Shown here: positions 1 to 64,000 of the stretch, in pieces
How the letters are laid out: every line of letters starts with the position of its first letter
Position numbering within the stretch: the stretch's first letter is position 1
Assembly (NCBI RefSeq): GCF_000177215.2
Contig: NZ_CM001368.1
Location: 1,178,001-1,242,000, forward strand
DNA: 64,000 nucleotides
Source: Solidesulfovibrio carbinoliphilus subsp. oakridgensis
GTDB lineage: Bacteria > Desulfobacterota > Desulfovibrionia > Desulfovibrionales > Desulfovibrionaceae
Direction: 5' to 3'
Notes under the pieces: generated by a model
Seen by the model: only the letters and a program-made list of their open reading frames with translations
Databases searched by the model: none
What the model was told of the DNA's origin: nothing
Program-made: the position numbers and the translations under genes

Positions 1-529
1 TTCCGTAATCAGCCACCGGAGAGCGGCAGGCGGACAGGCCGGGAGGCTGGTTGCCTGTTGGCCTTTTTTACAATTCCCGCCCCTGCCCCTGAAGCAACCT
101 CCGGCACCAGCGTGGGACCCGACTCCCTCTCCCGCACGTCCCTGGCGGCGCGGAGAGGGGCGCATTTCTGACGGAGTCCCAGTTGCCCTCTCCCGCACGT
201 CCCTGGCGGCGCTCGGACCTGTTTTCATATTTTTCCTGCGGCATGGGACCGCTGCGACGCATGCCTGCCAACCGCCCATGCAACGCGGCCGGACCGTTTT
301 CCCTTCGATCCCGCCCTTTCCGCCTGCCGTGAACATCGCCTGCGGCGCGGTGCTCGAAGCCAGTAACCCGGGCCTTGGCCGCCTTCGGACGGATTTTGTC
401 GGGAAAAATTTCCGCCAAAGAGCTTTGGCTTCGGATTTCTTTACAGCAAGAGGCCTGCCATTTCGCCTCAAACCGCTTGCTGTTCCACGTATTCCAAAGA
501 TTCTAGAAAGTTATAAATCAAACAAGCGC
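1..529. other. Gene-free left edge
   Basis: I see no convincing gene here. The possible reading frames are arginine/proline-rich, lack ribosome binding sites and resemble no family I know. The stretch holds a 27-bp direct repeat (listed separately), and from about 490 it becomes AT-richer towards the promoter of the PEP-CTERM gene. Confidence 0.5.
125..212. repeat. 27-bp direct repeat, two copies
   Basis: The segments 125-151 and 186-212 are identical over 27 bases and both contain CCCGCACGTCCCTGGC. Their starts are 61 bp apart. No gene explains the repeat. Confidence 0.7.
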
Positions 530-546
530 TTGGCACGCTCTATGCT
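530..546 (+). promoter_or_regulatory. Candidate sigma-54 promoter of the PEP-CTERM gene
   Basis: TTGGCACGCTCTATGCT matches the sigma-54 consensus YTGGCACG-N4-TTGCW with one mismatch. The invariant GG (532-533) and GC (544-545) are separated by exactly 10 bases. Transcription would start near 557, leaving a leader of about 90 nt before the start codon at 651. From general knowledge, PEP-CTERM genes are often controlled by sigma-54 with an enhancer-binding regulator such as PrsR; no such regulator is in this window. Confidence 0.5.
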
Positions 547-650
547 CACAAGCAGGCAGAAGAAGAAACGCGGGTTGCCACACAGCAACAACACTGTCAG
601 GGGTCGTTAAACACATAGGGTGTTTACAAAACATGAAAGGGGGATTTGTC

Positions 651-1250
651 ATGAAGCGGTTCATCCTGAGTATCTGTCTGGCTTTGTCGATCATAGCCCT
701 GGGCACCATTTCGTCTCACGCCTTCGTCGTTACTGGAGACTACAGCGATACCGTTGATTTCTACAGCAGCGGCACCTACGATGGGCGGACATATCAATTA
801 ATTGGCGACAATCCTGATTTCAGTTACACCCACTCTGTCGACTTCGCCTATCCGGCTGTGGACGTTACCAGCGCATTTTTGACTCTTACCTATAGCCAGG
901 TTGATTCTTCCTGGTGGAATCCGGCCGAGGTTTGGGTTGTCCAGGCCGGAAACTCCAAGACCCAGATCGGTACGCTGGACAGCACCAGTGGATGGAAGGC
1001 CGAAACATTCAATATCCCCTACGCTCTGTACAGCTCCATTGCCGGCAGCACCTGGAATCTCTTGATCACCTTCGACGAAACGACCGGCGGCAGCGACAGC
1101 TTCAAGCTCGACAAGAGCGTGCTGTCCGGCTGCTACACCTACGACCCCTGTGATCCGGGCACCGTGCCTGAGCCCGCCACCATGCTGCTCCTCGGTACCG
1201 GCATGATCGGCCTGCTCGGCTCGCGCAAGCGGTTCATGAAGAAGGCCTAA
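651..1250 (+). CDS. PEP-CTERM sorting domain protein, exported
   Basis: A 199-residue exported protein of unknown biochemical role. It has an N-terminal signal peptide (MKRFILSICLALSIIALG...SHAF) and a C-terminal tripartite sorting signal: VPEP, then a hydrophobic span (ATMLLLGTGMIGLLG), then a basic SRKRFMKK tail. That tail is the substrate signal for an exosortase, which cleaves at the PEP motif and releases or anchors the protein outside the cell. I chose the second ATG (651) because GGGGG at 640-644 is well placed before it; an in-frame ATG at 633 would put that motif inside the gene. The middle is a beta-rich, Ser/Thr/Tyr-rich domain I cannot assign. No exosortase gene is in the window, so it must be elsewhere. 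Confidence 0.88.
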   Translation: MKRFILSICLALSIIALGTISSHAFVVTGDYSDTVDFYSSGTYDGRTYQLIGDNPDFSYTHSVDFAYPAVDVTSAFLTLTYSQVDSSWWNPAEVWVVQAGNSKTQIGTLDSTSGWKAETFNIPYALYSSIAGSTWNLLITFDETTGGSDSFKLDKSVLSGCYTYDPCDPGTVPEPATMLLLGTGMIGLLGSRKRFMKKA

Positions 1251-1263
1251 CCACTTTTCCCAG

Positions 1264-1312
1264 GCAACGACAAGCGGGCGGGGTCAGGACGACCCCGCCC
1301 GCTTGTCGTTGC
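1264..1312 (+). terminator. Long perfect hairpin after the PEP-CTERM gene
   Basis: A perfect 22-bp stem (1264-1285 with 1291-1312) closes a 5-base loop (AGGAC), starting 13 bases after the stop. There is no T-run, so the hairpin may end transcription weakly in both directions or protect a 3' end. Confidence 0.7.
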
Positions 1313-1430
1313 CCTGCGGCAGCCGCACGCCGGCCCGGGCCAAGAGCGGCCTTCCCTCCGCCCCATGCCCGGGTCGGTCCGGTCCGGACAGGACCTCGCT
1401 CCAATCTCCCTCCCCCGGCCAACGCCCTGT

Positions 1431-2666
1431 TCACCCGGCGGTCCCGTTGCCCCCGGCCACCGCCTCGCTCACGAATTCGGCCGGAAAACGGACGTCGAGG
1501 ATCCGGCCCGAACCGCGCAATAACGCATCCAGAAAAGCCGCCGGCTCCATATGGCGGTCGAAGTGGTCCACGGCCCGCCGGCGCAGGCCGTCATAAGCCG
1601 CGGCGTCCATGGCCAAGGCCATTTCCACGGCCCCGGCCAGATCCGCTTCCGAGACATATTCCAGACAGACGGCGCCGGATCGGAGCCGGGGCGAAAAAAG
1701 ATGCCCGTAGCCGAGGATGGGCACCGCGCCAAGGGCCATGGCCTCCACGCCGTTGTGGCACATGGGCATGACCACGCCGGGCAAGGCCAGGAAAAACCGG
1801 CTTCGGGCCAGGACCGGAAACCACTCCTCCCGGCCGAGTCTGGCCGTGGTGGCGTCAAAGACCACGATGGACGTGGCGAGGTCCTCCTCGTCCAGGGCCC
1901 GCAACAAGGCTTCCCTGGTCGTAAAGAGCCGCACGCGCTCCTTGAAGCGGCGCAGGACGCTCCGGATGGCCACGGCCCGTGGAACCATGCCCCGCAGCAG
2001 CCGCGTCGTCCGGGCATACTGGTCCTTGAGGTTACCGGCGAAAAAGACGCCCACCGTCTTCGGCCGGCCGCGCAACTCGGGGATACGGGCCAGTTGGCCG
2101 GCCTGGTAGACATTGGGATGCATGGGATAGGGCAGGATCACGGTACCTTCGGCGCTTTCCGGCATGATATCGATGTCGTAGCTGAGACGAAGGATGCGCG
2201 TGAACCGTTCCTCCAGGTGCCCGGGGACCGGCCGGTCCGTGCACAGCAGCGCGTTTCCAGGATCCCCGCGCTCCACCTCCTTGACGAAATTGATGTTCTT
2301 CGACGAAAAGACATAAAAATAATAGGGATCTCGGTAATAATAGAGTTCTTTCCGTATGCTGCCGACGATCGAGACGAAGTAACCGGCCTGGATGAAAAAC
2401 TGGGCCAGAAGATAGAGATGGCGGTCGCCAAGGGCGGTCGCATCCAGGAAGACCACCGCCCGGCCGGTATTCCTCTTCAAGGCGTTCCGGACAGCCTGGC
2501 GCAGGGAAAACCATCGGGAGGCAACGCCGTCGTGATACGGCAGGTACGTTTTCAAAAATTGCGACACCGGTCCTTCCTTCCACGCTTGGGGCGGTTCGAG
2601 GAAAATTTCCAACCTGCGACGGTTTCGAGCGATGAATTTTCCACCGCCGGAAACCGCCGATTCCAC
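1431..2666 (-). CDS. Exostosin-like (GT47-type) glycosyltransferase
   Basis: A 411-residue soluble protein with no signal peptide. The C-terminal third has the pattern of exostosin/GT47-like glycosyltransferases: RSRFFLALPG (about residue 290), then CHNGVEAMALGAVPILG, the segment expected to bind the nucleotide sugar. The N-terminal half (VVFLDATALGDRHLYLLAQFF, a Rossmann-like strand-helix start) fits a GT-B fold. It probably transfers a sugar to a surface polysaccharide or glycolipid; donor and acceptor cannot be told. The only usable start is GTG at 2666, as there is no other in-frame start codon for a long stretch. It stands alone on the minus strand, converging on the PEP-CTERM gene. Confidence 0.6.
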   Translation of the reverse strand: MESAVSGGGKFIARNRRRLEIFLEPPQAWKEGPVSQFLKTYLPYHDGVASRWFSLRQAVRNALKRNTGRAVVFLDATALGDRHLYLLAQFFIQAGYFVSIVGSIRKELYYYRDPYYFYVFSSKNINFVKEVERGDPGNALLCTDRPVPGHLEERFTRILRLSYDIDIMPESAEGTVILPYPMHPNVYQAGQLARIPELRGRPKTVGVFFAGNLKDQYARTTRLLRGMVPRAVAIRSVLRRFKERVRLFTTREALLRALDEEDLATSIVVFDATTARLGREEWFPVLARSRFFLALPGVVMPMCHNGVEAMALGAVPILGYGHLFSPRLRSGAVCLEYVSEADLAGAVEMALAMDAAAYDGLRRRAVDHFDRHMEPAAFLDALLRGSGRILDVRFPAEFVSEAVAGGNGTAG

Positions 2667-2736
2667 CTCATACGCTTATAGGCCGGTCCGCTCCTTGCGG
2701 CAACAGCACCCTTGCCAAAAAGAACTGCAAGCCGCC

Positions 2737-2962
2737 TGCCGCACGGAAGACGAAATGGGAAGGAGCGCGACCAGTCATCAGGAGACCCTGCCCCAGGTCC
2801 GTACCAGCAAAACGGACCAGCCGTTCGTATCCGTTGCCCAAAAAGATGGATTGCGCGGCGAAAATCGCCCAAACGGGCGCCCCCTCCCGGCGAAAAAAAC
2901 AAAAAGGCCGGAAGGTTCTCCCGGCCTTTTCCAGATCAATGGCGCCAAAGGAGGGCTCGGCA
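2737..2962. repeat. Left copy (R1) of a ~225-bp direct repeat
   Basis: This copy aligns with 19162-19387 in the same orientation at roughly 80-85% identity by eye. Shared landmarks in order: CACGGAAGACGA, GGAGCGCGACCAG, CCTGCCCCAGGTCCGTACCAGCA, GATGGATTGCGCGG, a hairpin (AAAAAGGCCGG...CCGGCCTTTT) and ATCAATGG followed by a degraded tRNA-3'-end-like sequence. The two copies bracket the secretion block. Confidence 0.75.
2901..2930. terminator. Hairpin inside repeat R1
   Basis: AAAAGGCCGG pairs with CCGGCCTTTT across an 8-base loop, with A/T runs on both sides. It resembles a bidirectional Rho-independent terminator. The equivalent hairpin in R2 sits where the terminator of a tRNA gene would be. 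Confidence 0.6.
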
Positions 2963-3234
2963 CCCTTGGAACCAAGACCAGAAGTAACAACCTGATATCA
3001 TTTGGTTTCAAAAAAGTCATAGAAAGTTCAGCCTGTTTTTGACCCATCCGTTTGCCCCCCTCTTCCACAAGCCCAAAAGATCGGTCATCACGCCGGCTCG
3101 AGTCCCTGTCGTCGCTGTACAGGGAACTGCTGACCGGACATCCAGTCTCGGCAAGGCCAGACGGCAGCGCCGTTCCCGTTGGCCGTATCGCGTCTTCGTG
3201 GCCATCCTGGCCTTCTTGTCCATGTCCGTCGCCA

Positions 3235-3445
3235 CACAGCAAGTGACTGCCCTATAGGGCTCCCAGCGCCGGTTTCGAGTTCCCGCAAGGCGACGCACTC
3301 CCATTTCACCGACCGCCCCAGGCGCTCGATAAAGACGTTCCCCATCCACCGGCCTTTGCCTGCCCTCCATGGGGATGGATATACCGGCATCCTTGAGAAC
3401 CGGGATAACGTCCTGGCAGGTGAAACTGCGATCCCGAGTCCGGGC
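3235..3445 (-). pseudogene. IS3-family transposase (orfB) relic
   Basis: Read on the minus strand in shifting frames, this gives DSGSQFTCQDVIPVLKDAGI, then GRWMGNVFIERLGRSVKWEC, then LRELETGAG. These are the final DDE-domain blocks of IS3-family OrfB transposases (typical form: D-x-GSQFT, then KGRWMDNVFIERLWRSLKYE). At least two frameshifts separate the blocks, and the rest of the transposase and the terminal repeats are not recognisable. It is a dead remnant at the left side of the secretion block. Confidence 0.75.
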
Positions 3446-3788
3446 TGAAGATTCCCGGCACTCCTAGCCATTCATGGCTTCTTAGGCGATGCACGCCCTT
3501 ACCGGAAATATGATAACTTTTTCTCTTGACGCGACTTGCAATCACGGGAATCCTGTTATGAAAATCCTTTTATGCAGCAAGGTGTTCGGCATTCCCCCAC
3601 AGGGCTGCACATTGGAACCCGCCATGGGGTGGCCTACTCGCCTGGGAAGACATCCGTCTTTTTGTCGGCACAGACTGGACGCGGCGAGCTTGAAAACTGG
3701 CAAAGGAGGGTATTTTCTATCGAAGATGGAGAGTGGCTCCCTACATGAAGCGGTATTTTCCATTCATCTCCAAAGCAGCGAGGGGCCC

Positions 3789-5255
3789 ATGCGACGCGTA
3801 CTGGCTCAACTCACGATGCTCACGGGAATATTTCTCTTGTTGAGTGCCACTGCACAAGCCGAGACGAAATGTATGGATAATTATTCTCAACGGCTGACCT
3901 TCATTAACAATTTTCCTGAGGACGCGTACATCATTCTGACGCCTCCAAGTGATTCCACGAATACAGAGTTGTGGGGAAGCGTTGGGGGCGGGTTCAAGGA
4001 TTTAGGCACTAAAGATAATCAATCCATGACGATTATAGGAAAATACGACGCGAATGGAGTAACAAATAAAGTTGAATTATGCATACCTGACAAGGGAATC
4101 TTTAGCGGAAAATTCAAATTCTATCTTGGTTGCAAGCCTCAAACAGACAAGGACAAGCCAGAATATCCCCAAGATTGTAAAATCGGTGTTCCACCTGGTC
4201 ACAATCCTTTTGGCATTGATTCCATTTTTGAATTCACAGGTGGCTGTGACACAGGCCATGTGACAGCAGGCAACTGCACGCTGAATCCTTCCAACAATCA
4301 TGAGGACAGGAATGAAGCCGACTACCTGGATTTGAGCAATCTCGACGGCTATACCATTCCCCTCAAGCTGGAAACGACCAGCTCGGACGATCATGCTTGC
4401 AATCTGAAGTCCTTGATCGCCATCACGGACCTGTATTCCTGTCCGAATGAAGACAGCACCTCCATCTACAACGACAAATATCAAAACAAGCAGCTTGATG
4501 CCGGTATCTCACTTGTCTATTATAGCGACAAGGCCAAGAATCTGCGTCTGGCCTGCATGTCTCCGGAACGCTGGATCGAGCCTCCCGGCGGCCAGGATCC
4601 CGTGAACACGGATCCGATCGTGATCTCCGCCGGCATCACCAAGACGCAACCCAACCTCGCCGACTGGTACGCCTGCAACGTCAAGCCTTATGACGGGGCC
4701 GATGCCGATCCCGACCAGTGCCTGACCCCCGGTTGCGGCGGGCCGCAATGCGCCGTCGGCCCGGCGGGCACGCCTGGCGTTTACGATGCGGACAGTATCG
4801 CCAAGGGCAAAGGCAGGCCCTATACGAACTTTGTCAAGATGCTCAAGGCGACGGGAAACCAAGCCTATGCCTGGCAGTTCAACGACGACGCTTCGACCAT
4901 GCTTTGCCAAAAATTCGGCGCCAAGTATCTGGTCACCCTGGGGCCGGGAGAACAAGGGCAAACGCCGTATAAGCCGCAAAAATGGGCCTATGCGCATGGC
5001 GCCTGCAACGTGAGCAGCACCGGCGACTCAGACAGCCTGATCGAGTGCCAGAAAAAGCACATGCAGTTCTATTGCGGGACGGAGGATGTGGAAAAGAAAA
5101 AGCCGGGAGGTGGTTCTGTGAAGACCACCTTGCGCTATTGCAAACCGGTTGCCCAGCCACCCCAAGGCGACCAGAACCTCTGGGACGCTGCCGTTTCCTT
5201 TGACGACTGCAACAAGACCTGCCAATCGACGGGCACGGTTACCAAGGGCTTGTAA
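3789..5255 (+). CDS. Secreted thaumatin-like protein
   Basis: A 488-residue exported protein with a signal peptide (MRRVLAQLTMLTGIFLLLSA TAQA|ET) and many cysteines. Features in order point to the thaumatin/GH64-like beta-sandwich superfamily: RLTFINN near the mature N-terminus, a DLSNLDGYTIPLKLE segment, Cys-rich ADPDQCLTPGCGGPQC, and near the C-terminus QAYAWQFNDDASTMLC, resembling the thaumatin pattern Y-x-Y-A-x-D-D-x-x-S-T-x-x-C. Members bind or cleave beta-1,3-glucans or have antifungal activity; the activity here is unknown. The start at 3789 fits the signal peptide and AGCGAGGGG just upstream. It lies directly before the type II secretion operon on the same strand, which makes it a good candidate cargo (inference). 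Its codon use in the first half is AT-richer than its neighbours. Confidence 0.7.
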   Translation: MRRVLAQLTMLTGIFLLLSATAQAETKCMDNYSQRLTFINNFPEDAYIILTPPSDSTNTELWGSVGGGFKDLGTKDNQSMTIIGKYDANGVTNKVELCIPDKGIFSGKFKFYLGCKPQTDKDKPEYPQDCKIGVPPGHNPFGIDSIFEFTGGCDTGHVTAGNCTLNPSNNHEDRNEADYLDLSNLDGYTIPLKLETTSSDDHACNLKSLIAITDLYSCPNEDSTSIYNDKYQNKQLDAGISLVYYSDKAKNLRLACMSPERWIEPPGGQDPVNTDPIVISAGITKTQPNLADWYACNVKPYDGADADPDQCLTPGCGGPQCAVGPAGTPGVYDADSIAKGKGRPYTNFVKMLKATGNQAYAWQFNDDASTMLCQKFGAKYLVTLGPGEQGQTPYKPQKWAYAHGACNVSSTGDSDSLIECQKKHMQFYCGTEDVEKKKPGGGSVKTTLRYCKPVAQPPQGDQNLWDAAVSFDDCNKTCQSTGTVTKGL

Positions 5256-5390
5256 CGCCATAGACGGGGCGTAGCGGAACTGGGTCCGCCGCCCGCTAAC
5301 TCCGATCCGGCGGGGGAGGGGCTTCTTCCGCCGGGCCGGGATGGCGAACTTGGCCTATCCGGCCCGGCTCACCAGGAAGAAGGCAACCAT

Positions 5391-6962
5391 ATGGACCGGC
5401 AAACCCTGCTCCCGTTCGCCTCGCCCCAGGCGGCCCTGGCCCTGTGGCGCCGGCTCGGCCGCGCGGACGATTCCGAGGACGACCTGCTGGCCCGGGCCGC
5501 GGATCGGCTGGGCCTGGAGCCCGTGACCGTGGACGCGGCCACGCCGGTGGATGTGGAACTCCTCAACCGCCTGCCCGCCCACTTTGCCAAGACACACCTG
5601 CTTCTGCCCCTGGCCGCCCTCCCCGATGGCCGTGTCCGGGTGGCCGTGGCCACGCCGTTTCTGGGCACCGTGGCCGGGGAACTGTCCCACCAACTGGGAA
5701 CGCCGGTGTCGCTGTGCCTGGCCAACGCCGTCAAGATCGACGAGGTCCTGGAAGCCGCCTACGGCGAGGGGGGCATGGCCCGGGCCGTCAAGGATCTGGA
5801 GGACGCGGATTTCGAGGAGCTGGAAAACATTGAGGACCTCAAGGACATGGCGCAAGCCGCCCCGGTCATCAAGCTCGTCAACAACCTGTTCATGGAGGCC
5901 ATCGTCCAGAAGGCCTCGGACATCCATCTTTCGCCCTACGAGGACGGCCTGGAAATGCGCTACCGAGTGGACGGCATCCTGCACGTGGTCAAGCAGGTGC
6001 CGCGCAAGTTCCAGGCCGCCATCATCTCGCGCCTGAAAATCATCGCCAACCTGGACATCGCCGAGCGCCGCATCCCCCAGGACGGTCGCATTCGGCTCAA
6101 GGTCGAGGGTCACGACTACGACATCCGAGTGGCCGTGACCCCCACCGTGTTCGGCGAGGGCGCGGTCATGCGCATCCTGGACAAGGCGTCCATCCAGGTC
6201 GCCTTAGCCGACTCCGGTTTCGCCCCGACCATGCTGGCCCAATGGCTGGAGCTCATCAAGCGCCCCAACGGCGTCATCCTGGTGACCGGCCCCACAGGCT
6301 CGGGCAAGACCACCACCCTGTACTCCTCGCTCAACCACATCAAATCCCCGGAAATAAAGTTCATCACCGTCGAGGACCCGGTGGAGTACCAGTTGCGCGG
6401 CGTGGACCAGATCCAGGTCAACGCCAAGGTGGGCATGACCTTCGCCTCGGCCCTGCGCAGCATCCTGCGCCAGGACCCGGACGTGCTCATGATCGGCGAA
6501 ATCCGTGACTTCGAGACGGCCGAAATTGCGGTACAGTCCGCCCTGACCGGCCATCTCGTCTTCTCCACCCTGCATACGTCCGACGCGGCCACGGCCATTA
6601 CCCGGCTCATCGAGATGGGCATGGAGCCCTATCTCGTGGCCTCCACCCTGGTGGCCTCCCTGGCCCAGCGCCTGGTGCGCAAGCTGTGTCAGGCCTGCCG
6701 GCGCCGGGCCCCGGACGGCACCTGGTCCGCGCCTGGGTGCGAGCTCTGCGGCGGTTCGGGCTACAAGGGACGGCTGGGCATTTTCGAGCTGCTGCGCATG
6801 ACCGATCCCATGCGGCGTCTCGTCCTGGAGAAATCCGACGCCTCGGTACTGGGAGAGCTGGCCCGCCAGGAAGGGCTGCGCAGCCTCTACGAGGACGGCA
6901 TGGCCAAGGCGGCCCAGGGACTGACCACCGCCGAGGAAGTGGCCCGGGTGGCCTCGGCCTGA
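5391..6962 (+). CDS. gspE: Type II secretion ATPase GspE
   Basis: A 523-residue cytoplasmic ATPase that powers the type II secretion pseudopilus. The N-terminal region (about 1-110) is MshEN-like and would dock on GspL. The catalytic part has SDIHLSPYEDGLEMRYRVDG (about 180), Walker A GPTGSGKTTT (about 300), the Asp box, Walker B VLMIGEIRD, and the His box GHLVFSTLHT. A zinc motif with two CxxC pairs (CQAC...CELC, about 433-455) is typical of true GspE. It heads the operon at 5391-18330, with gspF following after 34 nt. Length and motifs are normal and complete. Confidence 0.95.
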   Translation: MDRQTLLPFASPQAALALWRRLGRADDSEDDLLARAADRLGLEPVTVDAATPVDVELLNRLPAHFAKTHLLLPLAALPDGRVRVAVATPFLGTVAGELSHQLGTPVSLCLANAVKIDEVLEAAYGEGGMARAVKDLEDADFEELENIEDLKDMAQAAPVIKLVNNLFMEAIVQKASDIHLSPYEDGLEMRYRVDGILHVVKQVPRKFQAAIISRLKIIANLDIAERRIPQDGRIRLKVEGHDYDIRVAVTPTVFGEGAVMRILDKASIQVALADSGFAPTMLAQWLELIKRPNGVILVTGPTGSGKTTTLYSSLNHIKSPEIKFITVEDPVEYQLRGVDQIQVNAKVGMTFASALRSILRQDPDVLMIGEIRDFETAEIAVQSALTGHLVFSTLHTSDAATAITRLIEMGMEPYLVASTLVASLAQRLVRKLCQACRRRAPDGTWSAPGCELCGGSGYKGRLGIFELLRMTDPMRRLVLEKSDASVLGELARQEGLRSLYEDGMAKAAQGLTTAEEVARVASA

Positions 6963-6996
6963 CCGGGCCGCCCTGACGACACGGAGGAATCACGAT

Positions 6997-8214
6997 TTGG
7001 CGCTGTTCGGTTACACGGCCCTCAAGGGCGACCTGCGGGTGGCGGGCGAGATCGAGGCTGCCAGCCAAGGCGAAGCCACCCTGGCCCTGCGTCGCAAGGG
7101 GCTGTCCCCGCTGTCCGTGGAGGCGCGCACGGGAGCGGCGGGTGTGGCCGGTCCGGGCCCGGGACTTTTTCCCAGCCGAGGGATCGGTACCAAGGACGTG
7201 ACCAAGTTGACTCGCCAACTGGCCTCGCTGCTGGGATCCGGCCTGACCCTGTCCCGGAGCCTGGCCCTGCTGGCCCGGCAATCCGAGGCCAAACGCGCCC
7301 GGGGGGTCATCGACGCCCTGGGCGAAAAGCTCCGTTCCGGCGCCACGTTTTCCGAAGCCCTGGCCGCCTTTCCCCGGGAGTTCGACGCCCTGTACGTGGC
7401 CATGATCCGGGCCGGCGAGGCCGGGGGCCGCATGGAGGAGGCCGCGGAACGCCTGGCCGGCATCCGGGAGGCCTCCGAGGAGATTGCCGCCAAGTTCAAG
7501 AGCGCGCTCATTTATCCCGCCTTCATGTTCCTGGCCATGTCCGGAGCCGTCATCGTGCTGGTGACCTTCGTGGTGCCCCGTTTCGGCCAGCTCTTCGCCG
7601 ACATGGGCCAGGCCATGCCCCTGCCCACCCGGATGCTGCTTGACGCGGTGGCCGTGTTCCAAGCCTACTGGTGGCTGCTCCCGGCAGTTTTGATCCCTGG
7701 CTGGCTGGGCCTGCGCCATTACGCTGCCTCGTCGGAGGGACGCTACGCCCTGGACGCGGCCGTTCTGAAAATCCCCTTGGCCGGTCGGCTCGTCCACGAA
7801 CTCTCCCTGTCCCGGTCCTGCCGCACCCTGGGCGGCATGCTCCAGTCCGGGGTCCCGCTTTTAACGGCCCTGTCCTCGGCTGCGGCCGTGGCCGGCAACA
7901 CCGTGGTCGCCCGCTGTCTGTCCGGCTCCATCAAAAACGTCCAGGAAGGGAAAAAACTCGGCGATTCTATCCGGACCATCGGCGGATTCACCCCCTATGC
8001 CGAGGAAATGGCGGCTGTTGGCGAGGAGGCGGGTTCCCTTGACCGCATGATGTTGCGGGTGGCCGACACCTACGACCGCGACACGGAAACCCTGCTCAAG
8101 GGCCTGACCTCCCTGATCGAACCCCTCATGATTCTGGTCATGGGCGGCGTGGTGGCCTTCATCGTGTTGGCCATGCTCCTGCCCATTTTCCAGATGAACC
8201 TGATGGCCGGATAG
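6997..8214 (+). CDS. gspF: Type II secretion inner-membrane platform protein GspF
   Basis: A 405-residue polytopic membrane protein at the centre of the assembly platform, contacting GspE and GspL. It has two repeated cytoplasmic GspF domains (about 60-185 and 265-385), each with the LTRQLASLLGSGLTL- or LSRSCRTLGGMLQSGVPLL-type helix, and three membrane helices (about 165-190, 215-235 and 372-395, the last reading LMILVMGGVVAFIVLAML). The start is TTG at 6997, placed seven to ten bases after GGAGGA; no ATG fits. It is of normal length for the family. Confidence 0.94.
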   Translation: MALFGYTALKGDLRVAGEIEAASQGEATLALRRKGLSPLSVEARTGAAGVAGPGPGLFPSRGIGTKDVTKLTRQLASLLGSGLTLSRSLALLARQSEAKRARGVIDALGEKLRSGATFSEALAAFPREFDALYVAMIRAGEAGGRMEEAAERLAGIREASEEIAAKFKSALIYPAFMFLAMSGAVIVLVTFVVPRFGQLFADMGQAMPLPTRMLLDAVAVFQAYWWLLPAVLIPGWLGLRHYAASSEGRYALDAAVLKIPLAGRLVHELSLSRSCRTLGGMLQSGVPLLTALSSAAAVAGNTVVARCLSGSIKNVQEGKKLGDSIRTIGGFTPYAEEMAAVGEEAGSLDRMMLRVADTYDRDTETLLKGLTSLIEPLMILVMGGVVAFIVLAMLLPIFQMNLMAG

Positions 8215-8233
8215 ACTTGCAAAGGAGCGTCCC

Positions 8234-8590
8234 ATGCGGAATGTTCTTTCTTGGCGGTCCGTAACCGTGCTGTTGGCCGCCGTGGCCACGGGTCTGGTCT
8301 GGCTGGCCCTGCCGTTGCGGGCGGCCGAGAACCAGGATCTGGACCACCTGGCCGGGGCTATCGCCAGCCTGAATGCAACGGTCAGCAAGGGGCTTGCCGA
8401 GGTCTGCACCCAACTCAGCCAACTCAATCATCCCCAGTGGGAATACACAATCGCCAAGGTCAACCTCCTGGACACCAAAAGCGGCCGGTCCCAGACCGAG
8501 CCTGATTTTTCCGCCCTGGGTCGGGATGGATGGGAACTGGTGTATTACGATCAGACCATCGGCTATTTTTTTAAGCGGCGGGCCAAGTGA
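8234..8590 (+). CDS. Small exported DUF4177-like protein in the secretion operon
   Basis: A 118-residue protein with an N-terminal hydrophobic signal (about 8-30, ending LPLRAAE), a short helix with Leu/Ile heptads (about 35-60) and a C-terminal module WEYTIAKV...LGRDGWELVYY...GYFFKRR. That module has the signature of DUF4177-type domains (W-E-Y ... N-x-x-G-x-x-G-W-E-L-V), whose function is unknown. It sits between gspF and gspH, 19 nt after the former and overlapping the latter by 4 nt (GTGA), so it is surely co-translated with the secretion system. It may be a periplasmic accessory part; this is inference. Confidence 0.75.
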   Translation: MRNVLSWRSVTVLLAAVATGLVWLALPLRAAENQDLDHLAGAIASLNATVSKGLAEVCTQLSQLNHPQWEYTIAKVNLLDTKSGRSQTEPDFSALGRDGWELVYYDQTIGYFFKRRAK

Positions 8591-9069
8591 GACACGACGT
8601 CCGCGTTCCGGGTCGGGCCGGGTTTACGCTGCTGGAACTCCTCGTGGTTCTGGTCATCCTCGGCGTGGTCTCGGCCCTGACCATGCCCCTGCTTGGGCCG
8701 CGGCTGGAGGGAGCCAGGTTGCAGGCCGCGGCGGCCAGCCTCGTGACCCTGGCCGGTTCCGGGCGATACCTGAGCGTGGCCAGCGGCTACAACCACGAAC
8801 TCGTCCTGTCCCTGGAGACGCGGCGGGTCCTGTTGCGCCGGTCCGACACCAAGGCCGTCGTCATGGCCCGACACCTGGACAAGGGGGTCGCCATTGACTG
8901 GATCAGGGTCCGGGGCAACGTCCACAAGGAAGGCGGGACCACCATGGTGTTTCATCCCGACGGCACGGCCACGGATGCCTCCATGACCCTGCGTCACCGG
9001 CAACGCACACTGCTCCTGACTCTGGATCCGGCCAGCGGCAGACTACGCGAAGGTTCGTTAGGCACATGA
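8587..9069 (+). CDS. gspH: Minor pseudopilin GspH
   Basis: A 160-residue pseudopilin. The prepilin cleavage and methylation motif is AG|FTLLELLVVLVILGV (about residues 11-27): Gly before Phe, Glu at +5, then the hydrophobic helix. A beta-rich globular domain follows, ending FHPDGTATDASMTL...LTLDPASGRL, which matches GspH. The start is GTG at 8587, sharing GTGA with the previous stop. The C-terminus runs into the edge of an IS1595 relic, so the last few residues may have been replaced. Cleavage needs a prepilin peptidase (GspO), which is not in this cluster. Confidence 0.88.
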   Translation: MRHDVRVPGRAGFTLLELLVVLVILGVVSALTMPLLGPRLEGARLQAAAASLVTLAGSGRYLSVASGYNHELVLSLETRRVLLRRSDTKAVVMARHLDKGVAIDWIRVRGNVHKEGGTTMVFHPDGTATDASMTLRHRQRTLLLTLDPASGRLREGSLGT

Positions 9070-9531
9070 TCTGAACCGGTAGCAAATGGTGACTCCACCT
9101 TTGAAAAAGGCCTTATCGGCCTCGATGAGTCCAGCCAATTGGCGCTCGGCGTCGCGGGTTTCCATTGCTTTGCACATCGTAGGCAGCCTGGTCCACGCCC
9201 ACTTGAGGCCGATATCGATCTTTCGCGCCAGGGCCAGAGCCGAGAGACCGCGTTTATCCGTGCTGACGAGGAAAATTGTCCAGAACCATTTGACCAGAGG
9301 CGTTCTGGTCCGGTGCATGATTGTGCCTGCGGCGAGGGATGCTTGATGCCTGGACTCGACACACGTCAAGGGATTGCGATTTTCAATGTGGCAGGTCTCT
9401 TGGCTGTCGCATCTCGGGCCTCGGAAGCCATCAGTCCACCGCAGATTAAAACGTCGCTCTCGGCAAGTCCTGTCCGTGGAGAACGTCCCTGGAAAGGCGA
9501 TGCGGTCCATCTCGGTGTAGAACTTTGGCAT
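9070..9531 (-). pseudogene. IS1595-family transposase fragment inside the secretion operon
   Basis: The minus strand reads RWTDGFRGPRC, then SLAAGTIMHRTRTPLVKWFW, then VSTDKRGLSALALARKIDIG, then LIEADKAFFKGG. These are the zinc-ribbon region and the start of the DDE domain of IS1595/ISXO2-type transposases (usual form: GTIFHRTRTPLTKWFWAIYL...VELDDAYFGG). Only the N-terminal half remains; the reading frame stops at 9058, inside gspH, and the catalytic region is lost. It is inserted antisense between gspH and gspI and removed their normal junction. There are no obvious terminal repeats. Confidence 0.82.
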
Positions 9532-9634
9532 AAATGCTCGTCAACCAGCTGAGTTATAAGACATTATGTTAAAGAGGCTGAGGCCAACCAACCGCCACAA
9601 TGTTTCATTGAAGGTTTCGCTTCTCGAGTGTACC

Positions 9635-10042
9635 ATGCATAAACAGAATCGGTCTGCACAGGGTGGCTTTACCCTGCTTGAAGTTATGGTGGCCACGGCA
9701 ATTATGGCCATAGGGCTTACGGCGGTCCTGACGGTGTTTTCGGCCTCGCAGCGGGCCGTGTCCCAAGCCATTGGCAGCGAGCGGGCCCGACTGGAGGCAG
9801 AACGTCTCATGGCCGAACTGCTGCAGGCCTCACCAAAGGCGCCCTTTGAGAACACGGGGGACTGCCGTCCTCCCCTGTCGGGCCACTGGCGGACACGGGC
9901 GGGGGCCATGCCGGAACATCCGGAACTGACCGTGTTCACCGTGGGCGTGACATTCCCGACCCCGGCCGGCACTCGGACCGTGACCCTGGAAACGGCCCAG
10001 GCCAACATGCAATTGCCGCCCCCAAGCGGCGCTGTGAAGTGA
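9635..10042 (+). CDS. gspI: Minor pseudopilin GspI
   Basis: A 135-residue pseudopilin from the start at 9635. The cleavage motif QG|GFTLLEVMVATAIMAIGLTA lies right after a short basic leader (MHKQNRSAQ), as expected for GspI, the minor pseudopilin that nucleates the tip with GspJ and GspK. I preferred ATG 9635 over an in-frame ATG at 9566 because the extra 23 codons lie in DNA next to the IS relic and would give an unusually long leader. No good ribosome binding site is visible before 9635, so the insertion may have changed how it is translated. Confidence 0.83.
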   Translation: MHKQNRSAQGGFTLLEVMVATAIMAIGLTAVLTVFSASQRAVSQAIGSERARLEAERLMAELLQASPKAPFENTGDCRPPLSGHWRTRAGAMPEHPELTVFTVGVTFPTPAGTRTVTLETAQANMQLPPPSGAVK

Positions 10043-10050
10043 GGGCCTAC

Positions 10051-10470
10051 ATGCTGAAGACTTGGAGGAGCGCACCCTGTATCTGGTTGGTGACCGTCCT
10101 GGCCCTCGCGGCCGCCACGGGGTGCAGCAGCAAGGCGTACAAGGACTACCAGCCCCTCGACACGAGTTCGATCCAGCACCCGCAGGTGGGCGTCACCCTC
10201 AAGGTGGTCCCGGTCGGCGATGACCTGCGGCTTTTCAGCGAATTCAAAGCCGACGAGGTGGTGCTGGTCGTCACCCGGGTCAAGGACGGCCTGCCCGCCG
10301 CCAGGGCCGGCGTGCGGGTCGGCGATCTTTTTCTGAGTCTCGATGGCATCCGTGTGCGGGGCATGCGCGAATGCCTGGCCGTGATGCAGCGCAAGCAGGC
10401 CGGAGAACCGATTCTGCTGGGGATTTTCCGCCAGGGAGCCCCCTCTACCCTGCAGGCCACGCTCCAGTAA
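10051..10470 (+). CDS. PDZ-domain lipoprotein in the secretion operon
   Basis: A 139-residue predicted lipoprotein. The signal peptide ends at a lipobox (LALAAATG|C, about residue 25), giving a lipid-anchored, probably periplasm-facing protein. The C-terminal two thirds is a single PDZ-like domain: VLVVTRVKDGLPAARAGVRV, then GDLFLSLDGIRVRG, then an alpha helix and a final strand. PDZ domains bind protein C-termini or unstructured tails. GspC in this operon also has a PDZ domain, so the system has two. A lipoprotein here could be a pilotin or an extra substrate-binding part (inference). GAGGG before ATG 10051 supports that start; a GTG at 10039 overlapping gspI is the alternative. Confidence 0.75.
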   Translation: MLKTWRSAPCIWLVTVLALAAATGCSSKAYKDYQPLDTSSIQHPQVGVTLKVVPVGDDLRLFSEFKADEVVLVVTRVKDGLPAARAGVRVGDLFLSLDGIRVRGMRECLAVMQRKQAGEPILLGIFRQGAPSTLQATLQ

Positions 10471-10503
10471 CCGCGTCCACGCCGGCGTAAGAGGAGACTA
10501 TTC

Positions 10504-10944
10504 ATGCGGATGCAGGGAAACAGGCGGCCGCCCCGGGGGTTCACCCTCATTGAGATGCTCGTGGTGGTGGTCATCATCGGGGTCCTGGCCTCCATTGTCG
10601 GACCACGTTTTTTCGGCAAGGCCGACGAGGCCAAGATCGCGGCGGCCAAAAGTCAGTTGGAGGTCTTCGCCCTGGCTTTGGACAGCTACCAGCTCGATAC
10701 CGGGGATTACCCGAGCCAGGAGCAGGGGCTCAAAGCCCTGGTGGAAAAGCCGAGTTCCGGCACCGTGCCCAAGGGCTGGAACGGCCCCTATTTACGCAAG
10801 CGCGAGCTGCCCAAGGACCCCTGGGGCAATGACTACGGCTACGTCAAGCCCGGCAAGCACAATCCCGACTACGATCTCTACAGCCTGGGCAAGAGCGGCA
10901 AGCCGGGCGGAGACGGCGAGAATGCCAACATCACGAACTGGTAG
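10504..10944 (+). CDS. gspG: Major pseudopilin GspG
   Basis: A 146-residue major pseudopilin that forms the shaft of the pseudopilus. The leader is basic, followed by RG|FTLIEMLVVVVIIGVLAS (from about residue 14). The body has the family signature: AKSQLEVFALALDSYQLDTG, YPSQEQGLKALVEKP, WNGPYLRK, LPKDPWGNDYGY, and the C-terminal calcium-binding loop PDYDLYSLGKSGKPGGDGENANITNW. Every hallmark residue is present. AGAGGAGAC precedes the start at 10504. Confidence 0.95.
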   Translation: MRMQGNRRPPRGFTLIEMLVVVVIIGVLASIVGPRFFGKADEAKIAAAKSQLEVFALALDSYQLDTGDYPSQEQGLKALVEKPSSGTVPKGWNGPYLRKRELPKDPWGNDYGYVKPGKHNPDYDLYSLGKSGKPGGDGENANITNW

Positions 10945-11551
10945 GGGGCACCAACGACATGCCCCTGTACCAGAAGAAGGCCAGGGGTACGGCCCGGACC
11001 CGTCCCAGTCCGGATTCACCCTGCTCGAACTGACCATCGCCCTGACCCTGGGCGCCTTGCTGCTGAGCGCGGCCTACGCGAGCTTTCACGCGGCCATGGC
11101 CGGGCGCGACCGGACCCAGCGCGCCCTGGAGCCCCTGATGCGAGCCCGGTACGTCTTCGCCTCCCTGTCCCGGGACCTGCTGCGCCTACACGAGGAGTGC
11201 ACGGACAAAGACTTCGCCTGCGAGGAGCACTCCTGCCTTTTTCCCATTCTTGATCCCCATGGTGAAAAGATTTTCATTCGCTACGCGTTCATCGATGGCG
11301 AACTGCGCCGGGAACGCTTCGCTCCCGGAGAAAGGGCACCCGATGCCGCCGCTCCGGCAGCAACGTCCGTGGTGGCGGGGAACCTGTCCCAGGTGATGTT
11401 TTACACGCACAAGGCCCTGTTGACCAAGGACAAGTGGTTTCCTCGCTTGGTCGATCTGGACCTGGACTTCGGTCGCGGGACCCAACGGCAGGAGCGGTAC
11501 AGCCATGCGGTCTATCTGGAAACCACGCCCCATGACGCAACCAGCAACTGA
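10922..11551 (+). CDS. gspJ: Minor pseudopilin GspJ
   Basis: A 209-residue pseudopilin. The motif SG|FTLLELTIALTLGALLLS lies about 33 residues in, an unusually long leader. The only start codon between the upstream stop-free region and the motif is ATG 10922, which overlaps the last 23 nt of gspG in another frame; GGCGGAGA sits just before it. The globular part (DRTQRALEPLMRARYVFASLSRDLLRL...) fits GspJ, the minor pseudopilin that caps the tip with I and K. The end overlaps gspK by 20 nt. Translational coupling to gspG is likely. Confidence 0.85.
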   Translation: MPTSRTGRGHQRHAPVPEEGQGYGPDPSQSGFTLLELTIALTLGALLLSAAYASFHAAMAGRDRTQRALEPLMRARYVFASLSRDLLRLHEECTDKDFACEEHSCLFPILDPHGEKIFIRYAFIDGELRRERFAPGERAPDAAAPAATSVVAGNLSQVMFYTHKALLTKDKWFPRLVDLDLDFGRGTQRQERYSHAVYLETTPHDATSN

Positions 11552-12752
11552 CCAGGCCCGGGGCTTCGCCCTGCTGTCGACCCTGTGGGTGCTGACCATC
11601 CTGGGCATTGTCGGTGCCTGTTTCGCCTTCACCAGCCAGACCGAGGCCAAAGTGGCGGCCTTTGATCTGCGCCGGAGCCAGGCCTTCCTCACGGCCCGGG
11701 CCGGCCTCCACCTAGCGGCCGCCGTCATCCGCGAACACGCCGGGGATCCCATGCACTCGGCCACCGCTCCCTGGTGGACCGACCCGGCCCTGTACCATCA
11801 GGTCCGATTCGGTCAGGCCTTCTGCTCGTTGACCCGCCAGGGTTCGGCCGTGGACCCGTCCGACACCGCCGGGGATGGTCCCTGGTACGGCCTGGATGAC
11901 GAGGAATCGCGTCTCAACGTCAACGTGGCCACGCCGGAAATGCTCATGCGTTTCCCTGGAGTCCCCAGCGCCCTGGCCGAGGACCTGGTGCTCTTTATCA
12001 GGAAACGCAAGGAAGCCGCGGACAAGGCCCGGACCAAGGCCGAACAATTCAAGCTGGACGCACCGCGACACGCCGATGACTTGGTGACGGGCCCCATCCG
12101 CCAGCTCGCCGAACTGCTGGAGGTCCCCGGCGTCACCCGGGAGCTGTTGTTTGGCGACTCCTCCACCGGCGAAGAGGGCGGGCTGGCCAGGGAACTGACC
12201 TGTTTTTCCACGGGCAAGGTCAACGTCAACACCGCCCGCCCCACGACCCTTATCGCCCTGGGCCTGAGCCTGGGCCAAGTGAACAAGCTGCTGGCCCTGC
12301 GCCGGGAGGGGTTCCCCGGCTTTCACGACGTCGGGGAATTTCTCGCCGCCGTGGCCGCTTCCGACGCCAAGGCCGGGGCAAACACCCTCGGGAACGGGAC
12401 CGGAAAGGCCGGCTCCGCCCTGACGCCCTCCGCTCTGGCCCCCACGGGCTTGGCCCAGTCCGGGTTGTCCGGCTCGGGGCTGGCCAAAGCCGGCCAGACA
12501 GAAGGGGAGTCCGCGCCTTCGGGCCAAGGGGCCCCGGCCAATACGGATCAAGCCACGGCCTCGGGCTCCGGCGCGTCCGCACCGCTGCCGGCCAATCTGC
12601 TGGATGTCAAATCCCGTAATTTCCGGCTGATGGCCACGGGCAGAAACGCCAACGGCACCTACGAGTACCCGGTGCGGGCCCGGCTGAGTCTTGGCGACCA
12701 GACCATGGCCTTCACCATGTTTCAGGTCCCGGCCAGGGCGGACGATTCCTGA
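11532..12752 (+). CDS. gspK: Minor pseudopilin GspK
   Basis: A 406-residue large tip pseudopilin. The N-terminal RG|FALLSTLWVLTILGIVGAC carries the cleavage site; Ser replaces the usual Glu at +5, which is common in GspK because it caps the tip. The SAM-like helical domain has YGLDDEESRLNVNVATPEML and a second motif GKVNVNTARPTTLIALGL. A Gly/Ala/Ser-rich linker of about 75 residues (about 285-360) interrupts the C-terminal part and is unlike the compact forms. I chose ATG 11532 rather than the in-frame 11505, because it gives a short basic leader. Confidence 0.9.
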   Translation: MTQPATDQARGFALLSTLWVLTILGIVGACFAFTSQTEAKVAAFDLRRSQAFLTARAGLHLAAAVIREHAGDPMHSATAPWWTDPALYHQVRFGQAFCSLTRQGSAVDPSDTAGDGPWYGLDDEESRLNVNVATPEMLMRFPGVPSALAEDLVLFIRKRKEAADKARTKAEQFKLDAPRHADDLVTGPIRQLAELLEVPGVTRELLFGDSSTGEEGGLARELTCFSTGKVNVNTARPTTLIALGLSLGQVNKLLALRREGFPGFHDVGEFLAAVAASDAKAGANTLGNGTGKAGSALTPSALAPTGLAQSGLSGSGLAKAGQTEGESAPSGQGAPANTDQATASGSGASAPLPANLLDVKSRNFRLMATGRNANGTYEYPVRARLSLGDQTMAFTMFQVPARADDS

Positions 12753-12783
12753 TGTCCGAAAACGAGGGACGGGCAGCACACTC

Positions 12784-14247
12784 ATGATGGGAAAGCGCCT
12801 CCATCTCCCCTCTTTGCCCCCGGTCCAGCACGGTGGTCGCGGGGACGCGCCTCCGGCTGATCGAAAACCGTGGTCGCGGATTCGGGACTTGGTGCGTCGT
12901 CTGTTGCCCGAGCCCCCCCTGGCCGTGGTCCTGGCTGGGGGGGACGACCGGATCGCTATCTTCGCTCGCGATCCGGAGGGGATCGCATGGCGCCAACCGG
13001 ATCGCCTGCCCCGGACGCAACGGGGAAAGGCGTGTGCCCTGGTCCTGCCCCCCGGCTGGCTGACCCTGCGCGGGATCGCGGTTCCGGGCGGCCGGATCGG
13101 GGAAGCCAGGGCGGCCGCCGTGCTGGAACTGCACTCCAGCCTGGCTGTGGATCCCGCGACCGGCTGGACCTTTGTCCGGGCCGGTCGCCACGGAGACGGC
13201 TTCCAGGCCGTGGCCGCCTTTCTCGACAACGACACGCTGTCGCACTTTGCCGACGCGGCCGTCGCCGCGGGGCTGGCCCCGAGCCGCATCGTTGTCCCGG
13301 AGTTCGCCTGCGGCGCAAGCCCCATGGTCCTTGTCTCCGTCGACCGGACCCATGCCCTGGCAGCCTATCTCGCGGGAGGCCGGCCCGTCTTGTGGCAAGC
13401 CTTCGCCGAGGCCGGCCCCAGCCTGGCCTGCTGCTTGGACCTTATTACGGAACAACTCGCGGCAAAGAGGCTGGCCCTCCCGGAACGCGGCCTTGTCTGG
13501 ACCATGGACGGACAGCTGGCCGGGCCGCTGACGGCGACGGTGGGCCAGGCCTTCCCGGGGATCCCCGTGGAGTGCGTTGCCAACTGGCCGGCGGTGTTGC
13601 CCCGTCTCCTCGACAGCCCAGGCGCCTCCTCGACAGCCTGGATGCCCGGACGCCGGGACGTCGTGTTCGGTGAGTTCCTGACGGCCAGGGACCGCGTCAG
13701 GCTCGATGGGCCGGGTCTCAAACGACTGGGCCTGGCCGTGGCCGCCATGGTGGTCGGACTGATGGCCCTGGCGTTTGCCCTGCTCCGGGACTCTGAAAAG
13801 GATCTGGCCCAGCTGGAAACCGAGGTCCGCTCTCTGACGGTGCAGGCCAACCGCTCCAAGATTCTCGGCGAACGTATCCGTGGGCTTTCGCAAGGCATCG
13901 CCTTCATCCGATCCCATACCGAGGATAAGCCCATGATGCTCGGTGTGGTGGCTACGGTCTTCCGGGCCGTGCCCCGGCTGCTCAAGCTCGATGGCATAAG
14001 CGTCTCGGACCAGGGTGCCGTCCGCCTCAACGGCCAGGCGGAAAACGAATTCTACGTGACGGAGTTTCTGGACTCGCTGTCCAAACTGGAGGCGGTGCGT
14101 TCGCCCAAGCTCGAGTCCCTGGAGGTCGATCCCAAAACCAAGACAGCCCGTTTCGCCATCTCGACCACGGCTCCAGCCTGGCAGAAATATCAGGAGGCAC
14201 TGCGCGCCGCCGCCCAACGCCAACAACGCAAGAAGGGCCAGCCATGA
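12784..14247 (+). CDS. gspL: Type II secretion protein GspL
   Basis: A 487-residue inner-membrane protein that links the GspE ATPase to the periplasmic parts. The long cytoplasmic N-terminal region has the actin-like fold pattern of GspL (LVLPPGWLTLRGIAVPG, then AVLELHSSLAVDPA). One membrane helix lies at about 313-333 (LGLAVAAMVVGLMALAFALL). A periplasmic coiled coil and a PilN-like ferredoxin fold follow (SDQGAVRLNGQAENEFYVTE). The start at 12784 (ATGATG) is the first good codon after the gspK stop. It overlaps the next gene by 4 nt (ATGA). Confidence 0.85.
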   Translation: MMGKRLHLPSLPPVQHGGRGDAPPADRKPWSRIRDLVRRLLPEPPLAVVLAGGDDRIAIFARDPEGIAWRQPDRLPRTQRGKACALVLPPGWLTLRGIAVPGGRIGEARAAAVLELHSSLAVDPATGWTFVRAGRHGDGFQAVAAFLDNDTLSHFADAAVAAGLAPSRIVVPEFACGASPMVLVSVDRTHALAAYLAGGRPVLWQAFAEAGPSLACCLDLITEQLAAKRLALPERGLVWTMDGQLAGPLTATVGQAFPGIPVECVANWPAVLPRLLDSPGASSTAWMPGRRDVVFGEFLTARDRVRLDGPGLKRLGLAVAAMVVGLMALAFALLRDSEKDLAQLETEVRSLTVQANRSKILGERIRGLSQGIAFIRSHTEDKPMMLGVVATVFRAVPRLLKLDGISVSDQGAVRLNGQAENEFYVTEFLDSLSKLEAVRSPKLESLEVDPKTKTARFAISTTAPAWQKYQEALRAAAQRQQRKKGQP

Positions 14248-15776
14248 AGGCGTCCCTGGCCGACTGGCTGGACAACGCCCAGGGCAGATGGCTCGCCCTG
14301 GCCCCCCGTGATCGCAAGTCCCTGACCCTGCTCGCGATCATCCTGGCCCTGGCCGGCCTCTACGTTGCGGTTTGCGACCCCCTGCTGCACGCCTTTCAGG
14401 AAATCGACATCCGACGGGAGGCGCTCCTGGCCAAGAAACGCCAAGCCGGCGAACAGGCCGCCCTGCGCATCCAGCGCCAACGCAAGTATGACCAGCTGAG
14501 CGCCGAATACAGCGCCCTCAAACGGCAGGTGCACCTGCGGGACAATGGCTATCTCGACCTGCCGCGCGTGCTGGAGGTCATAGAGACCCTGGCCCACCTG
14601 TCCGGGGTCTCCATCTCCCAGTTGACCCCCAAGGAAAAGCACGAACAGGGGGACCACCTGGAAACCCCCGTGGATATCGCCTATTCCGGCTCGGTCGAAT
14701 CGGTCAGACGCTTTCTCTATTTCCTGGAGACCAGCGAGGAGGTCTTCAACCTCACCAATCTGAGCATGCTTCCCGGCCCCAACGGCGACACCCTGGAGGC
14801 CAAGATATCCCTCGTCAAGCTGTCCCTGCCCCAGGACGAGAAACACGAAGGGCTGGCAGGCCACGGAGAAACCCTTGTCCTGGGGCTGTATCCCAAAGCG
14901 AGCAACATCCCCTTTTTCGTGGCCGAAGCAAAGGGCTGGCTCAAAAATGAAACCGGCGAGGTGGTGCTCAAGCAACTGGATTACTTCAAGGCCGCGGAGA
15001 TGTACCTCATTTCCGGCGACATGCGGGCTATCAACACCTCGCTCTACAGTCTGCCTTATTTCCGCAACGCCGGCGTCGATCTGCGTGGCGTGTTGGTGCT
15101 CAACTGGGGCGCGCCGCAGTTGGCCCTGGTCGTTTCTCCCCATTCCAAGATCGCCGACGTGCGGGACCTGAAGGGCAAGACCGTGTATGTTCAAGCTGCC
15201 CAATATCACCATATATTGTACAAACTTCTGGAAAAGAACGGAGTTCCTCTCGACTCGGTCCACACGGAGAACCTGACCCAGGGTATGCTCCGCAAGGCGC
15301 TCACCACGGGGATCGTGGAAGTCGCCCTCCTGACCAAGGACGAACCCACAGACCAGTATAAGACGCTGGCCTGCATCGACGTGTCCCCGACGGATGCCGT
15401 CTGGATCGTGGCCGTGGGGGCCGAACTGCTTCAGGGCGAAGGAGCCTCCCTGGTCCAGTTGCTGGTGGACGGTTTCGAAAAGGGCCTGGCCTGGTGGCGG
15501 GAGCACCCCGACGAAGGACTGGCCCTCGCGAGCAAGCGGATGGGCGTAGCGCCCAAGCTCCTGCGGCACCAACTGACCAGTGCGGAATTCCCGTCCTCGC
15601 AGCAGTTGGCGGATTTTTTTTGCGGCAGCAAGGACAAAGAACCTGGTATCGTCCACTGCACCAAGGAAATGGAGGCCTTTTACCGGGCATTCTGGAAGCG
15701 CGACGTCCACATTCCCATGGACAGCATTATGGACTGGCGTTTTATGAAATCCTACATCCCCTGTGAACAGCACTGA
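14244..15776 (+). CDS. GspM-like protein fused to an SsuA/NMT1-type solute-binding domain
   Basis: A 510-residue protein in the gspM position. Residues 1-200 look like GspM/PilO: a short cytoplasmic tail, one membrane helix (LTLLAIILALAGLYVAV, about 29-45), a periplasmic coiled coil (about 46-95) and a ferredoxin-like segment (VLEVIETLAHLSGVSISQLT...VESVRRFLYFLE). From about 208 the same frame becomes a periplasmic-binding-protein domain of the SsuA/NMT1/TauA type: ETLVLGLYPKASNIPFFVAE, then KGWLKN, a run of helices, VSPHSKIADVRDLKGKTVYV, then LLEKNGVPLDSV, and a long C-terminal lobe to about 480. Typical GspM is only about 160-200 residues. The frame is continuous with no sign of an assembly error. 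I know of no type II system with this fusion. The domain may sense a small ligand or bind cargo; this is inference. Confidence 0.8.
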   Translation: MKASLADWLDNAQGRWLALAPRDRKSLTLLAIILALAGLYVAVCDPLLHAFQEIDIRREALLAKKRQAGEQAALRIQRQRKYDQLSAEYSALKRQVHLRDNGYLDLPRVLEVIETLAHLSGVSISQLTPKEKHEQGDHLETPVDIAYSGSVESVRRFLYFLETSEEVFNLTNLSMLPGPNGDTLEAKISLVKLSLPQDEKHEGLAGHGETLVLGLYPKASNIPFFVAEAKGWLKNETGEVVLKQLDYFKAAEMYLISGDMRAINTSLYSLPYFRNAGVDLRGVLVLNWGAPQLALVVSPHSKIADVRDLKGKTVYVQAAQYHHILYKLLEKNGVPLDSVHTENLTQGMLRKALTTGIVEVALLTKDEPTDQYKTLACIDVSPTDAVWIVAVGAELLQGEGASLVQLLVDGFEKGLAWWREHPDEGLALASKRMGVAPKLLRHQLTSAEFPSSQQLADFFCGSKDKEPGIVHCTKEMEAFYRAFWKRDVHIPMDSIMDWRFMKSYIPCEQH

Positions 15777-15779
15777 ACC

Positions 15780-16682
15780 ATGGCCTTGCCCCTAACCATC
15801 ACCGTGTCGGGCAGACGGCTCGAACAGTGCCGCCACTGGCTGTGGTTCATCGCCGCAGCCTGTCTGACGACCGCCCTGCTCTTGTGGCTGGCCGACTTCC
15901 GGGACAAACCGCCGCCGCAACCGGTCCAGGCGGCCAGAATCAAGGTCAAGCCGGCCAAACTGCATTATCCCGAGTACGAATCTTTTTCCCTGGGAACTGA
16001 CTTCGCGTTCCGCTATCATCCCCTCAAGGAAGAGGCTTTCTCCTTCGCGGCTCCGGCCACAGGCGCGCCCCCCCCCGTGCCGCCCGACGTGGCGGGCCTG
16101 CGCCTGGTGGCGACCTTGCCGGGGACCGGCAGGACCTACGCCATCATCGAGCGGGCTGGAGGGGGAGGACAGATGCTCGTGCCCCTGGGGGGGATGGTCG
16201 GCGAGAGCTTTGTATCGGCGATTGGTCCTGATTTCGTCGAACTGACCCGAAACGGCGTATCGGCGAGAGTCCAAATCTGGGTGCCCTGGTCAAGTTCGAG
16301 CAAGTCCCCGAACCTGCCCCCCTCGGCCCACACGCACGCCCCCATCCGACGCACCGACAAACCCCTTGTCACCAGTCACACCGTGCTCGCCCCCAGCAGT
16401 TCCCGGGATCGACGCCATCTGGGCATCACGGTGCGCGGCCTGACCGATGCCGAGCGCACGGCTGCCGGGTTGCCCCAGGGCCAGGGGCTCCTGGTGACCA
16501 GCGTCGAGCGGAGTGATATCGATCTCAAGGAAAACGATGTGCTGCTAACCATTGACGGAGCGCCTATTTTTTCCATCGCCATGGTCGTGGACGCCCTGGG
16601 TGCTTCGTCCAGACGCGCCTTGCGTTTCGACCGGCTCCGCAACGGCAGGCACGCGGAAATCAACATACCCCTGTACGAATAG
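15780..16682 (+). CDS. gspC: Type II secretion protein GspC
   Basis: A 300-residue inner-membrane protein that couples the platform to the secretin. It has a short cytoplasmic tail, one membrane helix (about 18-39, LWFIAAACLTTALLLWLADF), a proline-rich linker, a homology-region beta domain (about 102-162: LRLVATLPGTGRTYAIIE, then MLVPLGGMVGESFVSAIGPDFVELTRNG), then a C-terminal PDZ domain (about 215-300: LGITVRGLTDAERTAAGLPQGQGLLV, ENDVLLTIDGAPI). The homology region should contact the N0 domain of GspD. It starts three bases after the preceding stop. Most systems have gspC first and gspD second at the operon start; here both lie at the end. Confidence 0.87.
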   Translation: MALPLTITVSGRRLEQCRHWLWFIAAACLTTALLLWLADFRDKPPPQPVQAARIKVKPAKLHYPEYESFSLGTDFAFRYHPLKEEAFSFAAPATGAPPPVPPDVAGLRLVATLPGTGRTYAIIERAGGGGQMLVPLGGMVGESFVSAIGPDFVELTRNGVSARVQIWVPWSSSSKSPNLPPSAHTHAPIRRTDKPLVTSHTVLAPSSSRDRRHLGITVRGLTDAERTAAGLPQGQGLLVTSVERSDIDLKENDVLLTIDGAPIFSIAMVVDALGASSRRALRFDRLRNGRHAEINIPLYE

Positions 16683-16701
16683 GTTCGATGAGGTGCCCTG
16701 T

Positions 16702-18330
16702 ATGACGCGACGCATGGTCCTTCCCGCCACCCTGGCCTGTTTGCCCCTTGTCCTCATGCTTATCTCGCCCATCCTGGTCTGCGCAGCCAAGGGGAACTCC
16801 GACCAGGGCGAACGGATCGAACTCAATTTCCGGGACACCGACGTGCTGGCCGTGTTGCAGTTCTATGCCGAGCTGCTCGGCAAGACGTTCATTCCGGCCG
16901 AAGACCTCACGGGCAAGGTCACGGTCATCGCCTCGAGCCCGGTCACCCGTGAGGAGGCCAAGCGGCTGCTCTTTTCCATCCTGGACGTCAAGGGCTTTTC
17001 GGTGGTGGAAATGGACAATGCCTACAAGGTCATCAAGAAAAAGGACGCCATCGCCAGCGCCGGCATCAAGGGCGGGGGCGGCCACGGGAGCGACCAGGTC
17101 TTCACCGAGGTGTTCTATTTCAAGCATATCCCGGCCAAGAATGTAGTGGAGGACCTGCGCAAAGTCCTGTCCCCGGAGGCGTCCATCTTCGCCGGCACCG
17201 ATGGCAACTACGTGGTGGTCGGCGACAAGGAAACCAACATCATCAAGTTGCGTGGGATCATCGCCAAGATCGACAGTCCGAGTTTCGCCCAGGTCACCAT
17301 ATCGTACCATCTTCAGTATCTCATGGCCGCGGCCACGGCCAAGGTCCTCGGGGACATTTTCAAAAAGGATGGGAAGGACGGTAGCGCCTCCCTGCAGATC
17401 CTGCCGCTTAAGGGCAGTAACACGGTGGTCGTGACGGCGCTGCCCGCCGCCCAGTCCCAGGTGGCGAACATCCTCGCCAATATGGACAAGCGCACGCCCC
17501 AGGTGTCCATTTCGGCCATGCTGGTGGAGGTTATTCTGGATGAGTCGAGCAAGATGGGGCTGGACTGGAAATTGCGGGCCTGGAGCAGCAACAAGGCTTA
17601 CAACGAATTCGCCCAGGATACCCTGGCGAAGACCCTGGAGACGGGCTCCCAATCCGCCTCCGCCAATCTGGCCAAGTATTCCGACGCCGGGACCAAGGCC
17701 GCCATGTTTTTCAATATTTTCCCAGGCGGCTACCTGAGTATGCTTGTCCATATGATTTCCTCCGACACCAACGCCAAAATCCTGTCCTCGCCGCATCTCC
17801 TCGTGGCCGACAACCAGGAAGCGAGCATCAGCCTGGGGCGCGAGATTCCGATTCTCAAGGAATATCGGACCGACACCAACAACGATCCCATCAAAACCTA
17901 CTCGCAACGAACCTTTGGCCTGGAACTCAAGATGACCCCGACCATTGCGGACAACGGAGATGTCACCTTGAAGGTGTCACAAAAACTCTCCAACCTGGAT
18001 GAGCAGGACACGACCAACGACACCTACAAAGCCTCCGAACGAACGGCCGACACCACGGTGGTGGTCCATGACAAGCAGACCCTGGTGATCGGCGGCCTGA
18101 CGATGCAGACCGACGAGAAGGAAGACAGCGGAACGCCGACGGCTCGAAAAATTCCGGTTCTTGGCTATCTCTTCGGCACGAAGTCGACATCCAAACAGAA
18201 GCGGGAACTGCTGCTGTTCATTACCCCGACGGTGGTCAGGGATCCCATTCAGGCCGACGCCATGTCGGTGGAGTACAAGGAGGAAAAACCTATGCTCATA
18301 GACCAATCCGGGCTGGAGTTCGATTTGTAG
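16702..18330 (+). CDS. gspD: Type II secretion secretin GspD
   Basis: A 542-residue outer-membrane secretin. The signal peptide (about 1-30) is followed by an N0 domain (IELNFRDTDVLAVLQFYAELLG) and N1-N2 repeats (EVFYFKHIPAKNVVEDLRKVL; LQYLMAAATAKVLGDIF). The secretin core has QVSISAMLVEVILDESSKMG, then MISSDTNAKILSSPHLLVADNQEA, then RKIPVLGYLFGTK, then KRELLLFITPTVV. It is shorter than many GspD (about 650) because it lacks one N-domain repeat and a long C-terminal S domain, so pilotin binding may differ. ATG 16702 is preceded by GAGGTG. An upstream in-frame ATG (16552) lies inside gspC and has no signal peptide. Confidence 0.93.
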   Translation: MTRRMVLPATLACLPLVLMLISPILVCAAKGNSDQGERIELNFRDTDVLAVLQFYAELLGKTFIPAEDLTGKVTVIASSPVTREEAKRLLFSILDVKGFSVVEMDNAYKVIKKKDAIASAGIKGGGGHGSDQVFTEVFYFKHIPAKNVVEDLRKVLSPEASIFAGTDGNYVVVGDKETNIIKLRGIIAKIDSPSFAQVTISYHLQYLMAAATAKVLGDIFKKDGKDGSASLQILPLKGSNTVVVTALPAAQSQVANILANMDKRTPQVSISAMLVEVILDESSKMGLDWKLRAWSSNKAYNEFAQDTLAKTLETGSQSASANLAKYSDAGTKAAMFFNIFPGGYLSMLVHMISSDTNAKILSSPHLLVADNQEASISLGREIPILKEYRTDTNNDPIKTYSQRTFGLELKMTPTIADNGDVTLKVSQKLSNLDEQDTTNDTYKASERTADTTVVVHDKQTLVIGGLTMQTDEKEDSGTPTARKIPVLGYLFGTKSTSKQKRELLLFITPTVVRDPIQADAMSVEYKEEKPMLIDQSGLEFDL

Positions 18331-18480
18331 TCGTCGCTGATATGGCGCAAGATCAATGCTTTCGTCTGGAAGAGAATGCGTGGAAGGTAATTGTTTGCTA
18401 CCGCTCAGGACTTGGGTCGATCCAGGCGAAAAATTCGCCGATGGTTCGGCAGCCCGAAAACCGTAAAGAGGAGAATCCTT

Positions 18481-18798
18481 ATGATGCGTGCGAGTATCAT
18501 GACAGCGCTCTTGTTTGGGATGTTGTGTCTGAGCGCCAAGCCGGCATCTTCGCAGAGGGACCGGAGTTTTGCGCATTCCCTTGAGATGGTGTATTGTACG
18601 GACCTACCGAAGTTACAGAACGAAGGATGTAAAACGTATATTTACGAGCGGTTTGCCGGTTATCTAAAACGGAAATCCAAGGATACTTGTTTGAGACATT
18701 GTGAATTACATTATGAGTCTTTTGACCGAGATGCCTGCAATAAGGGCTGCGAGGATGTGTACTTTCAGGATGATATCCCTGAGGAACTCTACCCCTGA
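18481..18798 (+). CDS. Small exported Cys-rich protein at the end of the secretion operon
   Basis: A 105-residue protein I do not recognise. It has a signal peptide (MMRASIMTALLFGMLCLSAKPASS) and a small mature domain with six cysteines, including C-x3-C spacings (CLRHCELHY and CNKGCEDVY), a pattern of disulfide-linked helix pairs. AAAGAGGAGAA precedes ATG 18481. It lies 150 nt after gspD on the same strand and is AT-richer than its neighbours. It could be a secreted small cargo, a periplasmic chaperone or a leftover of the mobile region. No catalytic motif is visible. Confidence 0.6.
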   Translation: MMRASIMTALLFGMLCLSAKPASSQRDRSFAHSLEMVYCTDLPKLQNEGCKTYIYERFAGYLKRKSKDTCLRHCELHYESFDRDACNKGCEDVYFQDDIPEELYP

Positions 18799-19161
18799 TA
18801 GAATTCAAATGCCCAAAGCAAACCCAGCGCATAAATGATATACCGTGGCTCACCCAGAGGCAGGCAAAGCTCCTCATCAAACCGCTTTGCCCAAACGGAA
18901 AGGGAAAAAAGGCCATCCCACCGCCCCCCGGCCGCTTCATCCCCGGCTTCCTTGAGGAACAGCCACGGATGATCCATCTCCTGGACGAGGGGTCTGGTCA
19001 GTTTGCCGGCATGCGGTTGATGGACGCATACACGGCTGCGTGAGGGCAAGGGCCTTGCCCCTGGCCTCACTACAGCCGTCCGGTCCCGAGAGAGATTCTC
19101 AGTTCGGCACGCCCAATACGTGGGCGAAAATCGACGGGGAGACAAAAGCGGAAATGCACGA
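18799..19161. other. Gap after the secretion block; possible gene remnant
   Basis: No clear gene. On the minus strand an open frame (18789-19145) ends in KRFDEELCLPLGEPRYIIYALG, which reads more like protein than noise, but it has only a TTG start, no ribosome binding site and no family I recognise. It may be the tail of a gene cut off when the block was rearranged. Confidence 0.35.
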
Positions 19162-19325
19162 TGCCCGCACGGAAGACGAGATAGGAGGGAGCGCGACCAG
19201 CCATCGGGATACCCTGCCCCAGGTCCGTACCAGCAGTTCGGACCAGCAGTTCGTACCAGTTGCCCAAATGATGGATTGCGCGGTGAAAATCGTCCTGACG
19301 GACGCCCTCTTCCGGCGGAAAAAAA

Positions 19326-19357
19326 GAAAAAGGCCGGGAGGTTATCCCAGCCTTTTT
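19326..19357 (-). terminator. Hairpin next to the distal attachment site
   Basis: AAAAAGGCCGGGA and TCCCAGCCTTTTT pair imperfectly around a short loop, with an A-run on the plus strand that is a T-run on the minus strand. Immediately downstream of a tRNA-3'-end-like sequence on the minus strand, it looks like the original terminator of the tRNA-Leu gene, displaced when the element inserted. Confidence 0.6.
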
Positions 19358-19370
19358 CAGATCAATGGTG

Positions 19371-19387
19371 CGAAGGGGGGACTCGAA
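19371..19387. repeat. Distal attachment site (att) repeat
   Basis: It is identical over 17 bases to the tRNA-Leu 3' region at 27872-27888. One further base to the left is missing relative to the tRNA (TGGTG-C versus TGGTGCC), after which TGGTG also matches. Confidence 0.8.
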
Positions 19388-19686
19388 ATTTTCAAGTATC
19401 ACACTGTAAAGTAAGTGAAAAATAAATTCTATTTTTTTACATACCCCTAAATATACCCCCAAAAAAAATTCCTGGGCTGCATCCCCTCCTCCCCGTCCAT
19501 CACCACCACCGCGCCCAATATCCCCACTTTGGCGGTCAAGATACCGTCGTCACGATCCAGACCCGCGCCAAGAATTTACGATATTTCGTCAAGTGGTATC
19601 TGGTCGATGGTTCCCACTCTTTTTCAGGTGTCCACTCTCTGTTCACTGGTAGACCACCCGGGCCTCGACCTGCTACCAGCCCCACC

Positions 19687-19863
19687 ATGGAATGGATCAT
19701 CACTGCAGCCCTGGCCGTGGGCGTCTTCGTCCTGGTGGCGATCCTCGTCTTGAAGGCCAAGCGCCACGACGCCGGGACGGTTCCCGGGCTCTTTCACTTC
19801 GACAGGTACAAGCAAAACGAACTGACTCAGCGCGGAGTCTTCGACAAGACGAAATGGCATTGA
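19687..19863 (+). CDS. Small single-pass membrane protein
   Basis: A 58-residue protein: a membrane helix (MEWIITAALAVGVFVLVAIL) followed by a basic, polar tail (KAKRHDAGTVPGLFHFDRYK). It is the only rightward gene in the element and lies at its distal end, a common place for cargo. No strong ribosome binding site is visible. I do not recognise the family. Confidence 0.45.
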   Translation: MEWIITAALAVGVFVLVAILVLKAKRHDAGTVPGLFHFDRYKQNELTQRGVFDKTKWH

Positions 19864-19987
19864 TGCCGGGCACGAATGCAGCCAGTTACCACCCTGCCGG
19901 GGACAGACGGGGGACAGCACGGCAAAAGGAAAGCGGCCCACCTCCCCCAGGGAAGCAGACCGCCTATGGTCCGGTTGCCGAGGCCCG

Positions 19988-20212
19988 TCACCCGGCCAGC
20001 AGTTCGTCCAATTCTTCGGGCCAGGGCCGCGTCCGATGACCATAAGACCGTGCCCGCCGGTTCAGCAGCGTCCACGCCTCGCGGGCGTCGATCTTGTCTC
20101 CCACCATGGGCAAAAAGCCGTTGTCCGCCTGACGGTTGATGTAGCTGGGGTAGCACCCCCACCATGCGGCGAACGTGCGCCGGGACATGAGCAGCTTTCG
20201 GGTATTCCCCAT
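19988..20212 (-). CDS. Small DNA-binding protein, Nu1/terminase-small-subunit-like
   Basis: A 74-residue protein with a winged-helix-like N-terminus (RRTFAAWWGCYPSYINRQADNGFLP...) of the type in phage DNA-packaging Nu1 proteins and MerR/AlpA-like regulators. The conserved feel is: helix, turn, recognition helix with YINRQ, then a wing. GGAGGTG lies seven bases before ATG 20212, and a TATAAT-like box (20274-20279 on the minus strand) could be its own promoter. It may direct a helper phage's packaging machinery or regulate the element; the evidence is fold-like similarity only. Confidence 0.55.
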   Translation of the reverse strand: MGNTRKLLMSRRTFAAWWGCYPSYINRQADNGFLPMVGDKIDAREAWTLLNRRARSYGHRTRPWPEELDELLAG

Positions 20213-20389
20213 GTGGACACCTCCGCGTTTTTGGTGTGTTCAGCCAAGGCTAGGTTTAATAGGCAACATGCTTATTATAAATGACTTTCCCAGGGTGGAC
20301 ACCTATAACCTGTCGTTTTTTTCTGTGCCTAGAGAAATCCTGCGCCTCCGCGTATCCGCTTTGAAAACCGCCAGGAAGGACCCGTAATC

Positions 20390-20860
20390 TCATCCGGTCG
20401 CCGTCTCGCCATGCGCTTTGATGATCTCCCGATACCGGGCCTCGGCCCCGCGGATGAAGTGGCGCATGAAGTGGAAGGTGAAGTAGGCGGCCCCGGCCGG
20501 GTCATCCGCCCACACCCAGGGCACGCCGTAGCGGACGGAGAAGGCGCACATGCTCTGCAAGATGGCATGGGGTTTGGCCTGGCTGCGGTACTCGTGCTGG
20601 CGCACCTGCCCCAGGCTGCCCTCGATGACCACGGCGAAGGCGTCCAGCCCCCTGGCCCGGCGTAGCTCTCGCTCGAACCGGTCCCGCTCCCTGGTCAAAG
20701 AGGCCATCAGGTCGGGCAGGCTCTTACGCTCCACGGCGCACAGGTGGCCGAGGCCCGCCGGGGCGTAGTCGCCCACCTCCAGCGTCCCGGGCTCCACCAC
20801 GGCCTCATAGCGGGAGAAGTCGAGGGCGGCCTGTTCTCGCGTATCAACCACGATTTTCAT
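20390..20860 (-). CDS. ERCC4-type DNA nuclease
   Basis: A 156-residue nuclease of the XPF/ERCC4 fold. Motifs in order: VVDTREQ (residues about 4-10, catalytic Asp), GTLEVGDYA (Asp in the GDY motif), VERKSLPDLMASLTRERDRFEREL (the ERK catalytic core near 45). It has the domain only, with no helix-hairpin-helix or helicase. Small phage and satellite versions probably cut branched or forked DNA during replication. It starts at ATG 20860, inside the end of the upstream small gene, with no strong ribosome binding site, so it is probably coupled to it. An in-frame ATG at 20926 lies in that overlapping gene. Confidence 0.85.
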   Translation of the reverse strand: MKIVVDTREQAALDFSRYEAVVEPGTLEVGDYAPAGLGHLCAVERKSLPDLMASLTRERDRFERELRRARGLDAFAVVIEGSLGQVRQHEYRSQAKPHAILQSMCAFSVRYGVPWVWADDPAGAAYFTFHFMRHFIRGAEARYREIIKAHGETATG

Positions 20861-21020
20861 ACCGCCCCCGTCGTCGCGGCGTGTACCCGGACCGCTTCGC
20901 GTCCCTGGTCTGTTGCATGCGCTCAAGCTCCCGGATGGACCTGGCTTCCAATTCCTCTTCCGTCATCGACGGCATGAGGATGGGGCTGGCTATCTGCCTG
21001 TAGGGGCTATGAGTTTTCAT
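20844..21020 (-). CDS. Small basic protein, phage-type
   Basis: A 58-residue protein (MKTHSPYRQIASPILMPSMT, then a charged helix EEELEARSIRELERMQQ and a basic tail RRRGRYENRG). GGAGGTACTAAA before ATG 21020 is an excellent ribosome binding site, and it follows the upstream gene by one base. Its end overlaps the ERCC4 gene by 17 nt. Unknown family. Confidence 0.6.
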   Translation of the reverse strand: MKTHSPYRQIASPILMPSMTEEELEARSIRELERMQQTRDAKRSGYTPRRRGRYENRG

Positions 21021-21021
21021 T

Positions 21022-21240
21022 TTAGTACCTCCGACACAATGCCTTGATCGTGGCCATGCCGGAGCGACATGCGCTTTGACCCCGCTTCAACTCTTCGGGG
21101 GTTAAGGGCCGACCGCTCAAACTGGCGTGCCAAACGGTCGCCATGGCCTCGGCCAAGCCGAAGTAGGCGGCTTGGCCCATCTCCAGATTGTCCATGCTGG
21201 ACAAAAAAAGCTTGCGGACAGTCTGGCTATCGTTATCCAT
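21022..21240 (-). CDS. Small hypothetical protein of the element
   Basis: A 72-residue mainly helical protein (MDNDSQTVRKLFLSSMDNLE... LTPEELKRGQSAC). GGAGGTG is placed seven bases before ATG 21240. Its start overlaps the 3' end of the primase gene by 8 nt. I recognise no family. Confidence 0.6.
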   Translation of the reverse strand: MDNDSQTVRKLFLSSMDNLEMGQAAYFGLAEAMATVWHASLSGRPLTPEELKRGQSACRSGMATIKALCRRY

Positions 21241-22513
21241 GCTGCACCTCCTGCATGGGCAATTCGCCCTTGTGTTGTTCGAGAAAAGGAAAAGCGTCCG
21301 CGAAAAGACTTCCCGCGTAGCTCACAAGGTCGGGATGGTGATTGGCCCGGAAGAGAAGGTGGGGCCGCCCCTCGGCCAGGACCACACGCAGGCCGTGGCT
21401 TCGGGCCAGGTCGACCAAGTCGAACGCCGCCCACCAGCCCTCAAAGTCGGGATGATCGATTTCGGGCGAGCTCGGCAGCCAGGAAAGGCCGGTTGTGTCG
21501 GCCTCGGGAAGCCCGGCCATAATCCAGGCCCTGACCATGCCCGGTTCGGCCAGGAGGTCGCCCACGTCCTTCCCTGCCGGGACCGGCCAGCGTTTGGCGT
21601 TGGCATAGTGCTCACGCCACCACGGCCAGCCACCGGCCCCGGCCTTGTCGAAATCCAAAGCCACCAGGACCACGGGAGCGGCCATAAACAGCGCGTGTGC
21701 CGCCGTATCGGGCTTTCCCTTTGCCGTGCCCAGGGCGACGCAAAAAACCGCGTCACGGGCTTCCTGAGCGGCCAGGATGGCATCAAGCTCGGACTCTACG
21801 ACAACACAGGGCTTGCCCTTGCCCGGTGCCAGGACCATGGGCAGCTTTCCGCCGCTCGATACGGCTGCATACTTCGGAAGTTGGTCCTCGGGCGTCCACG
21901 CGGAGCGACGGATTTTGATGGCCGCCACCTGGCCGTCGCACAGGGTCGGGATGACCAGACCAGACGGGAGCCAGACACGTCTGCCCTTCCCGGTTCTGGG
22001 ATTCATCTCGGGCGGCAGGCCCCAGGCGGCACGGTTCTCGTAGAGGTCCGAAGGGTTCCAGCCTATCCGTAGCGTGGCGCACGTCTTGGCGGTCAGGCCT
22101 CGGCCCCGGGCGTAATCCATTCCCGAACCACCAGCGGCCAACGCAGCGGCGCAGCGGTCAACAAACTGGCCGGCGCGAGTAGTCCAGACATCCCCCGGCA
22201 GGACTGCCGGCTTGGGCTCCCAGGTGTCGGGCTTCCGGGTACGCACGGCTCCGGTTGCTTTGGGCGTGGCTCCCAGGCGTTTACAGGCGTCGGGGTAGCT
22301 CAGGCCCTCCCGCTCCATAAGGAATGCGATGCCGTCTCCTTGCCGCCCACAGCCGCGACACAGGAACCGGCCGCCGGTCGCGCCGCTCGGATGATCGGGC
22401 CAGACGCGGAAGCGATCCTCGCCGCCGCACCAGGGGCATGGACCGGCATTCTCGCCGCCCGAGGTTCCAGAGACGTATTTCAACCCGGCAGGAAGAAGGC
22501 CCATGATGGTCAT
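21233..22513 (-). CDS. DNA primase with CHC2 zinc finger and Toprim domain
   Basis: A 426-residue primase. The zinc finger is near the start: CPWCGGEDRFRVWPD ... FLCRGCGRQGDGI (C-x2-C...C-x2-C, about 24-60). The Toprim catalytic core has VVVESELDAILAAQEA (about 240) and VLVALDFDKAGAGG (about 282), the Glu and Asp-x-Asp metal sites. The last hundred residues are unassigned. It begins with ATGA overlapping the stop of the upstream ATPase. With that protein it should start replication of the excised element. It is smaller than chromosomal DnaG and lacks its C-terminal helicase-binding region. Confidence 0.88.
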   Translation of the reverse strand: MTIMGLLPAGLKYVSGTSGGENAGPCPWCGGEDRFRVWPDHPSGATGGRFLCRGCGRQGDGIAFLMEREGLSYPDACKRLGATPKATGAVRTRKPDTWEPKPAVLPGDVWTTRAGQFVDRCAAALAAGGSGMDYARGRGLTAKTCATLRIGWNPSDLYENRAAWGLPPEMNPRTGKGRRVWLPSGLVIPTLCDGQVAAIKIRRSAWTPEDQLPKYAAVSSGGKLPMVLAPGKGKPCVVVESELDAILAAQEARDAVFCVALGTAKGKPDTAAHALFMAAPVVLVALDFDKAGAGGWPWWREHYANAKRWPVPAGKDVGDLLAEPGMVRAWIMAGLPEADTTGLSWLPSSPEIDHPDFEGWWAAFDLVDLARSHGLRVVLAEGRPHLLFRANHHPDLVSYAGSLFADAFPFLEQHKGELPMQEVQHG

Positions 22514-23784
22514 ATCAAGACCCCCTGGTTTTCTGTCTCGGCACCCAGACAAGCCAGACAACCCTTAAGGGTTGTTGTCTTGTCTGTCTGGGTAGTGCCC
22601 AGACAATTGTCTGGGGATGTCTGGTCTTGTCTGGGGTGTCTGGGCAGGGAAGATGGCCAGTAGAAATCATTCTCAACCAGGATATGCCCGGAGTCGCGTA
22701 AGGCAGTCAGCGCCCGATGGAAAGCTCGCTGACGTGCTCCTTGTTCCGGAGACGGTGAAATGCTCCTTCTGTATGCTTCCTCGCGCCACGTTTCCACGTC
22801 TACAGGCTTGGCCGATTGCTTCAGCACATCCCATGTTGTGCACAGAGCCATCAATGCCTCGTAGGCGACCTTGTTTGCTCCCTTGAGCGGCGTTTCCTTC
22901 TTGCCGGGTGCCTTGATCTCCACCCGCCGCATGACGATGCTTGTCACGTCCTGGCCGGTGTCGGCGTCTGTCCAACCGGTCCCAACCGCTTCAGGCTCGA
23001 AAGCCATGTCGGCCGGGGGCTCGTGGTCCTTGGCTTTCGTGCAGGACAGCACGCGGATGTCGTCCTTGGGCTCAAGGCGGTATTCCCAATCCAGGGCGGC
23101 CCGGAAAGCAGAAGCCCCACGTGCACGATCCGCAGCAGCAAGGCCGGTATGGTGAACAACGATCACGGCGCAGTCGAATTGCACGCGGATGTCGTCCAGG
23201 GCCGCGACGAAGCGGCTCATGTCTTGGGTGGAATTTTCGTCCCCCCCGCCAAAATTACGCGCCAGGGTGTCAACGATGACCAGCTGGGGCGCACCGATGC
23301 CTTTGGCGAGGACTTGGACGGCGGCTACGGCCTCGGCCACGGAGTCCGAGTCAAGAAAGGCGACGGGGGAGTTTGAGACGTAAAAGGGGACAGTGGGCGC
23401 TTCCAGGCCGTGGTGGATGAGCCACACGCGCAGCCGCTTGCCGATTCCGGCAAAGCCCTCGCCGCAGACGTAGACCACCGGCCCGGCAGCAAGGATGGGG
23501 TGGCCGTGCCAGTCCCGCCCACTCGCCACGCAGAGGCCCATATCCAGTGCGACGAAGGACTTCATGCCAGCGGAAGGGCCATAGATGCTGGCGAGAGTCC
23601 CCACCTCCAAGTAGTCGCGGACCAGCCACCGGGGCCGCATCGGAGTGGCGCAAAGGTCTACAGCAGGCAGCAAGGAGAACTTCCGCACGCTGCCGGGCTG
23701 ACTCCCTCCGGTCCCATGCTCTGCCGCTTCTTGGGCCACCCGGGCCGCGACCTGGGCACGAAGGTCTTCGACAGTAGGAATCAT
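22510..23784 (-). CDS. RepA-like AAA ATPase/replicative helicase
   Basis: A 424-residue RecA-fold ATPase of the RepA/AAA_25 type. Walker A is GPSAGMKSF (about 66-74), where Met replaces a usual Gly or Thr before Lys. The Walker B-like stretch is LVIVDTLARNFGGGDENS, and the sensor-like segment is CAVIVVHHTGLAAADRARGASAFRAALDW. This is the hexameric helicase found next to primases in P4-like, plasmid and prophage modules. It starts at ATG 23784 with an ATGA overlap to a small gene upstream. The C-terminal 40 residues, encoded by the GTCTG-rich repeat cluster, are low in complexity and unlike the rest. Confidence 0.85.
   Translation of the reverse strand: MIPTVEDLRAQVAARVAQEAAEHGTGGSQPGSVRKFSLLPAVDLCATPMRPRWLVRDYLEVGTLASIYGPSAGMKSFVALDMGLCVASGRDWHGHPILAAGPVVYVCGEGFAGIGKRLRVWLIHHGLEAPTVPFYVSNSPVAFLDSDSVAEAVAAVQVLAKGIGAPQLVIVDTLARNFGGGDENSTQDMSRFVAALDDIRVQFDCAVIVVHHTGLAAADRARGASAFRAALDWEYRLEPKDDIRVLSCTKAKDHEPPADMAFEPEAVGTGWTDADTGQDVTSIVMRRVEIKAPGKKETPLKGANKVAYEALMALCTTWDVLKQSAKPVDVETWREEAYRRSISPSPEQGARQRAFHRALTALRDSGHILVENDFYWPSSLPRHPRQDQTSPDNCLGTTQTDKTTTLKGCLACLGAETENQGVLI
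22541..22645. repeat. Iteron-like cluster of GTCTG/CAGAC with two palindromes
   Basis: Within about 105 bases the pentamer GTCTG or its complement CAGAC occurs nine times, many as TGTCTGG. It includes two perfect palindromes: 22559-22574 (CAACCCTTAAGGGTTG) and 22598-22615 (CCCAGACAATTGTCTGGG). It lies in the 3' end of the RepA-like ATPase gene, just before the primase. Such dense short repeats are typical of plasmid and phage origins bound by a Rep protein; the role as origin is inferred. Confidence 0.6.
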
Positions 23785-23945
23785 GCCTGGGACTCCATCC
23801 GGCCGCGCAGGGCCTCGGCCCGAACCTCGCACCAGTCTACAGCGCGATGCAGCCACGCCCACCGGGGCCAGCCCAACGATGCGACAAGACCAATCAGAGC
23901 GTCATGGGCCCACAGCAAACAGGCGAGCAGCTTGAAGGCGGTCAC
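23781..23945 (-). CDS. Tiny coupled protein of the element
   Basis: A 54-residue hydrophobic/Trp-rich peptide (MTAFKLLACLLWAHDALIGL, then GWPRWAWLHRAVDWCEVRAE). GTG start at 23945; a GTGA overlap with the gene before and an ATGA overlap with the gene after make a translation chain. AGGGGTGG precedes the GTG. Its function is unknown; the coupling is the main reason to call it real. Confidence 0.5.
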   Translation of the reverse strand: MTAFKLLACLLWAHDALIGLVASLGWPRWAWLHRAVDWCEVRAEALRGRMESQA

Positions 23946-24175
23946 GATGCCACCCCTTGAAGTTGCCGCAGGCGGTCTAAGAGTCCTTCGTTTTCAGCGA
24001 CAAGCCGGGCGATACGGCAATGGTTGCGGGCATAGCGGCGAAAGACCGACCAAAGGCGGAGTGATTCTAAGTTGACGGTGGGGGCCAGGGCTGGCAGTGA
24101 GGAGGCGTCACTTGCCTCAATTTCCGCGCCCCTTCGGTTTGCCAGAACCGGGGGGCGCATTCTTTTGGCGTCCAT
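23942..24175 (-). CDS. Small hypothetical protein of the element
   Basis: A 77-residue basic protein with a C-terminal helix rich in Arg/Leu (NHCRIARLVAENEGLLDRLRQLQG) that may form a coiled coil. ATG 24175 starts two bases after the upstream AlpA stop, with GGGGGC nearby as a weak ribosome site. No known family. Confidence 0.5.
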   Translation of the reverse strand: MDAKRMRPPVLANRRGAEIEASDASSLPALAPTVNLESLRLWSVFRRYARNHCRIARLVAENEGLLDRLRQLQGVAS

Positions 24176-24176
24176 T

Positions 24177-24398
24177 TTACGCCCCCAACCTTTCAATCAG
24201 GGCGTTGATGTCCTCGGCGCGCCATGCCGTCATCCGGGGTCCGAGTTTCACCCCAGCGGGAAAGCGGCCGTCTTTGACGCCTTGCCACCACGCAGACCGG
24301 GAAATCGGAATGGGTCCGGCCTCGCCGGCCTTGCGGTCGCCAATGATTTGCTTGATCCGGACGAAACCAGAAGCGGGAAATGGGATGTTGCCGTGCAT
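24177..24398 (-). CDS. AlpA-family transcriptional regulator/excisionase
   Basis: A 73-residue DNA-binding protein. Pattern: FVRIKQIIGDRK (helix 1), PISRSAWWQGVKDGRFPAGVKLGPR (helix-turn-helix with the AlpA signature W...V..G.FP..V.LG.R), then MTAWRAEDINALIERL. AlpA proteins activate the integrase gene and act as excisionases in P4-like elements. AAGGAGGCCGCA before ATG 24398 is a perfect ribosome site; the ORF upstream to 24503 is open but not needed. It is the first gene after the AT-rich gene, and the DNA upstream contains repeats that could be its binding sites. Confidence 0.85.
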   Translation of the reverse strand: MHGNIPFPASGFVRIKQIIGDRKAGEAGPIPISRSAWWQGVKDGRFPAGVKLGPRMTAWRAEDINALIERLGA

Positions 24399-24557
24399 TG
24401 CGGCCTCCTTGGCTTTTGTTGGGTCAAGGGTTCCAAATTGGTCCGGCCTGACACCACGTGACACGGCATTTTGGGGGATTTTGAAAAAGGAAAAGCCGCC
24501 CAACCAGCTTGAATTACTGGATCGGCGGCGTGTACCGGAAGTTCACAGGCTGGGGAA

Positions 24558-24600
24558 AATGTCAGGTCGTGTCAGGTAGGCGTGTCAGGTCGTGACCTGT
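24558..24600. repeat. Repeated GTCAGGT motif upstream of alpA
   Basis: GTCAGGT occurs at 24561, 24571 and 24584. The last copy forms the near-palindrome CAGGTC-GT-GACCTG (24586-24599). It lies in the intergenic stretch between the AT-rich gene and alpA, a natural place for regulator or excisionase binding sites. Confidence 0.5.
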
Positions 24601-24611
24601 GAAACGGGCAA

Positions 24612-25220
24612 TTACTTGCGTCGGTGAGGTGGCATGGTAAGCGCGGGAAGTCGAGGCCCGGCAGGATCATGGACAGCGTAATTTTCTCCGCTTTCTATCC
24701 AACGTGGTATTGTTCGTTCTGATTTGCCAAATCTATTCGCAAGCGCCTTATTGGTAGCGTTATTTATATATGCTTCATAATAACAATTGACTTGTTGCCA
24801 AAGTTCGTAGTGGTCAGGAGTAGCGTAAAGGCGGTCGAGATAATGTTTGTAAAGATTTATAAGTGCTGTTTTGTCTGCGTCTAAATTTATTTTGTTTTCT
24901 GCGACTGAATATTTTACTACTTTTATCTTTTCCACAATCTCAGTTAAACACGATGACAATAGGATTTTTTCTTCGACTTCTGCATATTTTAATCTGCTTT
25001 CAATGCGATCAGCAATGTATTTAAACAATGATAATAATTCGTTGGCTAAAGACTCCTTTTTGTAGCGCAATGACGGCATGTCGTTACTGGTGACAGATAA
25101 GCGGTCTTTGTCTGAATGTATAACTTCAATAGTCCTTCTCTCAATCCAATCCGCAAGCATGCCGTCCGTGATAAACGGGTAAAGCGCTTTTACCTCGATA
25201 TAGGTTATCCAAAACTTCAT
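24612..25220 (-). CDS. AT-rich gene with a C-terminal helix-turn-helix
   Basis: A 202-residue protein I do not recognise. The DNA is much AT-richer than its surroundings, with Lys/Ile/Asn-rich codons, a strong sign of recent transfer. The N-terminal part (KFWITYIEVKALYPFITDGMLADWIERRTIEVI) resembles a small DNA-binding wing, the middle is helical (about 65-140), and the C-terminal part NKALANRFGKSERTIPRWIE is a clear helix-turn-helix. It may be a regulator, or a cargo protein such as a defence or superinfection-exclusion factor, as often placed in satellites. I chose ATG 25220; the frame is also open from TTG 25226. Confidence 0.6.
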   Translation of the reverse strand: MKFWITYIEVKALYPFITDGMLADWIERRTIEVIHSDKDRLSVTSNDMPSLRYKKESLANELLSLFKYIADRIESRLKYAEVEEKILLSSCLTEIVEKIKVVKYSVAENKINLDADKTALINLYKHYLDRLYATPDHYELWQQVNCYYEAYINNATNKALANRFGKSERTIPRWIESGENYAVHDPAGPRLPALTMPPHRRK

Positions 25221-25327
25221 TCCCAAGCCCCCGCAGCTTGTCCCTATAATGATCCCCGCCCGGGCCGGTAGGGTTCCGGCTTTTCGGGAGCTACCCTAGG
25301 GCGGGGAAATGTCTATGTGGTCGCCGG

Positions 25328-25684
25328 CTACACTTGGGCCTCGGCCTTGAGTCCCTCGGCTCCGGGTATCGCTTCCATGACGGTCTCCGCGACTTCATCC
25401 ACGGCCTCTGTTTGGAGATTCCCATCCTTCCATTTTACCAGAAACCCGTCGGGGTCACCTGGCTCCGCAAATGTCAGGCCGTGTCGCTCCAGCCCTTCCC
25501 GCAAAAGGTCAAGCTGGAAGGTCACCTCCTCAGACGTGGCATTCCGCCCACCGTCAGAGGCTCTAAAGAACCGATACGGAAAACGGGAATCTTTAGGTAG
25601 GTAAACAGGCTTGAGCCCGTTGCGTCGGGCTGATTCCCGTTCTTCTTCGGGCGACACTCCTACCACCTTACTCTTGACGCTCAT
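25328..25684 (-). CDS. Small hypothetical protein of the element
   Basis: A 118-residue soluble acidic protein (...PKDSRFPYRFFRASDGG..., ...EAVDEVAETVMEAIPG...). It overlaps the preceding gene by ATGA (25681-25684), so the two are coupled. I recognise no family. Confidence 0.5.
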   Translation of the reverse strand: MSVKSKVVGVSPEEERESARRNGLKPVYLPKDSRFPYRFFRASDGGRNATSEEVTFQLDLLREGLERHGLTFAEPGDPDGFLVKWKDGNLQTEAVDEVAETVMEAIPGAEGLKAEAQV

Positions 25685-26073
25685 GACCGCACCTCCCGCG
25701 TAGTCTGGTTCACAATCAGCCCCATGTAATAGCGCAGGGCCTCAAGGCCGTGGTCAATGCCTACCCATGCTTGCCATGTCTGGTTCTGATAACATTCAAT
25801 GCTTTTTTCAATTTCAGAGCGCATCAGGTCGGCCGTATCGCTGACGGTGCAGCCATCATGCTTGAAAAGTCCCTTGGCCTCATCCACGGCCGCCTGGACT
25901 TCTTTTTGATAAGCGTCATAGGCATTGAAGAGGCGCTTCTTTGCCGCCGCGATCTTAGCCCCGGAATCCGGACCGGCATCCGACATGCGGCGCAACTTCC
26001 AGGCAAGGGGAAGGGGTTCGGGTTGATCGGACTTGAAAATGTCGATGACCGTGCGGAGAGCGTTTTTTGCCAT
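25681..26073 (-). CDS. Hypothetical helical protein of the element
   Basis: A 130-residue mainly alpha-helical protein (AAKKRLFNAYDAYQKEVQAA..., LFKHDGCTVSDTADLMRSEI...). GGAGGTC precedes ATG 26073, just three bases before the end of the upstream gene, so an ATG at 26109 is unlikely. Possibly a small phage accessory protein; family unknown. Confidence 0.55.
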   Translation of the reverse strand: MAKNALRTVIDIFKSDQPEPLPLAWKLRRMSDAGPDSGAKIAAAKKRLFNAYDAYQKEVQAAVDEAKGLFKHDGCTVSDTADLMRSEIEKSIECYQNQTWQAWVGIDHGLEALRYYMGLIVNQTTREVRS

Positions 26074-26075
26074 GG

Positions 26076-26285
26076 CTAGACCTCCTGCTTGTAGCTGAAG
26101 TCGCCGCACCAGGAATCGGCCGGCGTTTCGGGCCAGATGCCCACATGCCCATGTCCGCCCATCACTTGCCCCTCTACGATCCAGGGGGAACGCTTGTGGC
26201 AGGAATTGTCAAGCCGCCAGCGACAAGCCGCACACCGGGGGCGCTTGCCGGTCTTTGTGCCGTGCGCTATGGCCGTCTCAGTCAT
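26076..26285 (-). CDS. Small Cys/His-rich protein
   Basis: A 69-residue protein with CAACRWRLDNSCH and a downstream WCGDF, perhaps a small metal-binding fold. GGAGGTG lies seven bases before ATG 26285. Located between the integrase and the other element genes. Unknown function. Confidence 0.55.
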   Translation of the reverse strand: MTETAIAHGTKTGKRPRCAACRWRLDNSCHKRSPWIVEGQVMGGHGHVGIWPETPADSWCGDFSYKQEV

Positions 26286-26399
26286 GGCCGCACCTCCTTT
26301 TCAGGTCGGTTGTGATAGGCCCTGGCCGGTGCTGATTCCACCGACCGGGGCCGCTTTATAAGGTCCGCCCCCTTCGGGCGGGTTCCTCCATGGTGGTGG

Positions 26400-27653
26400 T
26401 CATTCCCCGGCCGTCGCGTGCAGCGGCGTCACCTTCGCCCCGGCCTTGAGCATGTCCAGGTAGTCGGCCCATGCTTGCATCATGCGGCGGCGCTCGGGCA
26501 AATACTCGGCTCGGTTGTAGGCTGCACGGATGGAATTACGCTCGGCGTGGGCAAGCTGGCGCTCGATAAGGTCGCTGTTCCAGCCAAGTTCATTCAAAAG
26601 CGTGGATGCCATGGCCCGGAAGCCGTGGGCGCACATTTCCCCTTGCTCGTACCCCATGCGCCGCAAGGCCGCGTTTAAGGCCATGTTCGACATGCAGCGC
26701 CCTTTGGTCCGGTTGCAGGGGAAGAGGTAGCGGTCCTGGCCGGTCAGGGAATAAATCTCAGTGATGATGTCCACGGCCTGCTTCGACAGCGGCACGACAT
26801 GATCCCGCCGCATTTTCATCTTTTCGGCAGGGATGGACCAGCGGGGGCCATCGGCGGCGTCGAGGTCGATTTCCGACCACTCCGCTTGCCGCAGTTCGCC
26901 AGGGCGCACGAACACCAACGGGGCCAGCCGCAAAGCCGCCACTGTGACGGGGCTTCCCTGATACCCGTCTATGGCCCGCAGCAGTTGCGCTACACCTTTG
27001 GGATCAATGATGGCTGGCCGGTTCGTGGCCCGACAGGGAGCAAGCGCCCCACGCAGGTCTGCCCCGACGTTTCTTTCGGCAATGCCCGTGGAAATGGCGA
27101 AGGTGAAAACCGCTTCGCAGTATTGGCGCAGGCGCTTGGCTGTCTCATGGTTGCCCTTGTCCTCGATGTCGCGGAGCGTGGGCAGTATGGCGGGGGCGCG
27201 AAGAGTCGTGATGGGGATGTTGCCGAAAACCGGGAAAAGGTGTTGTTCCATGCGGGCCAGAATCTTGGCCGCGTGGCCCTCGCTCCACACCTTCACCTGC
27301 TTGGCGTGCCAATCCCTGGCGACCACCGCAAAGGTATTCGCATTTTCGACGGCCTGGCCCTCGGCGTCGGCCCTGTCCTGCTTGCGCTTTTCGGAGGGGT
27401 CCACACCCTGAGCGACCAGGGCGCGTGCTTCATCACGCCGTTGGCGGGCCATCTTCAAGCCCACGTCGGGCCACTTGCCCAGCGCCAGCAGCTTTTCCTT
27501 GCCGTCGAAGAGGTACTTGAACCGCCAGAGCTTGCCGCCGGTCGGGGTAACTTGGAGAAACAGCCCGGCCCCGTCGAACATCTTCACCGGCTTGTCGGCG
27601 GCCTTGGCATTTCGGATGGCAACATCCGTTAGGGGTATCGTCTTTTTCGGCAT
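26400..27653 (-). CDS. int: P4-type tyrosine integrase
   Basis: A 417-residue site-specific recombinase. The N-terminal DUF4102 domain (PKKTIPLTDVAIRNAKAADK, then YLFDGKEKLLALGKWPDVGL) binds arm sites. The catalytic domain has the expected residues: R near RPGELRQAEWSEID, HGFRAMASTLLNE (the H-x-x-R box), a further His in HAERNSIRAAYN, and the nucleophile Tyr in RAAYNRAEYLPERRRMM. The start at 27653 gives MPKKTIPL; the longer open frame runs through the tRNA and is not protein. It lies beside tRNA-Leu and excises/inserts the 8.5-kb element. GAGG is near the start. Confidence 0.92.
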   Translation of the reverse strand: MPKKTIPLTDVAIRNAKAADKPVKMFDGAGLFLQVTPTGGKLWRFKYLFDGKEKLLALGKWPDVGLKMARQRRDEARALVAQGVDPSEKRKQDRADAEGQAVENANTFAVVARDWHAKQVKVWSEGHAAKILARMEQHLFPVFGNIPITTLRAPAILPTLRDIEDKGNHETAKRLRQYCEAVFTFAISTGIAERNVGADLRGALAPCRATNRPAIIDPKGVAQLLRAIDGYQGSPVTVAALRLAPLVFVRPGELRQAEWSEIDLDAADGPRWSIPAEKMKMRRDHVVPLSKQAVDIITEIYSLTGQDRYLFPCNRTKGRCMSNMALNAALRRMGYEQGEMCAHGFRAMASTLLNELGWNSDLIERQLAHAERNSIRAAYNRAEYLPERRRMMQAWADYLDMLKAGAKVTPLHATAGE

Positions 27654-27777
27654 GGGGTATTTCCTCACATCGAAATGTGAAGTCGCCATGCGGGGTTGGG
27701 GAAAATACCCCAACGACTTCCGCTTCGGCGAATCTACCCCGACAAATACCCCATAAGAAGTGGATGTCAACGGACGT

Positions 27778-27815
27778 AAAAAGACGAAGCCGGACGATCT
27801 CTCGCCCGGCTTCGT
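27778..27815 (-). terminator. Terminator of tRNA-Leu (inside the element)
   Basis: On the minus strand ACGAAGCCGG pairs with CCGGCTTCGT around a 12-base loop, followed by CTTTTT. It is just inside the element and ends tRNA transcription before the integrase. It replaces the hairpin left at 19326. Confidence 0.75.
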
Positions 27816-27865
27816 TAATGTTTCCAGGGTATTCGGTCTTTGTTGGACCTTCCTGGACTCGGATA

Positions 27866-27951
27866 TGGTGCCGAAGGGGGGACTCGAACCCCCACGGGCA
27901 TGGCCCACCACCCCCTCAAGATGGCGTGTCTACCAGTTCCACCACTTCGGC
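27866..27951 (-). tRNA. tRNA-Leu (GAG)
   Basis: An 86-nt gene with encoded CCA. The acceptor stem is GCCGAAG...CTTCGGC; the anticodon stem CCATC/GGTGG closes loop TTGAGGG, giving anticodon GAG (Leu, CUC/CUU). The long variable arm and the GTTCGAGTC T-loop are present. It is the integration target of the element. Confidence 0.96.
27872..27888. repeat. Proximal attachment site (att) repeat in the tRNA
   Basis: It is identical to 19371-19387 and covers part of the T-arm and acceptor stem of tRNA-Leu. After integration the tRNA end stays intact, as usual for this class of element. Confidence 0.82.
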
Positions 27952-27960
27952 AAATTTCAA

Positions 27961-28362
27961 CTACTTCGCTCCGCCTTCACCCGGTGTCGGGGTTCCGGGC
28001 AGGACCGGGGCGGGGAGATCCTCGAAGGTCACGCCCTTCTTGGGTTCCTCGCCTTTGGCCGCATCCGGGGCAACCCCGGCCGGAGGCGCGATCGGGGCGC
28101 CGCTGGCGTCGATCATGACCGATTTGGCCTGACGCCGGTGCGAGCCCGAGTACACATTATAGACAAGCGAAGTGATAAGAAAGATCGCTCCAAAAAGCGC
28201 CGTCAGCTTGACCAGCAGGCCGCCCGCTCCGGTGCTTCCGAACACCGACTGACTGCCGCCGCCGAAGATGACCCCCATCCCTTCCTTGCCCGACTGGAGC
28301 AAGACCAAGATGATGACTGCGACGCAGGCGAGTACATGTACAGTAATTATGAGAGTTGTCAA
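27961..28362 (-). CDS. secG: Protein translocase subunit SecG
   Basis: A 133-residue inner-membrane protein of the SecYEG channel. Two membrane helices: about 3-22 (LIITVHVLACVAVIILVLLQ) and about 52-72 (LTALFGAIFLITSLVYNV). The linker SGKEGMGVIFGGGSQSVFGSTGAGG is the SecG signature. The C-terminal tail is longer than usual, Pro/Ala-rich and charged (about 80-133). The start is TTG at 28362; no ATG fits the first helix. It follows pgk-tpiA in the same direction, 41 nt after tpiA. Confidence 0.88.
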   Translation of the reverse strand: MTTLIITVHVLACVAVIILVLLQSGKEGMGVIFGGGSQSVFGSTGAGGLLVKLTALFGAIFLITSLVYNVYSGSHRRQAKSVMIDASGAPIAPPAGVAPDAAKGEEPKKGVTFEDLPAPVLPGTPTPGEGGAK

Positions 28363-28403
28363 CTGAATTTTCCCGTTATTTTCGCGGACATGTCGATTCG
28401 TTG

Positions 28404-29159
28404 TCAGGCCGTCACAATGGCCGCGAAGCTTTCAGCCTCAAGGCTTGCGCCACCTACCAGCACTCCATCCACGTTGTCAATCCCTAAAAGTTCGCCCGCA
28501 TTGCCGGGCTTCACGCTGCCGCCATAGAGGATGCGGATTTTCGCCCCCCCCGGTCGGAACCGTTCGACCAGAAAGGCCCGCACCACGCGGTGGGCCTCGG
28601 CCACTTCGGCAGGCCCGGCGGTCAGGCCCGTGCCGATGGCCCAGACCGGCTCGTAGGCAATGGCCAGGGCGTCCGGGCTTACGTCGGCCGGGACATCGGC
28701 CAGCCCGGCCGCCAGCTGGCGCGTCAGCACCGCCTCGACCTGCCCGGCCTGCCGCTCCTCTACCTTCTCTCCCACGCACAGGATCATGGACAGGCCGCAG
28801 GTCAGCCCGAAGGCCGTCTTGCGCCCGACCAGGACGTCGTCCTCGCCAAGGATGTGCCGGCGCTCGGAGTGGCCGGCCAAGGCGTAGCGGCAACCGGCGT
28901 CCAGGAGCATCTCCGGCGCGATCTCGCCGGTGAAGGCCCCCTGCTTCGACGGGTAGAAGTTTTGCCCGCCAAGCGAAAATCCGGGCTGGCCGGCCAGGGC
29001 CTTGGCCGTCGCGGCCAGGGCGGTAAAAGGCGGGATCACCAGCACCTCGCGGTCCCGGGGCAGCCGGCCGTCCAGTTTTCCGGCCAGCGCGGAAGCCGTG
29101 GCCCCGGCCTCGGCGGCAAGCTTGTACATCTTCCAGTTGGCGGCCATGAGCTTTTTCAT
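28404..29159 (-). CDS. tpiA: Triosephosphate isomerase
   Basis: A 251-residue TIM barrel interconverting dihydroxyacetone phosphate and glyceraldehyde-3-phosphate. Key residues: AANWKMYK (Asn and catalytic Lys, about 5-12), LAGHSERR (catalytic His, about 93-100), AYEPVWAIGTG (catalytic Glu, about 168-178), YGGSVKPGN (phosphate binding). ATG 29159 overlaps the pgk stop by ATGA; an in-frame ATG three codons earlier lies within pgk. Complete and normal in length. Confidence 0.97.
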   Translation of the reverse strand: MKKLMAANWKMYKLAAEAGATASALAGKLDGRLPRDREVLVIPPFTALAATAKALAGQPGFSLGGQNFYPSKQGAFTGEIAPEMLLDAGCRYALAGHSERRHILGEDDVLVGRKTAFGLTCGLSMILCVGEKVEERQAGQVEAVLTRQLAAGLADVPADVSPDALAIAYEPVWAIGTGLTAGPAEVAEAHRVVRAFLVERFRPGGAKIRILYGGSVKPGNAGELLGIDNVDGVLVGGASLEAESFAAIVTA

Positions 29160-30358
29160 GACTGGCACTCCTTGAGGGCTTTGAAAGCCGGCAGTTCCTT
29201 GCCTTCGAGAAATTCGAGGGACGCCCCGCCGCCGGTCGAGATGAACGTCATCTTGTCGGCCAGACCGGCCTGGTGCACCACCACGTCCGTGTCGCCACCA
29301 CCGACAATGCTGACGGCATTATTCCCCGCGATGATGTGGGCCAGGGTGTAGGAGCCCTGGGCAAAGGCCTGGTTTTCGAACGCGCCCATGGGGCCGTTCC
29401 AGACGACCGTCTTGGCCGGCTCGATGACCAGGGCGTAAAGTCCCGCCGTCACCGGTCCGATGTCAAGGACGACCGCCTCGTCCGGGATGGCGGCAAAGGG
29501 GACCTGCCCGGCCGGGCGCATCTCGGCCAGGGGCTTCCCCGCGTCGTAGGAGATGATGCAGTCGACAGGCAGGTAAAAGCCCACGCCCTTCTCCTTGGCC
29601 GCCTTGAGGATGTCCAGCGCCTCCTGGTACAGGTCCGGCTCGACCAGGGACTTGCCCACCCTGTAGCCCTGGGCGGCCAGGAAGGTGTTGGCCATGGCCC
29701 CGCCGATGACCATGGCGTCGACCTTGTCGAGCAGATTCTTGAGCACCCCGAGCTTGGAAGAGACCTTGGCTCCGCCCGAGACGGCCACGAACGGCCGGGT
29801 CGGGGCCTCGACGGCCTCGCCCAGGAACTTCCATTCCTTCATGAGCAGGAATCCGGCGCAACACTGTTTGGCCACGGCCGGGAAGGCCACCATGGAGGCA
29901 TGGGGCCGGTGGGCCGTGCCAAAGGCGTCGTTGACGTAGACCTCGGCCATGGACATGACTTCCTTGGCGAAGTCCCTATCTCCCGCCGTTTCGCCAGGAT
30001 GGAAACGCAGGTTTTCGAGCATGAGGATTTCGCCGGGCCCAAGGGCCGCGGCCATGGCCTTGGTTTCCTCGCCCAGGCAGTCCGGGGCCATCTTGACCTC
30101 GCGGCCGATAAGTTCGGACAGGCGCTCGGCCGCCGGAGCCAGGGAAAATTTCGGGTCGGGCGCACCCTTGGCCTTGCCGAGGTGGGAACACAAAACAAGG
30201 GCGCAATTTTTCGACAGCGCGTATTGGAGGGTGGGCAGGCTGGCCCGGATGCGCAGGTCGTCGGTGATGTCCGTGCCACGCAGCGGCACGTTGTAGTCCA
30301 CGCGGATGAGGAGTTTCTTGCCGCTGATATCAATCTCGTCGATACGGATAAGGGCCAT
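29156..30358 (-). CDS. pgk: Phosphoglycerate kinase
   Basis: A 400-residue glycolytic/gluconeogenic kinase that transfers phosphate between 1,3-bisphosphoglycerate and ADP. Motifs: [13 protein letters not shown] (about 15-27, substrate loop), [17 protein letters not shown] (about 205-212), [11 protein letters not shown] and SIVGGGDT (nucleotide binding, about 330-375). The start at 30358 ([15 protein letters not shown]) is supported by AAGGAGC just upstream; earlier frame extensions are not protein-like. It is coupled to tpiA. Confidence 0.97.
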
Positions 30359-30389
30359 ACGTGCTCCTTGGCGCTTAGGGGTTTTGCCG

Positions 30390-30866
30390 TCAGGAAGGGT
30401 GGGCAGCGCCCGCCGCGCCCTCGCGGACCATGACCAGGGCGTCCTCCCCGGTGTCGGTATAATACCGTTTGCGCAGGCCCACCGCGATAAATCCGTGACG
30501 GGCATAAAGCCGCCTGGCCGGGACATTGCCGGCCCGGACTTCCAAGTACCCCCGGTTCATGCCCATTTCGGCCGCGTGTTGCAAGACGTGGGCGAAAAGC
30601 TTTCCCGCCAGCCCCTGGCCCCGCAGGCCCGGATCGGTGGCGATATTGAGGACCTCGAATTCGTCGCCCAAAAAGTGAAAAGTGGCATAGGCCGCAAGCC
30701 CTGTCCCGGCCGGGATGCCGTAGGCGGCAAAAGCCGGCCGGGCGAACGCGGCGGCAAAGGCGGCCAAGTCCCAGGGATCGGGGAAGCATTTCGCTTCCAG
30801 GACGGCCAGGACGGCGGCGCTTTCGGGACCAAGACGCATGGGTGCTTGCGGGGCCGGGATTTTCAT
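30390..30866 (-). CDS. rimI: RimI-type ribosomal-protein alanine N-acetyltransferase
   Basis: A 158-residue GNAT acetyltransferase. The acetyl-CoA binding motif is FEVLNIATDPGLRGQGLAGKL (R/Q-x-x-G-x-G/A, about 80), and the later NVPARRLYARHGFIAVGLRKRYY is typical of RimI. Substrates are N-terminal Ala/Ser of proteins such as S18. The start is uncertain: ATG 30866 or 30839; neither has a good ribosome site. It is 31 nt upstream of pgk on the same strand and probably in its transcript, and it faces the divergent NUDIX gene. Confidence 0.8.
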   Translation of the reverse strand: MKIPAPQAPMRLGPESAAVLAVLEAKCFPDPWDLAAFAAAFARPAFAAYGIPAGTGLAAYATFHFLGDEFEVLNIATDPGLRGQGLAGKLFAHVLQHAAEMGMNRGYLEVRAGNVPARRLYARHGFIAVGLRKRYYTDTGEDALVMVREGAAGAAHPS

Positions 30867-30918
30867 TGCACTGGGTCCATGGCATCTTCGGGGCGCCAAA
30901 ACTTCAAGGAGACGACGC

Positions 30919-31455
30919 TTGGCCAAAAAAACCGCCGCCGGCCCGCCGCCGGAACTGGTCGACATCGTGGACGGACAGGACCGCCCGCTCCTGGTCATGC
31001 CCCTGGCCGAAGCCCACCGCCAGGGACTTTTCCACCGCTCGGTCAGAGTGCTCGTCTACGACGCCCGCGGCAAGCTCTACCTGCAAAAACGCACGGCCGA
31101 CACGCGGCGCTATCCCGGCCGCTTCGACCTGTCGGCCACGGGCCATGTCCGGGCCGGGGAATCGCGCCACGAGGCCGCCGCCCGCAAGCTCTACGAGGAA
31201 CTGGGACTTCGCACGGCGACGCTCACCCTGCTCGACGCCGCCCCGGCCAACGAGGACTGGGGCTTCGAGTTCGTCACCCTCTTCTCGGCCGGCCGCACCA
31301 GCGAACCGCTGCGCCCCGCTCCCGGCGAAGTCGCGGGCGGCGTGTTCGTGGACGCGGCCGAACTGGCCGCCCTGACCCGGGACTACCGCGACTGGCTCAC
31401 CCCGGCCGTGGTCCACTTCTTCGAAAAAAACGCCCTGTTTCCCCGATCGAGATGA
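30919..31455 (+). CDS. NUDIX hydrolase, IPP-isomerase-like
   Basis: A 178-residue NUDIX protein. The pattern VRVLVYDARGKLYLQKRT, then YPGRFDLSATGHVRAGESRH is like the YfcD/Idi branch (isopentenyl diphosphate isomerase-like hydrolases). The NUDIX box GHVRAGESRHEAAARKLYEE is intact apart from Lys for the first Glu in R-E-U-x-E-E, which could weaken metal binding; the last two Glu remain. The start is TTG 30919, with AAGGAGACG seven bases before; frames further upstream are not coding-like. The substrate is unknown. Confidence 0.8.
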   Translation: MAKKTAAGPPPELVDIVDGQDRPLLVMPLAEAHRQGLFHRSVRVLVYDARGKLYLQKRTADTRRYPGRFDLSATGHVRAGESRHEAAARKLYEELGLRTATLTLLDAAPANEDWGFEFVTLFSAGRTSEPLRPAPGEVAGGVFVDAAELAALTRDYRDWLTPAVVHFFEKNALFPRSR

Positions 31456-31540
31456 TGCCTCCGGCGGCCAGGAGAGGCTCTGCCTCTCCTGGACCTCTCC
31501 GCCGGGGGGGATCATCCCCCCGGACCCCCTGGAAGGGGTA
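31454..31540. repeat. REP-like GC palindrome, copy A (with insert)
   Basis: It begins ATGCCTCCGGCGGCC and ends GGGGGGATCATCCCCCCGG then ACCCCCTGG. This copy has an extra small inverted repeat (CCAGGAGAGG...CCTCTCCTGG) inserted after the first part. One of five copies in the window. Confidence 0.75.
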
Positions 31541-31595
31541 AGGAAGGCCAGGCCTCTTGCAATAGACGTTCGGCCGGCCGGATATTCTCGGAATG

Positions 31596-32381
31596 TCACT
31601 CGCCGAGCAATTGGAGCATGGCTTGGTGCAGACGGCCGTTGGTGGCCAGGATGCGCCGGGCCCCGAGAATATAGGGGCCGTCGGGCCGGTAGCCCGTGAC
31701 CGTGCCCCCGGCCTCGGTGATCAGGAGCAGGCCGGCGGCCACGTCCCAGGCGTGCAGCCCGATCTCGTAAAAGGCGTCGAAATGTCCGGCCGCGACGAAA
31801 CACAGGTCCAGGGCCGCAGAACCCGGCCGGCGGATGCCCTGGGTCTCGGCCAGCATGACGCGCAGGTCGGCCAGGATCTCGTCGAGGTTCTCGCGGATGG
31901 CGTAGGGAAAGCCGGTGGCGACCAGGGCATCGACCGGAGCGGCGACCTGCGAGACGGCGAGGCGCTGCCCGTTGCACCAGGCCCCAAGGCCCCGCCCGGC
32001 CCAGAAAAACCGGTCCAGAAGCGGCGCGCCCACGCAGCCGAGAAGCGGCTCGGGACCGTCGTACAGGGCCACCGAGGTGCAGGCGAAGGGAAAGCCGTGG
32101 GCGAAATTGGTGGTGCCGTCCACCGGATCGATGATCCAGGTCAGGCCCGAAAGCCCGGTTGCCGCAGCCGTCTCCTCGGCCAGAAACACCGCATCCGGCA
32201 CGATGGCGGCCAGCCGCTCCTTGAGCTCGGCCTCCACGGCCATGTCCGTGGCCGTGACCAGATCGATGCGGCCCTTGCGCCGCACGCCCTGCGGGCTGGC
32301 GAAATCGGCCCGCACCCGCTCCCCGGCCGCGGCCACGGCCTCCCGGGTCCGGGCCAAGAGCCCTTCGAGGTCCCTGTCCAT
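31596..32381 (-). CDS. suhB: Inositol monophosphatase family protein (SuhB-like)
   Basis: A 261-residue metal-dependent phosphatase. Motifs: LAEETAAA (metal Glu), WIIDPVDGTTNFAHGFPFAC (the DPVDGTTN metal and phosphate site, about 83), and GLHAWDVAAGLLLITEAGG (the W-D-x-A-A-G site, about 205). It acts on inositol phosphates or related sugar phosphates, and SuhB proteins also influence rRNA processing. It lies 39 nt after mreB in the same direction. Length and residues are normal. Confidence 0.9.
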   Translation of the reverse strand: MDRDLEGLLARTREAVAAAGERVRADFASPQGVRRKGRIDLVTATDMAVEAELKERLAAIVPDAVFLAEETAAATGLSGLTWIIDPVDGTTNFAHGFPFACTSVALYDGPEPLLGCVGAPLLDRFFWAGRGLGAWCNGQRLAVSQVAAPVDALVATGFPYAIRENLDEILADLRVMLAETQGIRRPGSAALDLCFVAAGHFDAFYEIGLHAWDVAAGLLLITEAGGTVTGYRPDGPYILGARRILATNGRLHQAMLQLLGE

Positions 32382-32420
32382 CCGCCCTCCCCTGCGTCTG
32401 TGGCGGCCGCACCAGCCGTC

Positions 32421-33446
32421 TTAGTTGATAAAGACGTCCTTGTAGCGCACCCGGTCCTCCATGGACCGGCCCGTGCCGCGGACCACCGTGGTCAGGGGCG
32501 CGTCGTCGAGAAGAACCGAAAGATTGGTCTCCTGGCTGATCCGGACATCGAGCCCGGCCAGAAGAGCCCCGCCGCCGGCCAGGAGCAGGCCGTTTTTGGC
32601 GATGTCGGCCACCAGCTCGGGTGGCGTCTTTTCGAGAGCTTTCCGAACCGCGCCCACAATGATGTTGACCGGCTCCTTGATGGCCTCCCGGATATGGGCG
32701 TCGGTCACGGTCACCATGGTCGGGGTGCCGTCGATGAGCGATTTCCCGGCCACTTCCATGGACCGGGGCTCGGGCAGGGGCATGGCCGAGCCGATCCGGA
32801 TCTTGATCTCCTCGGCCATGTTCTCGCCGATGAGGACCTGGAATTCGTCCTGCACGAACCGCTGGATGGTTTCATTGAGCTCGTCCCCGGCCACGCGCAC
32901 GGATTCGGCGTAGGCGATGGCCGAAAGCGAGATGACGGCCACTTCGGTCGTGCCGCCGCCGATGTCGACCACCATGTTGCCGGACGGCTTGTCGATGGGC
33001 AGCCCGGCCCCGATGGCCGCGGCCATGGGCTCCTCCACCAGCTTGACGTCGCGGGCGCCGGCCATCTGGGCCGATTCGACCACGGCCCGCTTCTCGACCT
33101 GGGTGATGCCGGTCGGCACGCAGATGACGATCTTGGGCTTGGCGAAACGGAAGCCGGCCAGGACCTTGCGGATGAAAAAGGCGATCATGGCCCGCGTCAC
33201 CTCGAAGTCGGCGATGACGCCGTCCTTCATGGGACGGATGGCCCGGATGCGCTCGGGCGTGCGGCCGAGGAACTCCTTGGCCTCGGCGCCGACCGCGATC
33301 AGGTCGCCGCTTCGGGTGTCAATGGCCACCACCGACGGCTCGTTGAGGACGATGCCGTCGCTTGCGGTATAAAGCAGCGTATTGGCCGTGCCCAGGTCCA
33401 TGGCCAGGTCTTTCCCGAGAAAACGGAAGAAATTGCTGAAGAACAT
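32421..33446 (-). CDS. mreB: Rod-shape protein MreB
   Basis: A 341-residue actin-like filament protein that organises cell-wall synthesis. Motifs: AMDLGTANTLLY (phosphate 1), VPTGITQVEKRAV, EEPMAAAIGAGLP, NMVVDIGGGTTEVAVISL (phosphate 2), LLAGGGALLAGLD (adenosine). The N-terminal MFFSNFFRFLGKD is an amphipathic membrane-binding helix. GTG 33452 six bases earlier is a possible start; I favour ATG 33446. It is unusual that no mreC/mreD follow; suhB does. The upstream gene is a GAF-domain protein. Confidence 0.92.
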   Translation of the reverse strand: MFFSNFFRFLGKDLAMDLGTANTLLYTASDGIVLNEPSVVAIDTRSGDLIAVGAEAKEFLGRTPERIRAIRPMKDGVIADFEVTRAMIAFFIRKVLAGFRFAKPKIVICVPTGITQVEKRAVVESAQMAGARDVKLVEEPMAAAIGAGLPIDKPSGNMVVDIGGGTTEVAVISLSAIAYAESVRVAGDELNETIQRFVQDEFQVLIGENMAEEIKIRIGSAMPLPEPRSMEVAGKSLIDGTPTMVTVTDAHIREAIKEPVNIIVGAVRKALEKTPPELVADIAKNGLLLAGGGALLAGLDVRISQETNLSVLLDDAPLTTVVRGTGRSMEDRVRYKDVFIN

Positions 33447-33536
33447 GCCCACGCTCGCATTGGAGTTCGAAATGCCGGGGATGGCGGCCCCACTTCACCA
33501 CAATTGCGGCATGGTAGATGGGGGGACGGGAAAAGT

Positions 33537-34511
33537 CTACGCCGAAGGCCGGCCGAGGCGGGTGCGCAGGTGCAGGTTCTCCAGGAAAAGGGCCAGGTTT
33601 TCGGCCACCATGCCGGCGAAGGCCTTGAGCTCCTCGGTCACGGGCAGGGGCCGGCGGTCGGCCAGCGTCAGGACGCCCCGGGTCATCCGGGAGAAGCGGA
33701 TCGGCAGGCAGATGACGCTTTTGAAATCTCCGGCCGCCACGTCCAGGCCGAAAAGCGGCAGGCCCGTGGCGCCGGCCTCGTCCTTTTCGCCGGAATAGAC
33801 CGGGGTCTGGTTCTTGAACACCCAGCCCACGAGCCCCTGGCCCACGGAAAAACGCTGGGGCACGTTGCGCCCGCCCGGAAACGGGTTCTCGCTGGCCCCT
33901 TCGAGGTAGTAGGAACGGCCGGATTCGTCGCGCACGGTCAGGATGCAGTACTGGTAGCCCGTGGCCTGGGACAACAGGCCGAGGAGCCCGGAACGGAAGG
34001 CTTCCCACTTGGGCTTGGTCTTGTGCAGGGTGGATATGAGCCGCAGGCACTGGTAGAAACCGTGGTCGACCAGGCTCGTCTCCACCTCGCGGCTGCGGGC
34101 CAGGTGGCTGCCGGCCAGCTCCGCGAACTGGGAGAGGATTTTGAGATCCTTGTCACCGAAGGTATAGGTCTTGCGACTGTCGAGGCAAAGCGCCCCGCCG
34201 GTCGCGGCCACGGGATAGCCCATGAAAGCCCGGATGCGCTCCTCCTCGCCGCCCCGGTAGTAGCCGAGCACGCCCCGGCGCTGGTCGAAATTGCTGATGA
34301 GCAAGGGTTTCCCCTCGCGGATGATCCAGCCGACGAGCCCCATGCCCGGCACGATGGCCGCGTCGCGGTCAAGGGCGTCGCCGAGGCTGAAGGCGGCCAC
34401 GGCCCGGCAGGTCCCGCCCTCGGGTCCCGGCAGGAACAGCACCGCGGAATAGGCGTCAAAGACGTTGCCGACAATGGCCAGGAGCTGTTCGTAGAAAGTG
34501 GTTCCGGTCAT
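33537..34511 (-). CDS. Tandem GAF-domain sensor-like protein
   Basis: A 324-residue soluble protein with two GAF domains. The first is about 8-150 (YSAVLFLPGP...VAAFSLGDALD...GLVGWIIREGKPLLISNFDQ...RIRAFMGYPV). The second is about 170-320 (YQYCILTVRDESG...FSVGQGLVGWVFKNQTPVYSG...FKSVICLPI...GVLTLADRR). No output domain follows, so it may bind a small molecule and act on a partner. It ends 90 nt upstream of mreB in the same direction and is probably co-transcribed, suggesting a link to cell shape. The start at 34511 (MTGTTFYEQLL) is preferred to one 14 codons earlier. Confidence 0.8.
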   Translation of the reverse strand: MTGTTFYEQLLAIVGNVFDAYSAVLFLPGPEGGTCRAVAAFSLGDALDRDAAIVPGMGLVGWIIREGKPLLISNFDQRRGVLGYYRGGEEERIRAFMGYPVAATGGALCLDSRKTYTFGDKDLKILSQFAELAGSHLARSREVETSLVDHGFYQCLRLISTLHKTKPKWEAFRSGLLGLLSQATGYQYCILTVRDESGRSYYLEGASENPFPGGRNVPQRFSVGQGLVGWVFKNQTPVYSGEKDEAGATGLPLFGLDVAAGDFKSVICLPIRFSRMTRGVLTLADRRPLPVTEELKAFAGMVAENLALFLENLHLRTRLGRPSA

Positions 34512-34518
34512 GGCGGCC

Positions 34519-34647
34519 CTAGGCCCGTCCGTAGGGAAGGCGGATCGCGGCACGGCCGCCCCGGCGGGCGGGCGGCGCCACGGCGCGGCGTCCTTTCAAA
34601 TTGCGGGCGGCTCCCGCCCTGTGGCGCGGCGAGCAGGCGTCGGCCAT
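34519..34647 (-). CDS. Possible 42-residue basic leader peptide
   Basis: GGGAGGACAAC immediately before an ATG at 34647 is a strong ribosome site, and the frame ends eight bases before the GAF gene start. The peptide (MADACSPRHRAGAARNLKGR...) is Arg-rich and has no family. It may be a real leader or a chance open frame; I cannot decide. Confidence 0.3.
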   Translation of the reverse strand: MADACSPRHRAGAARNLKGRRAVAPPARRGGRAAIRLPYGRA

Positions 34648-34874
34648 GTTGTCCTCCCCTGGCCGAGAGATGCCCGGCATTGATTCGCCGGCAATATACG
34701 AGGGCCGGCCCCGGCCGTCAAACCGGCCCGCGGCCCCGACAACGCCCGCCCGGAGGAAAGGCTTTATAAAAATCCCCTCTTCGGCTACATGAATCTTTTC
34801 CCCGACGGGAAGGCGCCTCCCCCTAGCGGGCCGGCCTTCCTCCGGGGACCAACCGACAGACACACGGGACGGCC
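34648..34874. other. Divergent intergenic region upstream of mreB cluster
   Basis: This is the shared upstream region of the leftward GAF-mreB-suhB genes and the rightward 590-residue gene. It holds a GC-rich inverted stretch (GGGCCGGCCCCGGCC near 34703) and an AT-richer TTTATAAAAATCCCC (34762-34776) that may carry promoters. No gene is evident. Confidence 0.4.
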
Positions 34875-36647
34875 ATGGCTTTTGACTGGACGCAAGCCTT
34901 TTCCAAAGTTCCGGAAGCTCCCTTCCTGCACGGCGAACACCGTCCCCGGGAAGGCGAGATCCTGCGCGTCCAGTCCCTGCCCGACCTCAAGCGCTTCCTC
35001 GACTGGGTCCATATCAAGCAGTGCCTGCTCAAGCCCTACTTCGAGCACGCCAACTATCCGGTGGTGGATTTCCGCGAGCTTCTGCCCTCTTTCGAGGCCG
35101 ATACCTTCGAGTACAAGGAGCTGCCCGGTTTCTCCATGGTGGCCCTGGCCCGGCCGCTCAAGTATTTCCAGGAGATTTTCCAGTACGACATCCTGCACTG
35201 TCTGCTCGACTACACCGACGAGACCTATCGGGACCAGTGCCCGCTCGAGTCCTCCATTTTCGGGCAAAACATCCGCACCTTCTGCGCCCGCCTCCCCAAG
35301 GGCATCCAGGACCAGTTCCGCCGGGATTTTTCCGAAACGGACGTGACCAGCCTCGAAAACTACGCCGCCCTCCTGCCGACCGTGCTCCAGATGGACCGGG
35401 CCCATGTCCTGTCGCTCGACAGCCAAAGCGACTTCTACCTGTCCGGGGTCTACTCTTCCTTTCCGTCCTACCTCGACACGGAACTCAAGCGCTTCGGGCT
35501 CAACATCAAGAAATTCGTGGTCGGCGACGACCGACGCTACGAGCGCCACCGGGGATTCGTCTACCAGTTTCTCATGGAGCTCTACGGCTTTCCCATCGTG
35601 TCCGAACGCCGGACCTCGTCGGCCCTTTTCGCCCGGCGGCTTTTCCGCATGGGCGAGAAATTCCTGGTCCGGGTCCTCGGCCAGACCGACCGGACCCTCA
35701 CCACCCTCTACGCCCATCCCGAGGCCAAGTTCTATCCGCGCGTGGAGAAGGTGGCCCTCATCACCGTGGACAAGTCCCAGACCGAGGCCATCAAGGCCCT
35801 TGGCGAGGGCGGCTATTTCGTGGACCCCGAGCGCCGGGTGGTCATCACCCGGGTGGTCTATCGCCAGCACAAGTACGACCCCAACAACGTCCGCCAGGAC
35901 CGGGCCCTGTCCGTGGCCAGCCAGGAAGTCCTCCACCCGATCACGGGCCAGTCCTTCTCGAGGCTCAATCTCATCAAGGACACCTACAGCCTCTTTTTGC
36001 GCTTAAACGACATCGTGCGCGGCGAATACAACGGCCGGATCGTCTACAAGCGCAACGAAATCGTGGAAAACACCGACACCCACGAGAAAAAGCTCAAGTT
36101 CCTCTACTCCTGGCTGGCCAAGCACCAACGCCGCATCATCGGCTACTCCGACGAATTCTATTCAAACGTCGTCAAGGTCCTTGACAACTATCTATTGAGC
36201 GCCGACCACTACGACGATTTCAATGCCCATCGCGAAATCTACCAGGAAGTCTGGAGCAAATACAACTACATTCAGCAGGCCCGAAAAGTAAAGCTCCTGG
36301 AAGACCTGCAGGACCGCAACTACAAGGGAGAGAATCTTTCCTACCTGCGGATGCTCTCCCTTTTTACGGAAATCATAAACGATCTCAAATTCGAGATCGT
36401 CAACTACTTCGACACGCTCGTGGAGCGCGTCCTGTCGCTTGGCGACATGATCATAAACGACCGATACCTGCTTCGCCACTACATCCGAAAAAAGGACTCG
36501 GACCTCTCCGAGTACGGGCTGATGGTGAAACAGACCTACGATCGCCTCGTCGCCCTCTTGGACGAATTCCGGTCCATCCGGCAGGCCAAGAAGGATCAGG
36601 GCATCGTCGTGCCTTTGGTTACGGAAAACGAGCGCGGCGCGCTTTAA
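34875..36647 (+). CDS. Conserved hypothetical 590-residue protein
   Basis: A large soluble protein with no signal peptide, no membrane segment and no domain I recognise. It is rich in aromatic and charged residues and predicted largely helical, with long helices near the end (NYIQQARKVKLLEDLQDRNY, then SDLSEYGLMVKQTYDRLVAL). The reading frame is strongly coding: full length, standard codon bias, RBS-like ACGGG nearby and ATG 34875. It is followed by gcvT after 18 nt in the same direction. Its size and lack of known motifs make it a good candidate for a lineage-specific family. Confidence 0.75.
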   Translation: MAFDWTQAFSKVPEAPFLHGEHRPREGEILRVQSLPDLKRFLDWVHIKQCLLKPYFEHANYPVVDFRELLPSFEADTFEYKELPGFSMVALARPLKYFQEIFQYDILHCLLDYTDETYRDQCPLESSIFGQNIRTFCARLPKGIQDQFRRDFSETDVTSLENYAALLPTVLQMDRAHVLSLDSQSDFYLSGVYSSFPSYLDTELKRFGLNIKKFVVGDDRRYERHRGFVYQFLMELYGFPIVSERRTSSALFARRLFRMGEKFLVRVLGQTDRTLTTLYAHPEAKFYPRVEKVALITVDKSQTEAIKALGEGGYFVDPERRVVITRVVYRQHKYDPNNVRQDRALSVASQEVLHPITGQSFSRLNLIKDTYSLFLRLNDIVRGEYNGRIVYKRNEIVENTDTHEKKLKFLYSWLAKHQRRIIGYSDEFYSNVVKVLDNYLLSADHYDDFNAHREIYQEVWSKYNYIQQARKVKLLEDLQDRNYKGENLSYLRMLSLFTEIINDLKFEIVNYFDTLVERVLSLGDMIINDRYLLRHYIRKKDSDLSEYGLMVKQTYDRLVALLDEFRSIRQAKKDQGIVVPLVTENERGAL

Positions 36648-36665
36648 AAACTGCGGAGCAACACT

Positions 36666-37754
36666 GTGGAACAGCTCATCCAAACCCCTCTTTCGGACTG
36701 GAACAGGCGCCACGGGGCCAAGATGGTTCCGTTCGCCGGCTTCGACATGCCGGTGCAGTACACCTCCATTCTGGCCGAACACGAGCAGACCCGCAAAAAG
36801 GCCGCCGTGTTCGACATCTGCCACATGGGGGAGTTCTACCTCTCGGGCCAAGGCGCGGCCAAGGCGCTCTCGACCGCCCTCACCCACGACCTCGACACCC
36901 TGGCCCCGGGCAAATGCCGCTATGGCTTTCTGCTCAACGAGGCCGGCGGCGTCATCGACGACCTCATCATCTATTGCCTCGGTCCGGACCACTACATGCT
37001 CGTGGTCAACGGCTCGCGCATCGCCATGGACTTCGAGACGATCAAAAGCCGCCTGCCAGCCGGGCTCTCCCTTGTCGACGCCTCGCCCGACACAGCCAAA
37101 ATCGACTTGCAGGGCCCGCTGGCCTTTGACGTGCTGCGGGACCGGGTGCCGGGCGATTTCTCGGGACTCAAGTACTTCAACTTCGCCTTCACCGAATTTC
37201 AAGGCGTAAAGCTCATGGTCAGCCGCACCGGCTACACCGGCGAACTCGGCTACGAGCTCTTCCTGCCGGCGGCGGCGGCCGAGGCCCTGTGGGAGGCCCT
37301 TGTGGCCGATCCGCGCGTGGCCCCGGCCGGTCTTGGCGCCCGCGACACCCTGCGCCTGGAGATGGGCTATCCGCTTTACGGCCAGGACCTGGACGAGGAG
37401 CATACCCCGGCCGAGGCCGGCTACGGCTGGCTTTTGACCTCCCCGGCCGACTACGTGGGCAAGGGCAAGGCAGCAACCGTGCGCCAGAAGCTCCTCGCCC
37501 TGGAAATCCCCGGCCGGCGTAGCGCCCGCCACGGCGACGCCGTCCTCGACAAGGCCGGCAAGACCGTCGGCGTGGTCACCAGCGCCTCCTTCGCCCCGAG
37601 CCTCGGCCATGCCGTGGCCCTGGCCTACGTGGACGCCCCGGCCGCCGAGGCCAAGGAATTTCGCGTCCAGGCCGCCCGCACCGAACTGCCCGCCACCAAA
37701 CGCGCCCTGCCCTTTTACAGGGACGCCACGGCCCGCAAAAACGTGGCCGGGTAG
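36666..37754 (+). CDS. gcvT: Aminomethyltransferase (glycine cleavage T-protein)
   Basis: A 362-residue tetrahydrofolate-dependent enzyme, the T-protein of the glycine cleavage system. It transfers the aminomethyl group to H4-folate and releases ammonia. Motifs: PFAGFDMPVQYTSI (about 20-34), VFDICHMGEF (catalytic Asp region), GGVIDDLIIY, FSGLKYFNFAF, VSRTGYTGELGYELFLP (about 182-198), RDTLRLEMGYPLYGQDL (about 222-240). The start is GTG 36666 with GGAG eight bases before. No gcvH or gcvP is next to it, so the partners are elsewhere. The C-terminus has the family's OB-like barrel. Confidence 0.93.
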   Translation: MEQLIQTPLSDWNRRHGAKMVPFAGFDMPVQYTSILAEHEQTRKKAAVFDICHMGEFYLSGQGAAKALSTALTHDLDTLAPGKCRYGFLLNEAGGVIDDLIIYCLGPDHYMLVVNGSRIAMDFETIKSRLPAGLSLVDASPDTAKIDLQGPLAFDVLRDRVPGDFSGLKYFNFAFTEFQGVKLMVSRTGYTGELGYELFLPAAAAEALWEALVADPRVAPAGLGARDTLRLEMGYPLYGQDLDEEHTPAEAGYGWLLTSPADYVGKGKAATVRQKLLALEIPGRRSARHGDAVLDKAGKTVGVVTSASFAPSLGHAVALAYVDAPAAEAKEFRVQAARTELPATKRALPFYRDATARKNVAG

Positions 37755-37763
37755 AAAAGAAAA

Positions 37764-37816
37764 GATGCCTCCGGCGGCCGGGGGGGATCATCCCCCCGGA
37801 CCCCCTGAAAGGGGAG
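37764..37816. repeat. REP-like GC palindrome, copy B
   Basis: GATGCCTCCGGCGGCC followed by GGGGGGATCATCCCCCCGG and ACCCCCTG. Same family as copies A, C, D and E. Confidence 0.8.
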
Positions 37817-37857
37817 AGAGAGGAGGCGAATTTTTTGACAGGCCACCAATAGGTTGA

Positions 37858-38607
37858 ATGACTGTGGGACGTCCGGACGCATTTTATCTGCCGCCAGAGG
37901 CCTTTGCCGCGCCCTTTGCCCTGACCGGCGGCGAGGCCCATCACTGCGTCCGGGTCCTGCGCAAGCGGCCGGGCGAGGTGGTCCGGGCCTTTGACGGCCT
38001 GGGCCGGGAAGGGCTTTTCACCATCATGGATGTAGCCCGGGACCGCGTGGAACTGGAAGTTCTGTCCGTGACCGAAGCGCCGCGGCCCGAATGCCGCCTC
38101 CATCTGGCGGCCGGGTTTTCCCGCTCGGCCAGACGCGACTTTTTCCTGGAAAAATCCGTGGAACTCGGCGCGGCCGGCATCGTCTTCTGGCAGGCCGAAC
38201 ACAGCCAGGGCCGGATGCCGGCCGTTCCCAAGGAGGCCTGGACCGCAACGCTCGTGGCCGCGGCCAAGCAGTGCGGCGCGGCCCGGCTGCCGGCCCTCTC
38301 GGTTGTGCCCGGCGGTGCGGCCGGCCTGGCCGCCCTGGGGAGCGGATTCGACCGCCGCTACCTCCTGTGGGAAGCCCCGGGCCTGTCCCGGCGGCTGGCC
38401 CTGGCCGACGTGGCCGTCCCGGGCAACGCGCTTTTTGTCCTCGGTCCGGAAGGCGGACTCACGGACGCCGAGGCCGAAACCTGCGTCAGCGCCGGCTTTG
38501 CCGCCCTAAGCCTCGGGGACCGGGTCCTGCGCTGGGAGACGGCGGGCCTGGCCGTCCTGGCCCTGGCCCTGGCCGCCGGAGGCGGATCCGCCCTCTGCCC
38601 CACCTGA
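37858..38607 (+). CDS. rsmE: 16S rRNA m3U1498 methyltransferase RsmE
   Basis: A 249-residue SPOUT-fold SAM methyltransferase that modifies U1498 of 16S rRNA. The N-terminal PUA-like domain has GEAHHCVRVLRKRPGE (about 22-37). The SPOUT core has KSVELGAAGIVFWQAEHSQG, then VLGPEGGLTDAEAET (the knot motif, about 196-210), then FAALSLGDRVLRWETA. Complete. It begins at ATG 37858, 42 nt after the REP copy B. Confidence 0.93.
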   Translation: MTVGRPDAFYLPPEAFAAPFALTGGEAHHCVRVLRKRPGEVVRAFDGLGREGLFTIMDVARDRVELEVLSVTEAPRPECRLHLAAGFSRSARRDFFLEKSVELGAAGIVFWQAEHSQGRMPAVPKEAWTATLVAAAKQCGAARLPALSVVPGGAAGLAALGSGFDRRYLLWEAPGLSRRLALADVAVPGNALFVLGPEGGLTDAEAETCVSAGFAALSLGDRVLRWETAGLAVLALALAAGGGSALCPT

Positions 38608-38860
38608 CGCCCGTCCCCTCCCGACGCCACGGTTCCCGGCCCGGGATTGACCGCGCCTTCCGGCCGTGGCGCCGGCTTCCATGACGTTCCCGTCCGGGCG
38701 GCCGGAATCGCCGCCAGCCTGCCTCTCCGGGCATCCCCCTGCCGGCCAACGGCCGGATTGCCGCTTTCTAAAAATCCGCGAAACCGTTATAGGCGTCTTG
38801 CCGCGCCCCACTCGCGCGGAAAACCGCCGCGATGCCGCAGCACGGCTCCACGAGGAACGC

Positions 38861-39238
38861 ATGGACGAGGATAAACGCCGGCGCAGCCGGGTGTGCGCCC
38901 AGTTTGACGCCTATGTCTACATCGACGGGGAAAAAATCCCGGTCAGCACCCAAAACATCAGCATGAAGGGCGCGCTGTTCTGCCCGGAGCCCCGCCTGGC
39001 CGCAGGCAGGGAGTGCACGGTCGTCTTCAGCCTGGCCAAGGACATCAAGGTCCGCCTCAAGGGCACCATCGTGCGTTCCAGCCATGACGGCATGGCCATC
39101 GATTTCGAAAGCATGGACGAAAGCGCCTTTTTCCACCTGCGCAACATGGTCCGGTATTCCGCCGAGGATGCCGACAAGATCGACCAGGAACTGCAGATCC
39201 CGGCCTTTGAACCGCTCCGGGAGGGAGAGCACGATTGA
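38861..39238 (+). CDS. PilZ-domain protein
   Basis: A 125-residue single PilZ domain protein, which binds cyclic di-GMP. The motif RRRSRV near the N-terminus (R-x-x-x-R type) and NISMKGALF (D/N-x-S-x-x-G) are in the right order, with a beta-barrel pattern between. It would relay c-di-GMP levels to an unknown partner. ATG 38861 follows CACGAGGAACGC, and its stop overlaps the TTG start of the next gene. Confidence 0.85.
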   Translation: MDEDKRRRSRVCAQFDAYVYIDGEKIPVSTQNISMKGALFCPEPRLAAGRECTVVFSLAKDIKVRLKGTIVRSSHDGMAIDFESMDESAFFHLRNMVRYSAEDADKIDQELQIPAFEPLREGEHD

Positions 39239-39876
39239 GCTTTTTCATGATCTTCGGCCGTCGTTTCCAGCTGGCCGTCCTGGCCGTCCTGGCTTCCTGG
39301 ACGGCCTTGTGTCTTCCCTGTCCGGCCCCGGCCGGCGGGCTTGAGCAGGCCAAGGCGGGCCTTGAGGCCCTGGCCGACGAGAACTACGCCAAGGCCGTCA
39401 CCCATCTGACCGAGGCCATCGATTCCAACGAACTGCCCGAAGAGCAGGCCTATCTCTTTTTTGCGGCCCGGGGCAGCGCCAAGGCGGCCGAGGGCGACTT
39501 GCCCGCCGCCATCGCCGACTACACCACCGCCCTGGCCAAAAATCCCCACTACGCGCCGGCCGCCTACAACCGCGGCAATTGCCAGTTTGGCCTGCACCAC
39601 TACGACCAGGCCATCGGCGACTATTCGCTCGTCCTCGAAATCAACGTCACCGACGCCAAGGCCTTGAACAACCGGGGCGCGGCCTGGTTCAAGAAGGGAA
39701 ACCTGCAAAGCGCCCTGGCCAACTACGCCATGGGCATCGCCCTCGACGCCGAAGATCCGGACCTCTTCCTCAACCGGGGCAAGGTCTACGAAGCCCTCGG
39801 CGACGCGGAAAAAGCCCGGGAAGACTTCCTGCAAGTCAAAAAACTCGACCCCTCGGCCAAAACGCCCCTCGACTGA
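39235..39876 (+). CDS. Exported TPR-repeat protein
   Basis: A 213-residue protein with an N-terminal signal or anchor (about 10-30, LAVLAVLASWTALCLPCPAPAGG), followed by five or so TPR repeats (AKAVTHLTEAIDSN, LPAAIADYTTALAKNPHYAPAAYNRG, YDQAIGDYSLVLEINVTDAKALNNRG, LQSALANYAMGIALDAED, AEKAREDFLQVKKLDPSA). TPRs mediate protein contacts, here in the periplasm. GGGAGGGAGA precedes the TTG at 39235, which I prefer over ATG 39247. Coupled to the PilZ gene; together they may form a small signalling unit. Confidence 0.8.
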   Translation: MSFFMIFGRRFQLAVLAVLASWTALCLPCPAPAGGLEQAKAGLEALADENYAKAVTHLTEAIDSNELPEEQAYLFFAARGSAKAAEGDLPAAIADYTTALAKNPHYAPAAYNRGNCQFGLHHYDQAIGDYSLVLEINVTDAKALNNRGAAWFKKGNLQSALANYAMGIALDAEDPDLFLNRGKVYEALGDAEKAREDFLQVKKLDPSAKTPLD

Positions 39877-39908
39877 CGCTTATCTGGGCCGATCCCGCCT
39901 TCCCGCAG

Positions 39909-39934
39909 CCGGCCTGTCCGCAAGGACAGGCCGG
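39909..39934 (+). terminator. GCAA-loop hairpin after the TPR gene
   Basis: CCGGCCTGTCC pairs perfectly with GGACAGGCCGG around GCAA, 33 bases after the TPR stop. No T-run, but a stable stem. Confidence 0.6.
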
Positions 39935-40092
39935 CCGGGAACATCGTTCGCCCTTCGCCACCTTCCCAGGCCGGGTTTCATCCCCCGCCGTCCGGAACCC
40001 TTTTCCGGGACGGATTTTCACGAAAGGTTGACGCGGACCCGACTCCATGCTTTTGTGACAGTGTGGATAAACACTCACTCGCGAGGTGCACC

Positions 40093-40464
40093 ATGGGTAT
40101 TGGCAACAAACTTCTTTTGATTGGCGCGCTGACCCTCCTTTGCTGCGCTCCCCTGGCCGTTTCGGCCGGGACCCTTGGCGGGGACGGCCAACTTCTTCTG
40201 GCCCAGGGGCCGGGCATGATGCAGGGCCAACCGCCCCAGGGTCAGCAAGGCATGCAGCGCCAGCCCCAGGGCCAGCAAGGCATGCAGCCCGCGCAACCCG
40301 GCGGCCAGGGCGGCAACGATCCCTGCATGCAGAGCTACCAGCGTTGCGTCATGATGTGCGCCGGCGTGGGCAACTGCGTCAACAACTGCAACCTCGGCTA
40401 CGCCGCCTGCCAGGGCAACAACAAGCAGCCCCAGGGCGGCGGTCCGCGCCCCGGCGGCAGCTAG
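40093..40464 (+). CDS. Small exported Gln/Gly/Met-rich Cys protein
   Basis: A 123-residue protein with a signal peptide (MGIGNKLLLIGALTLLCCAPLAVSA). The mature part has two copies of a low-complexity unit (GQQGMQ.QPQGQQGMQP, about 50-70) and then four or more cysteines with regular spacing (CMQSYQRCVMMCAGVGNCVNNCNLGYAAC), probably disulfide-bonded in the periplasm. GAGGTG precedes ATG 40093. I do not recognise the family. Confidence 0.65.
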   Translation: MGIGNKLLLIGALTLLCCAPLAVSAGTLGGDGQLLLAQGPGMMQGQPPQGQQGMQRQPQGQQGMQPAQPGGQGGNDPCMQSYQRCVMMCAGVGNCVNNCNLGYAACQGNNKQPQGGGPRPGGS

Positions 40465-40484
40465 GCCGGGGAATCGAGAGGGCA

Positions 40485-40536
40485 AAGCCTCGGCGGCCGG
40501 GGGGGATCATCCCCCCCGGACCCCCTGGACGGGGGA
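40485..40536. repeat. REP-like GC palindrome, copy C
   Basis: AAGCCTCGGCGGCC followed by GGGGGGATCATCCCCCCCGG and ACCCCCTGG. It lies just after the Cys-rich gene. Confidence 0.78.
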
Positions 40537-40578
40537 AAGGCCGGGCCAGACGTTGAGCGCCACACGTAAAAGGAAAAC

Positions 40579-40606
40579 GCAAAGGGCCGCTTGCGCGGCC
40601 CTTTGG
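40579..40606. terminator. Bidirectional terminator between the Cys-rich gene and nadB
   Basis: AAAGGGCCGC pairs with GCGGCCCTTT around a TTGC loop, in a convergent gap between a rightward gene and the leftward nadB. Confidence 0.7.
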
Positions 40607-40625
40607 TCGTTATGGGCGGGAGGTT

Positions 40626-42206
40626 CTAGTCCACCCGGTAGTGGCAGCCGAGCGACCTTCTGTTCTGCATGGCCGCGATGGTGATGGTGTAGGCGGCCTG
40701 GCAGCCGTGGAAGAGATCCACGATGGCCTTGGAGATGGGCGTTTCGCGGTAGAAGTCGTGGATGTGCTTGTTGAGTTCCCGCAGGTCCTCGAAGGCCCTT
40801 TTGAGCCGCGAGCTCGACCGGTTGATGCCCACGTAGTTCCACATGGTGTTGCGGATGGTGGCCCAGTCCTGGGCAATGAGGGCCGGGTCCTCGTTGCGGT
40901 TGGACCCCGGGCTCACCCAGTCCGGGATGCTGTCCACCAGCCTGCGGCCAAGCGCCGCCTTGTGCCCGGCCCGCTTGCCGATGTCATGGCCCACGCTGTA
41001 GCCCCACAAGAGACATTCCAGCAGCGAGGTGCTGGCCAGCCGGTTGGCCCCGTGCAGGCCCGTGCAGGCGCATTCGCCCGCGGCATAGAGCCGCTCCAGG
41101 GTGGTGCGGCCGGCGTTGTCGGTCAGGACGCCGCCGCAGAAGTAGTGGGCCGCCGGCACCACCGGAATGGGCTGCCTGGTGATGTCGATGCCAAGCTGGA
41201 GGCAGCCCTTGTGGACGGTCGGGAAGTGCTGCTCCAGGTTTTTCACGTAATTGGCCACGTCCAGGTAGACGCAGTCCTGGTCGGTCTTGAGCATCTCGGC
41301 CAGGATGGCCCGGGTGACGATGTCGCGCGGGGCCAGATCGGCCCGGGGGTCGTAGCGCTGCATGAAGGGCTCGCCCGAGGCGTTCACCAGCCTGGCCCCT
41401 TCACCGCGAAGGGCTTCGGTGACAAGGAGCCGCCGCTCGGCCCGGTGAAAGAGCGTGGTCGGGTGAAACTGCACGTATTCCACGTTCATGACCTTGGCAA
41501 AGGCCCGGGAGGCCATGGCCAGGGCCGAACCGATGGAGGAGCGGGTGTTGGAGGTGTGGAGAAAAAGCCGGCCGCACCCGCCCGTGGCCAGGACCGTGAA
41601 ATCGGCCAGGATCGTCTCCACCTGGCCCGAGACCTCGTTTAAGACATACGCGCCCAGACACTGGTTTAGAAGCTGGTACTTGAATTCCAGGAGCGTGGCG
41701 TGGTGGTGCGAGGTAAGGAGGTCCACGGCCGTGCGCCGGGCCAGGACCCGGATGGCCGGGTTGGCCTTCACCGCGGCCATGAGCCCTTCCATGATGCCGC
41801 GTCCGGTCCGGTCGGCCATGTGGAGGATGCGGGCCACGCTGTGGCCGCCCTCCTTGCCCATGTGGTACTCCTGGCTGTCGGCCTTGTGGTCGAAGGGCAG
41901 GTGCAGGCGATCGATCAAGAGCTCCTGGACCACCTGCGGGCCACGCTTGGCCAGGTACTTGACGGCCCGGGGCGAATTGTAGCGCCAGCCGCAGGTCAGG
42001 ATGTCGCGTTCGAGGAGCTGCGGCGAATCGTCGGCCCCCCGAAAGACGATGCCGCCCTGGGCCAGGGCGCTGTTGCCGTCGTCGAGATCCTCGCCCGACG
42101 TCAGGACGATCACCTCGAGCCCGGCATCGGCCAGGGTCAGGGCGGCGGTCAGTCCAGCCACGCCCGAGCCCACGACCAGGGCATTGGCATGCATGCGGTA
42201 AACCAT
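40626..42206 (-). CDS. nadB: L-aspartate oxidase
   Basis: A 526-residue FAD enzyme that oxidises L-aspartate to iminoaspartate, the first step of de novo NAD synthesis. Motifs: ALVVGSGVAGLTAALTLADAG (FAD dinucleotide fold, about 8-28), DDGNSALAQGGIVF, GGHSVARILHM, VLATGGCGRLFLHTSNT, MNVEYVQFHPTTLF, CGGVLTDNAGRTTLERLYAAGECACTG, NRLASTSLLECLLWG. The C-terminal helical domain is present. The longer open frame to 43358 overlaps nadA and is a shadow. It follows nadA in the nadC-nadA-nadB transcript. Confidence 0.95.
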   Translation of the reverse strand: MVYRMHANALVVGSGVAGLTAALTLADAGLEVIVLTSGEDLDDGNSALAQGGIVFRGADDSPQLLERDILTCGWRYNSPRAVKYLAKRGPQVVQELLIDRLHLPFDHKADSQEYHMGKEGGHSVARILHMADRTGRGIMEGLMAAVKANPAIRVLARRTAVDLLTSHHHATLLEFKYQLLNQCLGAYVLNEVSGQVETILADFTVLATGGCGRLFLHTSNTRSSIGSALAMASRAFAKVMNVEYVQFHPTTLFHRAERRLLVTEALRGEGARLVNASGEPFMQRYDPRADLAPRDIVTRAILAEMLKTDQDCVYLDVANYVKNLEQHFPTVHKGCLQLGIDITRQPIPVVPAAHYFCGGVLTDNAGRTTLERLYAAGECACTGLHGANRLASTSLLECLLWGYSVGHDIGKRAGHKAALGRRLVDSIPDWVSPGSNRNEDPALIAQDWATIRNTMWNYVGINRSSSRLKRAFEDLRELNKHIHDFYRETPISKAIVDLFHGCQAAYTITIAAMQNRRSLGCHYRVD

Positions 42207-42238
42207 GGGATTCTCCCGGTTAGGCCCGGTCCGGATGA

Positions 42239-43270
42239 TCAGGCCGACACTTCCAGCATCCGCGTGACGGCCGCCGTGGCCGGGGCGCGCACCGCCTCCG
42301 GCACGGTCACCGGCTCGGCCGTATCCAGGCCGACGAGCGTGGCCAGCAAATTTTCCTCGGTCCCCTTGCCCATGTTCGAGCAGGCGGAAAGGCACAGCGG
42401 CCGGACGGTCTTCTCGCCCCGGTACTTGTTGGCCAGACGCCGGACGAGGTTGATCTCCGTGCCGATCACGATGTCCGCCCCGGCCGGGGCCTCGGCCACG
42501 TACTTGATGATAAACGAGGTGGAGCCGGCCGCGTCGGCGGCCTTGACCGTCTCCGGCGAACACTCGGGGTGGACCACCACCTTGGCGGCCGGATTTTTTT
42601 GCCGCACGGCCTCGATGTCCCGGGCCTTGAAGCGTGCGTGGATGACGCACTGGCCGGGCCACAGGAGCACCTCGGCCGCCATGGCGGCCGAGAAGTCGAT
42701 CCGGGCCCCGTTGCTCCGGACGTCCAGGATGTGCCGCCGCTCCGGCGACACGCCGAGGGCGTCGCAGGTGTTTTGCCCAAGCATCTTGTCCGGCAGGAAA
42801 AGCACGCCCCGCCCCTGGTCCAGTGCCCACCGGAGCATCTTCCCGGCATTGGCCGAGGTGCACACCGCCCCGCCCCGGGCCCCGACCACGGCCTTCACCG
42901 CGGCCGAAGAGTTGACGTAGGTCAGCGGCAAAACGTGTTTGCCCGCCGCCTCGAGCCGGGCCAGGACCGTCTCGACCAGGGCTGCCGGAGCCATCTCGGA
43001 CATGACGCAGGCCGCGTCCCGGGCCGGGATGTGGATGCGCTGGCCGGGCTTGGCCAGCATGGCCGCCGTCTCGGCCATGAAAAAGACGCCGCAAAAGACG
43101 ATGTCCCGGGCGGCCAGCGACGAAATCTTGCGGGAGAGCTCCAGGGAATCGCCCAGGATGTCGGCGTGGGCCACCACGTCGTCGTGCTGGTAGTGGTGGG
43201 CCAGGATGGCCAGGTCGCTGCCGCGCTGGCGGCGGATATCCGTGATTTTTTCCGCAAGGAAGGTGTTCAT
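42239..43270 (-). CDS. nadA: Quinolinate synthase A
   Basis: A 343-residue iron-sulfur enzyme condensing iminoaspartate and dihydroxyacetone phosphate to quinolinate. Recognisable blocks: AILAHHYQHDDVVAHADILGDSLELS, IVFCGVFFMAETAAMLA, AACVMSEMAP, YVNSSAAVKA, VCTSANAGKML, FLPDKMLGQNT, VVVHPECSPETV, GSTSFIIKYV, CLSACSNMGKGTEENLL. The Cys residues in ECSPETV and ACSNMGKG are expected to hold the 4Fe-4S cluster. It starts at ATG 43270, overlapping the nadC stop by ATGA. Confidence 0.96.
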   Translation of the reverse strand: MNTFLAEKITDIRRQRGSDLAILAHHYQHDDVVAHADILGDSLELSRKISSLAARDIVFCGVFFMAETAAMLAKPGQRIHIPARDAACVMSEMAPAALVETVLARLEAAGKHVLPLTYVNSSAAVKAVVGARGGAVCTSANAGKMLRWALDQGRGVLFLPDKMLGQNTCDALGVSPERRHILDVRSNGARIDFSAAMAAEVLLWPGQCVIHARFKARDIEAVRQKNPAAKVVVHPECSPETVKAADAAGSTSFIIKYVAEAPAGADIVIGTEINLVRRLANKYRGEKTVRPLCLSACSNMGKGTEENLLATLVGLDTAEPVTVPEAVRAPATAAVTRMLEVSA

Positions 43271-44160
43271 GATGAGGCCGTCTCCTGAAGCAGCATGCTG
43301 AAGTCCGCGCTCTTGGCGGAATGGGTGATCCGCCCGACCGACACGAAATCCGGGCCAAGGGCCCCGATGCCGGCCAGGGCGGCCACGTCCACCCCGCCGC
43401 TGACCTCGGTCTCGATGCCGGCCGGCACCATGGAGAGGGCCGCCCGCATGGTGTCGTGATCCATGTTGTCGAGCATGATCCGTCGGGGCTTCTCGGCCAC
43501 GGCTTGCCCCACCTCGGCCAGGGTTCGGCATTCGATCTCCACGGGCGGCATCGAATCCATACGATTTTGGTAGGCTTTGCGCAAGGCGGCCATGGCTTGG
43601 GGGATGCCGCCGGCCCGGTCGATATGGTTGTCCTTGAACATCAGCATCTCGGAGAGGTCCTTGCGGTGGTTGACGCCGCCGCCGACCACGACCGCGTATT
43701 TTTCCGGATAGCGCAGCCCTGGCAAGGTCTTTCGGGTGTCGAGGAGCCGGGTCCGGGTCCCGGCCAGGGCGGCCACGGCCCGGGCCACAGCGTTGGCGAT
43801 GCCGGAGAGGTGGCACAGGAAGTTGAGCATGACCCGCTCGGCCTTGAGCATGGTGATGGCCGGGCCCTCCATGGCCGCGACCACGGTCCGGTCGGGCACG
43901 CGGTCGCCGTCGGCGGCCAGGAAGGAGAGGGTGCAGCGTTCGGCCTCGCCCAGGCGCGAAACGACCAGGGGCAGGATGGGCAACCCGGCGACGAGGGTGT
44001 CCTCCTTGGCCACGATGCGCGCGGCCAGCCGGTCGCCCGGGGAAAACACCGCCATGGAGGTCAGGTCGTCGCCATCCTCCTCCAGGGCCAGGTCGATGGC
44101 CCGCACCAGGAACTGCCGGGCCGGGCCCGTGAAATAGGCTTCGAAACGGGGGTCGGTCAT
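43267..44160 (-). CDS. nadC: Nicotinate-nucleotide pyrophosphorylase
   Basis: A 297-residue enzyme converting quinolinate and PRPP to nicotinate mononucleotide. Motifs: EDGDDLTSMAVF, VMLNFLCHLSGIA, LLDTRKTLPGLRYPEKYAVVVGGGVNHR (active-site Arg/Lys/His), MFKDNHI, VEIECRTLAEV, IMLDNM, VSGGVDVAALAGIGALGPDFVSVGRITHS. It is the first gene of nadC-nadA-nadB. The start at 44160 (MTDPRFEAYF) fits the family; a longer open frame upstream is not coding-like. Confidence 0.95.
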   Translation of the reverse strand: MTDPRFEAYFTGPARQFLVRAIDLALEEDGDDLTSMAVFSPGDRLAARIVAKEDTLVAGLPILPLVVSRLGEAERCTLSFLAADGDRVPDRTVVAAMEGPAITMLKAERVMLNFLCHLSGIANAVARAVAALAGTRTRLLDTRKTLPGLRYPEKYAVVVGGGVNHRKDLSEMLMFKDNHIDRAGGIPQAMAALRKAYQNRMDSMPPVEIECRTLAEVGQAVAEKPRRIMLDNMDHDTMRAALSMVPAGIETEVSGGVDVAALAGIGALGPDFVSVGRITHSAKSADFSMLLQETASS

Positions 44161-44517
44161 GGACTCACCGCATCCGTTGGTCAGGGCCGGGGCCCGACGC
44201 ATGGCGCGTCGGACCGCAACCGGGTGGGGGAAGGACCGGGCCGGCCGCGCCGCGTGTCCCTCCGGGAAGAGGGCGCGTCCCTTCGATGACGCGCCGCCGT
44301 GAAAAAAATAGCTTTTTTGCTCCGGGCCGGCAAGGGAGGCCGGTGGCGACATTTGTCCCGGCAAGGACCGGCCGGCCGGCGGCGGCGAAAGGGCCCATCC
44401 CGGCAAGCGCCCCGGCTCCGGGGAAAATCTCCCCTGCCTCGCCGGATTCCGGCCGCGGGTCACAATGTCCCGCCCGGCCCGCGGGGTGGGTAAAATGGCC
44501 TTGCGCCGGCCGCCTCC
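44161..44517. other. Intergenic region upstream of the nad operon
   Basis: 357 bases between rarA's end and nadC's start. It has an A/T hairpin-like run (GAAAAAAATAGCTTTTTTGC, 44300-44319) that could be a terminator for rarA or a promoter element for nadC. I find no gene, and no clear riboswitch or NadQ/NrtR operator. Confidence 0.4.
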
Positions 44518-45744
44518 CTAGCCTTGCCGTTTTCGCAGCCGGGCCAGCCGGGCGGCCAGACGCGGCTCCATGCCCTGGTCCTTGGCCGTGTAGAACTGGC
44601 GGCCGACCAGTTCTTCGGGCAGGTAGTCCTGTTCCACCCAGGCCTCGGGATAGGCGTGGGGATACTTGTACCCCTTGCCGAACCCCCACTCCCGCTGGAG
44701 GCGGGTGGAGGGATTGCGCAGATGCAGGGGCACGGGCTTCAGGCCCCCCTGCATGATCTCTTTTTTGGCGGAGAGATAGGCGGCGTAGGTGGTGTTGCTC
44801 TTGGGGGCCAGCGCCAGGTAGACCACGGTCTGGGCCAGGGGAATGAACCCCTCGGGCATGCCGATCCGCTCCACGGCCTCGGCCGCCGAAACGGCCAGGG
44901 GCAAGGCCATGGGGTCGGCCAGCCCGATATCCTCGGAGGCCGAGATCATAAGTCGGCGGCAGCAAAAACGCGGGTCCTCGCCCGACTCCAACAGGCAGGC
45001 CAGGTAATAAAGGGCCGCATCCGGGTCGCTGCCCCGGATGGACTTGATCATGGCCGAGGCCAGCTCGTAGTGGGAATCCCCGTCCCGGTCGCCCCGGGCG
45101 AGGGCTTCGGGCAGGTGCTTTTTAAGCTCCTCCGGAGCCCGCTTCTCCTCGGGCAGGGCGGCCACGAATTCCACGAGGTTTAACAGCGTGCGCCCGTCGC
45201 CCGAAGACAGAAGGGCAATGGCGTCGAGGCTCTCCCGGGCCAAGTCCAGGCCGGCCGCCTTGGCCCCGCGCTCGGCCAGGAGCATCAGCTCGCCGTGGGA
45301 AAGCGGCCGCAGCCGCAGGACGTGGAGCCGGGAGAGGAGCTGGCGGGTCACGGAAAAAGAGGGATTTTCCGTGGTCGTGGCCAAAAGCACCATCTCGCCG
45401 GTCTCCAGAAGCGGCAGGAAAAAGTCCTGCTGGGCCTTGGAAAACCGGTGCAGCTCGTCGAGGATCAAAATTTCCTTGCCCTTGATGAGCTCCCGAAGCG
45501 TGGCCAGGCCGGCCTCGGGCGCGCTGACCCGCACGTAGGGCCGGCCCTTGGCCCGGGCCAGGATCAGGGCCAGCGTGGACTTGCCGCAGCCCGGCGGCCC
45601 GAAAAGGAGCAGGCTCGGCAGGCGCGGCGCGGCCAGCATGGTTTCCAGGCGGGAAATGACGTGAGTCTGGCCCACGAAGTCGGTGAGCGACTGGGGCCGT
45701 ATCCGTTCGGCCAGGGGCCGCTTTTCGTTGCCAAGCAAATCCAT
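44518..45744 (-). CDS. rarA: Replication-associated recombination protein RarA
   Basis: A 408-residue AAA+ ATPase of the clamp-loader type that acts at stalled replication forks. Motifs: PLAERIRPQSLTDFVGQTHV (N-terminal signature), LLLFGPPGCGKSTLALILA (Walker A, about 47-64), ILILDELHRFSKAQQDFFLP (Walker B), LLATTTENPSFSVT (sensor 1), LLNLVEFVAAL, and the C-terminal tetramer domain with HYELASAMIKSIRGSDPDAALYYLACLLE. Complete and normal in length. Confidence 0.94.
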   Translation of the reverse strand: MDLLGNEKRPLAERIRPQSLTDFVGQTHVISRLETMLAAPRLPSLLLFGPPGCGKSTLALILARAKGRPYVRVSAPEAGLATLRELIKGKEILILDELHRFSKAQQDFFLPLLETGEMVLLATTTENPSFSVTRQLLSRLHVLRLRPLSHGELMLLAERGAKAAGLDLARESLDAIALLSSGDGRTLLNLVEFVAALPEEKRAPEELKKHLPEALARGDRDGDSHYELASAMIKSIRGSDPDAALYYLACLLESGEDPRFCCRRLMISASEDIGLADPMALPLAVSAAEAVERIGMPEGFIPLAQTVVYLALAPKSNTTYAAYLSAKKEIMQGGLKPVPLHLRNPSTRLQREWGFGKGYKYPHAYPEAWVEQDYLPEELVGRQFYTAKDQGMEPRLAARLARLRKRQG

Positions 45745-45810
45745 GGATGCCTTTCTTGCGGTATTTGGCGGTCCGGCCGCCCCGATGGGCCGGGGTGGGC
45801 CGGACCCGGG

Positions 45811-46359
45811 TTATCGCCCTGGCGCCCGGACCGGTTCCGGCGCGCTTTCCAGGCCGACCGTCCGGTCCGGGCCGGTGGCCGCGGCCACCAGTCCGGCCAG
45901 GGAACGGTGGCGGACCATGAACCGGGAGGCCCCGTCCGCCGGTGTCTCCAGGACCATATCCACGTCGGCAGTGCGCCACAGGCAGACTGCCAGTTTGGCC
46001 GTATCGCGGCAATAGCCCGGCCCGTAGGCCCGGGTCAGGCGCTCGCGGAGCCCGGGCCCGTCGGCCGGGTCGGCCAGGGCGGCGGACAGGGAAAAAAACC
46101 GTTCCTCGAAAAAGGCCAGCACCGGCTCGGCCAGGGCGATGCCGAGAAACGTTTCGGTCTGGTCGGGGCGGGTGAAAAACCGCAGCCTGCCGGCCACGTC
46201 GTCCGGCAGCGGCACGGCCACGGCCACGAGACCGGCCGGCGGCGGATCGCCAAAGGCCAGTCCGGCCGCCCCGGGCGGCGGTTCGACCGGCCGGGAACAG
46301 GCCGCCATTGCGGCCACGAGGGCCAGGCCAAGCCATCCCCGGATTCCCGATCGCGCCAT
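45811..46359 (-). CDS. Hypothetical lipoprotein
   Basis: A 182-residue predicted lipoprotein with a signal peptide and lipobox (LVAAMAA|C, about 13-20). The mature part is Pro/Ala-rich with segments such as RLRFFTRPDQTETFLG and YGPGYCRDTAKLAVCLWRT, possibly a small beta domain with one disulfide. GGAGGTGGGC before ATG 46359 is a good ribosome site. It lies upstream of rarA on the same strand. The family is unknown. Confidence 0.65.
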   Translation of the reverse strand: MARSGIRGWLGLALVAAMAACSRPVEPPPGAAGLAFGDPPPAGLVAVAVPLPDDVAGRLRFFTRPDQTETFLGIALAEPVLAFFEERFFSLSAALADPADGPGLRERLTRAYGPGYCRDTAKLAVCLWRTADVDMVLETPADGASRFMVRHRSLAGLVAAATGPDRTVGLESAPEPVRAPGR

Positions 46360-46837
46360 GCCCACCTCCGGCCATTTTTCCGCTTGCCGCATCGCCCCGG
46401 CCGGGCGTGGCCGGAAACTACACCACAGTCCCGTTCAAAGCACGTAGATTTTTCAACCGCAACATCAATTTCCCCAAAAACAACACGGGCGACGACTGCA
46501 GACACTCGAAAATATCAACAGGTATTCCAAAAAATCAACAGTGCAGAAACATATTCATGAAAAATAATTCATTGCACTATCATTGGATACGCTTCCAGTA
46601 CTATGGATTGTTAAAAATAGTTCACCTGGTTGACCCCAAGCCGAACGGTGCTATTGTGCGCCACCTCCCCAATGATGTTTTCATGCGATCGTCACACAAG
46701 GCCGGCAGCGGACAGCCTTTCTTCTTGCCTGACCAGGCAAGGGGTTGCGGCTCCGACCCGGCGCCCAGCCGTTCCGGCCCGGTGTCCCGCCGCCCTGGAG
46801 CGGCACCCAGCAACCGCCAACCGTTCATGAGGCGACA
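46360..46837. other. AT-rich intergenic region with regulatory-looking repeats
   Basis: 478 bases with no gene. It is far AT-richer (46440-46640) than its surroundings. It contains AGTGCA...TGCACT arms at 46540-46545 and 46573-46578 enclosing two ATTCAT copies (46553 and 46567). This is the upstream region of the M23 gene and likely holds its promoter and an operator. Confidence 0.45.
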
Positions 46838-48205
46838 ATGGCGTCATTTTCCGTACGAAGCTTTCTGTCCCGTCTGCTGCAAGGAAGCCGGGCCCACGGC
46901 CTGGCCCTGTCCCTGGCCCTGCTGGTCCTTCTTGGCGGCGCGGCCGGGCTGTCCGTTTTTTTCCCCGCACAGCCGCAGCCGGTCTTCCAGGGACCGCCGG
47001 CGCTCCTCGTCGAAGCCTGCCCGCCCTGGGCCGACGCCCTCTGCGAACCGCGCGACAACCTGTTTGCCCGCACCGAGGAGGATCCGTCCGAAGAGGTGCT
47101 CTCCGGCGCGGTCAAGTCCGGCCAGACGCTCGGCGGCATCCTCGGCGACTACCTGGACGCCGGCCTCCTGGCCGCCCTCCGCGACCCGGCCGACGCTTCC
47201 CTGGCCCGCATCCAGCCCGGCCAGCCCTACCGGCTCACGGTCCGCGACCAGGAACTCGTTTCCTTCGAGTACGAAATCAGCCCCACCGAGACCCTGGTCA
47301 TCGACAGCGCGGCCGGCAAGCTCCTGGCCCGGGTGGAGACCAAAGAGCAGGAGACCCGGCAGGCGGTGCTGGCCGGCACCGTGGACTCAAGCCTCTTTCA
47401 AGCCGTGGAAGCGGCCGGCGGGGACGCCGGGACGGCCGCGGCCCTGGCCGAGGTCTTTGCCTGCGACATCGATTTCTGCAACGACGTGCAACCGGGAGAC
47501 ACCTTCCGGGCCGTGGTGGAAAAACGCTACGTGGACGGGAAATTCATCGGCCTGGGGAGGGTGCTGGCCGCCCGGTTCACCAACCAGGGCAAGACCCACG
47601 AGGGCTTCGCCCTGCCCGTGGCGGCCGGGCGCACGGAATATTGCGACGCGTCGGGCCGGCCGCTCCGCAAGGCCTTCCTGCGCGCACCCTTGTCCTTTCT
47701 GCGCATCACCTCGGGTTTTAGTGGCTCGCGCCTGCACCCCATCCTCAATGTGCGCAAGGCCCATTTCGGCGTGGACTACGCCGCCCCCACCGGCACTCCG
47801 GTCTGGAGCGTCGGCGACGGCGTGGTGGTCGAGCGGGGCCGCAACGCGGCCGCCGGCAACTACGTCACCGTGCGCCACGGCGCGACCTGGGTCACCCGCT
47901 ACAATCACCTGAGCCGCTTCGCCAAGGGACTCGACAAGGGGACCAAGGTCGCCCAGGGCGAGACCATCGGCTACGTCGGCCAGACCGGCCTGGCCACGGG
48001 GCCGCACCTGGATTTCCGCATTTACAAAAACGGCCAGCCCGTCAACGCCCTGGCCAATCCGGAAATGCAGGCCGATCCCCTGCCCGCCGCCCGGCTGGCC
48101 GCGTTCAAACGGGAAGCCGGGCGGCTGGCCGCCCTCCTCGACCGCGATCCCGAGTCCAAGGTCCTGGCTGATCGCGAACCCAAAAACGTGCGGCGCCTTC
48201 AGTAG
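46838..48205 (+). CDS. M23-family peptidoglycan metallopeptidase
   Basis: A 455-residue inner-membrane/periplasmic cell-wall peptidase. One N-terminal membrane helix (about 20-43, LALSLALLVLLGGAAGLSVF), then an OapA/LysM-like region (SGAVKSGQTLGGILGDY, about 85-100) and a middle domain. The C-terminal LytM domain has the zinc motif HFGVDYAAPTGTPV (H-x-x-x-D) and VRHGATWVTRYNHLS. The third metal position, usually H-x-H, reads GPHLDF, with Asp in place of the final His; this variant occurs in related proteobacterial proteins. It probably cleaves or remodels peptidoglycan crosslinks. Start at ATG 46838. Its end overlaps hemW's by 7 nt, tail to tail. Confidence 0.88.
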   Translation: MASFSVRSFLSRLLQGSRAHGLALSLALLVLLGGAAGLSVFFPAQPQPVFQGPPALLVEACPPWADALCEPRDNLFARTEEDPSEEVLSGAVKSGQTLGGILGDYLDAGLLAALRDPADASLARIQPGQPYRLTVRDQELVSFEYEISPTETLVIDSAAGKLLARVETKEQETRQAVLAGTVDSSLFQAVEAAGGDAGTAAALAEVFACDIDFCNDVQPGDTFRAVVEKRYVDGKFIGLGRVLAARFTNQGKTHEGFALPVAAGRTEYCDASGRPLRKAFLRAPLSFLRITSGFSGSRLHPILNVRKAHFGVDYAAPTGTPVWSVGDGVVVERGRNAAAGNYVTVRHGATWVTRYNHLSRFAKGLDKGTKVAQGETIGYVGQTGLATGPHLDFRIYKNGQPVNALANPEMQADPLPAARLAAFKREAGRLAALLDRDPESKVLADREPKNVRRLQ

Positions 48206-49326
48206 GCCAGGCGCTCCAGGATGACGTTGCTGACCAGAAAGCCGTTTTTGGTCAGCCGCAGGTGGCCGGCGCTCAGGCGGATCAGGTCCTTTTGGCGCAG
48301 GGCCGTGACAAGCGCCTCGTTATCCTTGATGAAGTCGCGGCCCGTGGCCTTGCGGTAGGCGGCCAGACGCAGGCCCTTGGCCGTACGCAAGGACAGCATG
48401 ACCATTTCCCGGACCCGCTCGGCCGGGGTGAGCGCCTCGGCCGCCTGGCCGCATTTGCCCGCCCTGGCCAAGGCCGCCCACTGGCGCACGTCTCCCGGAT
48501 TCTCGAACCGAAGGCCCCCCAGGGTCGAAACCGCCCCGGGCCCGAGGCCCAGGTAGTCCCTGCCCTCCCAGTAGCCCGAGTTGTGGCGGCTCATGAAACC
48601 CATACGGGCGAAATTCGAGATCTCGTACTGCAGGTAGCCCTGCTCCTCGAGAAACTCCGCGCCGTGCACGAACATCCGCCCCTGCTCGCCCTCCGGGGGC
48701 AGGGCCACCCCCCCGGCGGCCACGTCCTCGGCCAGGGGCGTGCCGGGCTCGACGGTCAGCCCGTAGCAGGACAGGTGCTCGGGCCGCAGGTTGACCGCGA
48801 CCTTGAGCGTCTCCAGCCAGGCCGCCTCGCGCTGGCCCGGCAGGCCCCAAATGAAATCCAGGCTGATGTTTTTAAACCCCACCTGCCGGGCCAGGCCATA
48901 GGCCGCCACCGCCCCGGCCGCGTCGTGGGGGCGCCCCAGAAACCGCAGGTCCGTGTCCGACAGGCTCTGCACCCCAAGACTCAGGCGGTTGACGCCATAC
49001 TTCAAGAGGGACTTTAAGTACTGCCCGTCCAGGGCCGAATCCGGATTGGCCTCGAAAGTCCACTCCACGGCCGGGTCCAGGTCGAAGTGCCGCCCGATCT
49101 CGGGGATGATCCTGGAAAGGGCCCACGGCGGGAGCAGGCTCGGCGTGCCGCCGCCGAAATAGACCGTCTCCACCCTGGGCCGGCCGAGCTTTTTCCCCCA
49201 GTGCCGCATCTCCAGCGGCAGCGCGGCCGCAAAGACCTCGACCTCGGCCATGTCCATGGGCCTGGAGACGAACGAGCAGTACCGGCACTTGCCCCGGCAA
49301 AACGGTACGTGGATATAGAGCAGCAT
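48199..49326 (-). CDS. hemW: HemW-like radical SAM protein
   Basis: A 375-residue radical SAM protein of the coproporphyrinogen III oxidase-like family, whose HemW members insert or carry haem rather than oxidise it. The cluster motif CRGKCRYCSF (C-x3-C-x2-C, about 9-18) binds a 4Fe-4S cluster and SAM. Other blocks: VETVYFGGGTPSLLPPWAL, VEWTFEANPD, GVNRLSLGVQSLSDTDLRFLGR, DFIWGLPGQ, HLSCYGLTVEPGTPLA, YEISNFAR, NSGYWEGRDYLGLGPGA. Complete. Upstream lie two inverted REP copies. Confidence 0.9.
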   Translation of the reverse strand: MLLYIHVPFCRGKCRYCSFVSRPMDMAEVEVFAAALPLEMRHWGKKLGRPRVETVYFGGGTPSLLPPWALSRIIPEIGRHFDLDPAVEWTFEANPDSALDGQYLKSLLKYGVNRLSLGVQSLSDTDLRFLGRPHDAAGAVAAYGLARQVGFKNISLDFIWGLPGQREAAWLETLKVAVNLRPEHLSCYGLTVEPGTPLAEDVAAGGVALPPEGEQGRMFVHGAEFLEEQGYLQYEISNFARMGFMSRHNSGYWEGRDYLGLGPGAVSTLGGLRFENPGDVRQWAALARAGKCGQAAEALTPAERVREMVMLSLRTAKGLRLAAYRKATGRDFIKDNEALVTALRQKDLIRLSAGHLRLTKNGFLVSNVILERLAY

Positions 49327-49390
49327 GGCGATGCCCCGTCCTTAGGCGCAATCGCGGACGGTCGCAAGTTGCGAGGGTGCGGGGGAGGAA

Positions 49391-49442
49391 GATGCCTCCG
49401 GCGGGCGGGGGGGATCATCCCCCCCGGACCCCCTGGGCGGGG
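49391..49442 (+). repeat. REP-like GC palindrome, copy D
   Basis: GATGCCTCCGGCGGGC followed by GGGGGGATCATCCCCCCCGG and ACCCCCTGG. It forms an inverted pair with copy E. Confidence 0.8.
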
Positions 49443-49513
49443 TTTTGGGTAGACATGAGGGAGTGTGGTCGTGGGCGGGGGCGTCGCCGGCTTGATTGCG
49501 GCTAGGCAGGCCC

Positions 49514-49570
49514 CCCTATTCGGGAGGGTCCGGGAGGGGGTGACCCCCTCCCGGCCGCCGGAGGCATCTT
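49514..49570 (-). repeat. REP-like GC palindrome, copy E (inverted)
   Basis: On the minus strand it reads AAGATGCCTCCGGCGGCC then GGGAGGGGGTCACCCCCTCCCGG. It diverges more from the others in the loop (GTCAC) but the flanks match. It faces copy D, about 70 bases away, so the two can pair with each other. Confidence 0.75.
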
Positions 49571-49592
49571 CCCTCTCCCCCCATCCCGCCTC

Positions 49593-50063
49593 CTACTTCC
49601 CTTCCAGCGCCCCTACCGCGCGCAAGGCCTCGTAGAGCACGACCGAGGCGGCGTTGGCCAGGTTGAGGCTGCGGACCTGTCCCCAGATGGGGATGCGCAG
49701 TCTGGCTCCGGCGGTGTCGAGGAGGGATTCGGGCAGTCCCCGGCTTTCGGTGCCGAAAACCAGGGCGTCGTCCGGCCGGTAGGCGAAGACGTGGTAGGCG
49801 GCGGGCGTGTGGCCCCGGTTTCCGGCCGTGGTGGCCACGATGCGGGACTGCGGCCGGGCCGCGCGGAAGGCGTCGAAGTTGTCCCAGACGGTCAGGTTGA
49901 CGTGGGGCCAGTAGTCGAGGCCGGCCCGCTTCAGGTAGCGGTCGGCCAGGGAGAAGCCGAGCGGCTTGATGAGGTGGAGCGGAGTCTTGGTCGCCGCGCA
50001 GAGCCTTGCGACGCTGCCGGTGTTCTGGGGGATTTCCGGCTCGAAAAGGACGACTTCGATCAC
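49593..50063 (-). CDS. trmL: tRNA (cytidine/uridine-34 2'-O)-methyltransferase TrmL
   Basis: A 156-residue SPOUT methyltransferase that modifies the wobble base of certain tRNAs. Motifs: PEIPQNTGSVARLCAATKTPLHLI (motif 1, about 8-31), LVFGTESRGLPESLL (motif 2), RSLNLANAASVVLYEAL (motif 3, C-terminal). The start is GTG 50063, overlapping the next gene's stop by GTGA, so it is coupled to the thioesterase gene. Confidence 0.93.
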   Translation of the reverse strand: MIEVVLFEPEIPQNTGSVARLCAATKTPLHLIKPLGFSLADRYLKRAGLDYWPHVNLTVWDNFDAFRAARPQSRIVATTAGNRGHTPAAYHVFAYRPDDALVFGTESRGLPESLLDTAGARLRIPIWGQVRSLNLANAASVVLYEALRAVGALEGK

Positions 50064-50464
50064 GCCGTCTCCTTGGTGTAGGGCATGTCCTTGCGGTAGA
50101 CGGTGCCCTGGAAGGCGGCCACGGCGTCGCCGGCGTCGTTGGTGATGGTGATGGCGTAAGTGGCCATCTTGCCGCCGAGCGAGACTTCGCGGGCTTCGGC
50201 GTAAAGCGTCTTGCCCGTGCCGGCCTTGACGTAGGAGATGGACGCGGCCACGGCCAGGCTCAGCTTGCCGTGGCTGTTGGCGGCCACGGCAAAAGCCAGG
50301 TCGGCCAGGCTGAAGACGGCGCCGCCGTGGGCGACGCCGGCCCCGTTCTTGTGGCGGTCGGTCAGGTCCATGGCGGTCTTGGCATAGCCCGGCGCGGCTT
50401 CAACCAGGCGGATGCCGAGGAGGCCGGCAAAAGGGTCGCGTTCGAGAAACCACTGCATATCCAT
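50060..50464 (-). CDS. Hotdog-fold thioesterase, PaaI-like
   Basis: A 134-residue hotdog-fold protein. The signature GVAHGGAVFSLADLAFAVAANSHG (about 45-68) is the PaaI/YbgC-type acyl-CoA thioesterase motif with the catalytic Asp in ADLA. It would hydrolyse short or aryl acyl-CoA; the substrate is unknown. The start at 50464 (MDMQWFLERDPF) is clear, as the upstream frame is not coding. Confidence 0.82.
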   Translation of the reverse strand: MDMQWFLERDPFAGLLGIRLVEAAPGYAKTAMDLTDRHKNGAGVAHGGAVFSLADLAFAVAANSHGKLSLAVAASISYVKAGTGKTLYAEAREVSLGGKMATYAITITNDAGDAVAAFQGTVYRKDMPYTKETA

Positions 50465-50591
50465 GCGGAAATCCTTTGGCTGTGGTGGGCTTTTCCTTAA
50501 AAGGTCGGGATGAAACGCCGGGGGGAGTCGTTTGTCAAGCCGGGGGAATGGGGCTATAGTCATGGCCTGCCCAATCCCTACGGAGGCTGCC

Positions 50592-50930
50592 ATGGTGCGT
50601 TTTGCGCTCCCTGCCCTGCTGGCCCTGCTTCTCTGGGCCGTGCTGTCGGCCTGTCCGGCCGCCGTGGCCCTGGCCGCGCCCCCGGGCCCGGCCGATCTGG
50701 CCCGCTTCATCGAGACGTCCAAAAAGACCATCGCGGACTACGAGAAGACGATCCTGGCCTACGACGCCGAGATGCGCGCGACCGTGGCCAACGATCCGGC
50801 CTCGGCCAGGCGGCGCGAGGAGATCCGCATCCTCAAGCAGTACTACGTGCACGAGATCGAGGGGCAGAAGGCGAAGATCGCGGACTCCTACGCCAAGATC
50901 CAGGACTTCCGGACCCGTGGCATCCAATAG
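50592..50930 (+). CDS. Exported coiled-coil protein
   Basis: A 112-residue protein with a signal peptide (VRFALPALLALLLWAVLSACPAAVALA) and a helical, charged mature part (RFIETSKKTIADYEKTILAYDAEMR...EIRILKQYYVHEIEGQKAKIADSYAKI), predicted coiled coil. A Cys at residue about 21 inside the signal could suggest a lipoprotein, but the spacing is not a classical lipobox. GGAGG precedes ATG 50592. Unknown function. Confidence 0.6.
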   Translation: MVRFALPALLALLLWAVLSACPAAVALAAPPGPADLARFIETSKKTIADYEKTILAYDAEMRATVANDPASARRREEIRILKQYYVHEIEGQKAKIADSYAKIQDFRTRGIQ

Positions 50931-50947
50931 GCCACGCAGGGCAAAAC

Positions 50948-50975
50948 AAAAACGCCCCGCAAAGCGAGGCGTTCC
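50948..50975 (+). terminator. Hairpin between the coiled-coil gene and tRNA-Val
   Basis: AAACGCCCCGC and GCGAGGCGTT pair with a short A-rich loop, 18 bases after the stop. It can also end tRNA-Val transcription coming from the other side. Confidence 0.6.
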
Positions 50976-50987
50976 GTTTGGTGTCGG

Positions 50988-51063
<76 letters not shown>

Positions 51064-51184
51064 GTCGAAGAATGTATGTGGGTCCCCCTGATTTGGCAAG
51101 ACATTTTTTCAAAAATCGGTAAGATTTGTTCCCGCGACACCTGAGGAAAAAGACAAAACCCTTAAATAAAAGGACAAAGCATCG

Positions 51185-52204
51185 ATGCGACTGCTCGTGA
51201 CCGGCGGATGCGGCTTTATCGGCTCCAACTTCATCCGCGACATGCTGGCTCGCCATGACGGACTGACCATCGTCAACCTCGACGCCCTGACCTATGCCGG
51301 CAACCGCCAAAGCCTGGCCGACGTGGAGGCCGCCTACGCGGACCGCTACGTCTTCGCCCGGGGCGACATCGCCAACAGCGAACTGGCGCTCCACCTCTTC
51401 GAGGAACATAACATCGAGGCGGTGGTCAATTTCGCCGCCGAAACCCACGTGGACCGCTCCATCTCCGACGCCTCGCCGTTTGTCCGCACCAACGTGGCCG
51501 GCACCCAGAGCCTTCTCGACGCGGCCCGGCTTTACGGCATCCGCCGCTTCGTCCACGTCTCCACCGACGAGGTCTACGGCACGCTGGGGCCGGACGGGAA
51601 GTTTTCCGAGGAGACGCCGCTGGCCCCCAACAGCCCCTATTCGGCCAGCAAGGCCGGAGCCGACATGCTGGTGCGGGCCGCCCACGAGACCTACGGCATG
51701 GACACGGTCATCACCCGCTGCTCCAACAACTACGGGCCGTTCCAGTTCCCGGAAAAGCTCATTCCGCTCATGTTCTCCAAGGCCGTGGCCGAGGAGCCCC
51801 TGCCGGTCTACGGCGACGGCCTCAATGTCCGCGACTGGATCTACGTCATCGACCACTGCCGGGGCGTGGAACTGACCCTTCTCAAAGGCCGGCCGGGCGA
51901 GGTCTACAACTTCGGCGGGGACGCGGAAAAACCCAACATCGAGGTGGTGCGCACCATCCTCGCCGCCCTCGGCAAGCCCGAAAGCCTCATTCGCTTCGTC
52001 ACCGACCGGCCCGGCCACGACCGCCGCTACGCCATGGACTTCACCAAGGCCACGCGGGAGCTGGGATTTCGGCCCGAATACGACTTCGTGCGCGGCATCC
52101 GGGAAACCATGGACTGGTACCGCCAAAACGGCGCCTGGCTCGAAAGCGTCCAGAGCGGGGCCTACCGCCAGTTCATGGACAAATGGTACGGGGAGCGGGC
52201 ATGA
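51185..52204 (+). CDS. rfbB: dTDP-glucose 4,6-dehydratase
   Basis: A 339-residue NAD-dependent short-chain dehydrogenase-type enzyme making dTDP-4-keto-6-deoxyglucose, a rhamnose precursor. Motifs: LLVTGGCGFIGSNFIRDML (GxxGxxG, about 4-22), VNFAAETHVDRSI, VHVSTDEVYGTLG (catalytic TDE), PYSASKAGADMLVRA (Y-x-x-x-K), RCSNNYGPFQFPEKLIPLM. AAAGGACAAAGC precedes the ATG. It is followed by rfbD with ATGA overlap; rfbA and rfbC are not here. Confidence 0.95.
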   Translation: MRLLVTGGCGFIGSNFIRDMLARHDGLTIVNLDALTYAGNRQSLADVEAAYADRYVFARGDIANSELALHLFEEHNIEAVVNFAAETHVDRSISDASPFVRTNVAGTQSLLDAARLYGIRRFVHVSTDEVYGTLGPDGKFSEETPLAPNSPYSASKAGADMLVRAAHETYGMDTVITRCSNNYGPFQFPEKLIPLMFSKAVAEEPLPVYGDGLNVRDWIYVIDHCRGVELTLLKGRPGEVYNFGGDAEKPNIEVVRTILAALGKPESLIRFVTDRPGHDRRYAMDFTKATRELGFRPEYDFVRGIRETMDWYRQNGAWLESVQSGAYRQFMDKWYGERA

Positions 52205-53082
52205 GCGAAACTCTCGAGAAAGGGCGCGCCATCGTTCTTGGCGGCAAGACCGGACTGCTCGGCCGCCCTCTGACCCAGGCCCTCGCCGAGGCGGGGTTTG
52301 CCGTGCGGCCGACCACCCGCACGGAACTCGACCCCTTTGACACCGAGGCCGTCTCCCGGGCCCTGGCCGATTTTTCCGCCACCCACCTCTTCAACACCGT
52401 GGCCTACACGGCCGTGGACGCGGCCGAGGACGACACGGAGGCAGCCTATCGCCTGAACCGCGACCTGCCGGCCGGCCTGGCCCGGGCCTGCGACGCGGCC
52501 AGGGCTATGCTCGTCCACTACAGCACGGATTTCGTGTTTCGGGGGGACAAGGCCACGCCGTACACGGAAGAGGACCCGACCGGCCCGGAATCGGTCTACG
52601 GGGCGAGCAAGCTGGCCGGGGAGCAGGCCATCCTCGAAACCGGGCTTTTGCGCTACCAGATCCTGCGCACGGCCTGGCTCTTCGGGCCGGGCAAGAAGAA
52701 CTTCGTGGCCACCATCCTGGGGCTTGCCGCCACACGCGAGGAGTTGCGGGTGGTCGGGGACCAGATCGGCTCCCCCACCTCCACCCTGGACCTGGCCGGC
52801 TGGTCGGCGGAGCTCGCCGCCACGGGCAAGTCCGGCATCTTCCATGCCGCGGGCTCGGGCCATGCCAGCTGGTGCGAACTGGCCGCCGAGGCCGTCAGCG
52901 CCGCCGGGCTGCCGTGCCGGGTGGTGTCCATCCCCTCGTCGCAGTATCCGCAAAAGGCCAAGCGGCCGGCCTATTCCGTGCTCTCCACGGCCAAGCTGGC
53001 CGGAACCATCGGCCGGGAGCCGAGGCCCTGGGTCCAGGCAGTGCGGGACTACGTCTATTCGCAGGAACAGTCGGACGATTGA
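52201..53082 (+). CDS. rfbD: dTDP-4-dehydrorhamnose reductase
   Basis: A 293-residue reductase for the last step to dTDP-rhamnose. Motifs: IVLGGKTGLLGRPLTQAL (N-terminal nucleotide fold), LFNTVAYTAVDAAEDDTEAAYRLN, HYSTDFVFRGDKATPYTEEDPTGPESVYGASKLAGEQAIL (catalytic Y-x-x-x-K), LRTAWLFGPGKKNFV, WSAELAATG. The start is ATG 52201, and its 3' end overlaps the convergent kinase gene by 28 nt. Confidence 0.92.
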   Translation: MSETLEKGRAIVLGGKTGLLGRPLTQALAEAGFAVRPTTRTELDPFDTEAVSRALADFSATHLFNTVAYTAVDAAEDDTEAAYRLNRDLPAGLARACDAARAMLVHYSTDFVFRGDKATPYTEEDPTGPESVYGASKLAGEQAILETGLLRYQILRTAWLFGPGKKNFVATILGLAATREELRVVGDQIGSPTSTLDLAGWSAELAATGKSGIFHAAGSGHASWCELAAEAVSAAGLPCRVVSIPSSQYPQKAKRPAYSVLSTAKLAGTIGREPRPWVQAVRDYVYSQEQSDD

Positions 53083-54542
53083 GCGGCGGTCTCGATGGGC
53101 AGGGTGAAGCAAAAGACCGCGCCCTGCCCCGGCTGGCATTCCACCCAGATGCGGCCGCCGTGGGCGGTGACGATGCCTTCGGCGATGGCCAGGCCGAGGC
53201 CGAGGCTCTTTTCCCCGGCCGTGGGCCGGGCGGACAGGCGTTCGAAGGGCTTGAACAGGCGGTGGCGTTCCTCGGGCAGGATGCCCGGGCCCTGGTCGTG
53301 GACCCGGATCACGGCCTCGCCGGCGGCGGCCTCGAGTTCCACGCGGACACGGGATTTGGGCGGGGAAAACTTGACGGCGTTGGACAGCAGGTTGTCGAGC
53401 AGCCGGGCCACCAGATCGGGATCGAAGGCCATGACCGGCAGCGGCGCCACGTCGGCCTCGAGCCGGATGCCCTTTCCCGAGGCCGTGGCCTCGGCCAGGC
53501 GGGCCCGCTCCATGATCAGGCCGTCCAGATGGGACATGACGAGCGACGGCTCCAGGCGGCCGGTCTCCAGGCGGGTCAGGTCCTGCATGTTGGCGGCCAG
53601 CGTGCAAAGCCGGCGGCCGGCCTGGCTGATGACCGCGGCCATCTCCCGGACCTCGCTGCCGACCTGGCCGCACACGCCGTCGAGGATCAGGTTGGCCGCG
53701 CCGACGATGCCGCCGGCCGGGCTTTTGAGGTCGTGGGCCAGCATGGAGAGGAACATCCGGCGAAGCCGCTCCAGACGCTTGATCTCGAGCATCCGCTCCA
53801 CGGCCTCGACCCCGTGGAGCACCCGGCAGTAGAGCTCCTCGCGTTCGAAGGGTTTGTGGAGATAATCGTCGCCGCCGTTTTTGAGAAATTCCGCCGAGAT
53901 GGCCCGGGGCGCCTTGCCCGAGATGCCGATGAGGCAGACCTCCCGGTGGCGAAACCGCCGCCGGATGGCCCGGGTCAGCTCCACGCCGTTCTGGTCCGGC
54001 ATTTCGTAGTCGATGATGACGGCCGTGATGTCCGGCCGCTGCTCCAGGATGCGCATGGCCAGGCCGGGCGAGCCGGCCATGTGGACGCGAAACTGGTAGC
54101 GGCGCAGCTGGCGGCGCAGGTGGACCCGCATGAAGGCGGAGTCCTCGACCACCAGGATGCGGGCGCCCCGGTTCTTGAGCAGCCGGTCCACATACCGGGC
54201 CACGCCTTCGGGCTCCTCGGCGTCGGCCACCACGAAATCGATGGCGTCGAGCGCTTCGGCCTTTTCCCGCAGGGCCGGCGTGTAATGGTCGGCCACGGCC
54301 AGCCAGGGAATGCCTTCCGTGGCCGCCACCCCGGCCAGCCGTCCCACGGCCGCGTCCGGCAGGCCAAGATCCACCACGCTCAGCAGGAAGCCCTGGCGTC
54401 CGCCACCGGCGAGCAAGGCCGTGGCTTCGTCCGCGTCCCCGGCCCGCACGGCCCCAAGACCCGAAATGTCGGCGCAGTGGCGGACAACGGCTGTGGCCAA
54501 AACGGCGCTGTCTGAGACAAGAAGAATTCGCGGGTCGGACAT
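53055..54542 (-). CDS. Hybrid regulator: two receivers plus histidine kinase
   Basis: A 495-residue cytoplasmic protein with two N-terminal receiver domains and a C-terminal HisKA-HATPase. Receiver 2 (about 125-240) is intact: ILVVEDSAFMR, AVIIDYEMPDQNG (phosphoacceptor Asp), KPF. Receiver 1 (about 1-120) lacks the acidic pair (VSDSA) and the conserved Lys, though it keeps a plausible Asp, so it may be a pseudo-receiver. The kinase has FLSMLAHDLKSP (phospho-His), LLDNLLSNAVKFSPP (N box), VHDQGPGI, LGLGLAIAEGI. There is no membrane anchor, so it likely takes a phosphate from another kinase. Confidence 0.88.
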   Translation of the reverse strand: MSDPRILLVSDSAVLATAVVRHCADISGLGAVRAGDADEATALLAGGGRQGFLLSVVDLGLPDAAVGRLAGVAATEGIPWLAVADHYTPALREKAEALDAIDFVVADAEEPEGVARYVDRLLKNRGARILVVEDSAFMRVHLRRQLRRYQFRVHMAGSPGLAMRILEQRPDITAVIIDYEMPDQNGVELTRAIRRRFRHREVCLIGISGKAPRAISAEFLKNGGDDYLHKPFEREELYCRVLHGVEAVERMLEIKRLERLRRMFLSMLAHDLKSPAGGIVGAANLILDGVCGQVGSEVREMAAVISQAGRRLCTLAANMQDLTRLETGRLEPSLVMSHLDGLIMERARLAEATASGKGIRLEADVAPLPVMAFDPDLVARLLDNLLSNAVKFSPPKSRVRVELEAAAGEAVIRVHDQGPGILPEERHRLFKPFERLSARPTAGEKSLGLGLAIAEGIVTAHGGRIWVECQPGQGAVFCFTLPIETAAQSSDCSCE

Positions 54543-54688
54543 GGGCTGGGGTACGTCTCCCGGGAAGCGTTTCAGAAACCTACCAAACGTAAAATTGCAG
54601 AGCAATGCCGAATATCAAGAAAAACAAACTGAGCCCCCCCTCAGCCTCCCGCCTTGCCCCGTCCGGCCGGTCCCGTTAAAAGACCCGG

Positions 54689-55702
54689 ATGGTTTCCGTG
54701 GTCCTTCCGGCGCGAAACGCGGCCGCCACCCTGCCTGCCGCCCTGGCGAGCCTGGCCGGCCAGACCGCGTCCGATTTCGAGGTCGTGGCCATAAACGACG
54801 GTTCCGACGACAACGGGGCCACCCGGGCCGTGCTCGCCGCCTTTGCCGCCAGGGATGCCCGGTTCCGGGTGCTCGACCGGCCCCACGGCGGGATCGTGGC
54901 CGCCCTGTCCGCCGGGCTCGCCGCCGCCCGGGGCCGCTACATCGCCCGCATGGACGCCGACGACCGCTGCCATCCCCGGCGCCTCGAACGGCAAGCCCGC
55001 TTCCTGGACGAGCACCCCGGGATCGGCCTGGTCTCCTGCCTGGCCGGGTTCGGCGGCGATCCCGTGGCGGCCCGGGGGTATCTCGCCCACCTCGACTGGG
55101 CCAACGCCGTGCGAACGCCCGAGGCCATCCGGCTGGGGCTTTTCCGGGAATCCCCCCTGCCCCACCCCACGGTCATGTTCCGGGCCGGGCTGCCCGGCCG
55201 TTTCGGCGGCTACCGGCAAGGCGATTTTCCCGAGGACTACGAACTGTGGCTGCGCTGGAGCGAGGCCGGCGTGGCCATGGCCAAGGTGGCGCAGACCCTT
55301 TACACCTGGAACGATCCGCCGGGCCGGCTTTCGCGCACCGATCCCCGCTACGGGGCGGACGCGTTTCACCGGATCAAGGCCGGGTATCTGGCCCGGCACC
55401 TCGCCCGGGCCAACCCGCACCATCCCGGCATCATCGTGGCCGGGGCCGGCCGCATCACGCGCCGCCGGGCCGAACACCTGCTCGCCCACGGCGTGGCCAT
55501 CACCGCCTGGCTCGACATCGACCCGCGAAAGGTAGGCAAGACGGTGGCCGGCCGGCCGGTCCTCCATCTCGACGACGTGCCCGGCCCCGACACCTGCTTC
55601 GTCGTGCCGTACGTGGCCAGCCGGGGGGCGACCGAGTACCTGTCGGCCGTGCTGGAAGCCCGGGGCTTCGTGCTCGGCCGGTCCTACCTGCCGGCGGCCT
55701 GA
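54689..55702 (+). CDS. Family 2 glycosyltransferase with a C-terminal Rossmann-like domain
   Basis: A 337-residue protein. The first 230 residues form a GT-A fold: VSVVLPARNAAATLPAALAS (about 2-21), VVAINDGSDDNGATRAVL, and RYIARMDADDRCHPRRLERQ with the D-x-D metal motif, then DFPEDYELWLRWSEAG near the catalytic base. From about 245 another domain begins: HHPGIIVAGAGRITRRRAEH, then GVAITAWLDIDPRKVGKTVAG, then VLHLDDVPGPD and TCFVVPYVASRGATEYL. It reads like a nucleotide/sugar-binding Rossmann fold. Donor and acceptor are unknown. It lies alone between two kinases. Confidence 0.78.
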   Translation: MVSVVLPARNAAATLPAALASLAGQTASDFEVVAINDGSDDNGATRAVLAAFAARDARFRVLDRPHGGIVAALSAGLAAARGRYIARMDADDRCHPRRLERQARFLDEHPGIGLVSCLAGFGGDPVAARGYLAHLDWANAVRTPEAIRLGLFRESPLPHPTVMFRAGLPGRFGGYRQGDFPEDYELWLRWSEAGVAMAKVAQTLYTWNDPPGRLSRTDPRYGADAFHRIKAGYLARHLARANPHHPGIIVAGAGRITRRRAEHLLAHGVAITAWLDIDPRKVGKTVAGRPVLHLDDVPGPDTCFVVPYVASRGATEYLSAVLEARGFVLGRSYLPAA

Positions 55703-55806
55703 CCCCGGCCATGGCCGATCTTGCTTTTCACGCCGGACTCTCCTAACAGGGGAAACAAAGCGGCGTGCGCCTTGCGGCGCGTATTCCCCGTTCCCGGAGT
55801 CGGCCC

Positions 55807-58800
55807 ATGACATGGCTGCGGCTGCAAAGCCTGCGCACGCGTCTTTTCTGCCTGGTTCTGCTCACCTTGGTGCCGGCCATCGTCCTCCATGTCGTCTCGG
55901 CCCTGGAAAAGCAGGAAATGGCCCGCCAGGTCGCCGAGAACAATCTCGAAAGCGTGGCCGAACTGACCGCCGCCAACGTCCAGTCCACCCTGTCGGGCGC
56001 CGGCGAGGCGCTCCACGGCCTGGCCCGGCTGCCGGAAATCGTCTCCATGTCTCCGCAGCCGGCGGAGCAGACCCTCAAACGGGCCGGAGAAGTCTTTTCC
56101 AATTTCGCCTCCATCGCCCTGCTGCGCCTCGACGGATCCGTCGTGGCCTCCACCGCCGATGGCGGCCAAGCCAATTACGCCGACCGCCCCTGGGTCCGCC
56201 GTGCCCTGACCACGAACGCCCTGGCCGTCGGCGGCTACCGGATCGGCCGGCGTAGCGGCGAACCCGGCATCGCCATGGCCCACCCGGTCCTGGACGCCGC
56301 AGGCCGCATCGTCGGCGTGTGCGTTCTGAACCTGCGTCTGAGCAGCTTCACGGGCATTTTCGCCAAAAGTCGGTTGCCGGAGGGCTCCGAAGCCTGTCTG
56401 TTCGACGACGCCGGCATTGTCCTGGCCTCCTGGCCCGGCCCCTCCCCGGCCGTCGGCCATCCCCTGGACGGGGCCGACGCCCTGCGTGCCCGGCACGACG
56501 CCGATCCGGACACGGCCTGGACCGCCCCCGGGACGGACGGTTCCCCGTTTTACTATGTGACCGCCGACGTGGCGGCCGACGCGACCACCCGTTTCCACAT
56601 CCTGGTCGGCTTGCCCGCCCGCGCGGTCCTCGGTCCGCTGGAGGCGGTCATGGGCCGGGACATGGTCGGCCTCGGACTGGCGCTGGCCCTGGCCCTGGTG
56701 GCCGCCCACCTCTTCGCCGGATCCTTTCTGCTCGGGCCAATCCAACGGCTGGTGCAGATGGCCGCGGCCATGGCCGGCGGCGACCTGGCCCGGCGCTCGG
56801 GCTTGGCCGACGGGCAGGGCGAACTGGCGGAACTCGGCCGGGCCCTGGACGCCATGGCCGACCGGCTTGGCGAACGCGTCCGCTTCACCCAGGACATCAT
56901 CGACGCCATTCCGGCCCGCATCGTCTTCAAGGGACTCGACGGCCGCTACCTGGGCTGCAACCGGGCCTATGCCCGCGATATCCACCCCCAGGCCGAAATC
57001 CTCGGCAAGACCTGCCGCGAAACCGAGTCCCCGGCCCAGGCCGAACGGATCGAGATCTCCGATGCCGAGCTTCTCCGGAATCCGGAACAGACCATGGAAA
57101 TGGAAATCGAGTCCGCCTTCAGGGACGGCTCCCTCCATGACATGATGGTGCTCAAATCCGTTTTCAAGGACGCCTCGGGCAGACCGGCCGGCATCGTCAA
57201 CGTGGCCCTGGACATCACCGACCGCAAGCGTTCGGAAAAGGCGCTTTTGGCCTCGGAAACCAAGTACCGGGCCCTGCTCGCCTCCATCCGGGACGGATTC
57301 GTGGTGGTGGACGACAACGGCCGCATCATGGAGTCCAATCCGGCCTTCCGGGAAATGGTGGGCTACAGCCGCGACGAGCTCGGCCGGCTGACCTACAAGG
57401 ACCTGACACCCGAGTCCTGGCACGAGACCGAGGAAACGATCCTGCGCACCGCCGTCGACACCTGCGGCTTCTCCGACGTTTTCGAGAAGGAATACCGGCG
57501 CCGGGACGGCTCGGTTGTTCCCGTGGCCCTGCGCCTGCACCGCTACCCGAGCCGGGCCGGGGAGAACTACCGCTATTTCGCCATTGTCCGGGACATCACC
57601 GACGTCAAGGCCATCGAAGCCGACCTGCGCCAGGCCAAGGAGACGGCCGAAACCGCCAACCGGGCCAAGAGCGACTTCCTGGCCAAGATGAGCCACGACA
57701 TCCGCACGCCCCTGCATGCGGTCATCGGCATGACCGAACTGACGCTCGGCACCCTCCTTTCGGCCCAGCAGCGCGATGCCCTGGAAACCGTGCGCGAGTC
57801 CGCGGCAAGCCTGCTCGCCCTCATAAACGACATTCTCGACATCTCCCGGATCGAGGCCCGAAAACTCGACGTGGCCCGGGAAGACTTCGACCTGCGCCGC
57901 ACCCTGGCCGCGACCGTCCGGGCCATGCGCCCCCAGGCCGCGCAAAAGGCACTCTTCCTCGGCCTGGCCATCGCCCCGGCCGTGCCGCGCTTTGTCACCG
58001 GCGACGAGGTTCGGGTGCGTCAGATCCTCACCAACCTGATCGGCAACGCCCTCAAATTCACCGACCAGGGCGGCGTGACCGTGTCCGTAGCCCCCATGGC
58101 CGGGCCGGACGCCCCAGGCGACCCGCTTTTTCTCGAATTCACCGTGGCCGACACCGGCGTCGGCATCCCCTCGGACAAGCTCGCCTCCATCTTCGAGATG
58201 TTCACCCAGGCCAACGCCTCGGTCGGGAAGCACTACGGCGGCACGGGACTTGGCCTGGCCATCTGCCGGGAGCTGGCCCGGCTCATGGGCGGCGGCATCC
58301 GGACCGAGAGCACGCCCGGCCGGGGCAGCACCTTCCGCGTCGTCCTACCCCTGCCCCAGGGCCAGCCCTTGCCCCCGGCGGAACCCGTCCCCCAGGCGTC
58401 CCCCGCCGGAGCGGCGGCCCCGGTCGGACAGGCGGCGCTTCGCATCCTGCTGGCCGAGGACAATCCGGTCAACATCAAGGTGGCCACCTCCTACCTGTCC
58501 CGGCGCGGCCACGGCTACACCCTGGCCGAAAACGGCCAGGTGGCCCTCGCCCGCCTGGCCGAGCGCCCCTTCGACGTGGTCCTCATGGACCTGGAGATGC
58601 CGGAACTCGACGGCCTGGAGACCACCAGGCGGCTTCGCGCCGGGTTGGCCGGCCCGGCCAACCGCGACATCCCCGTCATCGCCATGACCGCCCATGCCCT
58701 CAGTGGCGCCAGGGAGCGCTGCCTGTCCGCCGGCATGACCGACTATCTGCCGAAACCCCTGAACTTCCAGCTGCTCGACGCCATGCTGCAACGCATCGCG

Positions 58801-59226
58801 GCCGGGCTGTCCCCGGCCGCGCCCCAGGCCGCGGCATCGGCCCAGCCGGTCCTGGCCCTGGACACCGAGCGCGCGCTCCTGCGCCTTGGCGGCGACGCCG
58901 AACTGCTGCGGGAGCTGCAGTCCGACTTCCTGCGCCAGTATCCGCGCCAGCTGCGCCTGATCACCCTTTGCAGCGCCAACGAGAACTGGGACGAGGCGGC
59001 CCTGGCCGCCCATTCGCTCAAAAACATCGCCGGCGCGGTGGGCGCCGAATCCTCGCGCCGGCTGGCCGGCCGTCTGGAGGCGCACCTGCGCCAGGCCGAT
59101 GCCGACGCCGCCGAAGAGGTCTTGGCCTCGCTTAAGGACGCCCTGCTCCTGGCCGGCGAGACCATCCGGACGCGGCCGGCGCAAAGGGCCGCCGCCCCGG
59201 CCTCGGGCCCGGACAAGACGGGCTGA
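55807..59226 (+). CDS. Complex hybrid histidine kinase (dCache-HAMP-PAS-PAS-HK-REC-Hpt)
   Basis: A 1139-residue membrane sensor kinase. Order: membrane helix (about 10-32), a periplasmic dCache domain (about 35-270), a second helix (about 277-305, VGLGLALALALVAAHLFAGS), HAMP (LLGPIQRLVQMAAAMAGGDLARRS), two PAS domains (ARIVFKGLDGRYLGCNRAY; SIRDGFVVVDDNGRIMESNP), HisKA (SDFLAKMSHDIRTPLHAV), HATPase (NLIGNALKFTDQGGVTV, GVGIPSDKLASIFEMF, GGTGLGLAIC), a receiver (LAEDNPVNIKVATSYL, DVVLMDLEMPELDG, YLPKPL) and a C-terminal Hpt domain (HSLKNIAGAVGAE). All signature residues look intact. ATG 55807 follows CGGAGTC. Confidence 0.93.
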   Translation: MTWLRLQSLRTRLFCLVLLTLVPAIVLHVVSALEKQEMARQVAENNLESVAELTAANVQSTLSGAGEALHGLARLPEIVSMSPQPAEQTLKRAGEVFSNFASIALLRLDGSVVASTADGGQANYADRPWVRRALTTNALAVGGYRIGRRSGEPGIAMAHPVLDAAGRIVGVCVLNLRLSSFTGIFAKSRLPEGSEACLFDDAGIVLASWPGPSPAVGHPLDGADALRARHDADPDTAWTAPGTDGSPFYYVTADVAADATTRFHILVGLPARAVLGPLEAVMGRDMVGLGLALALALVAAHLFAGSFLLGPIQRLVQMAAAMAGGDLARRSGLADGQGELAELGRALDAMADRLGERVRFTQDIIDAIPARIVFKGLDGRYLGCNRAYARDIHPQAEILGKTCRETESPAQAERIEISDAELLRNPEQTMEMEIESAFRDGSLHDMMVLKSVFKDASGRPAGIVNVALDITDRKRSEKALLASETKYRALLASIRDGFVVVDDNGRIMESNPAFREMVGYSRDELGRLTYKDLTPESWHETEETILRTAVDTCGFSDVFEKEYRRRDGSVVPVALRLHRYPSRAGENYRYFAIVRDITDVKAIEADLRQAKETAETANRAKSDFLAKMSHDIRTPLHAVIGMTELTLGTLLSAQQRDALETVRESAASLLALINDILDISRIEARKLDVAREDFDLRRTLAATVRAMRPQAAQKALFLGLAIAPAVPRFVTGDEVRVRQILTNLIGNALKFTDQGGVTVSVAPMAGPDAPGDPLFLEFTVADTGVGIPSDKLASIFEMFTQANASVGKHYGGTGLGLAICRELARLMGGGIRTESTPGRGSTFRVVLPLPQGQPLPPAEPVPQASPAGAAAPVGQAALRILLAEDNPVNIKVATSYLSRRGHGYTLAENGQVALARLAERPFDVVLMDLEMPELDGLETTRRLRAGLAGPANRDIPVIAMTAHALSGARERCLSAGMTDYLPKPLNFQLLDAMLQRIAAGLSPAAPQAAASAQPVLALDTERALLRLGGDAELLRELQSDFLRQYPRQLRLITLCSANENWDEAALAAHSLKNIAGAVGAESSRRLAGRLEAHLRQADADAAEEVLASLKDALLLAGETIRTRPAQRAAAPASGPDKTG

Positions 59227-59486
59227 GGCTCCGGCGCCGGCCGTGTCGTCCGGACCTCAAACCGTTGACGAACGCCGGGAAGAGGGCGATTTGAGGAGAG
59301 ATGGCGCGGCGGGAGGGATGCGCGTGCCGGCTTCCGATGCCGGCCGCCCGGCGGCGCGCCGGCCCGGGCCGGATGCGCGTTGCGGTCAATTTGCGGTCCG
59401 GTCTTCACCTTTTCTTCATAATCGCGTGGTAATCATCCGCCGAAGCTTGGCACCGCCCCCCGCAGTGCCGGGACCAAGGAGGCATC

Positions 59487-59774
59487 GTGACGAACAAGGT
59501 TTTCAAATACGAAGGGTTGCAGGAGCCGGCCGCCATCGCCGAATATCTCGAAGCCGTCCGGGACGGCTTTGCCAACGGCGCGGTCACCCTGACCCAGGGC
59601 GAGCAGGTGCTGGAGCTTTTGCCCAAGGGCCTGGTGGCGGTGACCGTCGAAGGCAAGCTCAAGGGCGAGGACAGGAAGCTCAAGCTGACCTTTCGCTGGA
59701 AGGAGCGGGACAAGGAATGCGCCATCCTCGACGCCCCTCTCCTCATCACGGCCCGGGAACCAAGCGATGCATGA
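59487..59774 (+). CDS. Amphi-Trp domain protein
   Basis: A 95-residue protein matching the amphi-Trp family: FKYEGLQEPAAIAEYLEAVRDGFANGAVTL, then VLELLPKG, then LKLTFRWKERDKE, with the key Trp in the amphipathic strand. It is a short, all-beta-like domain of unknown function, repeatedly found next to GAK-system genes. Start GTG 59487, with AAGGAGGC ahead, and an 8-nt overlap with the next gene. It is the first gene of the four-gene operon. Confidence 0.82.
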   Translation: MTNKVFKYEGLQEPAAIAEYLEAVRDGFANGAVTLTQGEQVLELLPKGLVAVTVEGKLKGEDRKLKLTFRWKERDKECAILDAPLLITAREPSDA

Positions 59775-61398
59775 GATCGAGACCAATTTCCAGTTCCTGC
59801 TGGTCGAGGTGGAACGGCAGATGGACGGGACCCTGGCCGTTATCGAGAAGCACGACGAGAAGGCCATCGTCAGGATCGAGGCCCGGGACGACTACATCGA
59901 CAACCTGAAAAGCGTCATCGAGAACGCCTGCTTCGCCACCCTGCACGGCGAGGACCGGCCAAACCCCCAGGACGTGGCCCGGATACGGGCCATGAACATC
60001 ATCGGCAACAACCTGGAGCGGGTAGGGGACCATGCCGTCAACGTGGTGCGTCAGACCCGCCACTACGACGATCCCGAATGCATCAAGCAGTACGCCTACC
60101 TGCCCTTTTTCGCGGAGATCAAGCAGGCGCTGGCCCTCGCGCCCAAAGCCGTGCTCCAGCGGGACATGACCGCGGCCCTTAAAATCTGCCGCAGCGAGCT
60201 GACCCTCGACCGTCTCTACAAGGAGCAGTTCGACCGGATCCGCGACGAGCTGCGGACCGGCTACCGGACCGGCGACCTGCTCACCACGCTTTTCATCTTC
60301 CGCTACCTGGAGCGGATCGGGGACGCGCTCTTAAATATCGGCGAGGCCGCCATCTTCGGCATCACCGGCGACAAGTTCAAGATCCACCAGTTCACGGCCT
60401 TAAAAGACATCCTGACCGAAAGCGGCCATGAGATCCCCCTGTCGGCCCTGGAATTCGAATCCATCTGGGGCACCCGTTCGGGCTGCCGCATCGGACGGAT
60501 CGCGGACCGGACCGAGGGCGGCGACTGCCACGTGGACGTCATCTTCAAGGACGGCGACACGGACAAGCTGCGCAAGGAGGCGGCCAACATCGAACGGTGG
60601 GAGGCCCTCCTGCCGGGACTGCCGCCCCGGGTCGAGGCCTTTCGCGAAGGCCGGAAATCGAGCTCTATGCTGGTCGAGCTCCTGCCCGGCCAGACCGTCC
60701 AGGACCTGGCCGTGGCCGGCGAACTGGCGCTTTTGCGCCGGGCCCTGGCCGCCCAGTGCCGGGTGGCCGGCGCACTGTGGGAAAAGACCCTGGTCCGGAC
60801 CCCGGTCCCGGCCGACGCCATCCGCCAGTTGCGGGCCAGGCTCGACGAGGTACTGACCGTCCATCCCCAGTTCCGCACCGGCCGGCGAGCCATCGGCGCC
60901 TGTCCGCTCCCCTCCCTCGACGCGGCCATCGACGCGGCCGCAGCCGTGGAAAAAACCCTCTCCGCCCCGTTTTCCGTCCTCATCCACGGCGACTACAACA
61001 GCAACAACATCCTCTACGATCCGGCCACGGACCGCATCCACTATATCGACCTGCACCGCTCGGCCCAGGCCGACCTGGCCCAGGACGTCTCGGTCTTCAT
61101 GGTCTCGAACTTCCGCCTGCCGGTCTTCGATCCCCCAAGGCGGCACATCCTCAACTCCGTGATCGTGGAATTTTTCGGATTCGCCCGGTCCTTTGCCGCC
61201 GCAAACGGCGACGCGGCCTTCGAGATGCGCCTGGCCCTCGGCCTGGCCCGGTCGTTTGTCACCTCGACCCGGTTCGAACTGAGCGAACGGTTTTCCAAAC
61301 TGATGCTCGCCCGCGGCATATTCCTGCTGTCCCGGGTGGCCGGCCACGCCGGCGATCCGGCCGGCTTCCGGCTGCCCCTGGCCGCTGTCTGCTACTGA
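59767..61398 (+). CDS. PhoU-like domain fused to APH-type phosphotransferase domain
   Basis: A 543-residue protein with two parts. Residues about 1-215 look like PhoU: helical repeats with MNIIGNNLERVGDHAVNVVR and LFIFRYLERIGDALLNIGEA (the E-R-I/V-G-D motifs that bind metal clusters in PhoU). From about 230 the protein turns into an aminoglycoside phosphotransferase-like kinase fold, with SVLIHGDYNSNNILYD (catalytic H-G-D-x-x-x-x-N, about 400) and HYIDLHRSAQADLAQDVSVF (the metal D, though D-F/L-x-x replaces the usual D-x-E). The substrate is unknown. Fusion of a phosphate-sensing helical domain to a small-molecule kinase fold is striking. It is coupled to the amphi-Trp gene by an 8-nt overlap. 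Confidence 0.8.
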   Translation: MHEIETNFQFLLVEVERQMDGTLAVIEKHDEKAIVRIEARDDYIDNLKSVIENACFATLHGEDRPNPQDVARIRAMNIIGNNLERVGDHAVNVVRQTRHYDDPECIKQYAYLPFFAEIKQALALAPKAVLQRDMTAALKICRSELTLDRLYKEQFDRIRDELRTGYRTGDLLTTLFIFRYLERIGDALLNIGEAAIFGITGDKFKIHQFTALKDILTESGHEIPLSALEFESIWGTRSGCRIGRIADRTEGGDCHVDVIFKDGDTDKLRKEAANIERWEALLPGLPPRVEAFREGRKSSSMLVELLPGQTVQDLAVAGELALLRRALAAQCRVAGALWEKTLVRTPVPADAIRQLRARLDEVLTVHPQFRTGRRAIGACPLPSLDAAIDAAAAVEKTLSAPFSVLIHGDYNSNNILYDPATDRIHYIDLHRSAQADLAQDVSVFMVSNFRLPVFDPPRRHILNSVIVEFFGFARSFAAANGDAAFEMRLALGLARSFVTSTRFELSERFSKLMLARGIFLLSRVAGHAGDPAGFRLPLAAVCY

Positions 61399-61424
61399 GC
61401 GCAATGCCCCATATGGAGAAACAA

Positions 61425-62309
61425 ATGCCAAAAATCGGCGTGGTGGGCATCCCCAAGGGATGGTCCACCCTGCGGCTTCTGGACGCCCTGGAAGAGAGAA
61501 CCGGCTATCGCCTGTGCATCGACATGGCCGAGGTCCGGCTCGACCTGGACACGGGCAAGGCCTTTTGCCGGGGCACGGACCTGACTTCCCTGGATGCGGT
61601 CATCGTCAAGAAGATCGCCCCCTCCTACTCGCCGGACGCCCTGGATCGCATGGAGATCCTCCGGTTCCTGCACCAGGGCGGGGTGCCTGTCTTCTCGAAC
61701 CCGGACAGCATGTTCCGATTGATCGACCGGCTCTCGGGCACGGCGGTCCTGCGCCTTGGCGGCATTCCCATGCCGCCGACGGTGGTGACCGAAGACATCG
61801 AGGAAGCGGCCGAGACCGTGGCCCGGTTCGGCCGGGCCGTGTTCAAGCCGCTTTACAGCTCCAAGGCCCGGGGCATGACCGTCATCGAGGACACGGCCGA
61901 GGCCCGGGAGGAGATCGCGGACTACAAGGCCGCCGGCAACCAGGTCATGTACATCCAGAAACTGGTGTCCCATGCCGGCGGGCACAAGGACCTCGGCGTG
62001 TCCTTTCTCGGCGGCAAGTACCTGGCCACCTACGCCCGGCAGGGCAGCGGCACCTCCTGGGACACCACCACCCGCACGGGCGGGCGCTACGTGCCCCACA
62101 CCCCGTCGGACGCGATCATCGAGCTGGCCCGCAAGGCCCAGGGCCTTTTCCCGGGCATGGCCTTTACCTGCGTGGACGTGGTCGAAACCCCGGACGGGGC
62201 GGCCATCTACGAAGTGTCGGCCTTTGGCGGCTTTCGCGGCCTGCTCGACGCCTGCGGCCTGGACGCGGCCGGGGCCTACGCCGACTACGTGCTGGAGAAC
62301 ATACGATGA
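61425..62309 (+). CDS. GAK-system ATP-grasp enzyme
   Basis: A 294-residue ATP-grasp ligase-fold protein. Blocks: IGVVGIPKGWSTLRLLDALE (N-terminal), DAVIVKKIAPSYSPDALDRM, FSNPDSMFRLIDRLSGTAVL, AVFKPLYSSKARGMTVI (ATP-binding lysine), MYIQKLVSHAGGHKDLGVSF, GSGTSWDTTTRTGGRYVPHT, CVDVVETPDGAAIYEVSAFGGFRG (metal-binding Glu/Asn-like segment). It matches the RimK-like branch used in the GAK system. The product of ligation is unknown. I chose ATG 61425 because GGAG is seven bases before it; 61404 and 61413 are also in frame. Coupled to the kinase gene by ATGA. Confidence 0.83.
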   Translation: MPKIGVVGIPKGWSTLRLLDALEERTGYRLCIDMAEVRLDLDTGKAFCRGTDLTSLDAVIVKKIAPSYSPDALDRMEILRFLHQGGVPVFSNPDSMFRLIDRLSGTAVLRLGGIPMPPTVVTEDIEEAAETVARFGRAVFKPLYSSKARGMTVIEDTAEAREEIADYKAAGNQVMYIQKLVSHAGGHKDLGVSFLGGKYLATYARQGSGTSWDTTTRTGGRYVPHTPSDAIIELARKAQGLFPGMAFTCVDVVETPDGAAIYEVSAFGGFRGLLDACGLDAAGAYADYVLENIR

Positions 62310-63394
62310 CGACCACCCTGCCGACGCTTGCCCACCTCCTGGCTCCCATCCTCGCGTCCACTCCGGCCCCCCACCGGCTGGAGGTGACCTTCGACGACGT
62401 GACCGTGGCCGTCTCGTCCAACTCCCAGGCGCTGATCGACACGCTCGCCCACTACTTCCGGGACTTCGCGGGCGGTGGCGGCGCGACCGTGGTGCCGGTC
62501 GTGGCCATCGAGGCCGCACCTCCGGAGCTGGACCTGCCCTTTGCCGTCCAGGAACGCGAGGGCGGCAAGAGCCTCAAGGAGGCCTACGCCGAACTGCCGG
62601 ACGGCCGGGTGGTGCGAAAGCTCAAGACCGGGCTCGTCTTCGCCTTCGGGCACGGGGAGAACTACGCGGTCGGGCCCTGCCTCCAAAATGACAATCAAGT
62701 CGTCAATTTCATCAACAACCGCTTCATCGAACTGCGCCTCAAGCGCGGGGCCCTGCTCTTTCACGCCGCCGGCATCGCCGAGGCCGGCCAGGGGCTGGTC
62801 CTTTCCGGCTTCTCCGGGGCCGGCAAATCCACCCTGGCCCTCGAAATCATGCGCCACGGCACGGATTTCGTCAGCAACGACCGGATCATGGTGGCCCGGG
62901 GCGACAGCGGCCGGCTGACCATGACCGGGGTGGCCAAGATGCCCCGGGTCAATCCCGGCACCGTGCTCAACAACCCGAACCTGGCCTCGGTCATGGGGGA
63001 AGCGGACCGCAAGCGGTTTTCCGCCCTGCCCCAGGCCGCGCTGTGGGACCTGGAGCACAAATACGACGCCTTCATCGACGACTGCTTCGGGCCCGGCCGG
63101 TTCACGCTTTCGTGCGCCATGGCCGGGCTGGTGGTCCTTCGCTGGAAACGCGACGCCTCGCCCATGACCGCGTCCCGGGTCGATCTGCGCCGCCGCCGCG
63201 ACCTCATGGCCGCCTTCATGAAGGACGTGGGCCTTTTCTACGAATTCGAGGATCCGTCGGAAGCCTCCCTGGCCAGCCAGGACAGCTACCTCGACCTCCT
63301 CGGCGACCTGCCGGTGCTCGAAATCGACGGCGGCGTGGACTTCCACCAGGCGGCCATGGCCTGCCTGGACTTCCTGCGGGACATTCGCCGCTAG
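62306..63394 (+). CDS. HprK-related kinase B (GAK system)
   Basis: A 362-residue protein related to HPr kinase/phosphorylase. The P-loop is LVLSGFSGAGKSTLALEIM (about 165-183), preceded by ALLFHAAGIA. Later come FVSNDRIMV and MTGVAKMPRVNPGTVL. It lacks the full HprK N-terminal domain and does not belong to a normal PTS operon. HprK-related kinases of the A and B types are linked to peptide or small-molecule modification systems; B is a GAK marker. ATG 62306 overlaps the ATP-grasp stop. The operon ends at the terminator near 63516. Confidence 0.85.
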   Translation: MTTTLPTLAHLLAPILASTPAPHRLEVTFDDVTVAVSSNSQALIDTLAHYFRDFAGGGGATVVPVVAIEAAPPELDLPFAVQEREGGKSLKEAYAELPDGRVVRKLKTGLVFAFGHGENYAVGPCLQNDNQVVNFINNRFIELRLKRGALLFHAAGIAEAGQGLVLSGFSGAGKSTLALEIMRHGTDFVSNDRIMVARGDSGRLTMTGVAKMPRVNPGTVLNNPNLASVMGEADRKRFSALPQAALWDLEHKYDAFIDDCFGPGRFTLSCAMAGLVVLRWKRDASPMTASRVDLRRRRDLMAAFMKDVGLFYEFEDPSEASLASQDSYLDLLGDLPVLEIDGGVDFHQAAMACLDFLRDIRR

Positions 63395-63950
63395 GGCCGT
63401 CCACGCCGGCGGCCGCCTTCGTTCCCACGCCCCGAACAGCCAGGAGGGCCCCCAAGTCCCCCGAGCACGGCCGATTCGAGCCTCGGGACCGCAAAGGCCG
63501 GAGTGGCCGCCAAAACGAAAAGGCCCGGCGCATGACCGGGCCTTTTTCGCAGCAAAATCTCTTTGCCGGCGCTGCAGTGCCAGATACTCATAGCCAGGCT
63601 CAAGCGGGAAGGGGTGCAGGCCATGCCCGAGTCCATCGACCAGTTGAGGCTGCTGGAGGGGATTGGCCAAATACGGGCTGCGCACTGGGATCGACGGCCG
63701 CTTTGACCGGCTGGCTCTGCGCAAGGTTCGCGAAAAAATACAGCATTCCTCACGCCAAAAGCCGCTTCGCGAGAAAAAGACCTCCCTGGCGCTCCCTGCA
63801 AAGCCGCGGCATGGGACGCCGCACCTCCCGCCCTCTCCCCCTCCTTTGCCCGTAAATGAAAATTTATGCGGCTCCCCTGCAGCTATACATCGCCTAAACA
63901 TCCCATGGGCTATACGGTTGCCATCGATGGCCACTTCAAGGAGTTTTTCG
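63395..63950. other. Gap after the GAK operon; only weak ORF signals
   Basis: 556 bases without a clear gene. It includes the operon terminator, a decayed plus-strand segment reading LIARLKREGVQAMPESIDQL (about 63590-63650) that looks like a relic of some gene but which I cannot name, and the upstream region of the next gene. A minus-strand open frame (63391-63801) has no protein-like features. Confidence 0.4.
63516..63549 (+). terminator. Strong terminator of the GAK operon
   Basis: CGAAAAGGCCCGG pairs with CCGGGCCTTTTTCG around a 7-base loop, with a T-run in the right arm. It can work in both directions. Confidence 0.82.
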
Positions 63951-64000
63951 ATGGACATCCTTTTCGTCGTCCTCACCCTGGTCCTGGTTCTCGGCCTTTA
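63951..64000 (+). CDS. Start of a membrane protein, cut by the window edge
   Basis: AAGGAG (63938-63943) lies seven bases before ATG 63951, and the first 16 codons read MDILFVVLTLVLVLGL, a hydrophobic membrane helix. The rest is beyond the window. The gene could be a transporter or a small membrane subunit; nothing more can be said. Confidence 0.6.
   Translation, partial: MDILFVVLTLVLVLGL

Follow-up and report, generated by a model that had tools for sequence, protein, structure and literature searches.

A SsuA/TauA-like binding-protein domain fused to GspM in a distinct lineage of type II secretion systems

GspM (EpsM/OutM/XcpZ/PulM; PF04612, PF04350) of the type II secretion system (T2SS) is usually a protein of about 160-200 residues. 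Its ferredoxin-like domain is exposed to the periplasm beside GspL (PMC10128026), both proteins are placed in the platform, where contact with cargo has been discussed (PMC11981180, PMC10128026), and the Klebsiella equivalents of GspE, GspL and GspM constitute a hexameric hub (PMC6882859). For T2SS cargo no secretion signal is known, and GspC, GspD and the pseudopilus have been put forward as docking sites (PMC11981180). Direct effector contact with GspL/GspM is indicated by the title of Michel-Souzy 2018 as it appears in the reference list of PMC10128026. A fusion of a binding-protein domain to a part of a machine has a precedent in the ABC ATPases NrtC/CmpC, where a C-terminal NrtA/CmpA-like domain is thought to be regulatory (PMC11349869; PDB 9uak, 8wm7). 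It belongs to the same superfamily as the domain described here; the NrtC/CmpC domain is cytoplasmic and sits on the ATPase of an importer, whereas the present one is predicted to be periplasmic and sits on a platform protein of a secretion system.

The fusion gene lies in a 64,000-nucleotide stretch of Solidesulfovibrio carbinoliphilus subsp. oakridgensis (contig NZ_CM001368.1, positions 1,178,001-1,242,000), here called the window, and its operon is read from the plus strand throughout. The genes for the ATPase GspE (5391-6962; T2SSE 2.6e-135) and for GspF (6997-8214; by profile), both used in the trees below, are followed by a small conserved gene (8234-8590), whose exported-looking product matched no Pfam family above cut-off and has homologues in six other operons of the same type. 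The pseudopilin genes comprise a gspH-like gene (8587-9069; N_methyl), a gspI-like gene (9566-10042; by profile), both with homologues in other operons, the major pseudopilin gene gspG (10504-10944; T2SSG 2e-40) and a gspJ-like gene (10985-11551), the start of which is uncertain, with an N_methyl motif at about 11009. Between gspI and gspG a small PDZ protein is encoded (10039-10470; PDZ_6 1e-9) that has homologues in all seven other fused operons and is a second PDZ protein of these operons besides GspC. Next come gspK (11505-12752; T2SSK 6.6e-6) and gspL (12784-14247), encoding a cytoplasmic actin-like part and a PilN-like periplasmic part, and behind the fusion gene gspC (15780-16682), with HR and PDZ regions, and the secretin gene gspD (16702-18330; by profile). 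Since the PilN match of GspL lies just below cut-off and the T2SSC/PDZ_2 and GspC_delta matches of GspC are weak and also below it, these two assignments rest on operon position and on homologues, present in all eight operons. The core set C, D, E, F, G-K, L and M is thus encoded at the locus, with two Peptidase_A24 (prepilin peptidase) genes elsewhere in the genome, and by profile and position the locus is a complete T2SS gene set. Elsewhere in the window, a protein with a PEP-CTERM sorting signal is encoded close to the operon (633-1250, +), and genes for an ERCC4 nuclease, a primase-type zinc-ribbon protein, an AAA_25 ATPase and an AlpA regulator (20390-24503, -) resemble a block of replication genes such as integrated phages or satellite elements have.

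The gspM slot of this operon is occupied by one open frame of 510 codons (14244-15776, +), as the preliminary description had claimed. Its ATG overlaps the end of gspL and gspC starts directly after it, at 15780. Searched alone against Pfam, residues 1-208 matched T2SSM (residues 10-78, 2.9e-7) and PilO (residues 64-188, 5.9e-6), both above the gathering score, while residues 207-510 matched NMT1 (9e-12) across the last 304 residues. Against NCBIfam, the match to the GspM equivalog was below its cut-off, and TIGR01728 (SsuA_fam) was matched at 1.5e-15, yet under the curated cut-off. In an AlphaFold2 model (34-row alignment, mean pLDDT 83) the N-terminal half consists of a transmembrane/long helix and a ferredoxin-like domain at about 106-194, ordered as helix 106-120, strands 123-132 and 139-150, helix 151-162 and strands 167-177 and 183-194. 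A disordered, low-confidence linker (residues 194-206, pLDDT<50; 14823-14861) without transmembrane segment or signal peptide by hydropathy is followed by a binding-protein fold from about residue 207, with pLDDT about 90. Foldseek ranked E. coli TauA first among PDB entries (6ssy; TM-score on target 0.73 at E 1.2e-15), ahead of SsuA, of HMP-binding and THI5 proteins and of the regulatory domain of CmpC. An independent model of the homologue from another genus, G037, gave the same architecture and the same fold matches, again with TauA 6ssy on top.

By profile and model, the N-terminal part (residues 1-194; 14244-14825) is therefore a GspM with one transmembrane helix (residues 26-44) and a PilO-type ferredoxin-like domain, and the C-terminal part (residues 207-510; 14862-15773) is a complete two-lobed binding-protein fold. 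The profile searches of the separate halves and the structure prediction of the whole, both proposed in the preliminary description, bear out its view of a membrane/PilO-like segment followed by an SsuA/NMT1-type periplasmic-binding fold; the domain start is only shifted, from about residue 208 to about 207. The protein shares with ordinary GspM the slot between gspL and gspC/D, the single N-terminal transmembrane helix and the PilO domain, and differs by about 305 extra residues, which make up the binding domain and put its 510 residues outside the GspM norm; the extension is added and no GspM part is replaced. It shares with SsuA/TauA/NMT1 substrate-binding proteins (PF09084, TIGR01728) the fold and the overall sequence, and differs in its GspM tether, an apparently remodelled pocket and a C-terminal extension with two invariant cysteines. 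By hydropathy each of the eight fusion proteins has a single transmembrane-like segment, and the junctions are all hydrophilic, without a signal peptide, so the binding domain is expected to be located in the periplasm, borne by GspM.

The window genome has a single copy of the fusion. A survey of genomes with the same gene order, as the preliminary description had suggested, revealed full-length fused homologues in seven further species, one being G037 and six being species of a third genus, g8. These proteins are 27-29% identical to the window protein (29% for G037) and are encoded between gspL and gspC, gspC following directly in all eight operons. In total the fusion is thus found in eight species of three genera with the same junction and a frame open throughout. 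The seven other operons share the set E, F, G, I, PDZ, K, L, M-fusion, C and D, and the gene order is common to all eight; the six g8 operons additionally contain H and the small ORF, and the G037 contig ends at gspI. No further fused locus, and no unfused counterpart of this operon with the two halves as separate genes, was found at the reporting thresholds used among overlapping sets of 288 family, 348 order, 395 phylum and 277 class genomes, the remaining matches listed being to the binding domain only. Neither of the two outcomes that the preliminary description had named as refuting it, separate genes in related genomes (looked for in operons of this type) or the lack of a binding-protein fold, was thus observed. 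When genome contigs were scanned broadly with the window sequence alone, one irrelevant match of 18 residues came up, and a search of plasmids found nothing beyond remote, partial similarity to the binding domain.

In contrast to the fusion, a T2SS gspG is present in 61 of the 288 family genomes. Twenty other T2SS loci were fetched, and in the 11 that were clearly readable the gene after gspL encodes 164-193 residues. When four of these unfused genes were checked with profiles, three passed a Pfam GspM cut-off and one had a sub-threshold T2SSM match. The six g8 carriers and G037 each have at least one additional T2SS gspG outside the fused operon, and the fusion was absent from the five such loci fetched (L089-L093). 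In three loci an AAA-type ATPase ORF, ExeA-like by eye ('VFSFFPSESHKKAVHRI...TGEIGTGKTTL'), adjoins gspM and gspG (L092:9815-11743 in G269, L094:7522-9228 in G261 and L096:8293-9726 in G288).

In a tree with 26 standalone relatives the fused binding domains were recovered as one clade (support 96/95), and the fused operons were likewise one clade in the GspF and GspE trees (support 99), although some long branches meet in these trees and the exact sister of the fused operons is therefore uncertain. The nearest GspF outgroup, L085, has an unfused GspM of 188 residues, of subtype b. The trees speak for the fusion having arisen once, and it stays with its operon. Within g8, the one genus for which dN/dS was computed, the ratio was 0.05-0.11 for the binding half and 0.05-0.12 for the GspM half, absolute values being rough because synonymous sites are near saturation, and the similar ratios indicate that purifying selection acts on the added half just as on the GspM half. 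All eight fusions have Cys460 and Cys507, and the corresponding columns of the standalone proteins are without Cys. The closest standalone relatives are SsuA-family proteins at or near the TIGR01728 cut-off, and those at L103, L104, L105, L106 and L109 adjoin ORFs that by eye read as ABC permease and ATPase, in apparent cassettes of binding protein, permease and ATPase. The best explanation of sequences and models is that GspM, in a distinct T2SS lineage, captured a mature SsuA/TauA/NMT1-family binding protein and now has it as an extension of its C-terminus. Both halves belong to known families; no description of a GspM-binding-protein fusion, nor of such a domain on any secretion machine, was found in a literature search excluding most subscription journals, and within that literature the combination is a newly described architecture. 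To our knowledge no component of a T2SS had been described with a binding-protein domain before.

A candidate cargo is encoded just upstream of the fused operon in the window (3789-5255, +). It is a Cys-rich protein of 488 residues with a signal peptide, 20 Cys and a sub-threshold Thaumatin match (3e-4). In the six g8 genomes a homologue adjoins the fused operon, whose counterpart in G037 is on a different contig from that of the thaumatin-like gene. The thaumatin-like protein was found in 14 of the 288 family genomes, namely in all eight with the fusion and in six others, and all 14 carriers have a T2SS (hypergeometric 1e-10 given 61 T2SS genomes in 288, a value that ignores relatedness, six of the eight fusion genomes being of one genus). 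It is hence a candidate T2SS exoprotein, for which the fusion as such is not required since six of its T2SS genomes lack it.

The binding domain is probably a periplasmic docking or sensing module. Among possible roles docking or regulation is ranked as most likely, small-ligand gating next and an inert spacer after that. The fuller statement, that it is a cargo-docking or regulatory module on a predicted-functional GspM of a distinct T2SS lineage, is evenly balanced in our assessment; the thaumatin-like candidate occurs also without the fusion, and an acidic hinge residue kept in seven of the eight fusions fits the sensing of a ligand equally well. This residue belongs to the pocket known from TauA, where taurine is contacted by Gln30, Gly61, Gly79, the essential Glu106, Thr132 and Asp205, with Trp176 nearby (PMC6906117). 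A small molecule, sulfonate- or amine-like, might still be bound in the cleft, whose closure would switch the platform on or off, as in the ligand-gated secretion that the preliminary description offered as an example. The Glu106 site is Asp in 25 of 25 standalone proteins and in all seven fusions other than that of the window, and the Gln30 site is Trp in 25/25 and 6/7, respectively; pocket-flanking columns are 61% identical between G037 and g8 against 50% elsewhere, and NrtC/CmpC are a precedent for a binding domain as regulator (PMC11349869). The excess at the pocket is however not significant, being reached by 14% of random column sets, and the sites of Asp205 and Trp176, which are Asp and Trp in 25/25 standalone proteins, are changed to Gln and Phe in all seven other fusions. 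Site by site, these seven thus keep part of the pocket with the specificity determinants changed, and the window copy keeps no diagnostic letter, having Lys218, Leu293 and Trp387 at the sites of Gln30, Glu106 and Asp205 and a gap (deletion or misalignment) at that of Trp176; its row is about 20-28% identical to the others, so that some register error in its pocket alignment is possible. In the same crude test the flanking columns of the window and g8 are 19% identical against 27% elsewhere, which points the same way but is not significant either, 21% of random column sets reaching it. The window copy appears from this alignment to have given up the ligand pocket, which speaks against ligand gating as the general function, and we regard that reading as rather unlikely, if still a serious competitor.

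The same erosion would suit a domain that recognises neither cargo nor ligand and serves as bulky platform scaffold, for instance as a substitute for GspN. In none of the eight operons was a GspN gene seen between the fused gspM and gspC, and some other loci (L084, L089, L093) have an ORF after gspM that is GspN-sized, as judged by size. A mere spacer is nevertheless improbable when the acid and the Trp are retained in most fusions and the full two-lobe fold is kept over deep divergence, with dN/dS about 0.07 within g8. Membership in the SsuA/NMT1 family and the presence of several permeases elsewhere in the genome would allow the tethered domain to serve a distant ABC importer, coupling uptake and secretion by accident. 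The window contains none of the genome's ABC permeases (PF00528), as the preliminary description had noted of the neighbourhood, the nearest one being at genome position 1,286,378. Together with the lack of a signal peptide at the junction this makes a transport role unlikely; the importer reading, considering also the apparent loss of the standalone pocket set and the position in a conserved operon, with gsp genes on both sides of the fusion in the other operons, is very improbable. A sequencing, assembly or annotation error, or a recent accidental local fusion of two genes, is ruled out by eight species in three genera with a shared junction, an open frame and 27-29% identity; nothing was found in its favour, and the probability left to it is negligible.

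GspM probably inserts with its C-terminus in the periplasm, and about six binding domains, going by the GspM copy number in Klebsiella, would then encircle the machine at its base, close to GspL, GspC and the pseudopilus. If the docking or regulatory reading is right, the domain would capture a folded exoprotein, the adjacent thaumatin-like Cys-rich protein being the first candidate, or would sense the loaded state, and the hinge movement that characterises the binding-protein fold may relay the signal through GspM and GspL to GspE, the motor. In the seven proteins that retain the acidic pocket residue a small ligand may set the state of the domain. A receptor-gated T2SS, in which ligand or cargo closes the GspM-borne domain and thereby licenses pseudopilus assembly, is a tentative proposal to which we give slightly less credence than to docking or regulation.

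An open question about T2SSs is how the folded cargo is recognised and how pumping begins. In the defined lineage described here a classical recognition domain has become a permanent part of the platform subunit that neighbours the motor linker, and ordinary T2SSs coexist with the fused one in several of the same genomes. Substrate recognition or signal gating can be put to a direct test in this lineage and, if the proposal is true, secretion would be receptor-gated through periplasmic receptor domains built into the T2SS platform.
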